64,000 bases of DNA from NCBI GenBank assembly GCA_004193285.1, contig SECP01000043.1, forward strand, positions 1-64,000, in the 5' to 3' direction. Positions 1 through 64,000 of the stretch are shown here, piece after piece. The translations under genes were made by a program, and so were the position numbers. The notes under the pieces were generated by a model that worked only from the letters and a program-made list of their open reading frames with translations, was not told where the DNA came from and made no database searches. Numbering within the stretch: position 1 is the stretch's first letter; every line of letters begins with the position of its first letter. This DNA is from Myxococcales bacterium. Its GTDB lineage: Bacteria > Myxococcota_A > Polyangia > Polyangiales > Polyangiaceae.

Positions 1-573
1 GTGCCCGGGCTGCCGATGGACGCGAGCGGGTGGCGCAACGTGCGCATCGGTGGCGGCGGGTACGTGACCGGCCTCGTCTTCCACCCGACGGCCGCGGGGT
101 TGCTCTACGCGCGCACCGACATGGGCGGCCTCTACCGCTACGACGCCACGCGTTCGGAGTGGGTTCCGTTGCTCGATTGGATTGGACGCACCCACGCCCA
201 TCACTACGGCATTCTTTCCGTGGCGCTCGACGCGCAGGACCCGAGCAAGGTGTACGCGATGGCCGGCACCAACACGGACCCGAGTTGGGCCGGCAAGGGC
301 GCGCTGCTTCGCTCGAAGGACGGAGGCGCCACTTGGGAGCAAATTGACTTACAGGGTGCGGCGGTCGGCGGGCTCGCGGGAGTGTACGTCGGTGCGAACG
401 AAGAGGGGCGCGGCGCGGGTGAGCGGCTGGTGGTCGACCCCAACTCGGGCACGACGCTCTTCATGGGGCCGACGAAGGCGGGTTTGTGGAACAGCGTGGA
501 CAGCGGCAGCACGTGGACGCAAGTCATCGCGACGGGGCTCGAACGCGTCCATCCGCCGGCGCACGGCAACTGA
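1..573 (+). pseudogene. 3'-truncated copy of a GH74-type propeller gene (5' end outside window)
   Basis: The reading frame is open from the window edge and matches, nearly base for base, positions 5575-6114 of the intact GH74 lipoprotein gene 5 kb downstream. Shared motifs include WRNVRIGGGGYVTGLVFHP and the BNR-like block DGGATWEQ. Homology stops abruptly near base 540; a short unrelated tail (ERVHPPAHGN) then leads to a stop, so about 530 C-terminal residues of the family are missing. The true 5' end lies outside the window, so I cannot tell whether a lipobox start survives. It is either a relic of a tandem duplication or a partial copy left by recombination. The lost half includes most propeller blades, so activity is unlikely. 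Confidence 0.72.
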
Positions 574-709
574 GGCGTATTTGCCACCCTGCACGCGCGG
601 CCGGAACGTCATTCTAGCGTCATACGAGGCAGAATCTGCGTAAACGTAATCCTCACGATACACGGCCGGGAGTACCTTCGCGGCCCGCCTGGAGCCGCGG
701 ACACGTCCG

Positions 710-1582
710 ATGATGAAGATCGAAAGCCGGAGCCCCATGGACATCGACAAGCTGCCTCCTTGGGACGACAACAACGCGTCCTCTACTGACGACCCCGCGC
801 ACACGCCGACCGGGGGTCTCCTTAGCCCCTACGCCTTCGATAGTGACCAGCGCACCCTCGTCGGCATCGGCCCGGCTCCAGGCGCGCGTCGGTCGCGACC
901 CGTCGCCCACGCGCCTGAGAGCGAGCGCATGCCTCAGTCCGAGCCCCCGGGCCCGTTCATCGCGGAGGATGAAGACGAGCTTCCTAGCCGGTTGCCCCGG
1001 CGAAGACTAAGCCGACGCGCGGCGTGGGTGTCCGGCGTGATTCTCGTGCCGTTGGCGGTCGTCGGACTGGTGCGCGGCGTGTCGATGCATGGCCCGACTC
1101 CGCAGGAACCCGCGCGCGCGGCCGCGGCACCGCTTCCTCCAATCGCGGAAGCGAACGAGCAAAAGACGGCCTCTGCCGCGCGCGACAACGCCGAGTCACC
1201 TCCCGATGAAGCGCCGGACGCGGACGGCGCCGAAGCGCCGGTTCCGCTCGAGGCGTTGCCCCCGCTACCGCGGAGCGCTCCGACGGCCGAGAAGGTGTCG
1301 CGAGAGGTGGCTCCACTCAGCGTGAGCCTGCCGGAGATCCCGCCGTCGCCGGACGTCGTGGACACGGCGAAGGGCAGCGCCAACGCCGGCACCATCAACG
1401 TCGCGTCCACTCCCCCCTCGAACATCGTGCTGGACGGCCGCCCCATCGGCATGTCGCCGCGCGTCGTGCGAGTCCCAGTCGGTTCGCACACGGTCGTCCT
1501 CATTCATCCGCTCTACGGCCGCCGCTCGCTGAGCGTGAAGGTACGCCCCGGCGCAACGACGAGCGCGGCAGCGGAGTTCTGA
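710..1582 (+). CDS. PEGA-domain membrane protein
   Basis: 290 aa. The acidic, Pro-rich N-terminus (1-100) precedes an RRR cluster and one transmembrane segment at about 104-123 (WVSGVILVPLAVVGLVRGV). A Pro/Ala/Glu-rich linker follows, then a C-terminal PEGA domain (about 226-290) with the typical S(T/P)P..I.LDGRPIGMSP..V.VPVGSH.V pattern. PEGA domains are surface or periplasmic beta-modules, frequent in myxobacterial kinases and lipoproteins; this protein has no kinase or other enzyme domain. The predicted topology is cytoplasmic N-terminus and periplasmic PEGA domain. An alternative start is the ATG at 737. Its 3' end overlaps the convergent PLP-enzyme gene by 70 bp. Specific role unknown. 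Confidence 0.8.
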   Translation: MMKIESRSPMDIDKLPPWDDNNASSTDDPAHTPTGGLLSPYAFDSDQRTLVGIGPAPGARRSRPVAHAPESERMPQSEPPGPFIAEDEDELPSRLPRRRLSRRAAWVSGVILVPLAVVGLVRGVSMHGPTPQEPARAAAAPLPPIAEANEQKTASAARDNAESPPDEAPDADGAEAPVPLEALPPLPRSAPTAEKVSREVAPLSVSLPEIPPSPDVVDTAKGSANAGTINVASTPPSNIVLDGRPIGMSPRVVRVPVGSHTVVLIHPLYGRRSLSVKVRPGATTSAAAEF

Positions 1583-2811
1583 GGCGGACGTGGTTGGACG
1601 GCTCGCGAGAGCGCTCCGACCAAGCCGGCCACGTCTTCACGCGTATGATTGCGCGTGAACACGAGGCGGATGCCGGCATGGCCGCGGGCGACCGCCGGGA
1701 AGACCGCGATGTTCACGAAGTAGCCAGCGCTCTGCAGCTCGGTCGCCACGTCCATGGCGGTCTCCTCGGCGCCTACCTCCATGAAGCGGATCGGCGTCGT
1801 CGGACTGCCGCTCACCCGCAGGCCCTCGCGCCGCGCGAGGTCATCGAAGAGCTGAATCCGCTCCATGACCTCGGCCTGGAGCGCGTCGATTTCCGGTGAG
1901 GCGAGGATCTCCGCGCTAGCGACCGCCGCTCCTAGCAGCGCCGGTTGCATCGGGCCGGAGAAGATCATGGTGCCGCCGCAGCTGAAAATGGCCTCCTTGA
2001 GCTCCTCGGTCGGGGTCACGATGACGGCGCCGGCCGCGCCCATGGCCTTGGCCATGCTCAGCACGACGACGGCCCGCTCGTGGCCGCCGTGCACGCCCAG
2101 CACGCTGCCCGCGCCGCGTCGGCCAGCAAATGCCATGCCGTGGGCGTCGTCGATGTAGGCGTGGAGCTGCGGCAGGCGATCGAGTAGCGAGTACAGGCCA
2201 GGTACATCGACGTGATCGCCGTGCATGCTGTAGATCCCGTCGCACAGATAAAAGACGCGATCGTGGGTCGCCGCGAGCTCGCGCGCGCGGGACTCCAACA
2301 GATCCAGCCGATTGTGTGGGACCGCCTCGCATGTGCTGCCTTGCTCGCGCAGCGTCGGCAAAACGGCTTGAACGCTGGCGTGCACGAACAGGTCGTAGAG
2401 CACCGCGTCTCGCTCCGTGACCATCACGGGCAACGCCGCCATGTGGCCGAGCGACGTCGTGGACGCGACCGTGAGCGGCCGCCCCTCGAAGATTCGGGAT
2501 AAAGCCGCCTCTAGCCGCGTATACAGCGGCGCCGAGACATAGGCGCGCGACGACGGGAACTGCGTCCCGTAGCGCAAGACCGCTTCGCACGATGCGGTCT
2601 TGAGCCGCACGTCCGTCTCTAGGCCCAGGTACGAGCAGCTCCCGAACGTGACGAGGCTCTTGCCGCTGATCAATAGCTTGCGACCGTCGCAGTGTTGATT
2701 CTCTGCGGTCAGGTGAAAGATGCCGCGGTTGGTCAGCGCGCGGGCGGTGTTCTTGACGAGGTTGACGCGATCAGCGACGCGAAGCTGCGGTGAGCGACTC
2801 GGCTTGGACAT
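1513..2811 (-). CDS. PLP-dependent alpha-oxoamine-synthase-type enzyme
   Basis: 432 aa from the ATG at 2811, chosen because GAAGGAG sits 8 nt upstream; the frame stays open to 3141 but that extension is low-complexity basic sequence. The fold is class-II aminotransferase of the 8-amino-7-oxononanoate synthase / serine palmitoyltransferase family. The cofactor motif DDAHG (His 224) lies in DDAHGMAFAGRRGAGS, and the likely Schiff-base lysine is K255 in LSMAKAMGAAGA. These enzymes condense an amino acid with an acyl thioester. There are no biotin or sphingolipid genes nearby, so the substrate is unknown; in this lineage sphingolipid, biotin or natural-product roles are all possible. It is transcribed divergently from the histidine kinase. 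Confidence 0.85.
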   Translation of the reverse strand: MSKPSRSPQLRVADRVNLVKNTARALTNRGIFHLTAENQHCDGRKLLISGKSLVTFGSCSYLGLETDVRLKTASCEAVLRYGTQFPSSRAYVSAPLYTRLEAALSRIFEGRPLTVASTTSLGHMAALPVMVTERDAVLYDLFVHASVQAVLPTLREQGSTCEAVPHNRLDLLESRARELAATHDRVFYLCDGIYSMHGDHVDVPGLYSLLDRLPQLHAYIDDAHGMAFAGRRGAGSVLGVHGGHERAVVVLSMAKAMGAAGAVIVTPTEELKEAIFSCGGTMIFSGPMQPALLGAAVASAEILASPEIDALQAEVMERIQLFDDLARREGLRVSGSPTTPIRFMEVGAEETAMDVATELQSAGYFVNIAVFPAVARGHAGIRLVFTRNHTREDVAGLVGALSRAVQPRPPQNSAAALVVAPGRTFTLSERRP

Positions 2812-3257
2812 GCGAATGGTCTCCTTCGGATAGAGGTGCCCCGTTCCCAGTCGCGCGCGGTGCGTCTGGGTGTCTTCGGGAGTGGGCTCGGCAGAGCTCA
2901 CTTGCGGTCGCGCACCGCGATTGGTGTTGCGACGCCACTCGGAGCTACGGCCAAGTCCGCGTCGGACTTTCGATCGTGCGCGTCGATTTCGCCCTTTCGA
3001 CTTCACTCCGAGGTGTTGTCGCCTGCATACGACGGCTCGCTTGGATACACGTTGTCGCTTGCGTACGACAGAGCGGCGCGCCCGTACCGGCTCGCCGCGT
3101 CGGAAAATTGACGCCGGCTTCGCGCCGACGACGAAGAACACCTACGAATTATGCAAGAAATAAGTGACTAAACGCAGAGGTCTTCGAAGGCAGCGTTTGC
3201 TGCTCTAGAGTGTCGTCCGGGCGGCTGCCCCCGGGGGGGCTTTGCCCGCCGTAAGTC
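2812..3257. other. Divergent intergenic region
   Basis: This 446-bp stretch separates the divergent PLP enzyme and histidine-kinase genes, so both promoters should lie here. The only compositional signal I see is an AT-richer patch (about 3143-3176, containing aattatgcaagaaataag). The open frames across it encode Arg-rich, low-complexity peptides and look non-coding. No convincing -35/-10 pair or terminator was found. Confidence 0.4.
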
Positions 3258-5192
3258 ATGAGCCTCGCTACCGTCCTCTCGATCGCAGCCGCAGCCCTGG
3301 AGCTCGTGATCGGTTTGTTGGCGCTGGGCTTCGGGCGGGCTCCGGGGTGGAAGCACTTTCAAACTTTCGCTTGGGTCGCGTTTTCGGCGGCCGCATACAG
3401 CGGCGGAGATGCCGTGTTCACTTCTGGGCCCGGCGTCGCGCCTTGGGTTCCCTGGGTGGGCCGGTTGAACCTGGCCTCAGCGCTTTGTCATTGCGCCTTG
3501 TGGATCGTGTATTGCCGCGTCCAATACAAGGAGCCGCTCCGGCGCTTCGACCGAGGCGTGCTCGCTGGGCTGGGCGCGCTGGCGGCGGCCGCCTTCGTTC
3601 CCAACTTGATGACGACCTCCGGCCACGTCGTAGAGACCGTGCACTGGGCCGGGGTGACATATCGCATCCCCGTCACGACGCCCTTCGGCTCGCTCGTCGT
3701 CCCCTTCGTGCTGCTGGCCCTGTCGATGCCGGCGGTCACGTACTTTCGAAAGGCGCGCCGAGGCGTGCCGGGGGCGCGGGCCCACTGGCTCGGATTCTCG
3801 ATCCTTTACCTCACCGCGCTCAACGAAGTACTGGTCGTGCTCGGCGTGCTCGACAACCTCTACCTCGCCGACTTGGGGTTCTTGGCGGTCGTGCTCTCGG
3901 TCGCGGGCGAGATGATGTTTCGCGTGGCCGGCGACGCGCGTCGCTTGCAGCAGCTTTCCGCGGAGCTGTCGCTCGAGGTCGCAGAGCGCACGCGCGAGCT
4001 CAGCGAAACACGCGACAATCTGATCCGCGCCGAACGCTTGGCCGCCTTGGGGCGCCTGGCGGCAAGCGTGGGTCACGAAATCAACAACCCGCTATCTTAC
4101 GTGGTCGGCAACCTCGAGTACCTTGCGAAAGAGCTGGAGGCGACGCACAGCCCGGCCCTGCTCGAGGCGGTGCGCGACGCGACGAGTGGAGCGAGCCGCA
4201 TCCGCCGCATCGTCCACGAGCTCAAGGTGTTCGCGCGCGGCTCCGACCAAGAGAAGCGCGAGCTGGTCGACGTTCGCGAGGCGATGGACGCGGCCATCAA
4301 GCTGGTTTGGGGCGCGCTCCGTCACCGCACGCGGCTCGAGACGAACATCGAGCAAGTGCCCCGCGTCCTGGCAGACTCGACACGACTCACCCAGGTCTTC
4401 GTCAACGTGCTCATGAACGCGCTCCAGGCCATGCCCGAAGAGCGAGTCGGTCAAGCCGACTCGTTGATTCGGGTGAACGTCGGCCTGCGCGCGGACAATC
4501 GCATCGCGGTGACGGTCACGGACAATGGTCGCGGCATCGCCGCGCAAGATCGGCCACGACTCTTCGAGCCCTTCTTCTCGACCAAGCCCCAAGAACAAGG
4601 CAGCGGACTCGGGCTGTTCGTGTCCTTCGGCATCGTCACCGCCATCGGTGGCAGCCTCGAGGTCGAGAGCGCGCTCGGCGTAGGCACGACCGTGAGCATC
4701 ATGCTCCCCCCGTCCGCCCCCGCGGTGGCTGCCGTCGAGAGCGTACCTTCGTTACCGCTCCTCACGGCGCGCCGCCGTCTGCTGGTCGTCGATGACGACG
4801 TCTTGGTCGCGCGCACGCTGGGCCGCCTCTTGAAGGGCCACGACGTGGACGTCGCCAGCAGTGGGCGCGACGCGCTCGAGCGGCTGAGCAAGGACCGCGA
4901 CTACGATCTCGTGCTCTGCGATCTGATGATGCCGGACCTCACCGGCATGGACGTATTCGAGGAGATCGAGCGCAAGTATCCGTCGCTCGCCGACCGTATC
5001 GTGTTCATCAGCGGCGGCGGCCTCACGGAACGTTCGCGCGCGTTCATCGAGCGCCACGCCGACCGCGTGCTGCCCAAGCCGATCGACAGCCGCCAGCTCG
5101 CCAAGCTCCTCGCCAAGTTGGTGCCCGATTCGGAGCCCAATCAATCCGTCGCGCTCGCGCCCGTTGCCGCAACCAGCGTGAGCGACCCCTAG
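3258..5192 (+). CDS. Membrane-bound hybrid sensor histidine kinase with C-terminal receiver domain
   Basis: 644 aa. Residues 1-220 hold six or seven hydrophobic segments and look like an integral-membrane sensor. A coiled stretch (about 225-260) leads to the HisKA dimerisation domain with phospho-acceptor His 273 in VGHEINNPLS. The HATPase domain carries DNGRGIA and GSGLGLFVS. The C-terminal receiver (about 515-635) has an acidic DDD pocket, phospho-acceptor Asp 555 in LCDLMMPD and the conserved Lys 607 in VLPKP. The architecture implies phosphotransfer from His to the fused receiver, then to an unlinked partner; no output regulator is adjacent. The signal sensed is unknown. No strong RBS precedes the start. 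Confidence 0.9.
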   Translation: MSLATVLSIAAAALELVIGLLALGFGRAPGWKHFQTFAWVAFSAAAYSGGDAVFTSGPGVAPWVPWVGRLNLASALCHCALWIVYCRVQYKEPLRRFDRGVLAGLGALAAAAFVPNLMTTSGHVVETVHWAGVTYRIPVTTPFGSLVVPFVLLALSMPAVTYFRKARRGVPGARAHWLGFSILYLTALNEVLVVLGVLDNLYLADLGFLAVVLSVAGEMMFRVAGDARRLQQLSAELSLEVAERTRELSETRDNLIRAERLAALGRLAASVGHEINNPLSYVVGNLEYLAKELEATHSPALLEAVRDATSGASRIRRIVHELKVFARGSDQEKRELVDVREAMDAAIKLVWGALRHRTRLETNIEQVPRVLADSTRLTQVFVNVLMNALQAMPEERVGQADSLIRVNVGLRADNRIAVTVTDNGRGIAAQDRPRLFEPFFSTKPQEQGSGLGLFVSFGIVTAIGGSLEVESALGVGTTVSIMLPPSAPAVAAVESVPSLPLLTARRRLLVVDDDVLVARTLGRLLKGHDVDVASSGRDALERLSKDRDYDLVLCDLMMPDLTGMDVFEEIERKYPSLADRIVFISGGGLTERSRAFIERHADRVLPKPIDSRQLAKLLAKLVPDSEPNQSVALAPVAATSVSDP

Positions 5193-5304
5193 CGGCTCTG
5201 GGACGGCTGGATCCGCGTCGCCGCGCGCTTCCGGCGCTGCCGAAGAGCGTCGGTGACCACTGAAAAGCCATGCAGGACGCGCTGACTTTTGGCATGTCCT
5301 ACCC

Positions 5305-7722
5305 ATGCAACTGGTTCGTTCACGTCGCTTTCCGTTTCGTCGCTTCGCCTTCGGGGTTGGCCTGGTCGGTGTCGGGAGTCTGTTGCTGTCGGCGACCGCG
5401 TGCGGCGGGGATTCGACGAACGCCCCGGGCGCGGGCGCGGGTGGCTCACCGGCAGGGACGGCGGGCACGGCGGGCTCGGCCGGCTCGGTAGGCGGGAGCG
5501 CGACCGGCGGGAGCGGGACACAGAGCGGCGGCGGCGGTGGCGGCGGGTCGAGCGCGACGGGCGGGGGCGGCGGTGTGCCCGGGCTGCCGATGGACGCGAG
5601 CGGGTGGCGCAACGTGCGCATCGGTGGCGGCGGGTACGTGACCGGCCTCGTCTTCCACCCGACCGCCGCGGGGGTGCTCTACGCGCGCACTGACATGGGC
5701 GGCCTCTACCGCTACGACGCCGCTCGCTCCGAGTGGGTTCCGTTGCTCGATTGGATTGGACGCACCCACGCCCATCACTACGGCATTCTTTCCGTCGCGC
5801 TCGACGCGCAGGACCCGAGCAAGGTGTACGCGATGGCCGGCACCAACACCGACCCTACTTGGGCCGGCAAGGGCGCGCTGCTCCGCTCGAAGGACGGGGG
5901 CGCAACTTGGGAGCAGATCGACTTACAGGGCGCGGCCGTCGGCGGGCTCGCGGGAGTGTACGTCGGTGCGAACGAGGAGGGGCGAGGCGCCGGCGAGCGG
6001 CTGGTGGTCGACCCCAACTTGGGCACGACGCTCTTCATGGGGACGACGAAGGCGGGTTTGTGGAAGAGCGTGGACAGCGGCAGCACGTGGACGCAGGTCG
6101 TCGCGACGGGCCTTGCGGCGGATACGAACGTGCTCTTCGTGCACGTGGACCCCGCATCGAGCACGAGCGGCACGGCGTCGAAGACCTTGCTCGTGAGCAC
6201 CGCCGCAGGCGTCCTCGTGAGCAAGGACGGCGGGGCCACCTTCGCGCCTTTGGCGGGGCAGCCGGCGGGCGAAATGGCTATTCGCGCCAGCCAGTCGGGC
6301 AGCACCGTTTACCTCACGTACTCTTCCAACGCAGGTCCGAACAACAGTGAGAGCGCAGGCGGTGGCGTCTACGTGATGACGACCACCGAGCTTGCGCCGA
6401 CCGAGGTGACACCGCCCGGGTGGGCCTTCGCGTACGGCGGCGTCAGCGTGGACCCTGCAGATCCGAAGCACGTCATCGTCGCGAGCTTGTTCAACTGGAA
6501 CAAGGAAGACCTCTACGAGTCCAAGGATGGGGGCGCAACGTGGAAGGCCCTTGCGGTCGAAAGCGTGATCGACACCAAAGCCTATCCGCACGTGGACGCC
6601 AGTCACATCCACTGGGTGACGGACGTAAAGCTCAATCCGGGGGACGCGAGCAAGCTGTCGTTCGTGACCGGGCAAGGAGTCTATTCGTGCACGGGCCTGG
6701 GTACGAAGCTCGCCTGCACGTTCGACAACGCGGGGCTCGAGGAGCTCGTCCCGCTGCAGCTAGTGAGCCCGCCCACGGGCGCGCCGCTCATCTCCGTGGT
6801 GGGCGATCGGGACGGATTTCGCCACGATGACCTCACGCTGTCGCCGCCCGTGTTCATGCCGAAGAAGGGCACCACGCGGTCGCTCGCGGTGGCGTGGAAG
6901 GCACCGACGACCCTCGTCAAAACCTTCGACGTAGCGCCGTTCGGCGCCATCTCCACCGATAGCGGTACGACGTGGAAGGACTTTGCGACGTACCCGGCCA
7001 GCGCCGTCAACTGCGTCGAGTACTTCTGCGGCCTGCGCAACATCGCGGTCTCGGCGGATGGCGACACCATCGTTTGGTCACCGGTCAACGCCGCGACCTC
7101 GTTCTCTACGGACGCGGGCGCGACCTGGAAGCCTTCGACCGGGATTCGGTCGGAGATGCCCAAGCTGCCGGCCAAACCGGTTGCGGATACGGTGAACCCC
7201 GACAAGTTCTACGCGTTCGACGTGATGAGCGGCGCCGTGTACCGCAGCCTCGACAGCGGCGCGTCGTTCATTCCTAGCCCGGGCATCATCCCCCACGCCA
7301 CCGCCGACTGGTACGCCGCCAACTACGAGTTGGCGGTCGCGCCCGGTCAGGAGGGTCACGTGTGGGCCGCCGTTGCGGACGGCAACACCTCCGGTTCGGA
7401 TGCGGGCAAAGGGCTGTACCGTTCGACCGACTCAGGCGAGACGTTTGCGCAAGTCGCCCCGGCCGCGGTCACGGCCGCTTTCCGGCTCGGCTTCGGCGCC
7501 CCCGCGACTGGCGCAACCTATCCCACGATTTACGTGTTCGGTACGGTAGAAGGAGCGGACGGCGTGTTCCGCTCCACAGATGAGGGCGCGACGTGGAAGC
7601 GCCTCACCGACGACAAGCACCAGTTCGGCACGGTGCACCAAGTGATCGGCGATCCGAAGCTCTTCGGCCGCGTTTACGTTGCGGCCGAAGGGCGAGGGAT
7701 CCTTTACGCAACCATCGAGTGA
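5305..7722 (+). CDS. GH74-type (xyloglucanase-like) BNR-propeller lipoprotein
   Basis: 805 aa. The N-terminus is a lipoprotein signal with lipobox LLSATAC, followed by a Gly/Ser/Thr-rich linker (about 37-92). From there the sequence has the GH74/sialidase-like tandem propeller signature: WRNVRIGGGGYVTG.VFHP, YARTDMGGLYRYD, and repeated S.DGG.TW Asp-box motifs. Known GH74 enzymes cut xyloglucan or related beta-glucans and are secreted; this one should be tethered to the cell surface. Its N-terminal third is duplicated at 1-573. Together with the GH5 lipoprotein at 62.4 kb it suggests plant-polymer degradation. I did not locate the catalytic Asp pair with certainty, so a non-enzymatic propeller cannot be excluded. 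Confidence 0.85.
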   Translation: MQLVRSRRFPFRRFAFGVGLVGVGSLLLSATACGGDSTNAPGAGAGGSPAGTAGTAGSAGSVGGSATGGSGTQSGGGGGGGSSATGGGGGVPGLPMDASGWRNVRIGGGGYVTGLVFHPTAAGVLYARTDMGGLYRYDAARSEWVPLLDWIGRTHAHHYGILSVALDAQDPSKVYAMAGTNTDPTWAGKGALLRSKDGGATWEQIDLQGAAVGGLAGVYVGANEEGRGAGERLVVDPNLGTTLFMGTTKAGLWKSVDSGSTWTQVVATGLAADTNVLFVHVDPASSTSGTASKTLLVSTAAGVLVSKDGGATFAPLAGQPAGEMAIRASQSGSTVYLTYSSNAGPNNSESAGGGVYVMTTTELAPTEVTPPGWAFAYGGVSVDPADPKHVIVASLFNWNKEDLYESKDGGATWKALAVESVIDTKAYPHVDASHIHWVTDVKLNPGDASKLSFVTGQGVYSCTGLGTKLACTFDNAGLEELVPLQLVSPPTGAPLISVVGDRDGFRHDDLTLSPPVFMPKKGTTRSLAVAWKAPTTLVKTFDVAPFGAISTDSGTTWKDFATYPASAVNCVEYFCGLRNIAVSADGDTIVWSPVNAATSFSTDAGATWKPSTGIRSEMPKLPAKPVADTVNPDKFYAFDVMSGAVYRSLDSGASFIPSPGIIPHATADWYAANYELAVAPGQEGHVWAAVADGNTSGSDAGKGLYRSTDSGETFAQVAPAAVTAAFRLGFGAPATGATYPTIYVFGTVEGADGVFRSTDEGATWKRLTDDKHQFGTVHQVIGDPKLFGRVYVAAEGRGILYATIE

Positions 7723-7728
7723 CCTGGC

Positions 7729-9438
7729 TCAGCCTCCAAACTCTACGCCGAGCATGAAGCGGTACTGCGCGTAGAGGAAGGGTACGCCGGTGACGCTGGG
7801 GATGGGGAGCGCGATGTAGGTGGGGTCGCACGTGAGGTAGAAGCCGCGCGCGACTTTCCATTCGACGCCGAGGAAGCTGAGGCCGAAGTACGGACCGAAG
7901 CTGTACTTGTCCGCGCCGACCAGATCGAACAGCAGGAGTGAGCCGCCCGCAGAGACGGTGGTGCGCACGTTGATGGTTTCGTACTTGAGCTGCCAGCGGC
8001 GGATGAGGCTCAGGTAGCCGTTGGCGGAGCCTTTGCGGATGCGACCGGGGTTCGTCGCGACGTACGGGTTCCATTCCGCGTCGAAGCCCAGCACCCATTC
8101 GCGGCTCAGCTGATAATGAAGTCCGGCGCCAGTCGAAAAGGCGGCGTTATCGTAGGAGGCGCCGATCGCCAAGCGACCGAAGAACGCGCCCGCCTTGTCG
8201 ACGTTGCCAGGCACCGCCGCGTCACTGGTACCGGCGAATGCGGCCGCTGGGCCGTCGATGGGGCCCTGCTCGTCTGCTCGCGCGGTGCCGGTGTGAAAGA
8301 GAAATGCGAATGCGAGCACGGCGGCAGCGGAGCGGCGACGACGGACACCGAGGACGAACGCGAGCCCCAGCGCGGTGAACAACGCGAGGCTCGACGAGCT
8401 GGGCGCTAGCCCTGAGAAGCTGCAGCCCAAGGTGGGTGAGCCGTACTTTTTCTCCGGCGCGTCGCACCAATTGTTGTCCAAGCTGCAGTCCGCGGAGTCG
8501 TCGTAGGCGACGTAGCTGTCCAGCGTCTCGTCGATGGCTTCCTTCTTCTGCTCGATGGAAAGCGACGGGTCGATGAGATGCGTGAGCATGAGGGCGCTCG
8601 CTTCGCCGGCGAGCTGGTGACGCTCCGTGCGGAGCTCGTCCGGGTCGTCGCACACGTCCAGCTCGGACGCGTGGGGCGGGCCGTCTTTCGCTTCTTCCAG
8701 CGTGTGTTCCGTGTAGTCGACCCAGTTCAGAACCACCCGAATTTTGCCCGGTTCTTCAGGGTTTCGGAAGGTGTGGGTAAAGCTGTCTTGCATCGCGTGC
8801 AGACCTCGCCCGGCGTTCAAGAAGAAGCTCGGGACGTAAACGTCGACCTGACCTCGAATCGAGAGCGTCACGGTGAGCTTTTCGCGCTTGTCCGGGTCGG
8901 GCTGGCCGTCTGCATCGAGACCATCCAGCGCCGCCCACATGCGCTCGCGGATGTAGTTGCGGCACTTCTCGACCGCCGATTTCGAGCCGCCCGGCTCGTC
9001 CTCATCTGGCGCGCGAAGGCAGTGCTCGTGCTGCGTCAAAGGATCCGAAGCTTCCGGACTGAGATTCTTCAGATCCAGAGGGCCGTGCTCCTTGATGTCG
9101 TTGTCGCGCACGCCCAACAGAAGCGTCGTACCGCCGATGTCGCTCAGCGCCTTCGGCACGCTGAACGGAACGTCGTCAATCAGCGCTTGATCTTCGCCGC
9201 GCGCAGGGAGTGCGCGACCCTGCTCAGGGTATTGCCCGCGCGCGGTGTTCCAAGCGCTACTCGTGATGTCTTCATGGCAACTCTTGGTGGCCGCCGAGCC
9301 GGTCGAGAAGGCGAGCGCGGCAGTCGGCGTCGCTGCGACCAAACTGACAATACATATTTGCCACGCGGCGCGCGCCGACAGGGGGCGTGCAGCAAGGTCT
9401 CGTTCTGAACTAAGCAATTTTGAACCGGGGAACGGCAT
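7729..9438 (-). CDS. Fused ORF: secreted zinc-phospholipase-C-like protein plus outer-membrane beta-barrel
   Basis: 569 aa. A signal peptide (about 23-43) precedes FSTGSAATKSCHEDIT and later LHAMQDSFTHTF, a His pattern reminiscent of zinc-dependent phospholipase C / S1-P1-type proteins. Around residues 340-366 the sequence reads LGCSFSG, then a hydrophobic segment, then RRRR, which resembles a MYXO-CTERM sorting tail that normally ends a protein. Without a stop it runs into a second signal-peptide-like segment (SAAAVLAFAFLFHTGTARA) and a roughly 180-residue beta-barrel-like domain ending in FMLGVEFGG. It therefore looks like two genes joined in frame near position 8340. RBS for a separate downstream start is not evident. 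Function is inferred from motifs only. Confidence 0.6.
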   Translation of the reverse strand: MPFPGSKLLSSERDLAARPLSARAAWQICIVSLVAATPTAALAFSTGSAATKSCHEDITSSAWNTARGQYPEQGRALPARGEDQALIDDVPFSVPKALSDIGGTTLLLGVRDNDIKEHGPLDLKNLSPEASDPLTQHEHCLRAPDEDEPGGSKSAVEKCRNYIRERMWAALDGLDADGQPDPDKREKLTVTLSIRGQVDVYVPSFFLNAGRGLHAMQDSFTHTFRNPEEPGKIRVVLNWVDYTEHTLEEAKDGPPHASELDVCDDPDELRTERHQLAGEASALMLTHLIDPSLSIEQKKEAIDETLDSYVAYDDSADCSLDNNWCDAPEKKYGSPTLGCSFSGLAPSSSSLALFTALGLAFVLGVRRRRSAAAVLAFAFLFHTGTARADEQGPIDGPAAAFAGTSDAAVPGNVDKAGAFFGRLAIGASYDNAAFSTGAGLHYQLSREWVLGFDAEWNPYVATNPGRIRKGSANGYLSLIRRWQLKYETINVRTTVSAGGSLLLFDLVGADKYSFGPYFGLSFLGVEWKVARGFYLTCDPTYIALPIPSVTGVPFLYAQYRFMLGVEFGG

Positions 9439-9548
9439 ATTGTCGCGCTCCTCCGCAAGAGGCGTGCCGTTAGTACAAAATTGTCTAGGTCGCCATCTTG
9501 GCGCGACGGCTACCCCCGCTGCTCCACCGTCTCAACCGGAGCCACTGG

Positions 9549-12437
9549 CTAGGGGGACGCTGCGCTGACCACCTTCGGCTGCCAGCTCGCACCCGTCTTG
9601 TTCGCGCAGAAGCCGAAGCTGGTGCTGCCGTTGGGAGAGAGCTGCCCGTTCCAGGCGAGCGAGCGTGCGGTCATGTTGCCGCCAACGGTGGTGAAGCTCG
9701 CGGACCAAGCGGAGCTGACATTGCTCTGAGACAGCTGGATGACCGTGGTCCACGACGCGATAGCAGCGCTCGACTTGTTGGTGACGGTGACGCTGGCGCA
9801 ATAGCCCACATCCCACTGTGAAGCGAAGGCGAGCGTAGCTACGACGCTACTGACCGGCGGGTTCACGCACTTGCCAGCCGTGCACAGGTTGCTCACGCAA
9901 TCCGCCGCTACACCGCAAGCCTTACCCACCGCACAATCTGCCGTGCAGCTCCCGCCGCAATCCACGTCGCTCTCCGTACCGTTCTTCGAACCGTCGTTGC
10001 AAGTCGGCGCTGCCACGCACTTGCCAGCGGTGCACAGGTTGCTCACGCAATCCGCCGCTACACCGCAGGCCTTACCCACCGCACAATCTGCCGTGCAGCT
10101 CCCGCCGCAATCCACGTCGCTCTCCGTACCGTTCTTCATACCGTCACTGCAGGTCGGCGCCGCCACGCACTTGCCAGCCGTGCACAGGTTGCTCACGCAA
10201 TCCGCCGCTACACCACAGGCCTTACCCACCGCACAATCTGCCGTGCAGCTCCCGCCGCAATCCACGTCGCTCTCCGTACCGTTCTTCATACCGTCGCTGC
10301 AGGTCGGCGCTGCCACGCATTTGCCAGCCGCGCACAGGTTGCTCACGCAATCCGCCGCTACACCGCAAGCCTTACCCACCGCACAATCTGCCGTGCAGCT
10401 CCCGCCGCAATCCACGTCGCTCTCCGTACCGTTCTTCATACCGTCGCTGCAGGGCGAGGGCGCGGGCGCGTCCACCACCAGCGCCACGTTGTCGATTTCC
10501 GCGCCGCCTTCCGGTGCTCCTTCGATGAACCACGCCGCGGCCGTAGCTCCACTCACCAGGCTGAAGCTCGCAGCTACTCCTGACGAGCAGGCGACCGAGC
10601 CGAGCACGGCTCCGCTTGTGTCGACAAAGCCGCACGTGAATGCGGTAGTGCTGGGGCTGCTGAAGCGCATGCTGAGCGTGCCCTGCAGCGCCACCGCAGG
10701 CCGTGTCAGCAACATGCGCTCCCCGGGGTAGAGGAGCCCCGCGAAGCCCTGAGCGCCGTCCCCTACAAAACGCAGGGGCAGGGCCTTCCGAGCGTCCACG
10801 CTTGGTACCACCAGCGCCGCTTCCGCACGCTCGTAGCCGGTATCGAATGCGTTTGGGGCGGCATTCGCAGCGATATCGAGCGAGCCGAGCTCGCCACTGC
10901 CCCCCTCCGCCACGACGCTGACCGGTTGAGAACCGCCGCTGGCTGCCGTGAACAGGGCCCCGACGAGCACCGTCTGCCCAGCGGCGACTTGCAACGGGCT
11001 GAATAGGACCTCCGCGGCTCCGACCCGAACCGAGATCGTCGGACAAGACCCGCCGCTAGCGCAACCGGTGGCAGCAGCGACTCCAACGCTGACTCGATAG
11101 CTCTTGCCCGCCTCCAGCTCCACGGCGCCTACCTGCGTGATGCCAGTCGCGAGCGACAGCGTCGGCGACGCCCAAGGATCCAGGTCGCGATAGTTGGCGC
11201 GTGGCGCGAAGGCCAGCCCGGTTTGGGCGCGCGCACAAGCGCTTCGGCCCCCCAAGCTGAAGCGGCCTGGCGGCTGCGGAGCGCAGTCAGCCAGCCACGC
11301 TGCGGTGGAATTGGCGAGCACGGTTCGCGTCTGAACCAGGGACGAGTAACCGAGGTGCTGTCCGCCGGGAGCTGGCGTCCGCTGGGTCCCGACGCCGGGC
11401 AGGTGCTGACACAAGAGGTTCCCAAACGACGAGCCGCCCACCGCGGCAGGTCCGAGCAGCTCCCAGGCCCCGGTAGCCGGATCTTGCTGAAGGAAGCCCG
11501 AGCCCGAAGTGCCGTGACACCCGAGCGCGTCCGTCCAAACCGTGAGCTGGCTGACGTCCGACACCTTGCGCGGCTGCGCGCCGTTGGGAAACGGTATGGT
11601 TTCGAGCGGCAGCAGCTGATTGCGGTCGAGGTAGTGGTAATTGTCGCCGTAGCTCGTCGGGTACTCCACATAGTGGAGGTACTTGTCGGAAGTCGACAGC
11701 TCGGTGGCCGCGATATCGTAAACCTCGTGCTTCCACGGTACGTACACGTCCGCATCAGGACGATCGCTGCTCGCTAGGTTGAGGTAGCCATAGCGATCAC
11801 CGGGGCGGCCCTCGCAGCGCAACAGGGCAACGTCTGGGGCCGTCGACGTATTGGGGCAATTCAGCGAGCCGAAGCCGCAACGCACGCTGAGCGTGCAAGA
11901 ATAGCGGTCGACCAGGTAGCCGTCCTCGGCGGAAAAGCTTTCATGCTCGTAGTTGGGAAAGGTGCCTGTTAGCTGGGTTTTGGGCCGCCACGTGCTCTCC
12001 AATGCCAGACGCTGGGTCGGCCGATAGAGCTCGAGCAAGACCGTATCCGTCGCTTTTTTGAAGGTGTCCGCGTCGACGCAGTGCGCGGCGGTGATCACAT
12101 AGCTCGGGGACACGAGCGTCGCGCCGCAGGTGAAACGCACGGGCGCGCCATTCTGAATGACTTGAACACCGGCCTCGTCGAGGTACGGAGCGATGATCGC
12201 GCCCGTGGCCTGCGTCGCGAAAGACCGACGGGTGAGCCGGGCTTGCAGCGCACTCATTGCCTCCCCGTTTTGCAACGGAGCGCTTGGCTGAAACGCGAGT
12301 CCAAAGCTCGCGCCCCTATCGTGCAGCTCGATAGGCTCGGCCAACTCTCCCAGCTCTTCCGCAGGTTCGCTCGCGCTACAACCGCTCCCCAAGCTCACGA
12401 CCAACGACCCCAACACCCATCCGCTGAGCACTCTCAT
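9549..12437 (-). CDS. Secreted trypsin-like serine protease with four Cys-rich repeats and C-terminal CBM2
   Basis: 962 aa from the ATG at 12437, chosen for the strong AAGGAGGAGG RBS and because the lipoprotein-like signal (VVSLGSGC) then begins correctly. The S1 peptidase domain has His 119 in ITAAHC, Asp in PDVALLRC and the nucleophile in HGTSGSGF. A beta-sandwich region follows, then four 50-residue repeats of the form CSDG.KNGTESDVDCGG.C..C..GKACG...DC.SNLC..GKC, a disulphide-rich module common in secreted myxobacterial proteins. The last 95 residues resemble a family 2 carbohydrate-binding module (W-rich, WDVGYCASVTVTN). It is probably exported to bind polysaccharide while cutting protein during predation or biomass degradation. 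Confidence 0.88.
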   Translation of the reverse strand: MRVLSGWVLGSLVVSLGSGCSASEPAEELGELAEPIELHDRGASFGLAFQPSAPLQNGEAMSALQARLTRRSFATQATGAIIAPYLDEAGVQVIQNGAPVRFTCGATLVSPSYVITAAHCVDADTFKKATDTVLLELYRPTQRLALESTWRPKTQLTGTFPNYEHESFSAEDGYLVDRYSCTLSVRCGFGSLNCPNTSTAPDVALLRCEGRPGDRYGYLNLASSDRPDADVYVPWKHEVYDIAATELSTSDKYLHYVEYPTSYGDNYHYLDRNQLLPLETIPFPNGAQPRKVSDVSQLTVWTDALGCHGTSGSGFLQQDPATGAWELLGPAAVGGSSFGNLLCQHLPGVGTQRTPAPGGQHLGYSSLVQTRTVLANSTAAWLADCAPQPPGRFSLGGRSACARAQTGLAFAPRANYRDLDPWASPTLSLATGITQVGAVELEAGKSYRVSVGVAAATGCASGGSCPTISVRVGAAEVLFSPLQVAAGQTVLVGALFTAASGGSQPVSVVAEGGSGELGSLDIAANAAPNAFDTGYERAEAALVVPSVDARKALPLRFVGDGAQGFAGLLYPGERMLLTRPAVALQGTLSMRFSSPSTTAFTCGFVDTSGAVLGSVACSSGVAASFSLVSGATAAAWFIEGAPEGGAEIDNVALVVDAPAPSPCSDGMKNGTESDVDCGGSCTADCAVGKACGVAADCVSNLCAAGKCVAAPTCSDGMKNGTESDVDCGGSCTADCAVGKACGVAADCVSNLCTAGKCVAAPTCSDGMKNGTESDVDCGGSCTADCAVGKACGVAADCVSNLCTAGKCVAAPTCNDGSKNGTESDVDCGGSCTADCAVGKACGVAADCVSNLCTAGKCVNPPVSSVVATLAFASQWDVGYCASVTVTNKSSAAIASWTTVIQLSQSNVSSAWSASFTTVGGNMTARSLAWNGQLSPNGSTSFGFCANKTGASWQPKVVSAASP
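9866..10455 (-). repeat. Four 150-bp coding tandem repeats
   Basis: Copies begin at about 9871, 10021, 10171 and 10321 with an exact 150-bp period and only a handful of substitutions between copies. Each encodes one 50-aa Cys-rich module of the protease. Near-identity at synonymous sites points to recent expansion or gene conversion. They are in frame and coding, so they are not a CRISPR or regulatory array. Confidence 0.95.
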
Positions 12438-12770
12438 GCCGATACCTCCTCCTTGGACCACCGAGCCGCCATACTCCCCCGGCCACGCAATCTTCCTTCA
12501 GGCAGCCCTCAAAGTAAACTATCCGAGCCAGTAACGGTCCGCCCCGAGCCGCCCACCCGGCGAAGCTCGCCTGTATTCACCTCCCAAATACGATGCCGAT
12601 ACCTGCCAGGCGATCGACCCCATAGGTCCGTTCACGGCTCCGATAGGCGTGGCGGAGGGGTCGGCAGATCCCTACCTCGCTCACCCATACCGAAGGCGCA
12701 GCCCCCCTTGCGCAAGCGTGGCTGCGCTTCGCCGGCCCCTAGATACGACGAAGTCTCTCGTCGCTTCCAC
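12438..12770. other. Intergenic region upstream of the large protease
   Basis: 333 bp between the protease start (minus strand) and the end of the small membrane-protein gene. It should contain the protease promoter and any terminator for the upstream gene. I see no clear hairpin, promoter pair or additional coding sequence. Confidence 0.35.
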
Positions 12771-12953
12771 TCAGCGCAAAAGGCCGGTGTGATAGAGGCC
12801 GGTGCGATCCAAAATGAACAGCAGCGCGACCAGCACGCACAAAGCTTGGATGATTCGCTTGATCACGCTGCTGGGGATGGGCAACAAGTCCACCAAGTAA
12901 AGAGCCAGCGCGAGCACGACCAAGACGACGATGATAAGAACGAGGATGCTCAT
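12771..12953 (-). CDS. Small two-helix membrane protein (Thivi_2564-like)
   Basis: 60 aa with two hydrophobic helices (about 2-22 and 36-50) separated by a short polar turn, LPIPSSVIKRIIQA, and a polar C-terminus. The arrangement VL..VVL.L...P....I.RI...V.VL..L..LL resembles the small Thivi_2564-type membrane proteins. The ATG at 12953 is the only plausible start; the RBS is weak. A different frame over the same bases encodes a low-complexity basic peptide and was discarded. Function unknown. Confidence 0.6.
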   Translation of the reverse strand: MSILVLIIVVLVVLALALYLVDLLPIPSSVIKRIIQALCVLVALLFILDRTGLYHTGLLR

Positions 12954-13091
12954 GGGTCACTCTACGTCGCTTCGTCGCCGGAGCGCGCCGCCAAACCGGT
13001 TTGGGGTCATTCGCCCCGCTGTCTGAACAGCGGGCACAAGGTCTCGGACGCGCGTCGGAGCGACCGATGCTAACGCTGCTGCCTCCGCACC

Positions 13092-13508
13092 CTACTTTTG
13101 GACGGCGCTCGGGTCCATCCAGAAGACTTCCCAGTGATGGCCGTCGGGATCTTGAAAGCTGTGCCCGTACATGAAGCCGTGATCTTGCGGGGGCATGGCC
13201 GAGGAGCCGCCGGCTTCGAGCGCAACTTTCACGAGCTGGTCCACCTCCTCACGGCTGTCCACGCTGAACGAGAACAGGGCTTCTGTCTGCTGAGCAGCAT
13301 CCGAGATGGGCTTCTTGATGAAGCTCTTGAAGCGCTCGGTCTGCAGCAGCATCACGTATCCATCTTCGCTCAGCACCATGCAGGTGGTGTCCTCACCCGA
13401 AAACTGAGGGTTGAACTTGAAGCCAAGCTTTTCGAAGAAGGCGTTGGAGCGTTTGATGTCGGAAACGGGGAGGTTGACGAAGATCTTGCGGGACTTGGGC
13501 TGGGTCAT
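13092..13508 (-). CDS. VOC-family (glyoxalase/bleomycin-resistance-like) protein
   Basis: 138 aa from the ATG at 13508, which has a good RBS (CAGGAGA) 6 nt upstream; a longer frame to 13787 lacks one. The sequence carries two beta-alpha-beta-beta-beta VOC modules: IFVNLPVSDIKRSNAFFEKLGF at the start, and GHSFQDPDGHHWEVFWMDP at the end with the metal-ligand-like His/Glu. This short type is often annotated as an uncharacterised PhnB/glyoxalase relative; the substrate is unknown. It is transcribed away from the next lipoprotein gene. Confidence 0.85.
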   Translation of the reverse strand: MTQPKSRKIFVNLPVSDIKRSNAFFEKLGFKFNPQFSGEDTTCMVLSEDGYVMLLQTERFKSFIKKPISDAAQQTEALFSFSVDSREEVDQLVKVALEAGGSSAMPPQDHGFMYGHSFQDPDGHHWEVFWMDPSAVQK

Positions 13509-13770
13509 GGGAATCTCCTGCGCCTTGGCGGCTCGTTTTCTCAGAGTTCGATGAGTCGACGCTCGAGTGCCCTCGAGATCGACAGCGGACACGAGAAAAA
13601 ATGCGCAGCGCCCATACCGCCCACGCCAGCGGTGCCAGCACCACGGGTCCCTCGAGCGTCGAGCCAGCCCTTGGGGCCGAGCCGACTTCAGCCGTGGGGC
13701 AACGAGGGGTGGCGAAGCCAGCGCTGATTGCGGTTCGAGCTCGCTAGGTGATAGGAAGAAGAGGGTTCGA

Positions 13771-14925
13771 ATGGGATCTGTCCTCAAGCCGTTCGGGGTG
13801 GCCTCGTGCGGCGTCGTGCTGGCGCTTGCCAGCTGTCAGACGAAGTCACCACCCGAGGGTGAAGGTGGCGCAGCAACGAACGTTTCAGGCGCCGCAGGCA
13901 GCGAGCCATCGACGGCGGGTGAGGGCGCGGGCTTCAGCGCTGGCAACGGAGGCGGCTGCGACCCGGCGGACGGCAGCACCTTGGTCGAACCGCCACCGTA
14001 CTTGCTCTACTTTTCCGGATTCGAGGACGGTCGGGCGGTAAACTCCGTGGCAATTGGCGATCGCCATGTCTATTGGAACTTGAACGGCGGGCGCTTCATG
14101 CGCGCTGCAAAGGACGGCTCTGACGTCACGCCGGAGCTGTTTTTGCAGTGCTCCACGTGCGATTTGATGGATTTCCTCGTGGATGCTGAGGCGGCGTACT
14201 TCCTGAACGGCGCTGAGTTGCTCCGTGTGGATGTAGACACCAAGGCGCAGCGGGCCATCGCGCTGGATTTCGACCACGTGGGGCGCGGCGCGCTCATGGC
14301 GGACGATACCTACCTTTACACCGCTATGCCCGGATGCGCCGCCATCACCCGCATCCACAAGCAGACGTTCGCCAAGGAAGTCCTCCCGGTCGTGGGCGTC
14401 GAGTACCCAGGTGCGGGAGTTACTACTCTCGACAAGACCGGCGAGCGCATTGTCTGCGGGTCGCCAACGCAGCTCTTCGTCTTCGACTCCTGGGGAACCG
14501 AGCCGCGAGTCGAACACTCTGGTATCGACGTGCTGTGGGGGTTCGCGATGGCGGGAGAAGTCGGCTACTGGTTGGAGCAGCCAACGTCTTCTCCGCCGCC
14601 CGTGCAGATCGGGAGGTTGGCCGTGACAGGAGGCCAGTCCGGGCTCCTGGTCCAAGAATCACAAGCCGGGCACACGAATCGGCTCGTATTCGCGAGCAGC
14701 ATCGACAAGGTGCTATTCGGCAACATTGCAGGCATCAGAGCCTTCGATGCGCGCACCGAAATGCTCGGAAAGCTCGTCGAGCTCGGTCGCCCAACGGACC
14801 TGGCGGTGGACGACGAGTTCGTTTATGCGAGCGTTTTGGGGCGTCCCAGGCGGAGTGTCGGAGGCGAGGACGTTTACAATCTCGCTTATTGGGTGGCTCG
14901 CGTACCGCTGAGCGAGCTCGAGTAG
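13771..14925 (+). CDS. Propeller-like surface lipoprotein, function unknown
   Basis: 384 aa from the ATG at 13771. The signal ends in lipobox LALASC, followed by a short Gly/Ala/Glu-rich linker. The body has repeated units of the kind V.....V.W....G...RA.KDG, VDAEAAYFLNG.ELLRVDVD, MADDTYLYTA..GCAAITRI and VDDEFVYASV. This is the pattern of a beta-propeller common in myxobacterial lipoproteins of unknown function. No catalytic motif is visible. The longer upstream frame is low-complexity and was rejected as the start. A GC-rich hairpin follows the stop directly. Confidence 0.75.
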   Translation: MGSVLKPFGVASCGVVLALASCQTKSPPEGEGGAATNVSGAAGSEPSTAGEGAGFSAGNGGGCDPADGSTLVEPPPYLLYFSGFEDGRAVNSVAIGDRHVYWNLNGGRFMRAAKDGSDVTPELFLQCSTCDLMDFLVDAEAAYFLNGAELLRVDVDTKAQRAIALDFDHVGRGALMADDTYLYTAMPGCAAITRIHKQTFAKEVLPVVGVEYPGAGVTTLDKTGERIVCGSPTQLFVFDSWGTEPRVEHSGIDVLWGFAMAGEVGYWLEQPTSSPPPVQIGRLAVTGGQSGLLVQESQAGHTNRLVFASSIDKVLFGNIAGIRAFDARTEMLGKLVELGRPTDLAVDDEFVYASVLGRPRRSVGGEDVYNLAYWVARVPLSELE

Positions 14926-14927
14926 CA

Positions 14928-14942
14928 GGCGAGCGGCTCGCC
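14928..14942 (+). terminator. Short GC hairpin after the lipoprotein stop
   Basis: GGCGAG and CTCGCC form a perfect 6-bp stem with a CGG loop, 2 bp after the stop codon. There is no T-run, so it is at best a weak intrinsic terminator or an mRNA-stabilising hairpin. Confidence 0.25.
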
Positions 14943-15146
14943 GTGTGCTTCCGCGGGTGAGGTCGAGACGAAGCGCGGGTTCGCAGCTCTTTGACGGCGC
15001 GTGAAGTCTCGCCGAGCATGCCGTAAGGTTTCCCTGAGCGGCCCAGCGGCGGCGTCGACGGTGGCGACGCGCCGCTGAGCATCCCGGGGTTGCCGACGCC
15101 GCTGCGAACGGCGAGGGATCGTTTATGCGACCCTGGAGTGACGGGC

Positions 15147-16661
15147 TCAGCCGCCGAATGCGCACTCGAAGAAGGCGTCGATGAACGGCGTGCACTCGGC
15201 CACGTCCGCCACGCCGTCTGCGGCGCCAGGGCTGCTCTCTTCGAAGCACATCCAGTCCGGCCCGGGCGTGGTGTTCGCCAAGCAGCGGTTCCAATCGTCG
15301 ATGTTCAACGCGCACTGCGCCGCGTCCGCGAAGATTTCGTAGAAGCCGTTGCAACCGTCGATGCACGCTTCGTAGCTCGGCAGACCCGTGCAACCGGACC
15401 GCAGCTGCCCGCGACAGGATTGGCCGCAGATGGCTTGCTGGGCGACCTCCTCACCGCAGCGCGTTGACTTGTCCGTCACGACCAGCTTCGTGCTGGCTCC
15501 GCACGACGGGGCAAGCTTGTAGACGAGCTTCTGCCCGGGGTTGAAGTCGACCCCGAAAACGAAGTGGTGCTCGCCCGACCGAAAGAGCTGGGGGCGGAAG
15601 CCGTTCACGTCTTGCGGCAGAGAATTGTCGCTGCCGTACGGCACGCTCACGCTGACGCCGTTTTGGTTGTCGTAGCCGAAGAATGCCGTCAACGATCCAT
15701 CCTGGTTCTCGGCGACGCACTCGAGCTTCGGCTGCAGCGGCGCGCGACCGGCGCGGCGGACGGCTTCGTCGAAGAAGGGCAAGAACGGCTCGACCCGCGT
15801 GTAGAGACTGTACTCCTCGCAAGATAGCCCGCCGAAGTATTCGATGCCCGCGATGTGGTCGCGCCCGCGCTCCTTGACGAGGAGGGGACCACCGGAGTCG
15901 CCGAAGCACGCGTTCGAAAATGGGGGACGCCCGTCGATTTTGAGTACGTTCTGGCGAACCGCCGGTTGCAGGATGCCGGGGTTCGGGTCCTCCGGGTGGT
16001 AGTCGGCCTGGGTGGGCGAGCCCAAGAGCCGCGTCTTACCCGTGCGCTGCACGCGCCCGCCACTGCCCGTGGTGGGGGTCGTGGCGTTGTTCGCGCCCCA
16101 GCCGCTGATGGTCGCTTCGCGGCGATCCCACTGGGGCGAGCTCAAGCGGAAGCGTGCGAGCGGGAGCGGCTCGAACGGCAACGCGCGATCGAGATAGACC
16201 ACGCCGAGGTCGGGATAGATCCGCGTGCGATCCCAGTCCGGATGGGTCTGAAACGAGTCCGCCGCCGCGAAGGTCGACGGCTGCCCCGGCGAAGGCACCG
16301 CGTACCCCGCGCCGTTGGGTGGGAGCTGCGCGAAGTCCGCTGCAAAGTCGTTACCGTAGTAGACCAGCACCTGCACCACGGATTCCGCTCGTGCAGGGTC
16401 GGCGTCCAAGCAGTGAGCGGCAGTGGCCACGACGCGCGATGAGTAGTAAACGCCCGAGCACGAGCGCTGGAACAGCTCGCCAGTCTGACCGTTCAACACC
16501 GTCGACAGCAGCATGACCACCTGATCCGGGCCGCCGTTTTGCTTGGCTCGAACGATGGCTTCGGAAGCGGACCCTGCGTCCCCCTCTTCGATGCCCGCCG
16601 AACAAGCCGAGAGGAAACAGGAACCACACGCCGCAGCCAGAAGCAGAGCCCATTTTCGCAT
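15147..16661 (-). CDS. Secreted trypsin-like serine protease lipoprotein
   Basis: 504 aa. The ATG at 16661 has a good RBS (GGAAGGA), and the signal ends in lipobox FLSAC. The S1 domain shows His in ATAAHCLD, Asp in YPDLGVVYLD and the nucleophile in ACFGDSGGPLL. After about residue 300 an unassigned beta-rich region is followed by a Cys-rich C-terminus (about 415-504) ending TPFIDAFFECAFGG. That C-terminal end is nearly repeated in a gene remnant at 59.9 kb, so this protease family has duplicated in the region. Likely an extracellular or surface protease. Divergent from the hydrolase gene across a repeat-rich gap. Confidence 0.88.
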   Translation of the reverse strand: MRKWALLLAAACGSCFLSACSAGIEEGDAGSASEAIVRAKQNGGPDQVVMLLSTVLNGQTGELFQRSCSGVYYSSRVVATAAHCLDADPARAESVVQVLVYYGNDFAADFAQLPPNGAGYAVPSPGQPSTFAAADSFQTHPDWDRTRIYPDLGVVYLDRALPFEPLPLARFRLSSPQWDRREATISGWGANNATTPTTGSGGRVQRTGKTRLLGSPTQADYHPEDPNPGILQPAVRQNVLKIDGRPPFSNACFGDSGGPLLVKERGRDHIAGIEYFGGLSCEEYSLYTRVEPFLPFFDEAVRRAGRAPLQPKLECVAENQDGSLTAFFGYDNQNGVSVSVPYGSDNSLPQDVNGFRPQLFRSGEHHFVFGVDFNPGQKLVYKLAPSCGASTKLVVTDKSTRCGEEVAQQAICGQSCRGQLRSGCTGLPSYEACIDGCNGFYEIFADAAQCALNIDDWNRCLANTTPGPDWMCFEESSPGAADGVADVAECTPFIDAFFECAFGG

Positions 16662-16763
16662 AACTATACGTCCTTCCTAAAGCCGAACCGTTCGACCGAC
16701 CCTAACCTGCAACTGGTTCCGGTGGTGACGAAGCAACTCGCCTACTTTGCGCAACTCGTCCTC

Positions 16764-16800
16764 GAGGTGCACGATACGTGCAGCACAAGTCGTGCACCTC
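16764..16800. repeat. Perfect 11-bp inverted repeat
   Basis: GAGGTGCACGA at 16764-16774 is exactly complementary to TCGTGCACCTC at 16790-16800, with a 15-nt spacer. It lies about 100 bp upstream of the protease start, a position suited to a dimeric regulator site, although it could equally be a structured leader. Confidence 0.7.
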
Positions 16801-16917
16801 GGCGGCGCGCACCCTCGGAAATTGCCGAGAAATGCTCGTGTCCGTCGCGGTCCGAGTGCGCCACACGCGGACCTGTGCAAGTTGCGCGCCGCTGGGCTTC
16901 GTCCCATGCGGGCAGGT

Positions 16918-17013
16918 GGGCTTCGCACGGGGTGATCGTGATCGGGCTTCGCACGGGTGATCGTGATCGCGTCCCAGATCTCAATCACTACCACGATCAC
17001 GATCACGATCACC
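16918..17013. repeat. Direct duplication and GATCAC-based inverted repeat
   Basis: The block GGGCTTCGCACGG(G)TGATCGTGATC occurs twice back to back (16918-16943 and 16944-16968). GGTGATCGTGATCG at 16931-16944 is exactly inverted by CGATCACGATCACC at 17000-17013, so the region can form a long hairpin. Confidence 0.8.
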
Positions 17014-17063
17014 CCGCCGAAGGCGGACACGCCCACCGCCGCCGCAGGCGGCTCACGATCGCG

Positions 17064-17270
17064 ATCACCAGCACGCCGGCGAAGCCGGCGGCGTCCACCC
17101 CTCACCCCATCACCAGCACGCCGGCGAAGCCGGCGGCGTCCACCCCTCACCCCATCACCAGCAACGCGGCGAAGCCGCGGCGCCCACCCCTCACCCCATC
17201 ACCAGCAACCCAGCGAAGCCGCGGCGTCCACCCCTCACCCCATCACCAGCAACGTGCGGGTGGGCGTATC
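17064..17270. repeat. 44-45-bp tandem array with GAA-loop hairpins
   Basis: Units start at 17064, 17109, 17154, 17198 and 17242 (the last partial). Each begins ATCACCAGCA and ends CCACCCCTCACCCC. The middle of units 1-2 is CGCCGGC-GAA-GCCGGCG and that of unit 3 is CGCGGC-GAA-GCCGCG, so both arms changed together while the GAA loop stayed. Unit 4 has lost most of the stem. Similar hairpins lie just upstream at 17014-17026 (GAA loop) and 17038-17052 (GCA loop). Copies abut without spacers, so it is not a CRISPR array. Confidence 0.85.
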
Positions 17271-17701
17271 CGTCCTCGCGCACCGGCACCTGGCGTCGCT
17301 ACGGAACCCTTGCGCTAGTGGGGCTGCGTTCTCGGCGGCCCCCAATGCGAGAAGGAGGGCTCCCTTGCCGCGTTCGGGACCGCAACTACCTCGCAGCGCT
17401 CTCCTCGTTGCAGCACGCGGAAGACTCTCGATTTGCGCCTACGCCGTCGAGGCGGACGCGCAGTGTCGTGAGCGGCAACTTCACGTCGCGCGTCCGTGTA
17501 GTTTTGTGGGTGGACGCGCACGGGGTCAGACGTGGTCGGAATATCCATAATTTTGCGGATGCCACTCATTGGGAGCGACGGCCGCTGGTTGTATGACTAC
17601 CCGTCTGCTCACTGCCGCAGGCCGTCACCCCTCGTGCTGCTTTCACGCGCACGGAGCAAGCAGGGGTGACGCGCTTGCTCCCAAGGATGAAGGGCATCTC
17701 A

Positions 17702-18949
17702 ATGAGGCATTCAGTACTGCTGCTCGGACTCATCTGGTCCACGGTCTCCTGTGAAAGCTCTTCCGGGGACGGTCTTCCCGCGACCGGAGGTACGGCCCCT
17801 GTCACTGGAGGTCAGGGAGCATTGGCGGGCGGAGCATCGGGAGGTACATCGGGTGGCGGCGGCTCGAGTGCGTCGCCCGGGGGCGCAGGGATGAGCGGCG
17901 CTGCCGCCGGCTCGAGTGGCGGAACGAGCGGCGTCGGCGGCGACTCGTCGACCGCTGGCACAGCGGGTGCGGGGACCGCTGGCGCGACGAACGGGGGAGC
18001 TCAAACGGGTGGAGCGTCGAGCGGGGGCGGAGCGTCGAGCGGCGGCGGAGCGTCGAGCGGCGGCGCGGGCGCTGGCGGGGGAGGAGCGGTGGGCAGCTGC
18101 GTCGGCAAGACGTGGACTACGGCCGACCCCACGAAGGCTGGACCCTTCCAAGTGAGCACCGACAAGAACGTTGGGCCGCTTGCTGGCGTCGTACCCGACC
18201 CGGTTTATGGCAGCGACCGGCAACGCTTCAACGTCTACCGTCCCAGCAATCTCGCGGACAGCGGCTACTGTCACCCGATCTTGATCTGGGCGAACGGGTA
18301 CCGCGACAATCCAGAACAGAATCCCCCTAACTGCGTGGTGGATGCGAATGCTGGGCGCTGGTGCGGGCAGTATGGTCCGATGGTGAAACACCTCGCCTCG
18401 CACGGGTTCGTGGTGGTCGCCCCGCTGAGCACCGCCACCGCGGAAGGCGATCCTCTCCCCACGATTGCCGGCCTGGACTGGATCCTCGCGCAGGCCGAGG
18501 ATTCGAGCAGCCCGTACTACCACCGGCTCGACACGGTCAACGTCGGCCAGCTTGGCCACTCGTACGGTGGCATGTCTACGTGCCTCTCCGCGTCCGAGCC
18601 ACGCTACAAGGCCCTCGCCACCGTCTGCGGCACGAGAGCCCTCAGCGGCGTTCACACGCCCATGCTGTTTTTCTGCGGGGGGAAAGACACGACGGTCCAG
18701 TGCTCAGGCGTAAAGACGGTCTTTCAGTCGGTGACCGAACACCCCGCCTTCTTCGTGAACGAGCTGAACGCCGACCACGGCAGCTGGGTGTACCAGGGCA
18801 CGAGCGGCGTCTCTCTCACTGCCGCGGCGGCATGGTTTCGCGTTCATCTGATGAACGACACCGCCAATCGCAACTACTTCTATGGTGCCGGTTGCAAGTT
18901 TTGCTCGGACAACCGCGTGGAGGCCGAGCAAAATAGCCTGATGAAGTGA
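17702..18949 (+). CDS. Alpha/beta-hydrolase (PETase/dienelactone-hydrolase-like) lipoprotein
   Basis: 415 aa from the ATG at 17702 (GAAGGG 9 nt upstream); starting there places the lipoprotein signal STVSC correctly. A roughly 110-residue Gly/Ser/Ala/Thr linker (about 20-130) separates the lipid anchor from the enzyme. The hydrolase domain has the nucleophile Ser 287 in GQLGHSYGGMST, a likely acid in FFCGGKDTTV and His in NADHGSWV. Together these form a Ser-Asp-His triad typical of polyester/cutinase-like or chlorophyllase-like hydrolases. Cys pairs suggest an oxidising extracytoplasmic location. It probably acts on an extracellular ester; the substrate is not deducible. Confidence 0.82.
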   Translation: MRHSVLLLGLIWSTVSCESSSGDGLPATGGTAPVTGGQGALAGGASGGTSGGGGSSASPGGAGMSGAAAGSSGGTSGVGGDSSTAGTAGAGTAGATNGGAQTGGASSGGGASSGGGASSGGAGAGGGGAVGSCVGKTWTTADPTKAGPFQVSTDKNVGPLAGVVPDPVYGSDRQRFNVYRPSNLADSGYCHPILIWANGYRDNPEQNPPNCVVDANAGRWCGQYGPMVKHLASHGFVVVAPLSTATAEGDPLPTIAGLDWILAQAEDSSSPYYHRLDTVNVGQLGHSYGGMSTCLSASEPRYKALATVCGTRALSGVHTPMLFFCGGKDTTVQCSGVKTVFQSVTEHPAFFVNELNADHGSWVYQGTSGVSLTAAAAWFRVHLMNDTANRNYFYGAGCKFCSDNRVEAEQNSLMK

Positions 18950-19078
18950 GGCGCCGAGTCCGCCGCGCGACCCCGGCGTCCGCGAACCCAGGCTGTGCAA
19001 TTTTGCACAGCCATGAGCGGCGATCACGAATGGTGCATTTTCTTCGGGGGACCCAAGCTCTGCCCCGGAGGTCACATC

Positions 19079-19966
19079 ATGATTGTCATCCTTGGAGCAT
19101 CTGGAAAAACTGGGAAAGTCGTCGCGGACCGGTTGAGGAACGTCGAGCCAATCCGGCTGGTGACGCGCCAGCCTGGGCGTCTCAACCCCGAGCCGGGCGT
19201 GGAGATCGCGGCCGCCAACCTCGCCGACGAAGGCGCATTGAGCTCGGCCCTCAAGGGAGCGCGGGCGTTGTTCGCGCTCTTGCCCGACGATCTGACCGCT
19301 CAGGCTTTTCACGCGCAGCGTCGGCAGATGGCAGAAAACATCGCTCGCGTCGTACGCCGCGAGCAGGTCGCGCGCGTGGTCTTGCTGTCTTCGACCACCG
19401 CCGCCCTCGGAGACCGAGCCGGCACCGGCTTCGGCGCCGACCTTGCCTATCTCGAGCACCTGCTTTCGGACACCAAGGGGTCGGTCACGGTGCTGCGAGC
19501 CAGTTACTTTCAAGACAACTTGCTGGCGGCTCTACCTGCCGCGCAGGGCGACGGCGTTTACGTCAACCTGATGCCCTCCCGAGGCACCAAGGTCGTCACG
19601 ATCGCAAGCTCGGACATAGGAATGTTTGCCGCCGCGGCGCTGCTCGAGCCGTCGCCACCGCAAAGGGAGGTGGTGGATCTCGTCGGTCCTAGCTATTCAC
19701 CGACCGAAATGGCGAGCTTGCTTGGAAGCGCCATCGGCCGCAACTTGGCCATGGTGGACGTCCCAGCCGCGCAGCAACAAGCCATGCTCCAGCAATTCAT
19801 GTCCCGCGAGGCAGCACGGGCGATGGCGGAAACGTTGGCCTGCCTCGGCTCGGGGGATGTCGCGCTCAAAGGGGACCGCATCGAGCGCGGGCATGTAACT
19901 CTGGAAAAGCTGCTCGAGACTGCGCTTTCCGGCCGAGCCTCACAACCGGGAGCGGTGCAGCCGTGA
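19079..19966 (+). CDS. NmrA-like NAD(P)-binding Rossmann protein
   Basis: 295 aa from the ATG at 19079, chosen because CCCGGAGG precedes it and the Rossmann glycine motif (VILGASGKTGKVV) then starts at residue 3. The rest matches atypical short-chain reductases of the NmrA/HSCARG type: ANLADEGALSSALKGARALFALLP, VVLLSSTTAALGD and a C-terminal MASLLGSAIGR block. These bind NAD(P)H and act as redox sensors or reductases. Its stop overlaps the next start by 4 bp, so the pair is translationally coupled. Confidence 0.85.
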   Translation: MIVILGASGKTGKVVADRLRNVEPIRLVTRQPGRLNPEPGVEIAAANLADEGALSSALKGARALFALLPDDLTAQAFHAQRRQMAENIARVVRREQVARVVLLSSTTAALGDRAGTGFGADLAYLEHLLSDTKGSVTVLRASYFQDNLLAALPAAQGDGVYVNLMPSRGTKVVTIASSDIGMFAAAALLEPSPPQREVVDLVGPSYSPTEMASLLGSAIGRNLAMVDVPAAQQQAMLQQFMSREAARAMAETLACLGSGDVALKGDRIERGHVTLEKLLETALSGRASQPGAVQP

Positions 19967-20427
19967 TCGCCCACGTCTCCATGCCGGCGGACGACTGCGC
20001 GCTCGTCGCCCAGGTGCTGGCGCAAATGTTGGACGGCGGCGCGCTGCGCTTTCCACCCGGCGGTCCCAGTGCCTGGAACTGCTGGTCGCGCGACAATGGT
20101 TTTCAGATCGTGGTGACGCCGCGCGGTCAGGTCATGGTCCCTGGACCACACGAGCAAGCTTGGAGGTCGAGTCAGCCCGCATCGAGCGATCGTGCCTGTG
20201 AGAGTCACTTCGCGATGGCGGTGCCGCGCAGCGCAGCCGAGATCATGACGCTGGCCGAAACCGTCGGCTGGCAGGCTCGCATCTGCAGCCGCGGCGGGAT
20301 GTTCGACGTCGTGGAGCTCTGGGTCGAAGGCGCTTACCTCGTGGAGCTACTCGACCCCGCGCAGCTCGCCGACTACCGACGCACCATGACGACAGAAAAC
20401 TGGAAGCGAGTCATGGACCTGCCGTGA
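19963..20427 (+). CDS. VOC-like hypothetical protein coupled to the NmrA-like gene
   Basis: 154 aa starting at the GTG at 19963 inside the GTGA overlap with the preceding stop. The sequence opens IAHVSMPADDC..VA.VLAQML and contains WNCWSRDNGFQIVVTPRG and FDVVELWVEGAYLVELLD. This resembles the secondary-structure pattern of VOC-fold proteins, but without the complete metal-ligand set I could check. It may handle a small molecule also acted on by the neighbouring reductase. Function unknown. Confidence 0.65.
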   Translation: MIAHVSMPADDCALVAQVLAQMLDGGALRFPPGGPSAWNCWSRDNGFQIVVTPRGQVMVPGPHEQAWRSSQPASSDRACESHFAMAVPRSAAEIMTLAETVGWQARICSRGGMFDVVELWVEGAYLVELLDPAQLADYRRTMTTENWKRVMDLP

Positions 20428-20544
20428 AGCCAGGGGGGCGAGGCCGCCGGCATCGTACGGGCGTTGGCGGCCGGCCGGCGGCTCACCTCCCGCTCCCGAT
20501 CACGGCGCGGTAGCGGCTCCTCCGTATTCTTGTACGCTCAGTGG

Positions 20545-22002
20545 ATGACCGCTTTCGTCCCACAAGCGAGCGCTGAGGCAGCCGTCGTTAGCCTGGCCAA
20601 CCTGTACGATTCGTCGGTTACGAGGTTGCGCGCGGCCATCGAGCGCTTCGCGACGAGCGGCGCTCCGCCGGACGCAGCGAGTCGCCAACGCGGGGACTTC
20701 GTCTACCCCGAGCTTCGCGTCATCCACCGCCTCGGCGGCAACGTCCCCCGTGTCGACCGCTCCTTCGCCCGCTTCAATCAAACGGGTGTTCACGCTGTCA
20801 GCGTCACCCGTCCTGACTTCTTTCGTCCCTACTTGCTGGAGCAACTCGGCTCGCTCATGAGCGACTACGGCGCGCAGGTCGAGGTCGGCCCCTCGTCGCA
20901 AGAGATCCCCTTCCCCTACGTGCTGGACGGGGCCGATCTGCCGCTGGGCTCTCTGACACCGCTCGAGCTCGGGCGATATTTTCCCAGCACGGATCTCGCG
21001 CACATCGGCGATGAGCTGGTGGACGGGCTTTGGGACCCGGAGAAGTCACCGCATCGCCCACTAGCCCTCTTCGACGCCCTGCGAACCGACTTTTCGCTCG
21101 CCCGACTGCGCCACTACACGGGCACGCCTCCCGAGCACTTTCAGTCCTACATCCTGTTTACCAACTACCACCGCTACGTGGACGAGTTCGTGCGCTTCGC
21201 CGCCGCCAAGCTCGAGGAGAGCGACGACTACGAAGGCCTTTCGTGCGCGGGCGGGAAGCTGATCGAGCGCGGGACACCGGGGGCTGGCGTCGCGGTGAGC
21301 GACTCGGCCTGGCGCCGGCACCAGATGCCGGCCTACCACCTCGTCGCAAAGGACGGCCGGGGTATCACGCTGGTGAACATCGGCGTCGGCCCTTCCAACG
21401 CAAAGACGATCACCGACCACCTCGCGGTGCTGCGCCCGGAGGCCTGGCTCATGATCGGGCATTGCGCAGGCTTGCGCTCTACCCAAACCATCGGTGACTA
21501 CGTGCTGGCGCACGCCTACTTGCGGGACGACAAAGTGCTGGACGACGTGCTCCCTCCCGAGGTGCCGCTGCCCGCAATCGCCGAGGTGCAGCAAGCCCTG
21601 CAGGAGGCCGCTCGCGCCGTGACCGGGGAGCCCGGCGACGCGCTGAAGCGACGCCTCCGTACCGGCACCGTCGTCACCACCTGTGATCGCGACTGGGAGC
21701 TACGGGTCCGGGCGTCCGCCCTTCGATTCAATCAGTCTCGCGCCGTCGCAATCGACATGGAGTCCGGGACCATCGCCGCGCAAGGCTACCGCTTTCGAGT
21801 GCCGTACGGCACATTGCTGTGCGTCTCGGACAAGCCCCTTCACGGCGAGCTCAAGCTGCCCGGCATGGCGAATCGTTTTTACGAGCGTGCCATCTCCGAG
21901 CACATGCGGATCGGCATCGCGACGGTCGACGAGCTGAAGCGCGTGGGGCATCGCCTCCATTCGCGCAAACTTCGCGCCTTCGACGAGCCCCCGTTCAGGT
22001 GA
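20545..22002 (+). CDS. amn: AMP nucleosidase
   Basis: 485 aa from the ATG at 20545, almost exactly the length of E. coli Amn (484 aa). The enzyme hydrolyses AMP to adenine and ribose 5-phosphate and helps adjust adenylate pools. The N-terminal AMP-nucleosidase domain (about 1-190) contains the family-typical GDFVYPELRV and QEIPFPYVLDG. The C-terminal nucleosidase/phosphorylase domain has GRGITLVNIGVGPSNAKTITDHLAVLRP, MIGHCAGLR and the purine-pocket segment VAIDMESGTIAAQGYRFRVPYGTLLC. Cytoplasmic. The upstream frame extension is low-complexity. The 3' end overlaps the convergent beta-lactamase-like gene by 8 bp. Confidence 0.95.
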   Translation: MTAFVPQASAEAAVVSLANLYDSSVTRLRAAIERFATSGAPPDAASRQRGDFVYPELRVIHRLGGNVPRVDRSFARFNQTGVHAVSVTRPDFFRPYLLEQLGSLMSDYGAQVEVGPSSQEIPFPYVLDGADLPLGSLTPLELGRYFPSTDLAHIGDELVDGLWDPEKSPHRPLALFDALRTDFSLARLRHYTGTPPEHFQSYILFTNYHRYVDEFVRFAAAKLEESDDYEGLSCAGGKLIERGTPGAGVAVSDSAWRRHQMPAYHLVAKDGRGITLVNIGVGPSNAKTITDHLAVLRPEAWLMIGHCAGLRSTQTIGDYVLAHAYLRDDKVLDDVLPPEVPLPAIAEVQQALQEAARAVTGEPGDALKRRLRTGTVVTTCDRDWELRVRASALRFNQSRAVAIDMESGTIAAQGYRFRVPYGTLLCVSDKPLHGELKLPGMANRFYERAISEHMRIGIATVDELKRVGHRLHSRKLRAFDEPPFR

Positions 22003-23476
22003 CGCGGCCTCTGGACGGAAGGTTCCAGCCGACTATCAGGTAGTCGAGGGCAGACGACGGTGGGTGCCCCACATCGAGGCCGGCCGTTGCGGTGCGGCGG
22101 CCGACGCCGATTGCCGTCACGACGTAGGCGGCGCGAGACTCGCCTGGTGCGAACGCGAAGCGAAAAGTCGCAGGCAACAGCGGCGGCGGACCATCCAGGT
22201 AGTCGATCGCCAGTCCATCGCCTTCGAGACTGACACGCAAGCGACCCAGCGTACCGACTTCGTCGACGTATTGACCCGCGTAGCTCTCGAGCGAATGAAG
22301 GGGCTTGGCCGGCCCCTGCCAATCGCGGTCCAGGTCGAGCAGCGTGCTCAGACCAGTGAAGCCCGTCGCCATCGCCGAAGGCCCGTGCGGGTGGGAGTCG
22401 AGAAAGGCGGCCACGGCGACACGACGCCTCGGCGACCACCCCACGAACGCGGTGAAGTCTTCCAAGGCGCCGGTGTGACTGAGGATCATCTCGCCGCTCT
22501 GTAGCGAGCGCACCAGACCGTACCCGTACACTTCGTGCGGCCGTTGCCCCGTTTCTACGCGCGGCGCCGTGAGCTGTTCCACCAGGTCGCGCCCTAACGG
22601 CGAGTCGTCGGGTCGCGCGAGCGCGCGGGCCCACGTCCCGAGCTCCAGCGCGCTGAGCACGAGCCCGCCCGACGGCCACATGGCGCGGCAGCGCGGCGCG
22701 GGAGTGACACCCGGCGCCGAATGGCCCCGAACCTTGAGCGTGCTCAGGGAAAAACCTGCCCCCGGGATGCCGACGGGCACGAGCGCCCGATCGCGCACGG
22801 CGTCCTCGAAATCCTGACCTGTGACGCGCTCTACTACCAGTGCCGCGAAGCTGTAGCCGAGGTTCGAGTAGTCGTAGACGGCGCCGGGTGGAGCCCAGAG
22901 CGGCGCTCGACCATATTGGGACACCAGGTCTTTTAAGTCCTCGCGCCCGGTTCGGCACTGCGGCTGGCTACCGAGCCCGGCGGTGTGCGTGAGCAGCTGG
23001 TGCAGTGTCGCGCCGCCCACGCCAGCGCCGCCCGACAACTCAGGCAGGTACGCCTGAATGGGACGATGCAGGTCGAGCTTGCCTTCGAGGGCGAGGGACA
23101 CCACTGCCGCCGCCATGAAAGACTTAGTTACCGAACCCGCGGGAAACCGCGTGCGTTGGTCGAAGGCCACCCTGCCACCGTTGAGTGAGTCGCCCTGCGC
23201 CGCGGCCTGCACGCGCCCGTCCGGCGTCACGAACGCGAGCGCGCCGCCCAAGTCGTGCCGAGCCGCGCGGCGTTCGAACTCGCTCACGAAGCATTTCAAA
23301 CGCGCGTTCACCTCGCCGGTGCAAGCCACTTTCGGAGGCGTGCTCCGCTCGGGCGGAAAGAGCGTAAACTCGTCACCGCTCAGCGGATGCAGCTCGCGGC
23401 GAGGCCCAGCGCAGCCGTGGAGCACGAGCAGAGCCAGAAGCATCAACCAGGCTGGGTGATGACGATGCGTGCTCAT
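21995..23476 (-). CDS. Class-C beta-lactamase-like serine hydrolase lipoprotein
   Basis: 493 aa from the ATG at 23476. The signal ends in lipobox LVLHGC, so it should be membrane-anchored. The catalytic SxxK motif is Ser 115-Val-Thr-Lys 118 in FPAGSVTKSF and the YxN motif is in VYDYSNLGYSF. The family (Pfam Beta-lactamase; CubicO, EstB, DD-peptidase-like) includes esterases, peptidases and penicillin-binding proteins, so the substrate is unknown. The last 120 residues form a separate beta-rich domain, as in many CubicO-type proteins. The longer frame to 23722 is basic low-complexity and was rejected. Confidence 0.88.
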   Translation of the reverse strand: MSTHRHHPAWLMLLALLVLHGCAGPRRELHPLSGDEFTLFPPERSTPPKVACTGEVNARLKCFVSEFERRAARHDLGGALAFVTPDGRVQAAAQGDSLNGGRVAFDQRTRFPAGSVTKSFMAAAVVSLALEGKLDLHRPIQAYLPELSGGAGVGGATLHQLLTHTAGLGSQPQCRTGREDLKDLVSQYGRAPLWAPPGAVYDYSNLGYSFAALVVERVTGQDFEDAVRDRALVPVGIPGAGFSLSTLKVRGHSAPGVTPAPRCRAMWPSGGLVLSALELGTWARALARPDDSPLGRDLVEQLTAPRVETGQRPHEVYGYGLVRSLQSGEMILSHTGALEDFTAFVGWSPRRRVAVAAFLDSHPHGPSAMATGFTGLSTLLDLDRDWQGPAKPLHSLESYAGQYVDEVGTLGRLRVSLEGDGLAIDYLDGPPPLLPATFRFAFAPGESRAAYVVTAIGVGRRTATAGLDVGHPPSSALDYLIVGWNLPSRGRVT

Positions 23477-23807
23477 TGGCGCGCTCGGCGCGTGAACGGC
23501 ATCGCGAGGTCTCAGGCGCGCACAGCTGCAGTCGTAGCTCCCGTAACTCACCCAATGCCTCCAGCCGCAAGCTAGCGGCGCGGCGCGTGAATAACAACCA
23601 GCACGCGCGGCGCGTGGCATCCGGCGCTGCCGAGTCTGCGCGAGGAGCGTCTGCGGCCGTTGATGGAGGCCTTCGGCAGGTCGTCTCCGCGCACGAGGGT
23701 TCGCGTGAGATGCTCGTGTCATGGGAGGGGATGGCTCAGGAACGGCGCGGGGCGGCCAGCCTCCGGTCCGCTACGCCCGCGCCCAAGAGCTCGCGGCGCA
23801 GCCGTGC
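23477..23807. other. Gap between the eCIS operon end and the serine hydrolase
   Basis: 331 bp downstream of the last eCIS-operon gene and upstream of the serine-hydrolase start, all minus strand. It should contain the operon terminator and the hydrolase promoter. I see GC-rich sequence with partially repeated GGCGCGTG(A/G) words, but no clear stem-loop plus T-run. Confidence 0.35.
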
Positions 23808-25610
23808 CTAGAGCAGGCCCGTTGCTCGGACGTCCAGATAGGCTTGATAGACAAAGTCGCCCCACGCGCTGACCAAGCCGTCGTCCCACGGGCGCGAGGT
23901 GTACTCGGAGCCCAGGGCGCGGATGTTGTCGTCGGGCCAAGCCGCGGAATTGCCGGAGTAGGCCGCGAGGTCGAGCCCTGGATACTGGGCCGCCGTGTTC
24001 GGCAACGCGGCGAGCGACATGCGGGCCCCTTGGTCCGCGACCAGGCGCAGATAGCGCGCGACGGCGAAGATATTGTACTCGTCCGACGCGAGCAGGTCGG
24101 CAGTCGCATCGTGCCCTAGCGGCCGCGAGGGATCGTTCAAGCCGTCCGTGCGCCGCGTCGGTTCGCTGACCAAGTCTGCGAACAGATCATGACGGCGCGC
24201 GGTCGACACCACTACTTGCCCGAGGCCGATCGACGTGTCGCCGCGCATGATGCTCGTCGCGCCTTGATAGTCCTTTGCGTCTTCGGCCTGCGATTGGTCG
24301 CGTTGCTCGGCGAGGATGAAGGCGGCGATGAGGGCGCCATGCAGGTTGTGCGCGCTCGCGGCGGCGGTCATCACCTGCGCGCGCGACGGCAAGTTACCGC
24401 GGTAAGACGACGCCTCGACCGACGCGATTGGACGCCTCAATAGCAACTCCGCTTGCTGCCTGCGCTGCGTCGAGGTGAGGCCGCCGAGATAACCGGGCAA
24501 GCTGCCGACCGGGTTGCTGTACGTGGCGACCGTGCCGGCGTGACCGGCGGCCAGCAGCGCTTTGTCCTCGAGGGGGATCTGCGGCACGCCGGGCGTCGTG
24601 TGGAACGTGCCTACGTAACGCGTGACCGGGATGACCCCGGTCGCACCGACTCCGGTGAACGCGTCGCGCAGGAAGCCTCCGTTGAAGCCGGTGCGCGACG
24701 TCCGCCGCGTGCCGACCACCGCCGCCTCGAGCGGCGCGGGGTTGAACGCCGGAGCCGGCGCGGTGACGCCGTAGCGGCCCAAGTTGAACTGCAGCTCCGC
24801 GCCCGGCCCGAGCCTGCGCACATGCGGCTCGACCAGCGCCCTGCTCGCAGCATCCAGCCCGCGCCCTAAGATCTGCAGGAGCCGGCGCCGACTATCGAGA
24901 TCGTCGACGCGATCGAACAGCGCGAACAGCATGCCCGCCGCGTTGAGGTCGACGATGGTCCGTGGGAGCACCGGATCGGTATCGAGCGCGCTGAGGATGC
25001 GCGCCTCCTCGGCGTCCGTCACGGCCCAGTCGTCCAGCGCGTACGAAAGCTCGTACTCCACGATGCGGCTCGTCGCGGTGAGCGCGGCGGCAGGCGTGGC
25101 TGCGCGAACCATCCCCGCCGGCAGTCCGAGCGCATGCAGCGATGCGTTGCGCCCGGCCTCGCGCTCTGCGCTGCCTCGCGCGGGCGCGATCGCCTCGCCA
25201 TGCTCCGCCGAGCCCGCGCGACGATGCTGCAGGACGTGCGTGATCTCGTGCGCGAGCAGCGGGCTCTTCGCGCTCTCGAGCTCACGGCTGCCTATCCCCG
25301 CGCCGAGCACGATGTCGCTGCCGACCGTGTACGCCCGCGCGTCGAGCGCTCGAGCCGCGCGCTCTGCCGCGGGGCCGCGATGCAAGCGCACATCGTGCAA
25401 AGACTCCCCGAATGATCGCTCCATTTCGGTCCGCACGCTCGATCGCAGCCCCACCGGCGCCTCGCTCAGCCCATCGAGTACCGATATCCGTCCGATGTCG
25501 TGCTCGATCCTCGCGCCGCTCGCTGCGCGTGCCGGCGGTTCGCGCCTGGCGGCAGGCGGCCCGCTCCTAGCTTCCGCCCTCGTACTCTCGACGAATGCGC
25601 GAGTGCTCAT
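23808..25610 (-). CDS. DUF4157 eCIS cargo with lysozyme/transglycosylase-like C-terminus
   Basis: 600 aa from the ATG at 25610 (GGAGAAG upstream), overlapping the lipoprotein stop by 4 bp. The DUF4157 domain (about 35-135) has the zinc motif HEITH at 121-125 in LLAHEITHVLQ. DUF4157 marks proteins tied to eCIS loci and is thought to be a cargo-processing or loading domain. A middle region (about 170-400) is unassigned. The C-terminus (about 425-600) fits a soluble-lytic-transglycosylase/goose-lysozyme-like fold: ILAEQRD with candidate catalytic Glu 435, then TSIGLGQVVVSTAR, then NIFAVARYLR. Predicted role is a peptidoglycan-cleaving effector. Enzyme assignment is by motif only. The adjacent coupled lipoprotein fits as its immunity protein. 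Confidence 0.75.
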   Translation of the reverse strand: MSTRAFVESTRAEARSGPPAARREPPARAASGARIEHDIGRISVLDGLSEAPVGLRSSVRTEMERSFGESLHDVRLHRGPAAERAARALDARAYTVGSDIVLGAGIGSRELESAKSPLLAHEITHVLQHRRAGSAEHGEAIAPARGSAEREAGRNASLHALGLPAGMVRAATPAAALTATSRIVEYELSYALDDWAVTDAEEARILSALDTDPVLPRTIVDLNAAGMLFALFDRVDDLDSRRRLLQILGRGLDAASRALVEPHVRRLGPGAELQFNLGRYGVTAPAPAFNPAPLEAAVVGTRRTSRTGFNGGFLRDAFTGVGATGVIPVTRYVGTFHTTPGVPQIPLEDKALLAAGHAGTVATYSNPVGSLPGYLGGLTSTQRRQQAELLLRRPIASVEASSYRGNLPSRAQVMTAAASAHNLHGALIAAFILAEQRDQSQAEDAKDYQGATSIMRGDTSIGLGQVVVSTARRHDLFADLVSEPTRRTDGLNDPSRPLGHDATADLLASDEYNIFAVARYLRLVADQGARMSLAALPNTAAQYPGLDLAAYSGNSAAWPDDNIRALGSEYTSRPWDDGLVSAWGDFVYQAYLDVRATGLL

Positions 25611-26086
25611 GGTTTCTTCTCCAATTGGGCCGCAGCGAGCACCGCCCATGCCTCATCGAAGCTCGGCTCGCCGTGCTCGGCTTGCACGGTCGCGGTCATC
25701 GCGATCCAGCGCGACCCGGCCGGCTTGCTCGCCCGGAACCGATACTCCTGGCCGCCCGATCCGCCGCTATACCTCGACAGCGCGAACCGGGCGAGCGCGC
25801 CGCCCTCGAGCGACCGCTCCTGCGCCGCATCGATCGCTGGCTCGGCGTCGACGAGGTCGACCTCGACCCTCAATGGAGCACGGGTTGCTTGGCCCGCCGT
25901 AAGCGCGAACCCCGCCGCACGCTCGCGCGCGTCCATGCCCCCTGGAACGACCACCCTAAGGCCGTTCGGGTGCACGAGTTGCACGTGCCGCTCAGGTTCC
26001 GTACTCGAGCCGCCTCGACAGCCGATCGCGATCATGGCGCCCATCAGGAGTAGCCCTCCGGTACGCAGCGTGAAGGCATCGCTCAC
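25607..26086 (-). CDS. Small lipoprotein, candidate immunity protein for the muramidase-like cargo
   Basis: 159 aa starting at the GTG at 26086 in a 4-bp overlap with the preceding gene. The signal ends MGAMIAIGC, a good lipobox, so the mature protein is a periplasm-facing lipoprotein of about 135 residues. The body (LVHPNGLRVVVPGG, GFALTAGQATRAPLRVEVDLVD) is a compact beta-rich domain resembling Tsi3-type immunity proteins, which neutralise the T6SS muramidase Tse3; this similarity is from memory of the family pattern. Location (periplasm) and coupling to a lysozyme-like cargo gene match an immunity role. Otherwise it could be a baseplate-anchoring lipoprotein. Confidence 0.65.
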   Translation of the reverse strand: MSDAFTLRTGGLLLMGAMIAIGCRGGSSTEPERHVQLVHPNGLRVVVPGGMDARERAAGFALTAGQATRAPLRVEVDLVDAEPAIDAAQERSLEGGALARFALSRYSGGSGGQEYRFRASKPAGSRWIAMTATVQAEHGEPSFDEAWAVLAAAQLEKKP

Positions 26087-26619
26087 TCCGCACCGTCGAG
26101 CGCAGCTCGCAGGGCGTCGTGAGCTGCGCGTACTTCGGGCGATGGCTGCGCCATGAGCCTCGCCAGGTCGTCCTTCGCGGCCAAGATGTCCTGGACGTTC
26201 GGGTCGGCGAGCTGCTCGAGCTGGTCCGCCGTCGCCGTGACGAGCTCGAGGCGTTGCGCGTCCGTCAATGCGCGGACTTGTGCCTGCAGCAGCCCGCGCT
26301 CGCTTCGGTCGTATGCTTCTGCTCCTTGCTCAGCGCGCTCGACCATGCCGTAAACTTCGTCGCGCAAGTGTAGCCAGCGCCGCACCAAGCGCGGCACGGT
26401 TGGATCTCGGCCCCAGTCGGCGGGTGGCGCCAGCTCCGCCAGGGCGCCGGCGACCGCAACGTTTAGCTGAGCTTCAGCCTCCGCGGCCGTTGGCGCCTTG
26501 GCGGCGAGCCGCTGCACCGGCTCGTCGGTATCCGCGCGGAAGATCGTGGCCGCAGCGCGCCACTGCGGTCCGGCCCGCTTGGCCGTCGTGAGCTCGACTC
26601 TGAAGTACGTGTGGATCAC
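26083..26619 (-). CDS. Hypothetical protein between two DUF4157 cargo genes
   Basis: 178 aa. The N-terminus (IHTYFRVELTTAKRAGPQWRAAATIFRADTDEPV) is beta-rich, while the rest is Ala/Leu/Glu-rich and helical (about 50-178). No signal peptide or membrane segment. It starts 4 bp after the 936-aa DUF4157 gene and ends in a GTGA overlap with the lipoprotein gene, so it is co-translated with the cargo module. It could be a chaperone/adaptor or the immunity protein of the 936-aa toxin. I do not recognise the family. Confidence 0.7.
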   Translation of the reverse strand: MIHTYFRVELTTAKRAGPQWRAAATIFRADTDEPVQRLAAKAPTAAEAEAQLNVAVAGALAELAPPADWGRDPTVPRLVRRWLHLRDEVYGMVERAEQGAEAYDRSERGLLQAQVRALTDAQRLELVTATADQLEQLADPNVQDILAAKDDLARLMAQPSPEVRAAHDALRAALDGAE

Positions 26620-26623
26620 GGGG

Positions 26624-29434
26624 TCAGTAGTGCGGAGTGGGATGATGGTGAGGCAGCCTGACTTCGACGTCGGCGGCCGGATCGTAGGGGCAGTTTAGCA
26701 CGCGGGCCACCTCGATGAGCCGCTGTAAAGATGCCTGGCGCAGGGCGTAGGTCGCGCGGTGCGTGCGGTCGCCACCGCCGCGCCGCTGCATGTCCCAGCG
26801 ACGGAAGCGAAGGTCGCGAATCAGCACGCTGATCGCGTAGGCGATCGCATCACAATCCGTGCTCGTCTCGTTCGCCGCGTCGTTGACCTCCTCGTGCGTG
26901 GGGTGCGACTCGCCGAGGCTCGGCTCCCATGACGGCAAGCTGCTCCCGACGGCGCCCACGATGCGCGTCGCGGCGGTCACGGCGAGTGACCCGCCGATCT
27001 GCGGGGCGGAAGGACGTACGGGTGCGGCGGGCCTCGGGGCGACCGCCGGAGCAGGCGGCGCCACCGGCTCGGCCACCGGCACCGCGACGCGAGCCGCACC
27101 CCCTTCGGTGCCGTACACCATCGCGGGCGCACCGCCGCTCGACGCTGAGGCCTGCGGCGCGCCGCCCGTTCGCAGCGACGCGAGCGTTCCTTGGCGAACG
27201 ACCTGCCCGCTGGCGTTGGTCTCGACGTACGTCGGGTTGCGCGTGCCCCACCCGTTCACGCGCACGATGTTGCCGCCGGCATTGCCTTCAATGCCTTCGA
27301 TCGCGCCCAGCCCGCCCGAAGGTGGCGGCAGAGCACGGATCAGGCGCACGCCGCTGAGCGCGCTGCTGGCCAGCCCGATCGATCCGAGCACCATATTCAG
27401 CGCGCCGACGGCCATGAGCGCGCCGGCTGCGTCCTGCTGCTCGCGATCGATCACGTCGTCGGCGCCGCGCGCGAGCGAGTACAGCTCACCTTGTTGATGG
27501 GTCTGATAGCCACGGTAGACCTGGTGCGCGCTCACGGCGGTGGTGAGCGCGACCGCGCCGGCGACGCCGATCATCGACGTCGGCGGGAAGATCGCCAAGA
27601 GCAACACGCCGATGGAGGCGATACCGACCACGATCGACTCCACAATCGACCAACGCTCTGCGCTTGCGATCTCGTCCTCGACCGCGCGACGAACCTCGGC
27701 GTCCGTGAGCAGCAGGAGGTCTCGCACGATCGGCCTCAGCTCCAAGTAGTCGAAGCTCGGCGCGTCGATGCGGCGGCTGAACTCGCGGTAGCTCGCCTGC
27801 CGCGCGCTGATCCGCTGGGCGATGTCGGAGACGAGCGCGCTCGCCGAGCCGGAGTGCGCCAGCGTCTCGGGCGGGAGGACGCCGTAGCCGCTCGGACCTA
27901 GGGCCTGCAAGTACGGCTGGATCGCGTTGATCCGGCGCTGAGCCTCCGCGATGTTGTCGAACCCGAACGACGGCAACGTCATCGGCTGGAACTGCGCAAA
28001 CGACGGCCGCGGCGCCGCCGGCTCATCGGACGCGGAGCGCAGGATCTGTAGCGGCGTGCGCTCCGAGTACCCCGCCGCCGCGCGAGCGCGATCCATGTCG
28101 TCGGCCTGCACCGCCGCGTGGCAGCCCGTGCATGCTTGGTAGCGGCCTTCGATCTGCTGCTGCATCACCCAGCGCCGGTTCGGCCCGGCGGTGTCCAGCC
28201 ACCGATCGGCGAGCGCCGTCTCCATGCCGCCGCGCCGCTGCGCCAAGTCGACCAACGCGCGCGTCTCTTCGGTCTGGGTTTGCGAGCGCACCTGGTCCGG
28301 AGTGAGCTGCCGCGTCAGGAACTGGCGCCACTGCTCGAGCATCAGGCTGTTTTGCGCCATGCGCGCCTTGCCCGCGCTCTTCACCATGCGCTTGAAGTCT
28401 GCTAGCCGAGCCGCGACCGAGGTCGCGCTCGCCGGCGCGCTGACGGGGCTCGCGACCTGCGCCACCGGCAGCTGACCGACGACCGACACGCCGACCTGGC
28501 GCTGACCACGAAACAGGGTCGTCGGGTTGACCTGCCCGGCCTCGACCCGAAAGCCGAATCGAAGCTGCTCGCTGGCGCCGACCGAGTCGCCAAAATCGAA
28601 GTGCACCGTCGCGCCGCTCACGCGCACGCCAACCGTGTAGCTGCCGATGGGGATGTTGCACTCGGTCATCGCGTAGGCGTAGCTGCCGCTGGTTGCCTCG
28701 AAGATGATCCGCTGCTCCTCGCACGAGATCCGCACCGCGCTCACCACGCCCCCCGCCGCCGCGCGACCGTCCGGCTGGCGCTGGAGCACGCTCGCTCGCC
28801 CCTGCTGCACGACGTGCGTGAGCTCGTGTGCGAGGAGCCGCCGACCGCGCGTCGTTGCCGGATCGTATTGCCCGGTCCGAAAGCCGATGTCGTGGCCGAC
28901 AGTGTAGGCCAGCGCATTGACCGCGCGTGCCGAGGCATCGGCACGCGCATCCGTGTGGACACGCACCTTGCTGAAATCGTGGCCGAAGCCCGACTCCATG
29001 AACGCGCGCGTGTCGTTCGCCAGCGGCGCGCCGCGGCTCTGCAGCACCTCGCCGACGATGGCAGGAGCCGTGAAGCCACCCGCCGGCCCGCCCGCGTCGC
29101 GCTGCGCTTGGGCAACGACGCGGCCGTGTACATCGGCGCTGCGGCCGCTCAGGATCGCGTCTGCGGCGCGGTCGGCCTCGCGCTCGTGTGCGTCGTCCGC
29201 GGCGCCGACCGTGAGCGCGCTGCCATCGCCGTACCGCTGCAGCGTGCCGGGATGCTCGTCGTCCTCGCACGCCGCGCACTTACGCTGGAGGATAGGGATG
29301 CTCGCGAGCTCGCGAGGCAAAAGTGCGCTCGAGGTCTCGCGCGCTGGAGCCGTCACCATAGGGCGCGCGGACGGGTGCGCGCGCTGCGACGGAGCAGCGC
29401 CCGAGCCGACGTTCGCGGCGGCCCGAGCGCTCAT
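26624..29434 (-). CDS. DUF4157 eCIS cargo with polymorphic-toxin-like C-terminus
   Basis: 936 aa. The N-terminal leader carries ILQRKCAACEDD (about 48-60) and a second TLQRYGDG. The DUF4157 domain (about 75-220) has GHDFSKVRVHTD (151-162) and the zinc motif HELTH at 203-207. A CxxCH pair (ACTGCHAAV) lies in the middle, possibly heme- or metal-binding. A hydrophobic block follows (VVGIASIGVLLLAIF plus a second helix), then a Pro/Ala-rich linker. The last domain (861-915) reads C-x-AIAYAI...RDLRFRRW...H...Q.SLQRLI...LNC, similar to the small Ntox16-type toxin signature. Predicted role is a toxin delivered by the eCIS. It overlaps the 52-aa gene by 4 bp. Toxin identity is tentative. Confidence 0.75.
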   Translation of the reverse strand: MSARAAANVGSGAAPSQRAHPSARPMVTAPARETSSALLPRELASIPILQRKCAACEDDEHPGTLQRYGDGSALTVGAADDAHEREADRAADAILSGRSADVHGRVVAQAQRDAGGPAGGFTAPAIVGEVLQSRGAPLANDTRAFMESGFGHDFSKVRVHTDARADASARAVNALAYTVGHDIGFRTGQYDPATTRGRRLLAHELTHVVQQGRASVLQRQPDGRAAAGGVVSAVRISCEEQRIIFEATSGSYAYAMTECNIPIGSYTVGVRVSGATVHFDFGDSVGASEQLRFGFRVEAGQVNPTTLFRGQRQVGVSVVGQLPVAQVASPVSAPASATSVAARLADFKRMVKSAGKARMAQNSLMLEQWRQFLTRQLTPDQVRSQTQTEETRALVDLAQRRGGMETALADRWLDTAGPNRRWVMQQQIEGRYQACTGCHAAVQADDMDRARAAAGYSERTPLQILRSASDEPAAPRPSFAQFQPMTLPSFGFDNIAEAQRRINAIQPYLQALGPSGYGVLPPETLAHSGSASALVSDIAQRISARQASYREFSRRIDAPSFDYLELRPIVRDLLLLTDAEVRRAVEDEIASAERWSIVESIVVGIASIGVLLLAIFPPTSMIGVAGAVALTTAVSAHQVYRGYQTHQQGELYSLARGADDVIDREQQDAAGALMAVGALNMVLGSIGLASSALSGVRLIRALPPPSGGLGAIEGIEGNAGGNIVRVNGWGTRNPTYVETNASGQVVRQGTLASLRTGGAPQASASSGGAPAMVYGTEGGAARVAVPVAEPVAPPAPAVAPRPAAPVRPSAPQIGGSLAVTAATRIVGAVGSSLPSWEPSLGESHPTHEEVNDAANETSTDCDAIAYAISVLIRDLRFRRWDMQRRGGGDRTHRATYALRQASLQRLIEVARVLNCPYDPAADVEVRLPHHHPTPHY

Positions 29435-29589
29435 GGCTTACGCCCTTCCACCTCGTTGGCTTCGACGATGCCGTGGCGGAGCTCGATGACGACGCCCTCG
29501 CCATAGTCGAGCGACTCGATAGGCCACCAGCCGATGCCGTGGCGCTGTCGATTGGATTCTGCCGGCTCTTTACCGCTATGTGCCCGCAT
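29431..29589 (-). CDS. 52-aa hypothetical protein between Mur ligase and DUF4157 cargo
   Basis: 52 aa from the ATG at 29589, chosen over 29664 because GGAGGGG lies 8 nt upstream; this start overlaps the Mur-ligase 3' end by 14 bp. The stop overlaps the next start by 4 bp. Composition is mixed (GIGWWPIESLDYGEGVVIELRHGIVEANEVEG) and resembles a small beta-structured domain. Its size and coupled position suggest an accessory factor of the cargo module; no family recognised. Confidence 0.55.
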   Translation of the reverse strand: MRAHSGKEPAESNRQRHGIGWWPIESLDYGEGVVIELRHGIVEANEVEGRKP

Positions 29590-30892
29590 CCGTACTGCCC
29601 CTCCAATGCGGATCAGCTGGACGTTTCCCGATCTCGGAACGGGCCGATGGCTTCGCGTGCTCACGGAGGGCGGGCTCGAGCACGCCGCGTGCGACCTCGA
29701 CGTCCGACCATGGCAACTCGCGACCGCGAACCTCTTGCGTGGTCTCGTGCCCCTTGCCTGCGATCAACACGACGTCTTCGGGCCTCGCGGCGCGAATCGC
29801 GGCCTCGATCGCGGTGCGGCGGTCGAGCTCACGGACGAACGACCCGCTGGACGCCTCGCGCAGGCCGCGCTCGACGTCAGCGGCGATCTCGAGGGGATCT
29901 TCGCTGCGCGGGTTGTCGGTCGTGATGATCACACGATCGGCCAACGCACCCGCGACGCGGCCGAGCGGCGTGCGGCGCTCGCGATTGCGATCACCACCGC
30001 AGCCGAACACGCAGGTCAGCTGGCCGCGCGCACCGAGCTCACGCGCCGCCACCAGCACGGTGCGCAATGCGTCCGGCGTGTGCGCGAAGTCGACGATGAC
30101 GAGCGGCTGAGTCGCTACAATCTGAAAACGGCCAGGGACGCCTGCAAAGCTCGCGAGGCCGCGCTCGATCGCCGCCGCCGGAAAGCCGGCGGCGTGCGCG
30201 GCGACTGCGGCTGCGAGCGCGTTGCTGGCGTTGTGCGCGCCGGTCACCTTCAGCGCGAGCGCGCCACCCAGCGCTTCGCCGAGCGCGCTCGGCGCGAGGC
30301 TCACGTGCATGCCATCGACCGCCGCACTAACCTTGCGTGCTTGGAGCGCGAGCGGTAGGGCCGCGTTCGCGGTGGCGACCTCGCCGGTCGCGTACGCGAG
30401 CAGCGCCGTCCCCGCGGGCGCCGCGTTGGCCATCGCACGGGACTCGGGGTCGACCGCGTTGAGCACGGCGGCGCCGTGCGGTCGCAGATTCGTAAATAGC
30501 TTGGCCTTCGCGGCGAGATAACCTTCGCGCGAGCCGTGCAGCTTGTAGTGGTCCTCCATCAGGTTGGTGAACACGGCGACGTCGGGCGGACACGTGCGCG
30601 CAAAGCCCGTGGCGAGCGCCAGGGACACCACCTCGACCGCGATCGAGCGCGCGCCGGCCTCGGCTGCGGCCGCGAGGAACGGCAAGAGCCGCTCGCGGCG
30701 CGGTAGGTCGATGGCGCGGCCTCCGACCCAAGCGCCGACGGTCGACGAGAACGCAGCCGGCTCCCCGGCCGCCGCGATGATCGCCGCGATCATCGCCGTC
30801 GTCGTCGTCTTGCCGTTCGTGCCCGTGACGCATAGCGCACGGAACCGCCAGGCATCTTGCAGTGCGGACGCGGTGTCGCTCGGGCCCAGCAT
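29576..30892 (-). CDS. MurE-like Mur ligase lacking the N-terminal substrate domain
   Basis: 438 aa. The ATP-binding P-loop GTNGKTTTT begins at residue 24, whereas in full MurE it lies near residue 115, so the UDP-MurNAc-binding N-terminal domain is absent. The central domain has FTNLMEDHYKLHGS and the carbamylated-Lys region YLAAKAKLF. The C-terminal domain has VIVDFAHTPDALRTVL, TTDNPRSEDP (the DNPR motif that selects meso-diaminopimelate in MurE) and IAGKGHETTQ. Mur ligases couple ATP hydrolysis to adding amino acids to muramyl peptides. It sits inside the eCIS operon, 3 bp after the DUF6519 stop, so it is co-expressed with the particle. A catalytic core with a different acceptor is plausible; function unknown. 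Confidence 0.85.
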   Translation of the reverse strand: MLGPSDTASALQDAWRFRALCVTGTNGKTTTTAMIAAIIAAAGEPAAFSSTVGAWVGGRAIDLPRRERLLPFLAAAAEAGARSIAVEVVSLALATGFARTCPPDVAVFTNLMEDHYKLHGSREGYLAAKAKLFTNLRPHGAAVLNAVDPESRAMANAAPAGTALLAYATGEVATANAALPLALQARKVSAAVDGMHVSLAPSALGEALGGALALKVTGAHNASNALAAAVAAHAAGFPAAAIERGLASFAGVPGRFQIVATQPLVIVDFAHTPDALRTVLVAARELGARGQLTCVFGCGGDRNRERRTPLGRVAGALADRVIITTDNPRSEDPLEIAADVERGLREASSGSFVRELDRRTAIEAAIRAARPEDVVLIAGKGHETTQEVRGRELPWSDVEVARGVLEPALREHAKPSARSEIGKRPADPHWRGSTDAGT

Positions 30893-30895
30893 GGC

Positions 30896-32419
30896 TCACT
30901 CCGTCTCGAAGAGCGGCTTGAGCCTCCGCCGCACGCCGATCACGTGGTCGATGCCCGTGCCGCCGCGCAGCACGATTGCAAGCGGCGCGTAGTGGTGGTG
31001 CGGGCCGTGAGGCTTGATCGCGAGAGGGGTCTTCACCGCGGGGTCTCCGCTGCCGGTTGATGGCCACAGCACGTCCCCGCTCGCGACACGCGCAGGGATC
31101 TGCCAGTAGTCGCCAGACCGCTGCTCGGGCGCCTCCTGCACGCCTTGCTCCTTGGGCGGCCCTGCAAACAAGACCTCCACGCCGTCTTCGAGCGGCAGCC
31201 ATCGATCGAGGTCCGCTTGCCGGACGGGGATCGCGCCACGCTCTAGCGGCCGCTTGGCGCTCGGCCGGTGATCCCAACGCCGCAAGTACGGGTGCAGCGT
31301 GCCCTCGGCGATCTCCGCGAGATCGTCGGCGAACACGGCGATCCGCACCGTGAGGTCGTCGCGGTCGATCGGCGCGAGCACGCGACCGAGCAGCCCCGGA
31401 CGCCCAGGATCGCGGCCGCCCTCGAAAAGCGGCACGTCGTCGAGCGTCTCTAGGGTCAGCGCATCGTTCACGAGCTCGACGATGTCACCTGCGACCAAGC
31501 CAAACCGCTCGTCGCGGCCGAGGCTGCCGAGCTCGACCGTGATCTCGATCTCGCGATCGCCCGCGGTCGCCGGCGACTCGGGCGCGGCGATCCGAACAAT
31601 CGGGAAGACCACCGAGCCGTTGTCGCGCGACCACTTGAAGGTGAACAGCACGGCATCACCGCGAGCATCGAAAGGCTCCCGCACCGCCGCGAGCTTGCCC
31701 TTGCCTTTACCCCTGTCCGCCTTGTTCCTGATCGGCTCGGTCTGCCCCTCCGGGAGCGCATCGTGGATCTGAACGCGATACAGCTGGTTCTCGCGCCCGC
31801 GATACTGCGACGCCGGAGACAGCTGGCACGGGTCGACATTGGGGCTGGCCGTAGCCGCTCGCGCGGCCAGGCGGCGGCGAGGTCGTTGCCGCAGGTGCTT
31901 TGCGATCAGGTTATCTGCCCACGGGTCCGGGCTCTCGATGTCCGGCGCAGTATTGACCATTCGCAGTAGCCGCACGCGGGACACGACCTCCGTTCGCGTC
32001 GCGGTATCCGGCCCACCGAGCGCGATCTCGCGGATCCGCGGATCTTCGAGCGAGTTGACGTGCCGCTCCCACACATCCAGGAACGCGACGTAGGCACCGT
32101 CGGGTTGCTGGGCGAGTGACAACGTCGCGGGTCCACCGCGCTGCACCACGCGGATGCCGTCGACGTAGTAGATACCACCGCCGATCGTGAGGGTCGCGTC
32201 CTGGTTCGTACCCTCCACCAAGAAGCCGAGCTCACCGTGCTCGTTCGCGGGGCCGGCGTGAGGCCCGATCAGGTCCCGGAGCGCGCGGCGTAGCGCGCGC
32301 TTCTGGATCGCGGCCTGCTCGTTCCAGTCGGCGTCGAGCTGGACGCGCCCTTGTTGCATGAGGACTCCGCTGTATGCGGCCTCCCAATCGTCGCTGTTGC
32401 GCGTGAAATCGCCTTGCAT
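30896..32419 (-). CDS. DUF6519-type eCIS/phage-tail-associated structural protein
   Basis: 507 aa. The start is diagnostic: QGDFTRN.DDWEAAYSGVLMQQGRVQLDADWNEQ, the N-terminus of DUF6519 proteins found next to phage-like tail genes. Further stretches are beta-rich (GGGIYYVDGIRVVQRGG, FTFKWSRDNGSVVFPIVRI). No catalytic motif is visible. The RBS GGAGTGAG precedes the start. It follows the tail-protein-I gene by 19 bp. It probably decorates the baseplate or acts in target contact, but its structural role is not established by sequence. Confidence 0.8.
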   Translation of the reverse strand: MQGDFTRNSDDWEAAYSGVLMQQGRVQLDADWNEQAAIQKRALRRALRDLIGPHAGPANEHGELGFLVEGTNQDATLTIGGGIYYVDGIRVVQRGGPATLSLAQQPDGAYVAFLDVWERHVNSLEDPRIREIALGGPDTATRTEVVSRVRLLRMVNTAPDIESPDPWADNLIAKHLRQRPRRRLAARAATASPNVDPCQLSPASQYRGRENQLYRVQIHDALPEGQTEPIRNKADRGKGKGKLAAVREPFDARGDAVLFTFKWSRDNGSVVFPIVRIAAPESPATAGDREIEITVELGSLGRDERFGLVAGDIVELVNDALTLETLDDVPLFEGGRDPGRPGLLGRVLAPIDRDDLTVRIAVFADDLAEIAEGTLHPYLRRWDHRPSAKRPLERGAIPVRQADLDRWLPLEDGVEVLFAGPPKEQGVQEAPEQRSGDYWQIPARVASGDVLWPSTGSGDPAVKTPLAIKPHGPHHHYAPLAIVLRGGTGIDHVIGVRRRLKPLFETE

Positions 32420-32438
32420 GTCTCACTCCAGTGTTTGG

Positions 32439-34628
32439 TCACGTCACGAAGAACAGGCCGGCGTCGACGCTCGCGGGGACATAGTCGTCGAGCCGCTGGG
32501 CGAGGGCATCCTCGCGTTGAGGCCAGTAGAGGTCGTGGAGCGCGCCCATCTCGCCCTCATCGTCGGCGCCGCGTCCGATCTCACGAGCGACATCGCGGCT
32601 CAGCTGAGCATACGCAGGGTTGCCGTACTGCCGACTGGTCCACACCGGCCACACGCGGTGCGCTTGCGCGCGACGACCAGTGTGATCGTCAAGACCCAAC
32701 GGCTCGAACGCGAGATCCGGTTGGCAGTGGTAGCGCGCCGGGGTGCGCGAGCCGAGCGGCACGTGACAGAACCGCACGCATCCGGGCGCGCGGCGCGCGA
32801 CGCGCACGATGCCTGAGAACAAGCTGTTGTCGGCGAGCGCGATGGCGTGGGTCGTGACCTTGCCGAACACCGTGCTCGTCCGGATCGTCAAAATGGCGCG
32901 CGCAAAGCCACCGGCAGGGCCGTCGCTGAACGCGTCATCGCGGTCGTGGCCCGCGTCGAGGATGCTGCCCACGATGGCGATCCGCATCGGCTCACCATCG
33001 GAGGTCACGGCGATGGGTCCGACAATCGAGCGCTCGATGCTCACGTCGCCGGCGATACCGTCGAGGACCAAGCTCGCACTCGGGCCGCTCGGGCGCTGCC
33101 GCGCGCTACGCTCGGGCGGCACCAGCGTGCAGTGGCGAAACACGACCTGCGCGAGCGGGCCGGCGACCGCGACGCTGCGGCCGCTGATCACGAAGCCGTC
33201 GCAGACGAAGCGACTGCCCTGCTCGCCGGCGAGCAGGAAGGTGTCGCGCGCATCGGCCCGATCGTCTACCAAACGCAGGACGGCGCGGTAGCGATCGGCG
33301 GCGCGCAAGATGAGCACCTGCTCCTGGCGCAGCGCGATGCGGACGGGGCCGCGCTGCACCTCGCGCGTGGCGACCTCGATGATCGCTCGATCGGGCGCCT
33401 CCTTGCGCCAGCGCGCCAGCGCGTCGGCCAAGGTGGGCAGCTCACCTTCACGATCACCGATGACGTAGGTGACATGATCTTCGTGCGGGGCGACGAGCTC
33501 CCGGTCGTATTCACCCCCCCCGATCGCCGCCGCGAAGCCGTAGTGGTACGAGACGCGCGCGCCGCTCATCGTGTCTTCGGCGAAGCGGTGCCCTTCTCTG
33601 CGGGCCCTGCGCACTTTGAACCGGCCAAGCTCCGGGTCGAGCAGGACCGTGCGGCCTTCCGGCACGGCGTACGACCACTCGGTAAGGTCCGCGACCAGCA
33701 CTTCGCTCGCCGGAACCGGCTCGGCCGGCGCGCCGTCCACGGCGCCGACGAGCCAGATGCACACGCTCTTGTCGGGCCCGTAGTAGCGCTCGAGCTCATC
33801 GCTCAGGAGCCGCCGCGTGAGCCGCCCGGGCACGTGGTGCGGAGCCGAGATGTTGAACGCGTTCGGCTCGGCCTCTGGCCGCACGAACAGCGGCGTGTCG
33901 ACGCCGAGCACGTTGAAGTGAAAGCAACCACGCTCGCTGCTGCGGCGGTTGCGCGGGTCGCGATCGACGATGCCTTCCTGCAAGTACGCCGTACCGTAGG
34001 TCACCGGCCAGGCGCGCGTGCGCCACGCGAACACGCCGACGCTGGGGATGCCGTAGCGCCCGCGGCCGTGCGACGACGTGGCGCGGCGCAGATCGGCCGT
34101 GTGCGCCGTCCGATCGAACGGACCATCGAGCAACGCCATCGCGCCGCCATCGCGAACCTGCGCGGTGCGCCCGCGCTCCAGACGCTGATGATTGAGCGGC
34201 TGCGTGTACGACAGCAGGCGGTACAGCTCGACCGCGTGCGCCGGCCAGCCTGCGCTCGCCCGCGCGAGCTCCTCGAGCAGTGCGAGCGTACCTTTTCGCC
34301 GCCGAAAGGCGAGCGTGCGCGCGACGTCGGCGCGCGGCGCCAGCATTCGGCGCAGCTCGAAGCCCTCCGCCCCCTGGACCTCCCCTGGCTCGCCCGCGCG
34401 CGCCGTCGCCGTCCAGCCGACCAGCTCGCCGATGTACGGGACGATCGACGGATCGCAGGTCTCGATGAACCAATTGTCGTAGAGCCGATCGAGGTCAGCC
34501 TCGAGCACGTTCACCTGCTCTTCGATCACGCGCAGGAACGTTTGGAGCGGCCCGCCCCGCTCCGCGTCGCGCAGGCGATGTATGTAGGGAAGCAGCGCGT
34601 ACAGGCGCTCGGCTCTCGGGATGCTCAC
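32439..34628 (-). CDS. Tail-protein-I-like baseplate protein fused to a beta-helix region
   Basis: 729 aa. The N-terminus (about 1-130) is the phage tail protein I (P2 gpI) type: RLYALLPYIHRLRDAE..GPLQTFLRVIEEQVNVLEADLDRLYDNWFIETCD. The central part (about 420-640) has short repeating hydrophobic strands (VLILRAADRYRAVLRLV, FVCDGFVISG, VSIERSIVGPI) that suggest a right-handed beta-helix as in tail spikes. The C-terminus (YGNPAYAQLSRDVAREIGRGADDEGEMG) is typical of this family. The N-terminus should sit in the baseplate wedge, with the beta-helix facing outward for binding. It overlaps the upstream baseplate gene by 4 bp. Confidence 0.83.
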   Translation of the reverse strand: MSIPRAERLYALLPYIHRLRDAERGGPLQTFLRVIEEQVNVLEADLDRLYDNWFIETCDPSIVPYIGELVGWTATARAGEPGEVQGAEGFELRRMLAPRADVARTLAFRRRKGTLALLEELARASAGWPAHAVELYRLLSYTQPLNHQRLERGRTAQVRDGGAMALLDGPFDRTAHTADLRRATSSHGRGRYGIPSVGVFAWRTRAWPVTYGTAYLQEGIVDRDPRNRRSSERGCFHFNVLGVDTPLFVRPEAEPNAFNISAPHHVPGRLTRRLLSDELERYYGPDKSVCIWLVGAVDGAPAEPVPASEVLVADLTEWSYAVPEGRTVLLDPELGRFKVRRARREGHRFAEDTMSGARVSYHYGFAAAIGGGEYDRELVAPHEDHVTYVIGDREGELPTLADALARWRKEAPDRAIIEVATREVQRGPVRIALRQEQVLILRAADRYRAVLRLVDDRADARDTFLLAGEQGSRFVCDGFVISGRSVAVAGPLAQVVFRHCTLVPPERSARQRPSGPSASLVLDGIAGDVSIERSIVGPIAVTSDGEPMRIAIVGSILDAGHDRDDAFSDGPAGGFARAILTIRTSTVFGKVTTHAIALADNSLFSGIVRVARRAPGCVRFCHVPLGSRTPARYHCQPDLAFEPLGLDDHTGRRAQAHRVWPVWTSRQYGNPAYAQLSRDVAREIGRGADDEGEMGALHDLYWPQREDALAQRLDDYVPASVDAGLFFVT

Positions 34629-37600
34629 GATGCCACCTCCGTCAACAAGAGCAAAGCGGGCGTGATGCGCGCGAAGTACAGCACCTCGCCCGCGTCAGCA
34701 GAGAACGCCCACGTGCGCCGTCCGGCGTCACGGGCGCCGAGCAGCTCACTTAGCCCGAGCTGTCGCTCGAGCAGGAGTTCGCGCGCCGCCGCCTCTTGTT
34801 CCGGCGCGGTGCTCGACCTCGGGGCAGCCGACAGCGAGGCGGGGCGTAGCGGCCCGAAGGCGTCCACGTCGATGCTCCGCACACCGGCGACCGACTGCAT
34901 CGGTTCGAGCACCGCCGAGAGGTAAGCCGGCTCGCCGATCGCGCGCGCGTCCCACCCTTGACGCGACAGGATGCGCTCGCGGAGCGCACCCTCGACTTGC
35001 GGCCAGTCGTAGCGCGGGTCGATGCGCACCGAGGCCTGAAGCAGCATCGGCACGGCCTTGGCCACCCTGACCACGGGGCGGAGCAACGGATCGCCGTACG
35101 CCTGGAGCGCGGCGCGCAGGTTCTTCAACAGGTCCGAGCCTTCCTCGATCAGCACGTCCTCACCACCTGCGATCACGATCTCGACCGTACCCTGGCGCTC
35201 GCGCGCGGTCGCCTTGGTGACGCCAGCGAAGTTGAGCGCGAAGTCGGCGTGGTCGGTCACCGACACCAGCCGGTCGATCGAACGCGCGGCGATCGGGATG
35301 CGCTTGCGGATGGCGTCGCGGTCGTCGGCGTCGGCGCCGCCGGACGAGCGCACCGGGTTGACGACCTCCTGCACGCCGATCGGCCGCGTGACGAGTGCGT
35401 TGATGAGGCCGACATCGACGTTGCCCGAGGCGCCGATGCCGACGCGATAGCGCGCGGTCAGGTTCTCGATACCGGTCGGGAAGCGCGCGCCGCGACGACC
35501 GTCGCCGCCGCGGATCTCGTCCTTGCGATCGCTCATCGTTCGGCTGCGCACGACCTCATCGCGCGCGCCGAGCAGCGAGTACGAAGGGACCTCGGGCCAC
35601 AGCACGCCGCTCACGCGCACCGCCAGCGAGCTGGCGATGCCGGACGGCGTGGCCGCGGACTCCCAGGTCCGCGGCCCTTGACGCAGCGTGAAGCGCTGCT
35701 CGGAAACCGAGGCGTCGCCGCTGCCCAGGACCTCGTCACGCGTTTCGCCGTGCGTCGCGTGAACGACGTTGCCGCGCACGATCACGCTCGAGCGCCGATA
35801 CACGTTGCGTAGCGGCGTCGCGAACGTGATACGCGTGTAGCCGCTGCTTCGCACCGCGGCCTCGGGCGCGTCGCCGCTGAGCGGCTCCTTAGCGTGGAGC
35901 AGCGCTGGGTCGCGGCTGAACAGAACGCTGCAACTGGCCACCTTCGCGACCTCGGCGACGCGAATGCCGGTCACGCCGGGCAGGTCGCGCTCGCCCTCGA
36001 CGATGACCAGACGACCAGCAGGCATGTCGCCGACCGCGCGGTCGAGATCGATGAAGTCGCCACCGACGGGCAGCTCGATCGGCTCACCCACGAGCGAGAG
36101 CGGCTCGGGTTGGGCATAGGCGAGCGAACGACGGATCGGCTTGATGTCCGCCGACTTCGGCCCTTCGCTCGCGCCCTGCGGCTGCCACCAGGCCTCATCC
36201 AGCTCGGCCAGCGTCGCCTTGCCCGGCGCGCCGTATGCCAGGCGCGACTGCACCTCGATCGCATCCACCATGAACACGTGCGTCGTGAGCTCTTCTGCGT
36301 CGGGCTGGTCGGCCGGCGGCGCGCGCAGCACGAGCGGCGTGCCCACGCGAATCGCGGCGAGCTCGCCGGCGAGGAAGAGCCGATTGCTCTTCTCGTCTGC
36401 GGCGGGCGCGTGCTCTCGCGGCTCCGATACCGAGGTGGTCTTCCTCTTCTCGAGGACGCTCGAGATCTCTTGGATCGGCGGCACCGCGTGCCCGAATACC
36501 TGCGCACGCACGCGCATGACGTACACGCGCGGCGCCGGCTCGGGCTGCACCGTGTGCGCCAGCGCGGCGAGGTATTCTCGTAGGTCGGGGTGTCCGGGCG
36601 CGATCAGCGCGATCGCCTCGGCGGTCGGCAGCAGTGTGCCACTCGCGGACGCATCGGCGGCGAAGCCGCCGCCGGCGAGCGTGTCCAGCGTCCGCCCCGC
36701 GCGCGCCAAGCTCGCCGTGGCAACGATAGGTTGTGGCACACCTGGAACCGGCGGCGCAGGCTCCGGTGTCGGCGGGTCGGGAACGTCGGGCGCGTCCGCA
36801 GCGACCTCGTCCCACTCGCCGCCGCGAATCCAGGCCCGATCCAGCGGCACGAGCCGCAACGTCGTGTGCGCGGTCTCGGGGTGCGGCCACGCCTCGCTTA
36901 CCCGATACACCTCTTCGGGCTTGGGCTTCTCGTTGACTTTGCGCGCTGGGTCGGCGACCAAGACCACGTCGCCGGCCTGCACGTTCTGGCCGGTGCCTGC
37001 GAGGAAGATCTCGATTCGCCCCGTCGCACGCACGCCGCCGAAGCCGTGTCTGGGGTCGTGCGGCCGCACGATGTACTCGCGGCGGATGTAGCGGCCCGTC
37101 GCGCGCCCGCTCGCCACCATCGCGTTCCACTCGGCCTGCGCATTGATCGCGTGGCTGGTCTCGAACATCTGCGCGGACTGCCCGGGCCGCGGCGACGACT
37201 GCGTGCGCGTACGCTCCGGGATCTCGCCGTCGAAGCCCGCTTGGACCGTGAAGGCAAGGTGCACGCTGGCGGCGACGCCCGGACGAGGCTCGTAGCCGGT
37301 GAGCCGACCGAGCTCGATCACCGACCGCTCCTCGGTGGCGGTGCGCAAGTAACCTTCGTTCGCGATGCGCTCTTGGTAGAAAGTCAGCACGTCGGAAAGG
37401 CACGCCCAGCCATCGAGCAACGCGGTGGCCGCTTCAGGGTCGCCGCCCAGCAAGAAGCTGCGGTGCGACTCGCCAAGGCAGCCCTCGGCGCCGCGCGAGC
37501 TGGCGGCGCTCCCGCCCAAGTCTTGCTCCGCTTGCAGCGCCGACAGCCGAGCGACCATCGTGTTGAAGAAATCGGTGTGCGTACCAACGCGGTACGACAG

Positions 37601-37681
37601 CGCGCCCTGCCCTGGCGGATTGTCGAGCGGATCGGGCGCAAGGCGGCCCACGCCCTCGCAACACGTGCAATCGCAGCTCAT
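34625..37681 (-). CDS. Large baseplate-J-like wedge protein (second of two; Afp11/12-like)
   Basis: 1018 aa from the ATG at 37681, which overlaps the preceding stop by 4 bp; the frame stays open to 38587, but the extra sequence is the antisense-like shadow of the neighbouring gene. The N-terminus MSCDCTCCEG is Cys-rich. It is followed by YRVGTHTDFFNTMVARLSA, ALLDGWACLSDVLTFYQERIANEGYLRTA and ELGRLTGYEPRPGVAASVHLAF, the pattern of putative baseplate assembly proteins. The C-terminal half includes VTDHADFALNFAGVTKA and a baseplate_J-like fold ending in a beta-rich tail. It should form the inner baseplate with the 856-aa paralogue. Confidence 0.85.
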   Translation of the reverse strand: MSCDCTCCEGVGRLAPDPLDNPPGQGALSYRVGTHTDFFNTMVARLSALQAEQDLGGSAASSRGAEGCLGESHRSFLLGGDPEAATALLDGWACLSDVLTFYQERIANEGYLRTATEERSVIELGRLTGYEPRPGVAASVHLAFTVQAGFDGEIPERTRTQSSPRPGQSAQMFETSHAINAQAEWNAMVASGRATGRYIRREYIVRPHDPRHGFGGVRATGRIEIFLAGTGQNVQAGDVVLVADPARKVNEKPKPEEVYRVSEAWPHPETAHTTLRLVPLDRAWIRGGEWDEVAADAPDVPDPPTPEPAPPVPGVPQPIVATASLARAGRTLDTLAGGGFAADASASGTLLPTAEAIALIAPGHPDLREYLAALAHTVQPEPAPRVYVMRVRAQVFGHAVPPIQEISSVLEKRKTTSVSEPREHAPAADEKSNRLFLAGELAAIRVGTPLVLRAPPADQPDAEELTTHVFMVDAIEVQSRLAYGAPGKATLAELDEAWWQPQGASEGPKSADIKPIRRSLAYAQPEPLSLVGEPIELPVGGDFIDLDRAVGDMPAGRLVIVEGERDLPGVTGIRVAEVAKVASCSVLFSRDPALLHAKEPLSGDAPEAAVRSSGYTRITFATPLRNVYRRSSVIVRGNVVHATHGETRDEVLGSGDASVSEQRFTLRQGPRTWESAATPSGIASSLAVRVSGVLWPEVPSYSLLGARDEVVRSRTMSDRKDEIRGGDGRRGARFPTGIENLTARYRVGIGASGNVDVGLINALVTRPIGVQEVVNPVRSSGGADADDRDAIRKRIPIAARSIDRLVSVTDHADFALNFAGVTKATARERQGTVEIVIAGGEDVLIEEGSDLLKNLRAALQAYGDPLLRPVVRVAKAVPMLLQASVRIDPRYDWPQVEGALRERILSRQGWDARAIGEPAYLSAVLEPMQSVAGVRSIDVDAFGPLRPASLSAAPRSSTAPEQEAAARELLLERQLGLSELLGARDAGRRTWAFSADAGEVLYFARITPALLLLTEVAS

Positions 37682-40248
37682 CGTCCACCTCCGATCGACA
37701 GCTCGATCACGCCGTGCTCCGGCATCGCAGGATCGTGCTCGAGCTGCACGATCTCCAACGGGCCCGTGCGCAACTCCCCAGCGTCGAGCTCGCCCTGATC
37801 GCCCTTGAACAGCCGCTCCATGCCGAGCACCGAGACGTCGATCACGCCCGGCACCGCCTGCACCGCGGCGACCAGCGCGCTGAGCGCCAACGTCTGCCCG
37901 AACGTGAAGCGGTCCGGGTGAAAGAGCCCGTCGCGACCGACCAGCGCCTCGAGCACCGCGGCGCGAACATGTGCGCGCTGGTACTGCGGACTCGCGCAGA
38001 CCTGGAGGCGCACGCGCACGGGCACATAGCTCGCGGCGCTTACGCGTAGGTCGTGGCCGATCCGCCGGTAGCGCTCGAGGTCCAGCTCGATGGTCGCGCG
38101 GAGCGCCGGCGTCGCCGGCTCCTCGCCCTTTGGATCGAGGCCCACCAGCACCTCGTACCAGCTTCCCGTCCAGCGCAGGGCCGCGGACGCCCGCTGTAGC
38201 TCCTCGTGATCGCGCAGCGCGAGGCTCGCGTAGTCGTCGGGGATTACTGCGCGCTCGCGGCGCTCGCGCAGTGACGCCGGCGCCAGCAGCCGGACGTCGT
38301 CGACCGGCTCCGGTGCTTGGCCACCGGCCGCCGGCAACGGGTTGCGCACCCCGACATGGCCGCTCGTACCGCTTCGGACCGCGACGTGCACGATCGACTC
38401 CGAGGCAACGTTGCCTGCGGGGCCGTTGCCGATCCGATAGTGAGCCTTCACCGCCGTGCCTGGCTCGGGCGCAAGGCCGTTGACGTCGTCGCCGAACCGC
38501 AGGTGTGCGTCGCCTTCGTCGTCCATCTCGACCACGAAATGGACGTCGTCGGCGCTCGACTCGAGCAGGTCGCGCTTGGGCCACCATGTGCGGTCCGGCA
38601 CGGCGCCGTGCGCGGGCGTAGCGAGCTGCAAGGCGGGCAACGCCGCGCGCGGGTCCGAGCGCAACATGACGCTCGCCGCCGGCGGCAAAGAGATGTGCGC
38701 AGCCTCGCGATCGAGCGCGTTCGATGACGGTAGCGGCGCACGGAACGTCAGCGGGCCTCGCGGCAGCTGCGGACGCAAGCGCGTGGCACGCACCGTAGTG
38801 AATGCGGTGCGCCCGGGTCCTTCACACGTCGCGATCGGCGTCTCGCCCTCGACGCTACCTAGGTCGTCGCTCACCTCGCGCCCGTGGTCGACGAGCACGA
38901 CGTTCCCGCGGGCGACGCTGACGTCTTGAATCGGCTCGCAGCCGTCGTCCGGGTTGAGCGAGGACAAGCACAGCGCGAACGGCAGCGCGTCCTGGGCCAC
39001 CCACTCGACATCGTAGAGCCGCTGCTCGCCCTCGACCACGGGGTCGTGCGCAAGCGTCACCGACTTCAGCCGCACCGCGTGGCGGTGGGTAGGATCGGCA
39101 TGCTCGGGGCGGCCGGTCCGCGGACCCAGGACCTCTTCCAAGATCAAGACGTCGCCGGCTCCGAGCGGTGGCGCCGTTGCGCTCGGGTCTTCGTGGTCAG
39201 GCGCGATCTGCAGCGTCGCCCGGGTCGCCCCTCGCGGTAAGCAGCATTCCTCGCCACCCCACGTATAAAAGCGAATGCGACCGAGGGCGGATTTGATCTC
39301 GATGTGCTCGCCGTCGCGCAGCGCCTCGTTCACCGGCAAGAACACCTCGAGCGGCGTTCCGGCTTCGATTGCCTCCGCGACCGACTCGGCGCTGACGAGT
39401 GCGTGCCACCCTGCAACGCGGGTGTAGAAGGCCACGTCGGCCGCGCGCCAGCGATCGTTTTTGTCACTGCACACCGCCACCCAAGCGCGCGCGTTGACGC
39501 CCTCGTGCATGGCGTAGTCCACCAAACGCGCGTGCCGGCGGATCGAACGGCGCAAGCGCGCTGTCTCGAGGTAGGCCTCCGTCGCGATCACATCTTGGCG
39601 GTAGCTGAGGTGATCGCCGACGTACGCCATCAGCTCGACGAGCGTGACTCCGATGTCGGGCACGTGGCGCTCGCGCCATGCCGGCAGCACCAGCGAGAGA
39701 CGCTCGAGCAGCAGCTGCCGGAAGCTCGCATAGTCCTTGGCGGTGTAGTCGAGCAGCGGCCCGGCGGTACCGCCTCCGTCGCACGCCTTGCGGCGCTCCG
39801 CGCAATCCAGCGTGGCGGGGCAATCGAGCTTGAACGTAAAGCTCGCGCGGTCGTAGCGTGGGTCGACGCCTTCGAGCGGCTCGAGCGCCGCCTCGTCGCG
39901 GTCGCGGTCGCGGATCAGGCGAATCGTGTAGGTCGAGGCATCCCCCTCTTCGTTCAAGTCCAGCTCGACGACCTGATCACCTTCGGGATCGGCTACGAGC
40001 TCGGCGGCGCGAACGCGCAGCCCGCGGATCCGCCGGCCGCCTTCGATGCGCCACGCGCGCGGCTGGAGCAGCGCGTCGGGAGCGCCGCCGAGCAGCCGCA
40101 CGCGCAAGCGCGGGCGCGCCGGCAGCGACGAATCGACCCCTTCGTCATCGGCGTAGCGCCGGTATTCGACTGCGTCGATCCCGGTAAGCGCGGACGTTGC
40201 GCGCACCGCCGCTCGGCGCTCGCTGGATCGGCAGATCACCTCGGTCAT
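37678..40248 (-). CDS. Large baseplate-J-like wedge protein (first of two)
   Basis: 856 aa from the ATG at 40248 (ATGA overlap with the gp25 stop). The middle section (about 185-290) is the diagnostic YTAKDYASFRQLLLERLSLVLP.W.ERHVPDIGVTLVELMAYVGDHLSYRQDVIATEAYLETARLRRSIRRHARLVDY, which matches Afp11/baseplate-J-type proteins of contractile injection systems. The C-terminus (YVPVRVRLQVC, DRFTFGQTLALSALVAAVQAVPGVIDVSVLGMERL) is the conserved baseplate_J C-terminal module. It pairs with the 1018-aa protein to form wedges between hub and sheath. A long upstream extension of the frame was rejected. Confidence 0.87.
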   Translation of the reverse strand: MTEVICRSSERRAAVRATSALTGIDAVEYRRYADDEGVDSSLPARPRLRVRLLGGAPDALLQPRAWRIEGGRRIRGLRVRAAELVADPEGDQVVELDLNEEGDASTYTIRLIRDRDRDEAALEPLEGVDPRYDRASFTFKLDCPATLDCAERRKACDGGGTAGPLLDYTAKDYASFRQLLLERLSLVLPAWRERHVPDIGVTLVELMAYVGDHLSYRQDVIATEAYLETARLRRSIRRHARLVDYAMHEGVNARAWVAVCSDKNDRWRAADVAFYTRVAGWHALVSAESVAEAIEAGTPLEVFLPVNEALRDGEHIEIKSALGRIRFYTWGGEECCLPRGATRATLQIAPDHEDPSATAPPLGAGDVLILEEVLGPRTGRPEHADPTHRHAVRLKSVTLAHDPVVEGEQRLYDVEWVAQDALPFALCLSSLNPDDGCEPIQDVSVARGNVVLVDHGREVSDDLGSVEGETPIATCEGPGRTAFTTVRATRLRPQLPRGPLTFRAPLPSSNALDREAAHISLPPAASVMLRSDPRAALPALQLATPAHGAVPDRTWWPKRDLLESSADDVHFVVEMDDEGDAHLRFGDDVNGLAPEPGTAVKAHYRIGNGPAGNVASESIVHVAVRSGTSGHVGVRNPLPAAGGQAPEPVDDVRLLAPASLRERRERAVIPDDYASLALRDHEELQRASAALRWTGSWYEVLVGLDPKGEEPATPALRATIELDLERYRRIGHDLRVSAASYVPVRVRLQVCASPQYQRAHVRAAVLEALVGRDGLFHPDRFTFGQTLALSALVAAVQAVPGVIDVSVLGMERLFKGDQGELDAGELRTGPLEIVQLEHDPAMPEHGVIELSIGGGR

Positions 40249-40607
40249 CGCGGCACCTCGCTGCGAAACCGCTCCTCGCGGCGCTCGCCGGTGCGTCGCA
40301 CCGCGAAGCGGACGGTGATCGCCAGCACGCTGTCCTCGGCCACGACCTCGACCGCGTGCGGCTCGATCACGTCGCCGAGCCAGCGCTGGATCGACGCCAT
40401 CACCGTGTACTGCACCGCCGCGGCGAGCTCGGGGCTGTTGGGCTCGAACACTTGGCGCAAGAGACCCGAGCCGAAGTCCGGCCGGTTGACCCGCTCGCCG
40501 GGGCTCGTGAGCAGCAACTGCTCGAGCATGTCCCGCAGGTGATCGCCCGCGGTCGTTGTCGCGGCCGCGCCGAGCGCATCGAAGTGGAAAGGGTGATCGA
40601 TGTTCAT
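40245..40607 (-). CDS. gp25-like baseplate protein
   Basis: 120 aa of the GPW/gp25 family. Features are FHFDALGAAATTTAGDHLRDMLEQLLLTSPGERVNRPDFGSGL, with the conserved lysozyme-like gp25 signature TSPGER..RPDFG, then LRQVFEPNSPE and a C-terminal beta-strand pair. In Afp/PVC, T4 and T6SS this protein nucleates sheath assembly on the baseplate. Full length. It overlaps the following baseplate gene by 4 bp. Confidence 0.93.
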   Translation of the reverse strand: MNIDHPFHFDALGAAATTTAGDHLRDMLEQLLLTSPGERVNRPDFGSGLLRQVFEPNSPELAAAVQYTVMASIQRWLGDVIEPHAVEVVAEDSVLAITVRFAVRRTGERREERFRSEVPR

Positions 40608-40610
40608 GGC

Positions 40611-41180
40611 TCAACCCACGTTGATTGCGGCGCCGTCTATGGTGACGCTGCTCGAGCTGATCTCGGCGACGCCGCACACCGGCGCCGCCGCGCCGGGTAC
40701 CTGCTCCGTCGTGAGCTTGATGCTCTGGCCGTCCAGCTTCAGACGGGTGCGCGGGACGACTTGCTGCAGGTGCTCGACGCTCAAGGTGTCGCCATCGAAT
40801 GTCACGACCCACTTGCCGACCTTGAGCACCCCCTTGTTCGGATCGATGCCGGCCAGCGGTGCCAGCGCCGCCATCGTCATCGGCAGCGCCTGCGCCTCGG
40901 GCGGGAAGAAGCAGCCGGTCCAGATCGGTCGGTTCGGGTTGCCGTGCTCGAACTCCGCCCACACCCAAGCATCCTTGGGAGGGATGAAGAACAGGCCCGT
41001 CCCACCGCCTGGCGTCGTACCCGCCGAAGCGAGCGGAAACGCGGGCAGCGCCCAACCCGAGATCTGCGTGCCGAGCACGTCGGGGATGCGAAGCTTGAGT
41101 CGGCCAATCTTGTAGTCGTCCGCGTTGCTCTCCACCTGCGCCCGGTATTTGCCCCAGAACTCTCTACGTGCGTTGCTCAT
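40611..41180 (-). CDS. Baseplate spike protein (gpV/VgrG-like OB-fold)
   Basis: 189 aa from the ATG at 41180 (4-bp overlap with the hub gene). The OB-fold is visible in FWGKYRAQVESN...IGRLKLRIPDVLG..ISGWALPAFPLAS and FIPPKDAWVWAEFEHGNPNRPIWTGCFFPP, the hallmark of phage baseplate assembly protein V and the gp5 N-domain. The C-terminal half has beta-helix-like repeats (GKWVVTFDGDTLSV, RLKLDGQSIKLTT) forming the central spike, to be tipped by the PAAR-like protein. No effector extension is present. An upstream reading of this frame to 42398 is a shadow of the hub gene. Confidence 0.9.
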   Translation of the reverse strand: MSNARREFWGKYRAQVESNADDYKIGRLKLRIPDVLGTQISGWALPAFPLASAGTTPGGGTGLFFIPPKDAWVWAEFEHGNPNRPIWTGCFFPPEAQALPMTMAALAPLAGIDPNKGVLKVGKWVVTFDGDTLSVEHLQQVVPRTRLKLDGQSIKLTTEQVPGAAAPVCGVAEISSSSVTIDGAAINVG

Positions 41181-42295
41181 GGTGGAACCACCGGGGTAGG
41201 AGAAATGAATCCACTCCGCTTGAGCGTGAAGCCTTGCTTGTACTCTCCGGGCTGGATGCGGTGAGTGACCTGCTCCACGTTGTAGAGGCCATCCCACGTG
41301 AGGCCCATGCCGCGTATGCCGACCAAGCGGCGCGATCGCAGCACCGCTCCGTAGCGCACGCCGTCGACCTCGCCTGTCAGCTGGATCGGGTTGCTGCTTC
41401 GAGCGGTCGCGGCGAGGCCTTCGAGCAACGCCTGCGCGGGCGAGAGCCCCGTCGTGTTGCGGGCGACGGAGGTTCGCAGCGAAGGCGCGGCGCGCACCGT
41501 CGGCGGCAGGGCCGTGATCGGCGGGATGGAGACCGGGATCTGCACGCCCGTGTTCGGTTCCGTGATGTTCACGACCGGCGTCGCGGGGCCGAGCGCGTCG
41601 TACGAGCCGGACAGCGGACCCTCGCTGGCACGGTGGCTGTTTTCGCCGACGTTGATCGCCGGCTGCGGCAAGCCTTGTGGCGCGTCGGGCCCCCAGTACG
41701 CGCGCGACACGCCGGGCGCCACCGGCTCCACGAAGAACACGAAGCCGTTGTTCTCCGCCAGGTGGCGGATGCACGCGAGGTCGGTGCCTTGCCACGTCGG
41801 CGTGAGCTCGGTAGGCAGCGGTACGCCCGTGGTCGGCGTGACCACCGGCATGATCTGATACCGCGCCAGGTACGGCGCGAGCAGCTCGGTCACGATCGCG
41901 AAGTCCGGTCGGAGCTCGAAGGTCCGGCTGTGTTCTTCGAGGTCCATCATGAGCGTGAGGTCCTCGCCCGTGACGTGCAGCACGCTCTCGCCCGCCTCCG
42001 GTGAGCACGTGAACTGGAGGTTCGTGACGATGCCGTCGATCAGCACCTCCGGCATCGCGCCCATCACCAGCGTCACCACGACCCGCGCGGGCGGCTCGAA
42101 CATCCCGCTCGCGATGAGCGAGCTGTCCAGCAACGCATCGCGCCCCACCGCGAAGGTGAGCTGAAAGCCGTCGCGGCCGTTGTTGCTCATGCGTACTTCG
42201 ACCGCGCGCAGCGCCTCCATGACGGCAAACGGCGCCGGAAGGGGCAGCGTTGGGCCGACCTGGAGGAACAGCTGTATGCCGAGGAGATCGATCAT
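41177..42295 (-). CDS. Baseplate hub protein (gpD/gp27-like)
   Basis: 372 aa. The N-terminal segment (LGIQLFLQVGPTLPLPAPFAVMEALRAVEVRMSNNGRDGFQLTFAVG) and the central WQGTDLACIRHLAENNGFVFFVEP motif are typical of phage late-control gene D/Afp8 hub proteins. The C-terminus (LTWDGLYNVEQVTHRIQPGEYKQGFTLKR) is the conserved hub closing block. It forms the trimeric hub between tube and spike. It precedes the spike gene with a 4-bp overlap, as expected for an Afp8 split into hub and spike polypeptides. Confidence 0.9.
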   Translation of the reverse strand: MIDLLGIQLFLQVGPTLPLPAPFAVMEALRAVEVRMSNNGRDGFQLTFAVGRDALLDSSLIASGMFEPPARVVVTLVMGAMPEVLIDGIVTNLQFTCSPEAGESVLHVTGEDLTLMMDLEEHSRTFELRPDFAIVTELLAPYLARYQIMPVVTPTTGVPLPTELTPTWQGTDLACIRHLAENNGFVFFVEPVAPGVSRAYWGPDAPQGLPQPAINVGENSHRASEGPLSGSYDALGPATPVVNITEPNTGVQIPVSIPPITALPPTVRAAPSLRTSVARNTTGLSPAQALLEGLAATARSSNPIQLTGEVDGVRYGAVLRSRRLVGIRGMGLTWDGLYNVEQVTHRIQPGEYKQGFTLKRSGFISPTPVVPP

Positions 42296-42301
42296 GGGGA
42301 C

Positions 42302-42592
42302 TCAACGCAACGTGGGCATCGGAATGATCAAGACACGGCCGGGATCTCGCGTGAGGTCGTCGGGGCGCTCGGCGCGGTTGGCGTCGCATACGCGCCAAAA
42401 CAGCTCAGGGTCCGCCAAGTGCCGCGCAGTCACGTTGTCGATGCGGTCACCGGCGACCACGATGTGCTCCGCCAGCGGCACCGGCGCCACCAACGGGATG
42501 AAGCGCCTTCGCACGTAGCGTACGACACGACCCTCCGTGGTGGCATGCTCGGTTATCTCGACGCCGGCGTAGCGACTGCTGGGCTGAAACAT
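42302..42592 (-). CDS. LysM-like tail protein (gpX/Afp7 C-terminal type)
   Basis: 96 aa. After a beta-rich N-terminus the sequence VPLAEHIVVAGDRIDNVTARHLADPELFWRVCDANRA...PGRVLIIP is a LysM-type fold like that of tail protein X. In eCIS this module links tube and hub. It sits 12 bp after the tube-like adaptor gene and 6 bp before the hub gene. In Afp the adaptor and LysM parts can be one protein (Afp7), so here they appear to be split. Confidence 0.88.
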   Translation of the reverse strand: MFQPSSRYAGVEITEHATTEGRVVRYVRRRFIPLVAPVPLAEHIVVAGDRIDNVTARHLADPELFWRVCDANRAERPDDLTRDPGRVLIIPMPTLR

Positions 42593-42604
42593 GCTGGCCT
42601 CCGT

Positions 42605-43249
42605 TCAGAAGATTTTCAGCGAGCTGCCGAAGTTTGCGACGCTCCACCCGGTATTGCTCGTTGCGAGCAGCTCCTTGGTCACCTGGTGCACCATGAACAA
42701 AACCGAGCCGGCGTGCGTAGGCGGCAGGTCGTAGTAGCTGAGCACGGTCATGGTCAGATCGACCCGCGCGCGGATTGGGTTGAGCATGTTGTCGTGTGCT
42801 TCTTCCGTAATCGTCATGTCGGTGATCTTCACCGGCACGACGCGCGACGGTCCCCATACGAACAGGGTGAGTGGTGCCTGCGGGGCGACGATGTTGGTGA
42901 GCCCACCTTGCATCACCGCCCAGTTCAGGATCACGAACAGGCTCTTCGGGTAGAGCAGCATCTCCATCGCCGCGACCGGTGCGTGCACGCCCACCGCCGT
43001 CGCCGCGCCGCCAGCTTGATCGGCCGCGTCGACCTCGACCTGCACGGTCACCGTCTCCCGCGGCGGACCGACCAGCCTGAGCGCCTCAGCGCGCGCGCCG
43101 AGCTCGCGACGCGGCGTACGTGCCGTGAGCTTGCGAGAGATCGTGTCCGGGTTGTATTGGAACACCGCCACGCTCGCGAGCGGGTTGTAGATATCCATCC
43201 CGATGATTGCCCCCTTGAGCAGGCGAGGTGCGATGGGTGGCGTCGTCAC
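42605..43249 (-). CDS. Contractile injection system tube-like adaptor (Afp7-like)
   Basis: 214 aa. The N-terminal LLKGAIIGMDIYNPLASVAVFQYNPDTISRKLTART block is the signature of the CIS tube/Afp7 adaptor family. VPVKITDMTITEEAHDNMLNPIRARVDLTMTVLSYYDLP is its conserved C-terminal half. It should form the tube ring that docks the inner tube to the hub. The start overlaps the 77-aa gene stop by 4 bp. Confidence 0.88.
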   Translation of the reverse strand: MTTPPIAPRLLKGAIIGMDIYNPLASVAVFQYNPDTISRKLTARTPRRELGARAEALRLVGPPRETVTVQVEVDAADQAGGAATAVGVHAPVAAMEMLLYPKSLFVILNWAVMQGGLTNIVAPQAPLTLFVWGPSRVVPVKITDMTITEEAHDNMLNPIRARVDLTMTVLSYYDLPPTHAGSVLFMVHQVTKELLATSNTGWSVANFGSSLKIF

Positions 43250-43475
43250 GAGGCTCTCCGGGGTGGCGTCGCGCGGGCGATCGCGGCGCCCACACCATTC
43301 ATGTCGTTGTGCTCGGCCGTCAGCAGCGAAGCGCTGCGCGTGAAGGCCTGGGGCGTGCCGGCTCGGAATGCGGCCGCGATGCCTGCGCGCACCTCGGCCT
43401 CGAGCGAGGCAACGTCCGCGCCATGCTCGGCGTCAATCACCACCTCGTCGATGTGCACGACGACACGGCGCGAGG

Positions 43476-43479
<4 letters not shown>
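43246..43479 (-). CDS. 77-aa eCIS operon protein, function unknown
   Basis: 77 aa. The first half (RRVVVHIDEVVIDAEHGADVASLEAEVRAGIAAAFR) predicts a strand and an amphipathic helix. The second half is polar and Ala/Thr-rich. No signal peptide, Cys pair or known motif. It is coupled on both sides by 4-bp overlaps, between the AAA+ ATPase and the tube-like adaptor, so a role in baseplate assembly or in ATPase function is likely; nothing in the sequence identifies which. Confidence 0.75.
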
Positions 43480-45415
<1,936 letters not shown>

Positions 45416-45419
<4 letters not shown>

Positions 45420-46660
45420 GGCGCCACCTCGACCGAAGGCGACGGCACGGCGTCCGGCGGAGCCCCCTCCGGCGGATCGACCAGCGAGCTCGTCGCACCG
45501 TCGACCTCCACTCGAAGCGGCCAAGACCCCGCCTCGACCTCGGGCGGCAACGTCACTTCGAACGAGGCGTGCTCGCCGGGTACGCCCGGCCCGGGCAACG
45601 GCGTGGTCCAGCGGATCGAAACGTTGCCGACGATGGCGCGTACCTGCTGCCGCGGCGCGAGCGCCGGCTCCACCGCGATCTCGATCGCCCCACCGGCGGC
45701 GGCCGCGATTGGAGATGCGGTGGTAATGGTCGGCTCCAGCACGAAGGGCAGCGCGTTCGACTCGAGCTCGAACCGCCTCGTCGTATCGCCGCTCTGAAAG
45801 GTCTGCGCCACCAGTACGCGAATGGCGTGGATGCCCGCACGCAGAGCGTCCGGGATCGCGACCACGACCTCGCCGTTCGTCGCAGACACCACCGGCACCG
45901 GCTCGTCGGTGTCGATACGCGCGCGCGTGACCTGGCCGCTCAGCTGCGCGCCGGTCAGCGTGAGCCGAGCGCGCGCGCCCTGCACGGTGCGCGGCGTGAT
46001 GAGCGGCGCGATCGACGCGAGCTTGGGCGGATCCGCGAGGCCGCTGAAGATGCCCCGGCGCAGCACGGGCCGCCGCGGCACCGGCGTAAGCGGAGCCTCG
46101 AGCAGTACCACAGAGGCCTGCACGGCGATCGAGAGCTCGTACGGCTTCTGCGGGAAGATCGTCCACAGCTTCGTCAGGTCCTCGAGGCTGAGCGGCTCGA
46201 GCGTGAAGCGCACGCGCTCGACCTGCTGCGCCAGATCGTTGTGCAGCCGGAGGTAACTGCCGGCCGACGCGTTCTCCGCCAGCTCCTCGATGTCCTCGGG
46301 CGTCAACTCCGAATGCGCGTGCAAGCCTGCCGCCGCGGCGCCGAGGATGCGCTGCGGCTCGAGGCCCGCTTCGTCGCCGACGAACGTCAGCAAGTAGTGG
46401 AGGTTTGCGGCGAGCTTAGGCCTGCGAGCCAACTCGCCGTTGGCACGACGCGAAGGTAGGTCCTCGTTTCGCAACGAGGCGTTCGGCGTCAGGCGATAGA
46501 GGAAGATGTTTACGCCAACGAAGTCGTTGGCGATCTGCGTTGGCCGCACCGCGCCGACCTTGGCGCCGGCAATCGCCGCAGGGGCCGCCTCCGCGAAGGA
46601 TCGCTGTACGAGCGCCTTGAGCCCTTCGGTGGCGACAGCGATGGCGTTGACGTTGCTCAT
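45416..46660 (-). CDS. Tube/sheath terminator cap (Pvc16/Afp16-like, DUF4255)
   Basis: 414 aa. Residues 1-190 are the DUF4255 domain: VATEGLKALVQRSF, NDFVGVNIFLYRLTPNASLRNEDLPSR, LAANLHYLLTFVGDEAGLEPQRILGAA and TKLWTIFPQKPYELSIAVQASVVLLE. This protein caps the distal end of the tube/sheath and sets particle termination. The C-terminal half (about 230-400) holds IPT/Ig-like strands (ARLTLTGAQLSGQVTRARI), an extension often seen in large eCIS caps. It overlaps both neighbours by 4 bp. Confidence 0.92.
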
Positions 46661-47607
46661 CGCCGCTTGTCCGCCTCGCGGTGGCTGAGGTACGCGTCGA
46701 GCCCGACGGTGGCGCGGCGCGGCGCAAAGGATGGCGCCTCATCCACACTGGCTCGCGGCCGCTGCGGCAGCCGCACCTCGATGCGACCGATGGAGACCTC
46801 CACGGTCGTGCTTTGCTCGTGCAGCGAAGCTTCGGCGTCCTCGCGCCGTGCGCGACGCGGCGGCTCCGTGGCCTGCACGGGCGTCACGCGCGCGCGCGTG
46901 AGCTTCGGACCAGCCTGTGCGACGCGCGCTGCGGGCGGCACCAGAGTATCTTCTGTAGGCGACGGGGAGGCCAGGTCTTCGGCGAGCGGCCCGCGCACGG
47001 GCGGCCCGGCTTCAGTCGCAGCCGGGCGCTCGGCACGGGTCGGTTCCGCGAGGGAACGCCGACGTTCGAGAGCCCGCGCCTCGGCCGGATGCGGCGGCGC
47101 AAGCGAGAGCGCAACCCGCTCGTCGAGCACGCCGTGCGGCGCGCTCGCGACCGCGCTGCGCGCGTCCTCCCGCCTTGCCGTCGGCGCCGAGTCGGTCAGC
47201 TCGCTCGCTCGCACGCGCGTCGCCTGCAGTTGGGCAGGCTCCAGCAGCTCCGGCGCGCGCAGGCTCGCACGCGGATCGCTCGCGGCGGGCGGCGCTAGGC
47301 TCGGCTCGGGCGCCGGCGTTTGCTCCGGCTGGCCCGGCGCCGTCCACTTCCCGGGCGTGGAGAACGCTGAGCGGCGCTGGACCTGAGGAGACGCCGCGAG
47401 CTCCGCGAGCGACGGCCCCTCCTCGAGCTCGAACGATGGGCGCGCACCTTGCGGCGGCCGCGCGAGCGGCGGCGCCTCGCGCGCGGTGCTCTGCTCATCC
47501 CACGCCGCACGGCCCGGATCAGGCGCCGTCACCGCGTGCGAGACCGGCCTCAGCGTGGCCGCCTCGCCACGTGTGCGCTGCACGAGCCGAGACAAGAAGT
47601 CGCTCAT
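46657..47607 (-). CDS. Disordered Pro/Arg/Ala-rich eCIS protein
   Basis: 316 aa. It opens MSDFLSRLVQRTRGEAATLRPV, an amphipathic helix typical of a small eCIS-associated protein, followed by about 230 residues very rich in Pro, Ala, Arg, Ser and Glu and predicted disordered. It ends with a structured tail VEVSIGRIEVRLPQRPR. It is coupled by 4-bp overlaps to the cap gene and to the gp26-like gene. I can only infer a scaffolding, length-control or membrane-recruitment role; no known domain is visible. Confidence 0.8.
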   Translation of the reverse strand: MSDFLSRLVQRTRGEAATLRPVSHAVTAPDPGRAAWDEQSTAREAPPLARPPQGARPSFELEEGPSLAELAASPQVQRRSAFSTPGKWTAPGQPEQTPAPEPSLAPPAASDPRASLRAPELLEPAQLQATRVRASELTDSAPTARREDARSAVASAPHGVLDERVALSLAPPHPAEARALERRRSLAEPTRAERPAATEAGPPVRGPLAEDLASPSPTEDTLVPPAARVAQAGPKLTRARVTPVQATEPPRRARREDAEASLHEQSTTVEVSIGRIEVRLPQRPRASVDEAPSFAPRRATVGLDAYLSHREADKRR

Positions 47608-48338
47608 CCAGGCCCCACTAGGTCTAGGTACGCCTCACGCCGCTGCGCCGACATCGTCAGCACTTCGGCCTCCGACCAGTGATAGGTGCGCGCGAGCACG
47701 TCGATCTCGCGCAGCAGCCTGCGCGCGCGGATCACGACCTCGCGCCATAAAAACTCGCCCGCGTCGAATACGATCGTCCACAGCTCACCGCAGCCCGTGC
47801 AGGTCAGCGTGATCAGCGTCTCCGCGTTGCCGTCGCGCGCCGCGAGCGCGTCCGCGACCTCGGCCACGACTTCCGCGGGCAGCTCGCCGGCCGCGACCGG
47901 CTCGCCCGCGCGAGACGCCTCGATGACGCACCGCTCGAGCAGCTCGGCACGCGCGGCGGCTACCCCGCTCTGGTGTGTGATCGACGCTTGGTCCCGGCTA
48001 TCTGGCACGCGGATGAGGAGCTCGTAGCCGCGCGAGGACAGCCGCACCGGCTCCGTGACCGCCGACGCCGACTCCAAGATCGCGCGCAGCGGCGGCACGA
48101 CCTCGTGGCTCACGCCACAGGCCGGACATTCGTCGACGCCCTCGGCGAGCGCGCCGAACGTCGTCACACGCAAGGCGACCGCTCGGCGCTCGCGCTCGCC
48201 GATCGGCAAGGACGCGAGCGCCTCGAGCGACTCATCGGGCGATCCCGCACACAGCATCGCCAGTGTGCGGTCAATCGGATGCAACGCAGCGCACGCGTCC
48301 CACAGCCCCAGCATGTCTCTGGCCTCCAGTGCTCGCAC
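47604..48338 (-). CDS. gp26-like baseplate/assembly protein with Cys4 zinc site
   Basis: 244 aa. The N-terminus (LWDACAALHPIDRTLAMLCAG) resembles the T4 gp26-type baseplate hub assembly protein family. Two CxxC pairs, CPACG (about 73) and CTGCG (about 179), probably bind one zinc. The C-terminal helix ends in ALLR.IDVLARTYHW.EAEVLTM...R, a common ending of these proteins. It follows the tube gene by 3 bp. Likely role is assembly chaperone or minor baseplate component. Confidence 0.75.
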   Translation of the reverse strand: MRALEARDMLGLWDACAALHPIDRTLAMLCAGSPDESLEALASLPIGERERRAVALRVTTFGALAEGVDECPACGVSHEVVPPLRAILESASAVTEPVRLSSRGYELLIRVPDSRDQASITHQSGVAAARAELLERCVIEASRAGEPVAAGELPAEVVAEVADALAARDGNAETLITLTCTGCGELWTIVFDAGEFLWREVVIRARRLLREIDVLARTYHWSEAEVLTMSAQRREAYLDLVGPG

Positions 48339-48341
48339 GCA

Positions 48342-48869
48342 TCACCTCGGAACCGAGGTCGGCTCCGCGGGCTCCGTGACGCCGTCGTCCATCTCCCAAC
48401 CTTCGTTCTCGATCTTCACGTGCTCGAGCGCGACCGCGTTGGCGTTCGCGTCGAGGTCCGGCAGCGCTTGATACTCAGACACCCAGCAGCGGTACACCTT
48501 GTAGGCGAGCACCTTCTGCCCGGCTTCGTTGTAGAGCTCGATCAAGATGTCGCGGCGGAAGTTGCCGAGGCCCATCTGTGCCTCCGAGCCGCCGACGATG
48601 TTGAACTCCTGCGCCGCTCGAGCCCAGTTCTGGAACTCGCGGTCATGCGTCACCCCGCGCTCGAGCGTGATCGCCTCGTACTCGGTGCGCCCCGGCGACT
48701 TGCGGCTGCTCGAGAAGTCACCGCCGTCGCGATGCTTCACGACCTCCGTCGTACGCTTGAGCGCGCCGACCTTGCTGACGCCCGCCACCACGTCGGCGCC
48801 GAAGCGCACGCGGAACTTGAAGTTCTTATAGGGGTCGAGCCGGTTCGGATTCTGTGTGAACTGGGCCAT
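48342..48869 (-). CDS. eCIS inner tube protein (Afp1/Pvc1-like)
   Basis: 175 aa from the ATG at 48869 (RBS AGAGGA). The family signature is clear: QNPNRLDPYKNFKFRVRFGADVVAGVSKVGALKRTTEVVKHRDGGD, then ITLERGVTHDREFQNWA and KVYRCWVSEYQALPDLDANANAVALEHVKIENEGWE. Stacked hexamers form the tube inside the sheath that carries cargo. It lies 13 bp after the sheath gene. There is only one canonical tube gene here, unlike Afp, which has several. Confidence 0.95.
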   Translation of the reverse strand: MAQFTQNPNRLDPYKNFKFRVRFGADVVAGVSKVGALKRTTEVVKHRDGGDFSSSRKSPGRTEYEAITLERGVTHDREFQNWARAAQEFNIVGGSEAQMGLGNFRRDILIELYNEAGQKVLAYKVYRCWVSEYQALPDLDANANAVALEHVKIENEGWEMDDGVTEPAEPTSVPR

Positions 48870-48882
48870 CGCGTTGTCCTCT

Positions 48883-50511
48883 TTAGGCCTGCACTTGGCC
48901 CGCAAGCTGCTGGATCTTGATGACGACGAACTCGGCAGGCTTGAGCGGAGCGAACCGCACGACGATGTTCACGACGCCTCGATTGATGTCGTCCTGCGTC
49001 GTCGTCTCGCTGTCGCACTTCACCTCGTAGGCCTGGCGCGCCGTCGCTCCTTGGAACGCGCCCTGCCGGAACAGCGAGTGCATGAATGCGCCGACGTTGA
49101 GGCGGATTGAACCCCACAGCGGCTCGTCGTTAGGCTCGAACACTACCCATTGCGTACCTCGATAGAGCGACTCTTCGATGAACAGCGTGAGCCGCCGAAC
49201 CGGGATGTACTTCCACTCCGACGCCAGCAAGTCTGCGCCTTCGCGCGTGCGCGAGCCCCAGACCACGTGTCCGATGTTCGGCATGGATCGCAGGCAGTTG
49301 ACGCCGATGGGGTTGAGCAAGCCGATGTCACCCTCGGTCAGCTTCACCGATAGCGAAGGAGCGCCGACCAAGGTGGCGGCAAGCCCCGCGGGCGCCTTCC
49401 ACACGCCGCGCTCGACGTCCGTGCGAGCCATGACGCCTGCGACCATGCCGCACGGCGCGAAGTCGGCGATCACGGTTGGCCGCGCGGGATCCGGCCTGCG
49501 AATGCGCGGGAAGAACAGTGCCGCGTTGGCGCTCGCGGTCCCAATATTCGTCGAGGCATTGACCGCGGTCACCACGCTGTCACGGTCGACCCAATCGCGC
49601 GGCGGGTCGATCAGCAACAGCGCACGGCGCCGCTTGCAAAGCGCGACCGCGTCTTCGATCAGCTGATTCTCGATATCCGTCGCGCGATCGTGCGGCGGAA
49701 TGCACAGCAGGTTGAACAGATCCGCGCGCTCCAGCGCATAGATGCCCTTGGCCGTATCGCCGCTCAGCGCCTGTTGGTCGAGCGCCACACCATCGAAGCC
49801 CTGGGCTTCGTCGGCGACGCCGATGCTCGTCTCGTTGCCTTCGTTCTTGCCCCACAGCTCGTGCTCCGCGTCCGGTGCCGCGCTCGCCGCCGGTCGGCCC
49901 TCGTCGCTCGGCGCGAATCCGTCCGTCACGATCAGCTTCGACTCCGCCTTGAGGACGTTGTCGACCCTGCGCCGGTGATCCTCGCGCAGCGAGAGGTTAC
50001 GAAACACCTCGAGCTCGGCGACCTCCGCGACCTTGCCGTTCGTGCCGTAGCGCACGAGCCCAACCGACAAGTTGAACAGCGAGTCGTCGCCAGGCGCTAC
50101 CTGGTGATCGATGCGTACGCGGAGGTCATTGGCCCACGCGCCTTGGCTCACCGCTTGGAGGGTCAACGCCTCATCGACTGCGATCGACGCCTTGCCTGCA
50201 GAGGGGTCGACCTCGGCTTCATCGTCGTCGTCATTCGCCTCTTGGGCCTTGAAGCCGCGCACGATCACCGCCTGCGCGCCGCCGTTGGCAAAGAAATCGC
50301 GCACCGCGTAGGTCATCGGGCTCGTGAACCACAGCCCTCCGAACCTGCGTTCGAAGTCACCGTAGCTCGTGATGACGATCGGCTCGTCGACCGGACCGCG
50401 CCGCGTTCGTCCAACGAACGCCGCAATGGAGGTCGCGACGCCGGTGATCGTCCGAACGCCACTCGGAATCTCCTCGATATAAACACCCGGATAGGTCAGT
50501 GCACTCGGCAT
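48883..50511 (-). CDS. eCIS contractile sheath protein
   Basis: 542 aa. The N-terminus MPSALTYPGVYIEEIPSGVRTITGVATSIAAFVGR is that of phage tail sheath proteins. The C-terminal core includes VWKAPAGLAATLVGAPSLSVKL, NCLRSMPNIGHVVWGSRT, SLYRGTQWVVFEPNDEPLW and FVVIKIQQLAGQV, the conserved sheath C-terminal domain. A single sheath gene is present, against three in Afp. It contracts to push the tube. The start has a GGGGGA-like RBS close upstream; the preceding 193 bp separate it from the PAAR-like gene and may contain an additional promoter. Confidence 0.96.
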   Translation of the reverse strand: MPSALTYPGVYIEEIPSGVRTITGVATSIAAFVGRTRRGPVDEPIVITSYGDFERRFGGLWFTSPMTYAVRDFFANGGAQAVIVRGFKAQEANDDDDEAEVDPSAGKASIAVDEALTLQAVSQGAWANDLRVRIDHQVAPGDDSLFNLSVGLVRYGTNGKVAEVAELEVFRNLSLREDHRRRVDNVLKAESKLIVTDGFAPSDEGRPAASAAPDAEHELWGKNEGNETSIGVADEAQGFDGVALDQQALSGDTAKGIYALERADLFNLLCIPPHDRATDIENQLIEDAVALCKRRRALLLIDPPRDWVDRDSVVTAVNASTNIGTASANAALFFPRIRRPDPARPTVIADFAPCGMVAGVMARTDVERGVWKAPAGLAATLVGAPSLSVKLTEGDIGLLNPIGVNCLRSMPNIGHVVWGSRTREGADLLASEWKYIPVRRLTLFIEESLYRGTQWVVFEPNDEPLWGSIRLNVGAFMHSLFRQGAFQGATARQAYEVKCDSETTTQDDINRGVVNIVVRFAPLKPAEFVVIKIQQLAGQVQA

Positions 50512-50704
50512 CTAGTCCCCCGCGCTGGTCGAGCGCCTTCGTATTGCACGCAGTGCGGCAACCTTCGGCCACTCCCCAGCAGTTGGATCCGTTCTGTCAG
50601 GTTTACGTGGTCTTCTGCTTCGAATCGCAAGGGGGCCCAATGAACCCCGACACACTCGATCACTCTCTCATGCAGCTATCGTGGCTAGTTCCCATTGGCA
50701 GTCG

Positions 50705-51103
50705 TCACAACGTGCCGGTCGTGACCTTGAGCTGACCAGCCGCTTCGATCGTCACCGAGCCGCCGTAACTGCACGCGCACGTGTCGCTCTTCATCAGCGC
50801 GGCCCGGCTCTCGATCTTCACCTTGATCGAGCCCGGCGCCCACGGCGCCGATATCGCGGGCACACACGGCATCGGCGTGAGCACGCCGTTAGCCGCGCTC
50901 GTCGCCGATGCGACGGACGGGTTGTTGATGGACTGGCACATCCCGAACGTGGCGACACTAAGCAGCGTGTTGTCGTCGACGTTGGCGGAGCCACTCGCCC
51001 CGCCGTTGTTCTTGACCCGACGCACCGGCAACACGACGAGCGTGCACGGCGAAGTCCCCATCGAGCACTTGAGCGCGGCCCCGGCCGCGACCTGGTCCGT
51101 CAT
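50705..51103 (-). CDS. PAAR-like spike-tip protein (DUF4280)
   Basis: 132 aa. It has the DUF4280 pattern: V.AGAALKCSMGTSPC.L.VLPVRRV near the start, LLSVATFGMCQSINNPSVASATSAANGVLTPMPCVP in the middle, and DTCACSYGGSVTIEAAGQL at the C-terminus, with six conserved Cys. DUF4280 proteins are PAAR-like tips of contractile systems. It is the first recognisable gene of the eCIS operon. No C-terminal effector extension is present. Confidence 0.9.
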   Translation of the reverse strand: MTDQVAAGAALKCSMGTSPCTLVVLPVRRVKNNGGASGSANVDDNTLLSVATFGMCQSINNPSVASATSAANGVLTPMPCVPAISAPWAPGSIKVKIESRAALMKSDTCACSYGGSVTIEAAGQLKVTTGTL

Positions 51104-51801
51104 CGCGACCTCCCGGCCACCACCGCGGCGGCTGTGCGCCAGCGATTCATCGGTCTCCTGGTCGCTCCCGCTGACGAGCAGCCCCCCCCACGATTAACGT
51201 GCGGAGCCGTCGTGAAGCGCGAGAATGCGGTCTTCCCACGCCGCCGTGACGAGGTAACGACACGCCGGGCGGCCGAAGTCTCGCCCACTTGCTTCCATCG
51301 GCGCGCCGCGCTTATCCAGCCCGACGGCGCGCCCGCCGGCCCCCGCAGCCGTTTCGATAGTGAGCGCGGAAGAGCGCGATGCCCGCACCCGCCCCGCGCA
51401 ACGGCTGGGTCCACCTGCACCCCGGGACCCTCGCGCTCGAAATTGTGAAACGTCTCGGGCATCAGCGACTCGTTATCTTCATTGATAGCAGGAGCAGCTA
51501 TCGCGAGAACATGGTCAATTGTTCGGTTGCAACGCCGCTGATGCGTCTGGGTTGCTCCCCGCGGAACCGCGCGCGCAGATTCCCGCATCCAGTTCGTCGG
51601 TAACGGGTTCGCTACGCTTGGTAGACCGAATGACATCGCGCGACGGGGGCGGAGGCAGCGCTTGGAGCGGATACAACACGCATCTTGACTACCCACATTA
51701 CTACCCACATCGTTAGTTTTTTCAGCGCGTCCGGCATGCGTTTTTCGTGCGCGTCCTGATCCAGTTAACTACCTTCCGTAGCTGGTCGCGAGGAGGCCCG
51801 A
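51104..51801. other. Divergent promoter region between eCIS operon and third DUF4157 gene
   Basis: 698 bp. It must carry the leftward operon promoter and the rightward effector promoter. A 64-residue minus-strand frame at 51194-51388 (with GLDKRGAPMEASGRDFGRPACRYLVTAAWEDRI) has fairly protein-like composition but no RBS I can defend, so it is not called. The right 200 bp are AT-richer and contain an 11-bp direct repeat and TTGACT. Confidence 0.5.
51685..51710 (+). promoter_or_regulatory. Possible operator/promoter: duplicated ACTACCCACAT over TTGACT
   Basis: ACTACCCACAT occurs at 51688-51698 and 51700-51710, one helical turn apart, and the first copy overlaps a TTGACT at 51685-51690 that could serve as a -35 element. 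It lies about 90 bp before the effector start. No clear -10 is seen, so this is only a candidate regulator-binding site. Confidence 0.35.
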
Positions 51802-54477
51802 ATGAGACAGATGTTGCCTGCAAGGGAGTCAGTGCCGCTGGCGGCAACGCGAGGCCAGGGCCAACCGAGCGCTCAACGCGCGCTTCCGATCAGCGCGTTA
51901 GCGGATCCGCCCGCCTCGATGGCTACCGAGTTGCCGGCGCCCCTTTCCTGGTGCATCGGCGATGCGGCCACAATCATACCGCCTCTGCAGCGCAAGATGT
52001 CGGTCAGCAATCCCAGTGATCCCCTTGAGCTCGAAGCGGACATGGTGGCCGAGAACGTGATGCGAGCTGTAGCGCCGACGCCTCTCGCACTGGCGGCGAT
52101 GACTCCATCCGCTCTGCAGCGCAAATGCGAGGACTGTGACTCGGAGGAAGACGTGGAAATTCATGCCAAGCGTACGCTGGTCGACGGAACGAGCTCCGTG
52201 CTGCCAGCGAGCCTGCACGTCGAGGCGGCAGTCAGGTCCGCTGTGGCTGGTGGGCGGCCACTACCCGATTCGGCGAGGTCATTCTTGGAACCGCGGTTCG
52301 GTCACGACTTCAGCCGCGTGCGCATTCACACCGACGAGCGCGCTGATGCAGCCGCGCGCACAGTGCATGCTCGCGCGTTTACGCGCGGGCATGATATCGT
52401 TTTTGCCGCTGGCGAGTATGCACCGCATTCCTCGTCAGGCCTGCGGTTGTTGGCTCACGAATTGGCCCATGTGCTGCAGCAGCAAGGGGGGCGGCGCAAC
52501 GCGCTATCCACAGCCAGCGCCGCCGAGAGCGTTCGACGGAATCCCGAACCGTTGGTGCCTGGTCGGACGCAACAGTTCGACTTGCAGCGCCAACATGCGG
52601 CATCCGAGCCTCGGCCGGCGGCTCGACAGCCCATCCGCGTGCGTTGGCGAGGAACCTTGAGAGGCTCGCTCTTTTCGTTCATCAGGCCCTATGCTGCTTC
52701 GGCAGAAGATGCTGCGCGCGTGACGAATCTCGTACTCGAGAGTGCGATCCAATTCGTGGTTCGTGGACGCAGCGTTTCCCGCGAGGAGTGGGAGCGAACG
52801 CGAACGTCGAGCTTTTACCTGGACACCGCCTTGGCGGAGCTGTTGTCGCGACAGCTCGGGCTAGCGCCCGCCGCATTGCAAGCTCAGGCGCCGAACGGCA
52901 CGACTTCCGATGAGGAATCCGTGTTGACGCACGGGCCCGCGCCGGCTGCAGCGCGGCGCGGTGAGCGTGCCGCGAAAGAGCTCGGCCCAATTGCCCCGAC
53001 GCACGCGGATTGGCTTGTGTTCGAGAGCAACGAGCCTCTTGCTCGTCTGTACTTGCGGCTTATGGAGCACTACGCCGGGTTGCGCTTGACCGATGTTAAC
53101 AACGGCGCTGCTGCCGGAGGGTTCAGTGTCGATGAGCTCAACGCGCTGCTGGCCGGTGACCGCCATCTCCAACACTTTACCGACCTCATTGCGCAAGCGT
53201 TCGCAGAATATCGCGACGCCGGCGGCACCGATTTAGAGGTCTTCTCGACGTTGATCGAGCGCATTTTGGAGCAATTCGTGTGGGGCAACCCCACCGCCAC
53301 ACGTAACCAGCTCAAGATTGGCGTTGGTTGGCCCGAGCAGCGGTTGGGCATCGTCGATCGCGGATCCGAGCTGTTACTCTACGATGGCTTGGCCGCGCCG
53401 CTCCCCTCGTTTGCGGGAACGATGATGCGTGATCACGGCTTTATCGGCGCTCAGCAAGCTCAAGAATTCGGAATTAACATTGCCGATATCGAGGATCCGG
53501 GGCTGCGTCAGCTGCTGAACGCGCTCCGTCAGCAGTTCGGTGACCCGACTCGGATGGTGGGGCAAGCCGCCCGCGTGTATTTCCAGAACACCGAGCTCGT
53601 CAATGCCCGCGTGCAAGAGGGGTTGTCGACGGAGGTCAAGCAAAGGTTCCTCGACGCACTGCCGATTTTCATCGGGTTTCTGGCGGGGCATGGGTTGGCT
53701 ACGCTGCTGATGGCTTCGGCCAATCCGATCGGTGCGGGCATAGGCCTCGCATTGCGGGGCTTGCTGACGGCCGCGGGCTACCTGCTACAGATTGAATTCT
53801 TGGGTTCTGCAATGCATCGCCTGCTCAGCGCTGCGGCTCACCTCAGCCGCGTGCATCGGAATGATGACGGGTCCTTGACGGCACTCTCACAACACCATTT
53901 AGACGAAGCCGCCGCGCCCATTCGCTCCATGGTGGCCGATCTCGCCTTGACCGTGGGCACCATCGGTTTGGGGCGCTTGCTGCGAGGGCGCGTAGCCATC
54001 GAATGCACTCGTTGTCGGTTTCGGCGGCAAAGGGGTAGAGAGCAGCGGCGTCGCGGCGAGGGTCAGCAGCTCGGCTACACGCTCGAACAAATAGCGGCCA
54101 TTCGCCGACAAATCATCGCTCGCGGTCAGGTGACCGAGATCGCGGGCCGACAGCACGCCGGCGCCCTCGACCATGGCGTTCCGGACGCGATCGTGCTGCG
54201 GACGATCAACAGTCCGCAGAACATTTTCGTTTCTCGCAACGGCAATTGGCTATTCTACAAGAATGGAACCGTGGTCGTGACTCCTCGCGGTAGGCCCGCC
54301 TTCATTCGCACCGCCTACGGTCGGGGCGGGCGGATCCCTCAGCGCCGGCTTGCGGACGTGCGAGACCTGCAAGGTACGCCCGAGGCTCGGGCTGGAGACG
54401 CCGAACCTCCGGTTCGACTTGGCGAATGGCTCGCGCAGCAATTGGGTGACTTCGCCGTCTTTCAAATCTGGCCCTAG
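51802..54477 (+). CDS. DUF4157 cargo protein with C-terminal nuclease-like toxin
   Basis: 891 aa from the ATG at 51802 with a strong GAGGAGG RBS. The leader has two LQRK sites, PLQRKMSVSN and ALQRKCEDCDSEED (about 105-117). The DUF4157 domain has FGHDFSRVRIHTDERADAAA and the zinc motif HELAH at 219-223. Residues about 610-665 are hydrophobic (IFIGFLAGHGLATLLMASANP and a second segment), as in the 936-aa cargo. The C-terminal domain (about 760-870) has HAGALDHGVPDAIVL, NGNWLFYKNGTVVVTPRG and FIRTAYG, the pattern of BECR-fold RNase toxins such as EndoU- or CdiA-type tails. It lies divergent from the eCIS operon, and a candidate immunity gene follows. Toxin fold is by pattern only. Confidence 0.75.
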   Translation: MRQMLPARESVPLAATRGQGQPSAQRALPISALADPPASMATELPAPLSWCIGDAATIIPPLQRKMSVSNPSDPLELEADMVAENVMRAVAPTPLALAAMTPSALQRKCEDCDSEEDVEIHAKRTLVDGTSSVLPASLHVEAAVRSAVAGGRPLPDSARSFLEPRFGHDFSRVRIHTDERADAAARTVHARAFTRGHDIVFAAGEYAPHSSSGLRLLAHELAHVLQQQGGRRNALSTASAAESVRRNPEPLVPGRTQQFDLQRQHAASEPRPAARQPIRVRWRGTLRGSLFSFIRPYAASAEDAARVTNLVLESAIQFVVRGRSVSREEWERTRTSSFYLDTALAELLSRQLGLAPAALQAQAPNGTTSDEESVLTHGPAPAAARRGERAAKELGPIAPTHADWLVFESNEPLARLYLRLMEHYAGLRLTDVNNGAAAGGFSVDELNALLAGDRHLQHFTDLIAQAFAEYRDAGGTDLEVFSTLIERILEQFVWGNPTATRNQLKIGVGWPEQRLGIVDRGSELLLYDGLAAPLPSFAGTMMRDHGFIGAQQAQEFGINIADIEDPGLRQLLNALRQQFGDPTRMVGQAARVYFQNTELVNARVQEGLSTEVKQRFLDALPIFIGFLAGHGLATLLMASANPIGAGIGLALRGLLTAAGYLLQIEFLGSAMHRLLSAAAHLSRVHRNDDGSLTALSQHHLDEAAAPIRSMVADLALTVGTIGLGRLLRGRVAIECTRCRFRRQRGREQRRRGEGQQLGYTLEQIAAIRRQIIARGQVTEIAGRQHAGALDHGVPDAIVLRTINSPQNIFVSRNGNWLFYKNGTVVVTPRGRPAFIRTAYGRGGRIPQRRLADVRDLQGTPEARAGDAEPPVRLGEWLAQQLGDFAVFQIWP

Positions 54478-54485
54478 AAAGCCGT

Positions 54486-55286
54486 ATGGCCGACGCAAGA
54501 CTTCCTCGATTCGAGATCACCGAGCCGTTGACGCCAACTCCGTCAGCAGTCAGCATCCTGCGGGCGCCAGAGGAGCTGCTCTCGGTGGAATGGGCGACGC
54601 CCCATGACTTTGGCCTTACTGCCGGAAGTGAAGGCCTGGGCTGCGAGTTTTTCTGCGACAGCGCGGGCCGCGTCTACGGTCTCACGCTCGAGCTCTTGCC
54701 TTTCAGCATCGTGGACATCGTTCAGCACGAGCTATTGAGCCCTATCGTTTCACTGTTAGGTCGCCAGCGGCGGCGGGGCGCAATTAGGGCACTGCGTCCG
54801 CAGCGTGTTCCGATCAACGCCAATGCCGTTTGGCTCATGCCGGATCTCCAAACGGCAATCTTTGCGTTTTCGGATACGGCTATCTCCCCGCCTGGTGCGT
54901 TCGAAGTGGCTTGTGCTGATACCGACTTGGTTCAGCCGGCGCTAGGAGTCACTTTCGGAATCGAGCGAGTGAGCGGTCAGCTGCGCTGGATCGCGATCGA
55001 ACGTATTGGCATTGGCAGCCAGCAGAGCATCTGGGGCTTGGACGTAACCAGCGCCGCATACGGTGACGCGACAATGGACGCGATCAACCAGATCCACAGG
55101 GCTTATTACGAGGACGCGGAGCCGCGCGAGTTTGCGGAGCGCGCTGAGGTCTCCCTTGCGAGCCTTCGGCAAGTGGCGTTCGAACGCCCCAGTTCGAATC
55201 TGGCGCCGGTGATAGAAGCGGTTCGACGCCTGGTAGAGCATCGCGTGACGGACCTGTCGTTCGACGACGAGGCATCGTGGGTGTGA
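54486..55286 (+). CDS. Candidate immunity protein for the 891-aa effector
   Basis: 266 aa, starting 8 bp after the effector stop. It has no signal peptide or membrane segment, so it is cytosolic, which fits immunity to a nuclease toxin. The sequence is mixed alpha/beta (CEFFCDSAGRVYGLTLELLPFSIVDIVQHELLSPIVSL, FGIERVSGQLRWIAIERIGIG) and not of a family I recognise. GC content at third positions looks lower than in the eCIS operon, like its partner, suggesting acquisition as a unit. It could instead be a chaperone for cargo loading. Confidence 0.65.
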   Translation: MADARLPRFEITEPLTPTPSAVSILRAPEELLSVEWATPHDFGLTAGSEGLGCEFFCDSAGRVYGLTLELLPFSIVDIVQHELLSPIVSLLGRQRRRGAIRALRPQRVPINANAVWLMPDLQTAIFAFSDTAISPPGAFEVACADTDLVQPALGVTFGIERVSGQLRWIAIERIGIGSQQSIWGLDVTSAAYGDATMDAINQIHRAYYEDAEPREFAERAEVSLASLRQVAFERPSSNLAPVIEAVRRLVEHRVTDLSFDDEASWV

Positions 55287-55724
55287 GTGCCAGCTCGGCA
55301 GCCCGACTGGACCCAGCACTGAACCGGTGTGCCAGGCCTCCCAAGCGTGCGCGGGCTGCACGGATTGCTTCGCTGGCGGCCCTTCGTTGCACGACATTTG
55401 CCGCAAACCTGAGCGTTCAACACCAAGACTCAAGTATTACTGCCCTGACTGCGAATGGGCCATCAAGTGTACCCGCAATTGCTTCTTGGTGAATCGCGAA
55501 GCGGCCCGGGCTCGTAGGGGCATACCTCGCAGGGTATGCCGCGGAGGATGCAGCGGCACGAACGCGGTAGAAGCCAACGCGGCAGGGGTGCCACTGTCCA
55601 GGCGGCGTGGACTACCTGGTCAGAGAGATGCAAAGCGCGGCGCTGAGGTGATTGCAAATGCACGGCCGACGAATGGGCGTGCGTGGACGTCGAGCCGCCG
55701 TAGGCGTCAGCCACGCCACTACGC
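55287..55724. other. Intergenic region after the effector/immunity pair
   Basis: 438 bp between the plus-strand candidate immunity gene and the convergent TetR gene. One plus-strand frame from a GTG at 55327 encodes a Cys-rich peptide (CAGCTDC, YYCPDCEW, CTRNC) that might be a zinc ribbon, but codon bias is neutral and there is no RBS, so I do not call it. No terminator hairpin was identified. Confidence 0.4.
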
Positions 55725-56351
55725 TCACCCGCGGCTCTCCGCGCTGCCGAGCACGTAGCTCGTGATGAGCTGGGTGAGCTCGGCGATCAGACGATCGACG
55801 TCGAGCCCGTGAGGTCGTTCCAGCAGGTGCGCCAGCATTGTGGCACGGACCGATTGATAGATGATGAAAGCGGCGGCTTCTAGGTCGGTCACGCGTAGCG
55901 GCGCGCGGATCGTCGCGAGGAAGTGGCGGACGAGGTCGATCACGCGACGATCGAAGGCGTGAACGTGCTCGGATTTGGCGACGCGCAGACCTTCGATGGT
56001 GAGGACACGGTGCAGCCCGGGTGACTGAGAGTAGAGCTGGGCGAGGCCGCGCAGGGCGGCAGTGACGGTTTCGATCGGCGCCTTGTCGATGTGACCGTCG
56101 CCGAACACCGCCTGCATCACCGCGAGGGTGCGCTCGAACTCGCGATCTTGCAGGGCTTCGAGGATAGCGTCGCGGTGCGAGAAATATTGATAGAGCGAGC
56201 CGATGCTGACGCCCGCGACCTCTGCGATGCGTTTGGTGGTGGCGGCGTCCAGGCTTTCGCGATCCAGGATTTGCGCAGTGGCTTCGAGGATCGCGCGGAC
56301 GGTCTCCTTGGCGCGCGGTTGGCGAGGTTGCTTGCGTGCGTGAACTACCAT
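55725..56351 (-). CDS. TetR-family transcriptional regulator
   Basis: 208 aa. The N-terminal helix-turn-helix reads RAKETVRAILEATAQILDRE...ATTKRIAEVAGVSIGSLYQYFSHRDAILEAL, a classic TetR DNA-binding domain (about 12-60). The C-terminal ligand domain (VTDLEAAAFIIYQSVRATMLAHLLERP) is of the TetR_C type. It begins 18 bp after the stop of the methyltransferase gene, so the two probably share a transcript, and the regulator may control the methyltransferase. Ligand unknown. Confidence 0.93.
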   Translation of the reverse strand: MVVHARKQPRQPRAKETVRAILEATAQILDRESLDAATTKRIAEVAGVSIGSLYQYFSHRDAILEALQDREFERTLAVMQAVFGDGHIDKAPIETVTAALRGLAQLYSQSPGLHRVLTIEGLRVAKSEHVHAFDRRVIDLVRHFLATIRAPLRVTDLEAAAFIIYQSVRATMLAHLLERPHGLDVDRLIAELTQLITSYVLGSAESRG

Positions 56352-56369
56352 GACCGCCTGTCGCGGGTT

Positions 56370-57520
56370 TTACACCGAGAGCGGCCGCGCGACGCGGTCG
56401 AGTGAAAAACGGCGGTCGAAGCCGTCGAGGTTTTTGTGGGCGACGGCTTGAAAGCACTCCGAGGTGCCCTGCAAGGCGATGCGCCACGACCAGCCGAGGA
56501 AGAGGTTCCAGAGCCGGTACCAGCGCTCACCGTAGCGCTCGCTGATGCGGGCGCGATTCGCCTCCCAATTGTGCTGCCAACGCTGGATGGTGAGGGCGTA
56601 GTGGACGCTGACGTTCTCGACCGAGTGGATGCCTAGCCCAGCCTTCTCCATTGCTTTCGACATCTCGCTCAGAGGCAGGGAAGCGTCGGCACCGGGAAAG
56701 ATGTACTTGTTCATGAAGAGGCCCCACACCATATCTTCGGGCCGCAAGCCGACTGGCGCCACGCCCAGCGGGCCGCCCGGCGCAGGCCGCACCACTGCAC
56801 CAGAAAAAAACCGTCGTCTTTCAGGTGCTCGCGCACGACCTGAAAGTATTTCGCGAGGTTCTTGACGCCGACATGCTCGACCATCTCCAGGCTGACGATA
56901 CGATCGTACTTTTGCGCGGGGATGTCGCGGTAGTCCACGCACAGAACGCGCGCGCGGTCGCTCACTCCCTCGCTGGCGATACGTGCGTTGCCGAACGCGG
57001 CCCCTTTGGTTGCGAGGGTGACACCGGTCGCGTCAGCGCCGAATTCCTTGGCGGCGTGCGCCACGAGCGTGCCCCAGCCGCAGCCGATGTCGAGCAACGT
57101 GTGACCAGGCGCGAGCCGAAGCTTCTCGCAGACGACGTTCATCTTGTTGCGCTGCGCTTGCTCGAGCGAGTCCGTTTCGTCGCGGAACAATCCGCTCGTG
57201 TAAATCATCGATTCGCCGAGGAAGGCTTCGAAGAAGTCGTCGCCGCGATCGTAGTGGTCGCGGACGATGCGCTGATCTTGCGACTTGGAATGGATGAGCC
57301 ACTCCGGCAACATGCGCGTGATCAGAAAGCGCAGGTGACCGCTCGTGATTCGGAAATCCACCAGCTCGGAGCGCGCGTCCAAGAAGGCGGCCAAGTCGGG
57401 AATGTCGAGCGAGCCATCGAGGTAAGCTTCATGGAGCTCTGCCATCGATAGGGGTCGAGCTTTGTGACGCCGCTCGATGCGGTCGTCCTTGAACACCACG
57501 TAGTCGGATAGTCGTGCCAT
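56370..57520 (-). pseudogene. Cyclopropane-fatty-acid-synthase-like methyltransferase split by a frameshift
   Basis: The ATG at 57520 has a GGGAGG RBS. The first frame (to about 56780) has the SAM-binding DIGCGWGTLVAHAAKEFGADATGVTL and ends DDGFFLVQWCGLRR, then becomes nonsense. The second frame resumes the same family at RPEDMVWGLFMNKYIFPGADASLP and continues through ENVSVHYALTIQRWQHNWEANR...YGERWYRLWNLFLGWSW to the stop at 56370. The offset equals a single missing base (or two extra) around 56750-56795. If intact it would be about 382 aa and would add a methylene group to unsaturated fatty acids in membrane phospholipids. Both halves are well conserved, so the lesion is recent or a sequencing error. 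Confidence 0.82.
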
Positions 57521-57875
57521 CGGTACCTCCCAGTGTCGTTTCAGATTGCGACCCAGATGCCATCCCGTCCATTCGCCTTCGGCTCAGGTTTGCGCGGCGA
57601 TGCCTCGAGCTTCGCTCGGGGCGACGAATGCGCTCGGGACAACCGCGGCCGCCTTCGGCTCACATTTTCATGCCGGTGCGCCGCGGGCGGCCAGCGTGCG
57701 GGTCTTCGCTGACGAGCGGAGCTTTACGCTCGAGCTGTCACCGGCAGCTATGCTCCGGAGCTGAGGCCCTCGCGATGCGCGGCGGCGCCATCGTCTCCCC
57801 CGCGCGCCCCGCCGCCGTGAATTACCGTGCCCTCCGGCGTCCCCGGATCGTTGTACTGCCCTTCCCCAGCCACCC
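57521..57875. other. Intergenic region
   Basis: 355 bp between the methyltransferase start (57520) and the end of the RCC1-like lipoprotein gene (57876), both minus strand. It should hold the methyltransferase/TetR promoter and any lipoprotein terminator. Frames here are Arg/Pro-rich and non-coding in appearance. Nothing specific seen. Confidence 0.35.
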
Positions 57876-59612
57876 CTAGGGAGCCGACGGAGGCATCGTG
57901 ATTGACGCTGTGCCGGGCACCGGCTTCAGCTCGACCTCGGCGTAGCGGCGCTGCGGGAATGTCAGGCGCACCCGCAGCGGAGAAAGGCTGAGCAGCGTCG
58001 CCCCGCTGCACACTTGGTCACCGACCGCGGGCCGCGTCGTCGTGAGACCGCCGGAGAGCGCGCCGTCGTTGCTCAGGCAGCTGAACTGGGTGGTCGACGA
58101 GTGCGAGTTGAAAAACACGGCGCCGAAGCCCTTTTGTTGCCCTTCGACCGGCGGATGCGTCACGTCAGCGTAGGTGAGCAGCGCCACGTGGTGTTGACCG
58201 CCGTAAAAGCCCGTCGCGGAGCCGGCGCGGCGCAGCAAGCCGGTCGGCGCGCACACCGAGTAGTCGATATCGAGCAAGTTGGTGTCGTACACGACGGTGC
58301 CGACCGGTACCTCGTCGCAAACCGTGCCGCTCTCGAGCACCGCTCCGGTCGGCGTACCCGTCAGGTCTTCGAACCCGTCAACCAGCGTCGGCGCGGGCGA
58401 CGTGGGCTCCTGATCGGCGCTGCATAGCGGAACCAAGCGCGGCGTCAGCGCGAGCTCCTCGCCCGGCACGGGCAAGTCATGGCCCCAGCACCACAGCCGA
58501 TCGTCTTCGAGCACCGCGCACGACTGTCGTCCCAAAGCGTAGCTCTTCGCCTTGCCGGCCCACAGATCTACCTTCACGAAGCCCTCGCGATCGAGCGCCG
58601 CGCCGTTGCCCAATTCGCCGTCGTCACCCTGGCCGCGGCAACGCACGACGCCGCTCGGGTCCAAGAAGCACCAGGTCTGACCGTCTGTACCGAAGTGCGT
58701 AGCCTCCACGTCGGGCACCAGCTCCGCCTGGGCGCCGCAGTTGTAACCCGCGGTTCCCATGCCGCAGTAGACCGCGTGCCCTTCGGTGATTGCGCAGCCC
58801 TTATCGATCGATACCACCTTGTCGCCGCCCACGTCGATCGCTAGCTGTGCGCAATCTTCCCCGACCATGTCCAAGCACGTCACACTGCCCGCTTCATCGA
58901 GCGCGCACACCGACCAATCACTAATACTCAAGTCCACCAGTTTCGCGCCGGAGCCGAGCGTGAGCTGGTGCCAACCCTCTTTGAACCAGCAGCTCACGTC
59001 GTTGTCGCCGCCGGCCACACAAAAGAGCTCGTTGCCGGCGATGGCTACCAGCCGCGCGTCGACGGGCGCGCCCGGCAGCGCGATCGGGCCGGCTTTTGGC
59101 CCCGTTGCCGCACGGGCGCTCGTCACCGCAGGTAGCTCGCTCGAGCCGCCCCAGTAGTACACGACGCCAGCCTGGTTGACCGCCAGCACATGACCGGACT
59201 CGCCAACATTGAGCGTCTTCACACCGCCCGGCACCGTGATGTTTCCCCACGCCTCGCGCTTGCCCGACGTCGCGCCCAAGCACTTCTCCGAGCCGAAGCA
59301 GGCAAGCCTGCCATCTTGCTTGAGCACGCACGTGCACCCGTCGGCAAACACCTCCGCCACCTTGCACGTCGCTTCGGTCTCGCCCACCCTGCCGCCGTGA
59401 CTTTCCCCCGCGGCACCCTGGCCTGCCGCCCCGACGTTGCTGCTGCCGCCCGCCGCGCCGTTGCCGTTGCCACTATCGCCGGAGGAGCCGGACTTACCCG
59501 CGGCATTCGACGAAGAGCCGCCGCTACTGGCTTGCCCATCCGGCCCGGAGCCGTTGCCACAAGCCACCACGAAGCTGATACCCAACCCCAACCCCAACCG
59601 TAACGAACGCAT
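57876..59612 (-). CDS. RCC1-like propeller lipoprotein
   Basis: 578 aa from the ATG at 59612 (a GTG two codons earlier is also possible). The lipobox is SFVVAC and a Gly/Ser/Asn-rich linker (about 20-75) follows. The body contains repeated blocks typical of RCC1-type propellers in myxobacterial lipoproteins: CVLKQDGRLACFGS, HVLAVNQAGVVYYWGG, CALDEAGSVTCL, WCFLDPSGVVRCRGQGDDGELGNG and CAVLEDDRLWCWG. Paired Cys suggest disulphides and an extracytoplasmic location. After about residue 400 a separate beta-sandwich-like region (VFFNSHSSTTQFSCLSNDG) follows. Binding partner unknown. Confidence 0.78.
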   Translation of the reverse strand: MRSLRLGLGLGISFVVACGNGSGPDGQASSGGSSSNAAGKSGSSGDSGNGNGAAGGSSNVGAAGQGAAGESHGGRVGETEATCKVAEVFADGCTCVLKQDGRLACFGSEKCLGATSGKREAWGNITVPGGVKTLNVGESGHVLAVNQAGVVYYWGGSSELPAVTSARAATGPKAGPIALPGAPVDARLVAIAGNELFCVAGGDNDVSCWFKEGWHQLTLGSGAKLVDLSISDWSVCALDEAGSVTCLDMVGEDCAQLAIDVGGDKVVSIDKGCAITEGHAVYCGMGTAGYNCGAQAELVPDVEATHFGTDGQTWCFLDPSGVVRCRGQGDDGELGNGAALDREGFVKVDLWAGKAKSYALGRQSCAVLEDDRLWCWGHDLPVPGEELALTPRLVPLCSADQEPTSPAPTLVDGFEDLTGTPTGAVLESGTVCDEVPVGTVVYDTNLLDIDYSVCAPTGLLRRAGSATGFYGGQHHVALLTYADVTHPPVEGQQKGFGAVFFNSHSSTTQFSCLSNDGALSGGLTTTRPAVGDQVCSGATLLSLSPLRVRLTFPQRRYAEVELKPVPGTASITMPPSAP

Positions 59613-59865
59613 AATCACCCACGACTAGCCACGAGACGGAGCCGCGTCAAATTCATCAGGGTAAGGGCGACTGCCAAACCGCTTCCCTGATGCACGACGA
59701 GGAAGCTCAGTCCGCAACGCTCGGGAGGCTGATGCTGCAATTCGTACAATCCTCGCCCTTCTGGATCACTGCGAGACCCGAGGTAAGTTGAGGCAATCTT
59801 CGTGAGTCACGACCCGGAGCTCTCGGGAGAAGGTGAAGGACAGCGTCGGGCTCTTGCCTAGTGGC

Positions 59866-59916
59866 TCAGCCCCCGAATTCGCACTCGAAAAAAGCGTCGA
59901 TGAAGGGCGTGTGCGC
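59866..59916 (-). pseudogene. Remnant of a trypsin-like protease C-terminus
   Basis: Read on the minus strand these 51 bases encode AHTPFIDAFFECEFGG and a stop. This equals the C-terminal end of the intact protease at 15147-16661 (TPFIDAFFECAFGG and stop) in 13 of 14 residues, at the same place relative to the stop. No protease sequence continues upstream on that strand, so this is the surviving end of a deleted paralogue. The surrounding 398-bp gap (59613-60010) otherwise contains no recognisable gene. Confidence 0.7.
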
Positions 59917-60010
59917 GGCGTAGACGGAGAGGGCCTTCCTGAACGAAAGCTCGGTGGAGGCCTCCAAAAAACTTGGCCATAGCGCAGCCACGTGCGAGCG
60001 CTCAAATGCC

Positions 60011-61204
60011 GTGAAGGTCAGCGCGCTCTACCAGCTATCCGTCTGTGCAGCGTTCGTGGCGGCTTCTCCGCTTGCCGCGGCCACCCCTTCCTCGCCGCGG
60101 GCCCGCGTCACGAGCACCGGCCGAGAGCTCCGCGCGAGCGCGACGACCGGTCAGCGCGGTCGCTCGGATCAGCCTCGGCGGACGACCGGGCTTCGCCAGG
60201 GTGCGGTGCTCCCGGTCGCCCAGCGCCGCGAGGCTCCGCGCTCGAAGCGTGGCGCGGACGAGAGCTCGCCGTCGCGCGCGGGGACAACGCGCATCCTGAG
60301 CGGCGTCGCGCCAATCCGGCACAAGGTGCTCGCGGGAGAGACGCTAGGAGAGATTGCGAGACGAGCAGCCACCACGGTCGAGGTGCTCTCCGCCCTCAAC
60401 TCGCTCGGGAAGCAACAGTCGCTCCAGGTCGGTCAAGTGCTCGTCCTGCCAGGCGTCGCCCCTTCGCCGCGGGCCTCGTGGCAATCGTATGCGCGGCCGC
60501 CCAGGAGCAAGGGGCTGCTCGACCTCTCGACGCATCGCTCTCGCTTCAGCGGTCAAGCGATGGGGCCGGACGGTCGCCTTCGTTCGGAGACCGTGCGCGC
60601 CCTGAATGGACTCCTGGGCGCGGGCGGGTCCCATCCCGTCTTGCCCGAGCGCCTGGTTCGCCTCCTCATCGAGGTCAGCGACACTTTCGGCGGGCGTCCC
60701 CTTCGCCTGGTGAGCGGCTACCGAAGGACGTCTTACTTCCAGGACTCACGTCACAAGTACAGCTCGGCCATCGACTTCATGGTCGTGGGTGTCCCTAACG
60801 CGATCGTGTGCGAGTACCTCCGCGAAATCGAAGACGTGGGCGTCGGGTACTACCCTAACTCGAGCTTCGTCCACCTCGACGTACGCGACCACTCCGCCTA
60901 TTGGGTCGACTACGCGGGCCCCGGTGAGCCGCCGCGCTCGACCCCCAACGCTCCGCCGAACCGCTCGCCGTCGCGACCTCCGCGGCCAGCCGATCGCAAG
61001 CTGGCCGCAGCACTCGATCGCATTTTAGAACAGACCAAGCGCGGGCTGAACGAAACGGGCGACGGCGAGCCCAGCAAAGCCCCGACCGTCGGCAAACGCC
61101 AACCCGAAGGCGCAGGGTCCAGCGCCCCGGCGGTGGCCGAGACCGCTCCCCAAGCACCCTTGGACGAGCTGGCTAGCAGCGCTGCCGACCGCGATTCCAC
61201 CTAG
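60011..61204 (+). CDS. Exported LysM plus M15/DUF882-like peptidoglycan protein
   Basis: 397 aa from the GTG at 60011, chosen because a signal peptide (VSALYQLSVCAAFVAASPLAAA) then starts directly; the frame is also open to 59954. After a basic, Ser/Arg-rich stretch a LysM domain (about 103-147, RHKVLAGETLGEIARRAATTVEVLSALN) binds peptidoglycan. The C-terminal domain (about 195-305) has LVSGYRRTSYFQDSRHKYSSAIDF and VGYYPNSSFVHLDVRDHSAYWVDYAGPGE, with the His/Asp zinc-site pattern of YcbK-like M15/DUF882 proteins (murein endopeptidase or L,D-carboxypeptidase). A Pro/Ala-rich tail follows. Periplasmic cell-wall remodelling is likely. Confidence 0.83.
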   Translation: MKVSALYQLSVCAAFVAASPLAAATPSSPRARVTSTGRELRASATTGQRGRSDQPRRTTGLRQGAVLPVAQRREAPRSKRGADESSPSRAGTTRILSGVAPIRHKVLAGETLGEIARRAATTVEVLSALNSLGKQQSLQVGQVLVLPGVAPSPRASWQSYARPPRSKGLLDLSTHRSRFSGQAMGPDGRLRSETVRALNGLLGAGGSHPVLPERLVRLLIEVSDTFGGRPLRLVSGYRRTSYFQDSRHKYSSAIDFMVVGVPNAIVCEYLREIEDVGVGYYPNSSFVHLDVRDHSAYWVDYAGPGEPPRSTPNAPPNRSPSRPPRPADRKLAAALDRILEQTKRGLNETGDGEPSKAPTVGKRQPEGAGSSAPAVAETAPQAPLDELASSAADRDST

Positions 61205-61479
61205 TGCGGAGGCCTCGACTCTTCGCCGGAGTCTGTCCGCCAAGCGTCACCGGCAGGAGCGCCGCGGGGCGCGCATGCGTTGGATGCGTTGAACTCGCTG
61301 TTCGGAATTCCAGCTCGGCACTGACGGTGGCTCACACGTCGCACGCGGCCCATGAGGCAAATGGCTTCAACTGCGCCTGGACATATGATGATAGACAGGA
61401 GCTCGTTCATCAACTGGGCTCCCTGTGAGCGCTGACTGTCGATGAGCGCTACCGCGCCATCATCCAGGAGGATTTTGCC

Positions 61480-62184
61480 ATGAACCGCGTTCTCTGCTGG
61501 TTGCCAGCCGTACTTTCAATGCTCGCCTGTAGCTCGCCGGACCAACGAGAGTCTGAGCTCGAAGGCTCCGTCGAGCTTTCGCTAAAAACGAGCAGCGTAA
61601 CGATCAACAGCATCACGTACACGCTGAGCGGAGCGAACTACAGCGAGACCTCGGTCCTGAACGTTGCGAGGAGCACACGTATTTCTGCGCGCTTCGGCGG
61701 CCTTCTCCCAGGCGCCTACTCCATCACTTTCAGCGCCACGGACGCCAACGACCCGAGCATCCGATGCACCGGCGCCGCCGGTTTCGACATCGTCGCCGGC
61801 CAAGCCAATCAGGTGGGGATCAACCTCTACTGCTGGCGAGATGCGATGGCTGGTAGCGTCGAGATCATCGGTTCCGTGTATCGCTGCCCCACGGTCGACT
61901 CGTTCTCTGCCGTCCCCTCCGAAGTCCTGGTGGGAGAGGTCATCCACTTGTCAGCCGTCGTGGACGATCCGGAGTCGAACCTGGTGTACGAGTGGTCGGC
62001 CAGCAACGGCACCTTGACCGGCGCCAATACATTGAACGCGGAGCTCACTTGCACGTCTGCCGGTACCGTGGACTTGCAGCTCCTCGCCGTGAATCTCGAG
62101 GCCAACTGCGCCCAAACGGCCTCCGGGGTGGCGTACTGCACGGCCGACTCCACGGAGGTACCGGACGAACCGAGCCCGCCTTAA
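61480..62184 (+). CDS. Small surface lipoprotein with Ig-like/PKD-type domain
   Basis: 234 aa with a clear RBS (AGGAGG) before the ATG. The lipobox is SMLAC. The mature protein has two beta-rich modules: GSVELSLKTSSVTINSITYTLSG with a GLLPGAYSITFSATDAND strand, then FSAVPSEVLVGEVIHLSAVVDDPESNLVYEWSASNGTLTGANTLNAELTC, a PKD/Ig-like fold. Several paired Cys suggest disulphides. Such proteins are common surface or adhesion-type lipoproteins in Polyangiales. Partner or function unknown. Confidence 0.8.
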   Translation: MNRVLCWLPAVLSMLACSSPDQRESELEGSVELSLKTSSVTINSITYTLSGANYSETSVLNVARSTRISARFGGLLPGAYSITFSATDANDPSIRCTGAAGFDIVAGQANQVGINLYCWRDAMAGSVEIIGSVYRCPTVDSFSAVPSEVLVGEVIHLSAVVDDPESNLVYEWSASNGTLTGANTLNAELTCTSAGTVDLQLLAVNLEANCAQTASGVAYCTADSTEVPDEPSPP

Positions 62185-62452
62185 TGACCGCGCCCGCGCA
62201 GCCTTTGAGCTCGTAGCATCGCCGCCCCGCGCGAAGTAAGCCAACCACGCCGTTCGCGAACGACAGCACTCGCTTTGCTTGGTGCAGATGCGTAACCTCG
62301 CGAGCCTGCGGTTTGTAAGCGTAGAGAACCTACTGCTCGCGCGCGAAATCTTCGCTAACCAAGGAATCTATCGAGCAATCGGAGCTATTTCGCGCAGAGT
62401 TGGAGCGTAAACCGGTTGAGTGTTCGTGCCGCGCTGGTAGCTGGCTCCATAC

Positions 62453-63649
62453 ATGCTTCGCTCTGCACTCGTTTGGATACTGATCGGTAGCCTCAGCTTG
62501 ATTGGGTGCGGAGGAAGCGAGCCTTGCTCGCAGTGCGGCGCTCAGGGTGGCAGCACCGCGCAGGGTGGCAGCGCCGTCAACGGCGGAACCACGACCGGCC
62601 CTGCCGGCGCTGGAAGCCTCACTGGCGGAAGTAGCTTCGCCGGTTCCGCCACGCTAGGGGGCACGACTGGCACCGGGCTCGCTGGGTCGAGCGCGGGTGG
62701 TGGAGGCGGCTCCGCTGGCTCGATAGGAGACCCTACCGCGCCGCAGGGCAGTGCCGTTCACATCAACGGCAAGCTGGCCGTGACCGGGCGAAACCTCATC
62801 AATCAATCAGGAAGTCCGGTGCAGCTGGAGGGCGTGTCCAGCATGTGGTTGAACTGGGAGGACGACGGCTACGCGGAGAGCCAGCAAGCGCTGCAGTGGC
62901 TGCGTGACAACTGGAAAGTGGAGGTGGTGCGCGCAGCGATGGGCGTCGAGCCCGAGGGCGCTTACTTGGCGGACCCAGGGCACGCCAAGGAGCAGGTCGA
63001 TAAGATCGTCCAAAACGCGGTCGCGCTGGGGCTCTACGTGATCATCGATTGGCACGACCACGAAGCGCTGTCGCACCGAGCCGAAGCCGAAGAATTCTTC
63101 GACGAAGTGGCGGGCAAGTACGGCCACCTGCCCAACGTGATCTACGAGCCGTTCAACGAACCGCTGGACGTACCCTGGTCAGAGCTCAAGACGTACCACC
63201 AGGCCATCATCGCGAAGATTCGCGCTAAGGATCCAGACAACTTGATCGTGCTCGGTACGCCCCACTGGTCGCAAGACGTGGACGAGGCGGCGGCAGACCC
63301 CGTAGGCGGCACGAACCTGCTGTACACGCTGCATTTCTACGCCTGCACTCATGACGAATGGCTGCTCGACAAGGCGCAGGCGGCGCTGGACAAGAACCTA
63401 CCGATGTTCGTAACGGAGTGGGGTGCGACGCACGCCGACGGCGGTGTGGACGGCATCGTGTGCGAGGCCGAGGCGACCACCTGGCACAACCTGCTCAAGG
63501 CGAACCACATCTCTTGGACGTCGTGGAAGCTCGATGGTTGCGAGGATTCGAGCTGCCTCTTCAAAGAGGGCGCTCCCCGGGACGGTGGGTTCGGTGATGA
63601 ATGGCTGCAGGGCCACGGTCCCTTCGTCCGCGCACGCCTCCAAGATTGA
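62453..63649 (+). CDS. GH5-family cellulase-like lipoprotein
   Basis: 398 aa. The signal ends SLIGC (lipobox) and is followed by a Gly/Ser/Thr/Ala-rich linker (about 20-100). The glycoside hydrolase family 5 domain has the acid/base Glu 236 in NVIYEPFNEPL and the nucleophile Glu 322 in PMFVTEWGATH, plus WHDHEA (about 200) and LHFYACTHDEW, all standard GH5 positions. Such enzymes are mostly endo-beta-1,4-glucanases. Surface tethering would complement the GH74 lipoprotein and the CBM2-bearing protease in biomass use. Confidence 0.93.
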   Translation: MLRSALVWILIGSLSLIGCGGSEPCSQCGAQGGSTAQGGSAVNGGTTTGPAGAGSLTGGSSFAGSATLGGTTGTGLAGSSAGGGGGSAGSIGDPTAPQGSAVHINGKLAVTGRNLINQSGSPVQLEGVSSMWLNWEDDGYAESQQALQWLRDNWKVEVVRAAMGVEPEGAYLADPGHAKEQVDKIVQNAVALGLYVIIDWHDHEALSHRAEAEEFFDEVAGKYGHLPNVIYEPFNEPLDVPWSELKTYHQAIIAKIRAKDPDNLIVLGTPHWSQDVDEAAADPVGGTNLLYTLHFYACTHDEWLLDKAQAALDKNLPMFVTEWGATHADGGVDGIVCEAEATTWHNLLKANHISWTSWKLDGCEDSSCLFKEGAPRDGGFGDEWLQGHGPFVRARLQD

Positions 63650-63738
63650 GCGGCCCCCAACGCCGCTCGGACGGCCGCCGCCCAACCTCGGACAAAGCGG
63701 CGCGACCGGCGCCCTGGGGCACAACGCCCTGCGCGTCG

Positions 63739-64000
63739 TCAGTGCGCGTAGTCGGGAATCAACAGATCGTTCGACGGCGCGCCTAGCTTCGTCGACGGCT
63801 TCCGGGGCGGGGCTTTGGGGCGCGAGCTCGCGACGCGAGGGCTCGCCCCGCCCGGCGCAGCAAGAGCTGGCGATCCGGAGAGGTCTTGCCCGACGGAAGT
63901 GCTCGCGGCGGCTGGCGGAGACGGCGATGGTATCCACGAAGGCCTCGGCGCGGGTTGGGCGGACAGCGGAGCGCCGGAGGCGGGAAGCGCAGCGGCGACG
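63739..64000 (-). CDS. C-terminal end of a protein extending past the window
   Basis: The minus-strand frame is open from the window edge to a TGA at 63739-63741 for about 86 codons. It is rich in Pro, Ala, Ser and Arg and ends with a compact tail, STKLGAPSNDLLIPDYAH. The tail and the lack of any stop suggest a real C-terminus after a disordered linker, common in myxobacterial regulatory proteins, but no domain can be named. No start lies within the window. Confidence 0.5.
   Translation of the reverse strand, partial: VAAALPASGAPLSAQPAPRPSWIPSPSPPAAASTSVGQDLSGSPALAAPGGASPRVASSRPKAPPRKPSTKLGAPSNDLLIPDYAH

What the first reader, a model, noticed from the sequence alone, without database searches (positions are those of the whole stretch)
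23808..26086. Muramidase-like eCIS cargo translationally coupled to a lipoprotein that looks like its immunity protein
The DUF4157 protein ends in a lysozyme/transglycosylase-like domain (Glu 435 in ILAEQRD, SIGLGQ, NIFAVARYLR). The gene immediately upstream, overlapping by 4 bp, encodes a periplasmic-facing lipoprotein with a Tsi3-like pattern. A producer needs immunity only if the effector harms bacteria. Characterised eCIS mostly act on eukaryotic cells, so an antibacterial particle in a predator would be notable.
Basis: partly seen in the sequence, partly recalled or inferred. Interest (0 to 1): 0.85.

Follow-up and report, generated by a model that had tools for sequence, protein, structure and literature searches.

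The report
Cell-wall-cutting toxin with its antidote
In a bacterial gene cluster for a phage-tail-like syringe sits a gene for an enzyme that looks made to cut bacterial cell walls, next to the gene for the membrane-anchored protein that should block it, which suggests that this syringe is aimed at other bacteria.

Summary
The 600-aa protein is an eCIS_core (DUF4157) domain joined to an apparently complete Tse3, the T6SS muramidase (PDB Tse3 E=6e-82 over residues 175-593). The catalytic Glu (E435 = Tse3 E250) and every side-chain calcium ligand checked are kept. The upstream lipoprotein is a Tsi3 homologue (E=3e-28 to PDB Tsi3). It keeps Arg60, Ser99 and Glu126, which contact the Tse3 active site or its calcium, but not Asp96 or Asp127. 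The two genes overlap by 4 bp at the 3' end of an eCIS gene run. In five related eCIS clusters the stretches fetched lack these cargo genes, and none of seven congeners has a Tse3 catalytic domain: an imported module in a variable cargo slot.

Delivery is inferred. The genome also has a near-complete T6SS, and the one other DUF4157-Tse3 fusion found (Roseomonas) lies in a genome with two TssK genes and no detected Pvc16 or Tsi3. No tail fibre was recognised, so target and release as a free particle are open. "Predator" was not tested.

eCIS toxin-immunity pairs and DUF4157-toxin fusions are in print; my searches found no Tse3/Tsi3 in an eCIS. New variant of a known kind.

The parts
23808..25610 (-). 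effector: eCIS_core (res 55-132, with HExxH as HEITH) + apparently complete Tse3-type muramidase (res 175-593); catalytic Glu435
25607..26086 (-). Tsi3-type immunity lipoprotein (lipobox AIGC, then Arg at +2)
   Evidence: 4-bp overlap with the effector
26083..26619 (-). 178-aa protein, no family, helical in a low-confidence model; overlaps the Tsi3 gene by 4 bp; possible chaperone or adaptor (guess)
26624..29434 (-). 936-aa second eCIS_core protein, probable further cargo; C-terminus unknown
29431..29589 (-). 52-aa ORF bridging the Mur-ligase gene and the 936-aa gene (ATGA overlap); not tested for being coding
29576..30892 (-). MurE-like Mur ligase without the N-terminal UDP-MurNAc-binding domain, 3 bp after DUF6519
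30896..32419 (-). DUF6519 eCIS protein, last conserved backbone gene before the cargo slot
32439..34628 (-). 729-aa backbone protein (weak phage-tail TIGR02242, below its cut-off)
34625..37681 (-). baseplate J-like protein (the ORF runs to 38587; start taken from homology)
37678..40248 (-). baseplate wedge-like protein (start approximate)
40611..41180 (-). spike/OB-fold protein (Phage_base_V; start approximate)
41177..42295 (-). 372-aa protein, hub-like by position only (no PHROGs match)
42302..42592 (-). small baseplate wedge-like protein (weak PHROGs match, E 0.0078)
42605..43249 (-). conserved eCIS backbone protein, 214 aa
43476..45419 (-). AAA+ ATPase (Pvc15-like)
45416..46660 (-). Pvc16_N (cap) protein
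46657..47607 (-). 316-aa protein of no known family, between Pvc16 and baseplate genes
47604..48338 (-). T4-baseplate-like protein (below the Pfam cut-off; conserved in relatives)
48342..48905 (-). tube protein (gp19)
48883..50511 (-). sheath protein
51802..54477 (+). 891-aa third eCIS_core protein, divergent, followed by a 266-aa ORF (54486-55286)

Best explanation
A Tse3-Tsi3 module, otherwise found here almost only in T6SS-bearing genomes, was placed in the 3' cargo slot of an eCIS gene run, and the toxin carries an eCIS_core domain in front, as eCIS cargoes do. Proposed working: the toxin has no evident signal peptide, so it is made and held in the cytoplasm away from the wall and loaded into the contractile particle (eCIS_core acting in loading or release). 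On contraction the spike carries it into the periplasm of a target bacterium, where the calcium-bound muramidase cuts peptidoglycan glycan strands. Tsi3, a lipoprotein in the periplasm, protects the surviving sister cells (and the producer against leakage) by inserting loops into the active-site groove, Arg69 and Ser110 (Tsi3 Arg60, Ser99) reaching the catalytic Glu435. Shown by sequence: domains, catalytic and calcium residues, key inhibitor residues, gene order and overlaps. Inferred: co-transcription, loading into the eCIS, delivery to the periplasm, killing, neutralisation.
For: Domains and full-length Tse3/Tsi3 similarity. Catalytic Glu identical in 12 of 12 Tse3 rows; Asp438, Gln439, Glu443, Ser460 and Gln465 12 of 12; Asn366 11 of 11 rows with a letter; Asp447 10 of 12 (Glu in 2); Ca3 ligand Ser572 12 of 12, Glu569 and Asp576 11 of 12 (site roles from PMC3792639). 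Tsi3 Arg60 and Ser99 11 of 11, Glu126 10 of 11. A Tsi3 homologue lies beside the Tse3 homologue in 10 of 11 database loci. The model's only PDB matches at E<=0.001 are five Tse3 entries. Gene spacing: DUF6519 -3 bp- MurE-like -overlap- 52-aa ORF -4-bp overlap- 936-aa eCIS_core -4 bp- p178 -4-bp overlap- Tsi3 -4-bp overlap- effector. eCIS structural genes present. Backbone conserved in five related clusters, cargo genes without a match in the stretches fetched. The three eCIS_core matches found in the genome all lie in this locus.
Against: The genome encodes a near-complete T6SS, and TssK is found in 12 of 13 genomes examined with a Tse3-like domain, own genome included, so T6SS delivery is possible. 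The other DUF4157-Tse3 fusion is in a genome with two TssK, no Pvc16_N match and no Tsi3 match. No tail fibre was recognised in the cluster, so a bacterial target is inferred from cargo and immunity alone. Tsi3 Asp96 and Asp127, contacts in the crystal, are Ser and His here, and vary in the family. Tse3 Ile246 is Phe. The model was built from 11 rows, mean pLDDT 62.6, rmsd to Tse3 8.5-9.1 A.
Confidence: 0.7

Rival explanations
1. T6SS cargo: the protein is a Tse3 effector of the genome's own T6SS, whose gene happens to lie in the eCIS gene run; the DUF4157 domain is a second, VgrG2b-like metallopeptidase toxin or an adaptor.
For: T6SS genes TssK, TssM, TssL, TssJ, Hcp, TssB, TssC, TssF, TssG, ClpV-like and VgrG present. 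Roseomonas fusion in a genome with two TssK and no Pvc16_N match. DUF4157 proteins occur in T6SS clusters (PMC6899460 passages).
Against: The gene overlaps its neighbour at the end of an eCIS gene run; the three eCIS_core matches of the genome are all in the eCIS locus and none on the T6SS contig; the genome's one Tse3_cat match is this gene, not one by the T6SS.
Confidence: 0.14
2. Lysis device: the muramidase lyses the producer to release the particles, and Tsi3 holds it in check until then.
For: eCISs are described as released by cell lysis, and Geller et al. suggest that some toxins may contribute to lysis (PMC8213781 passages). The neighbouring 936-aa protein has a hydrophobic stretch near residues 590-640 (read by eye).
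Against: No strongly hydrophobic stretch in the effector's first 60 residues (crude scan); the eCIS_core domain points to cargo; an extracytoplasmic immunity lipoprotein beside the gene is the usual arrangement of interbacterial effectors (general knowledge); Tse3 relatives found here lie mostly in T6SS genomes.
Confidence: 0.08
3. The contractile system is cell-attached rather than released, and delivers the same toxin on contact (overlaps with the best explanation, differing in the mode of release).
For: No recognised tail fibre; a haloarchaeal CIS with DUF4157 toxin-immunity pairs is membrane-bound (PMC11566945 passages); immunity makes sense between touching sisters.
Against: The backbone carries eCIS marks such as Pvc16_N and an AAA+ ATPase; no anchoring gene was identified, but none was looked for systematically.
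Confidence: 0.2

Closest known systems
Tse3-Tsi3 of Pseudomonas aeruginosa (T6SS)
   Same: toxin domains, catalytic Glu, calcium ligands, Tsi3 domain, Arg60/Ser99/Glu126 contacts, N-terminal lipoprotein-like signal
   Different: extra N-terminal eCIS_core domain; gene in an eCIS gene run; immunity gene upstream instead of downstream (L012); Asp96 to Ser, Asp127 to His, Ile246 to Phe
DUF4157-toxin fusions and toxin-immunity pairs of eCIS (Geller et al. 2021, PMC8213781)
   Same: DUF4157 at the N-terminus, toxin at the C-terminus, gene at the 3' end of an eCIS operon, adjacent immunity gene
   Different: the pair tested there was a RES-like (NADase-type) toxin with an Xre-like antitoxin (EAT5); here a wall-acting muramidase with a periplasmic lipoprotein immunity. 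Their Fig. 5a lists other pairs and was not seen
Halogeometricum borinquense CIS toxin-immunity pairs (PMC11566945)
   Same: DUF4157 toxins with adjacent immunity genes in a CIS
   Different: archaeal, membrane-bound system; toxins not described as Tse3-like in the passages seen
DUF4157-Tse3 fusion of Roseomonas acroporae (L009)
   Same: same two-part architecture, catalytic Glu kept
   Different: no Pvc16_N, no other eCIS_core and no Tsi3 match in that genome; neighbours unrelated; two Ca3 ligands changed

Membership tests
Tse3 muramidase | Tse3_N and Tse3_cat domains | tested here: met
   both above cut-off
Tse3 muramidase | catalytic Glu250 and Ca1/Ca2 ligands | tested here: met
   E435, D438, Q439, E443, D447, S460, Q465, N366
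Tse3 muramidase | hydrolysis of peptidoglycan glycan strands | not testable with these tools
   needs assay
Tse3 muramidase | delivery by a T6SS | tested here: inconclusive
   T6SS present in the genome, but the gene is in the eCIS gene run
Tsi3 immunity protein | Tsi3 domain | tested here: met
   1.4e-20; 2.8e-28
Tsi3 immunity protein | lipoprotein signal | tested here: met
   AIGC lipobox after a hydrophobic stretch; by pattern, no dedicated predictor; 3 of the 10 relatives aligned (L005, L008, L015) show no such Cys near the N-terminus
Tsi3 immunity protein | Arg60, Ser99, Glu126 contacts to the active site/calcium | tested here: met
Tsi3 immunity protein | Asp96 and Asp127 contacts | tested here: not met
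   Ser and His here; both columns vary across the 11 rows, so not defining of the family
Tsi3 immunity protein | binds and neutralises the toxin | not testable with these tools
   no co-folding on hand
eCIS cargo | eCIS_core domain with HExxH | tested here: met
   HEITH in the translation
eCIS cargo | encoded at the 3' end of an eCIS operon | tested here: met
   co-transcription itself not tested
eCIS cargo | present in the particle | not testable with these tools
   needs purification
eCIS | sheath, tube, spike, baseplate, AAA+, cap genes | tested here: met
eCIS | tail fibre | tested here: inconclusive
   none recognised; relatives carry long proteins, possibly fibres, at or next to DUF6519

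The most novel reading that the evidence does not exclude
The locus encodes a contractile particle that acts as a kin-sparing bacteriocin: it carries a periplasm-acting muramidase taken from the T6SS world and refitted with an eCIS loading domain, while a membrane-anchored antidote protects sisters when some cells lyse to release it. The MurE-like ligase and p178 of the same gene run may belong to the wall-directed module.
Probability: 0.4. Interest if true: 0.75.

Novelty: new variant of a known kind. Interest (0 to 1): 0.62.

Why it matters
Whether eCISs attack bacteria, and how producers avoid self-harm, is an open point: Geller et al. call the lack of immunity genes beside most antibacterial eCIS toxins a mystery (PMC8213781 passages), and a 2023 review states that none had been identified against them (PMC10598620 passage), although Geller et al. 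do report a pair. Here toxin and antidote have solved homologues with known active site and inhibition, so the question can be tested with residue-level controls. It also suggests that T6SS effector-immunity modules can be moved into eCIS cargo slots.

Tried and rejected
Viral contigs: 23 stretches matched a pattern, none encoded a relative. Plasmids: no match. Phages: one record, Pseudomonas phage Y5, 48% identity over 67% of the query, unannotated, possibly host DNA in the record (not followed). PADLOC: none of 7 proteins matched at E<=0.01. p178: no family in Pfam, NCBIfam or PHROGs, two weak matches in 376 other genomes, low-confidence model; not pursued. Promoter/terminator scan of 23500-31000: 0 promoter-like and 1 terminator-like site, against shuffle means of 0.3 and 2.5: uninformative. 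Alignment A2 with isolated eCIS_core fragments misaligned them and was dropped for A3. The tree and site table held a wrong-frame L009 row; they were discarded and redone. One origin of the two fusions is neither shown nor rejected (support 38/23).

Full report
What is there. The gene at 23808-25610 (minus strand) encodes 600 residues. Pfam finds eCIS_core (DUF4157) at residues 55-132, the Tse3 N-terminal domain at 178-270 and the Tse3 catalytic domain at 318-525. Against PDB sequences, residues 175-593 align with nearly all of P. aeruginosa Tse3, E 5.6e-82. So the protein is an eCIS_core domain placed in front of an apparently complete Tse3, not only a lysozyme-like tail. The gene before it, 25607-26086, is a Tsi3 homologue by Pfam (1.4e-20) and by PDB sequence (2.8e-28), with an N-terminal hydrophobic stretch ending in AIGC. 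The two genes share ATGA at 25610-25607.

Active site. The roles of Tse3 and Tsi3 residues are from Wang et al. 2013 (PMC3792639, results section, parts 1 and 2 of 3). By the gap-free stretch of the alignment, counted by hand, Glu250 is Glu435 here. In a 12-row alignment (window plus 11 database loci, one of them a fragment) the catalytic Glu is identical in 12 of 12; Asp438, Gln439, Glu443, Ser460 and Gln465 in 12 of 12; Asn366 in 11 of 11 rows with a letter; Asp447 is Asp in 10 and Glu in 2; the Ca3 ligand Ser572 is kept in 12 of 12, Glu569 and Asp576 in 11 of 12, the exception being Roseomonas. Against the reading: Tse3 Ile246, which that paper calls invariant, is Phe here, as in 5 other rows.

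Immunity. In an 11-row Tsi3 alignment (window plus 10), Arg60 and Ser99, which bind the catalytic Glu in the crystal, are kept in 11 of 11; Glu126, a calcium ligand, in 10 of 11 (Asp in one). Asp96 and Asp127 are Ser and His here, and both columns vary. A Tsi3 homologue lies beside the Tse3 homologue in 10 of 11 database loci (9 by tblastn; L006 by the PF22211 position, its frame and the alignment). The exception is L009. In L010 and L013 it is on the opposite strand.

Structure. An AlphaFold2 model from 11 rows has mean pLDDT 62.6. Its only PDB matches at E<=0.001 are five Tse3 entries, with rmsd of 8.5-9.1 A over the whole length. This supports the fold assignment but is a poor model in detail.

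Setting. The cluster holds sheath, tube, T4-baseplate-like, Pvc16_N, AAA+, spike and baseplate J genes, all on the minus strand with the effector last. From DUF6519 to the effector the genes are 4 bp apart at most or overlap, counting a 52-aa ORF, not tested for being coding, that fills the only larger gap. Further up, a 226-bp gap lies between the AAA+ gene and the 214-aa gene, and with the approximate starts about 360 bp lie between the wedge-like and spike genes; co-transcription was not tested. I examined 5 of the 15 other genomes with DUF6519 found. Backbone genes have the window's order in G263, and in G351 except for no AAA+ match. In G104 Pvc16 lies after DUF6519 and AAA+ and spike gave no match. 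In G362 the baseplate part and the sheath part lie on opposite strands. Of G322 only the end of the backbone was held. None of the five cargo-side genes (MurE-like, 936-aa eCIS_core, p178, Tsi3, effector) has a tblastn match (E<=1e-4) in these stretches, which reach about 8 to 34 kb past DUF6519 and end with the contig in G104 and G322. So the 3' end looks like a variable cargo slot.

Spread. The Tse3 catalytic domain is in 3 of 377 sampled genomes of the phylum and 3 of 317 of the class, own genome included in both; the 7 other genomes of the genus have none. The other two class hits are of one genus; their frames of 416-426 aa are too short for the added domain (one genome has a further 154-aa partial match, not examined). 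The genome-contig scan gave 11 loci; 1 of 11, Roseomonas acroporae L009, is also an eCIS_core fusion. L007 and L011 lie at their contig's start, so an upstream domain cannot be excluded there.

Against eCIS delivery. TssK is present in 12 of 13 genomes examined, own genome included; the one without is G293, 72% complete. In the own genome 10 of 10 proteins tested on that contig match T6SS-type families, besides TssK; TssA and TssE were not checked. Roseomonas has two TssK, no Pvc16_N and no Tsi3 match. DUF4157 proteins are known from T6SS clusters too (PMC6899460 passages). So the domain alone does not prove the route; gene position is the main argument, with the three eCIS_core matches of the genome all in this locus.

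Target. No tail fibre was recognised. In relatives the DUF6519 frame is longer (open frames of 1080 aa in G263 and G322, 1304 in G362, 937 in G104) or is followed by a long separate protein (1179 aa in G351), possibly fibres; here it is 507 aa and followed by the MurE-like ligase. The bacterial target is therefore inferred from cargo and immunity. A delivered muramidase would have no evident substrate in a eukaryotic cytosol (inference).

Known work. Geller et al. 2021 (PMC8213781; passages and section 13) describe DUF4157-toxin fusions and eCIS toxin-immunity pairs. Their Fig. 5a shows known antibacterial pairs, but figures are not held, so a Tse3-like pair there cannot be excluded. Danov et al. 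2024 (PMC11297309 passages) mention 68 predicted toxins with a peptidoglycan-binding domain; the words Tse3, Tsi3 and muramidase do not occur in its main text. The 2026 fibre catalogue (PMC12923769 passages) was searched for immunity and antibacterial and gave nothing on this. Searches: Tse3+eCIS 0 papers, Tse3+DUF4157 1 paper, on VgrG2b, eCIS+muramidase 0, 'extracellular contractile injection'+interbacterial+effector-immunity from 2019 on 0; broader listings of 64, 19 and 2 papers were seen (first 25 of the 64). The library holds open-licence papers only.

Verdict. Toxin-antidote pair: near certain by sequence (about 0.97). eCIS cargo: likely (about 0.75). Free antibacterial particle: plausible, untested. 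A new variant of a known kind.

Noticed in passing
29576-30892: MurE-like Mur ligase lacking the N-terminal UDP-MurNAc-binding domain, inside the eCIS gene run; its two best other matches in the genome are on C28 (45%) and C34 (40%, further Mur-ligase matches near).
   Followed up: partly
26624-29434: 936-aa eCIS_core protein with a hydrophobic stretch around 590-640 and no PDB match; maybe a second toxin, with p178 as its partner.
   Followed up: partly
51802-55286: Divergent 891-aa eCIS_core protein followed by a 266-aa protein of no known family, possibly another cargo pair.
   Followed up: no
L004:707-2439: In G293 (72% complete, no TssK match, Pvc16_N and six eCIS_core matches) a distant Tse3-like protein overlaps a small frame with a lipobox-like LACAG and a GHGGTEE loop recalling Tsi3's GGSGG; the Tsi3 model gave no match there.
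   Followed up: partly
L009:8732-11227: Roseomonas acroporae eCIS_core-Tse3 fusion with no Tsi3, Pvc16_N or other eCIS_core match in the genome and two Ca3 ligands changed.
   Followed up: partly
Pseudomonas phage Y5, OQ572407.1:24468-25262: A Tse3-like stretch in an unannotated phage record, perhaps host DNA.
   Followed up: no
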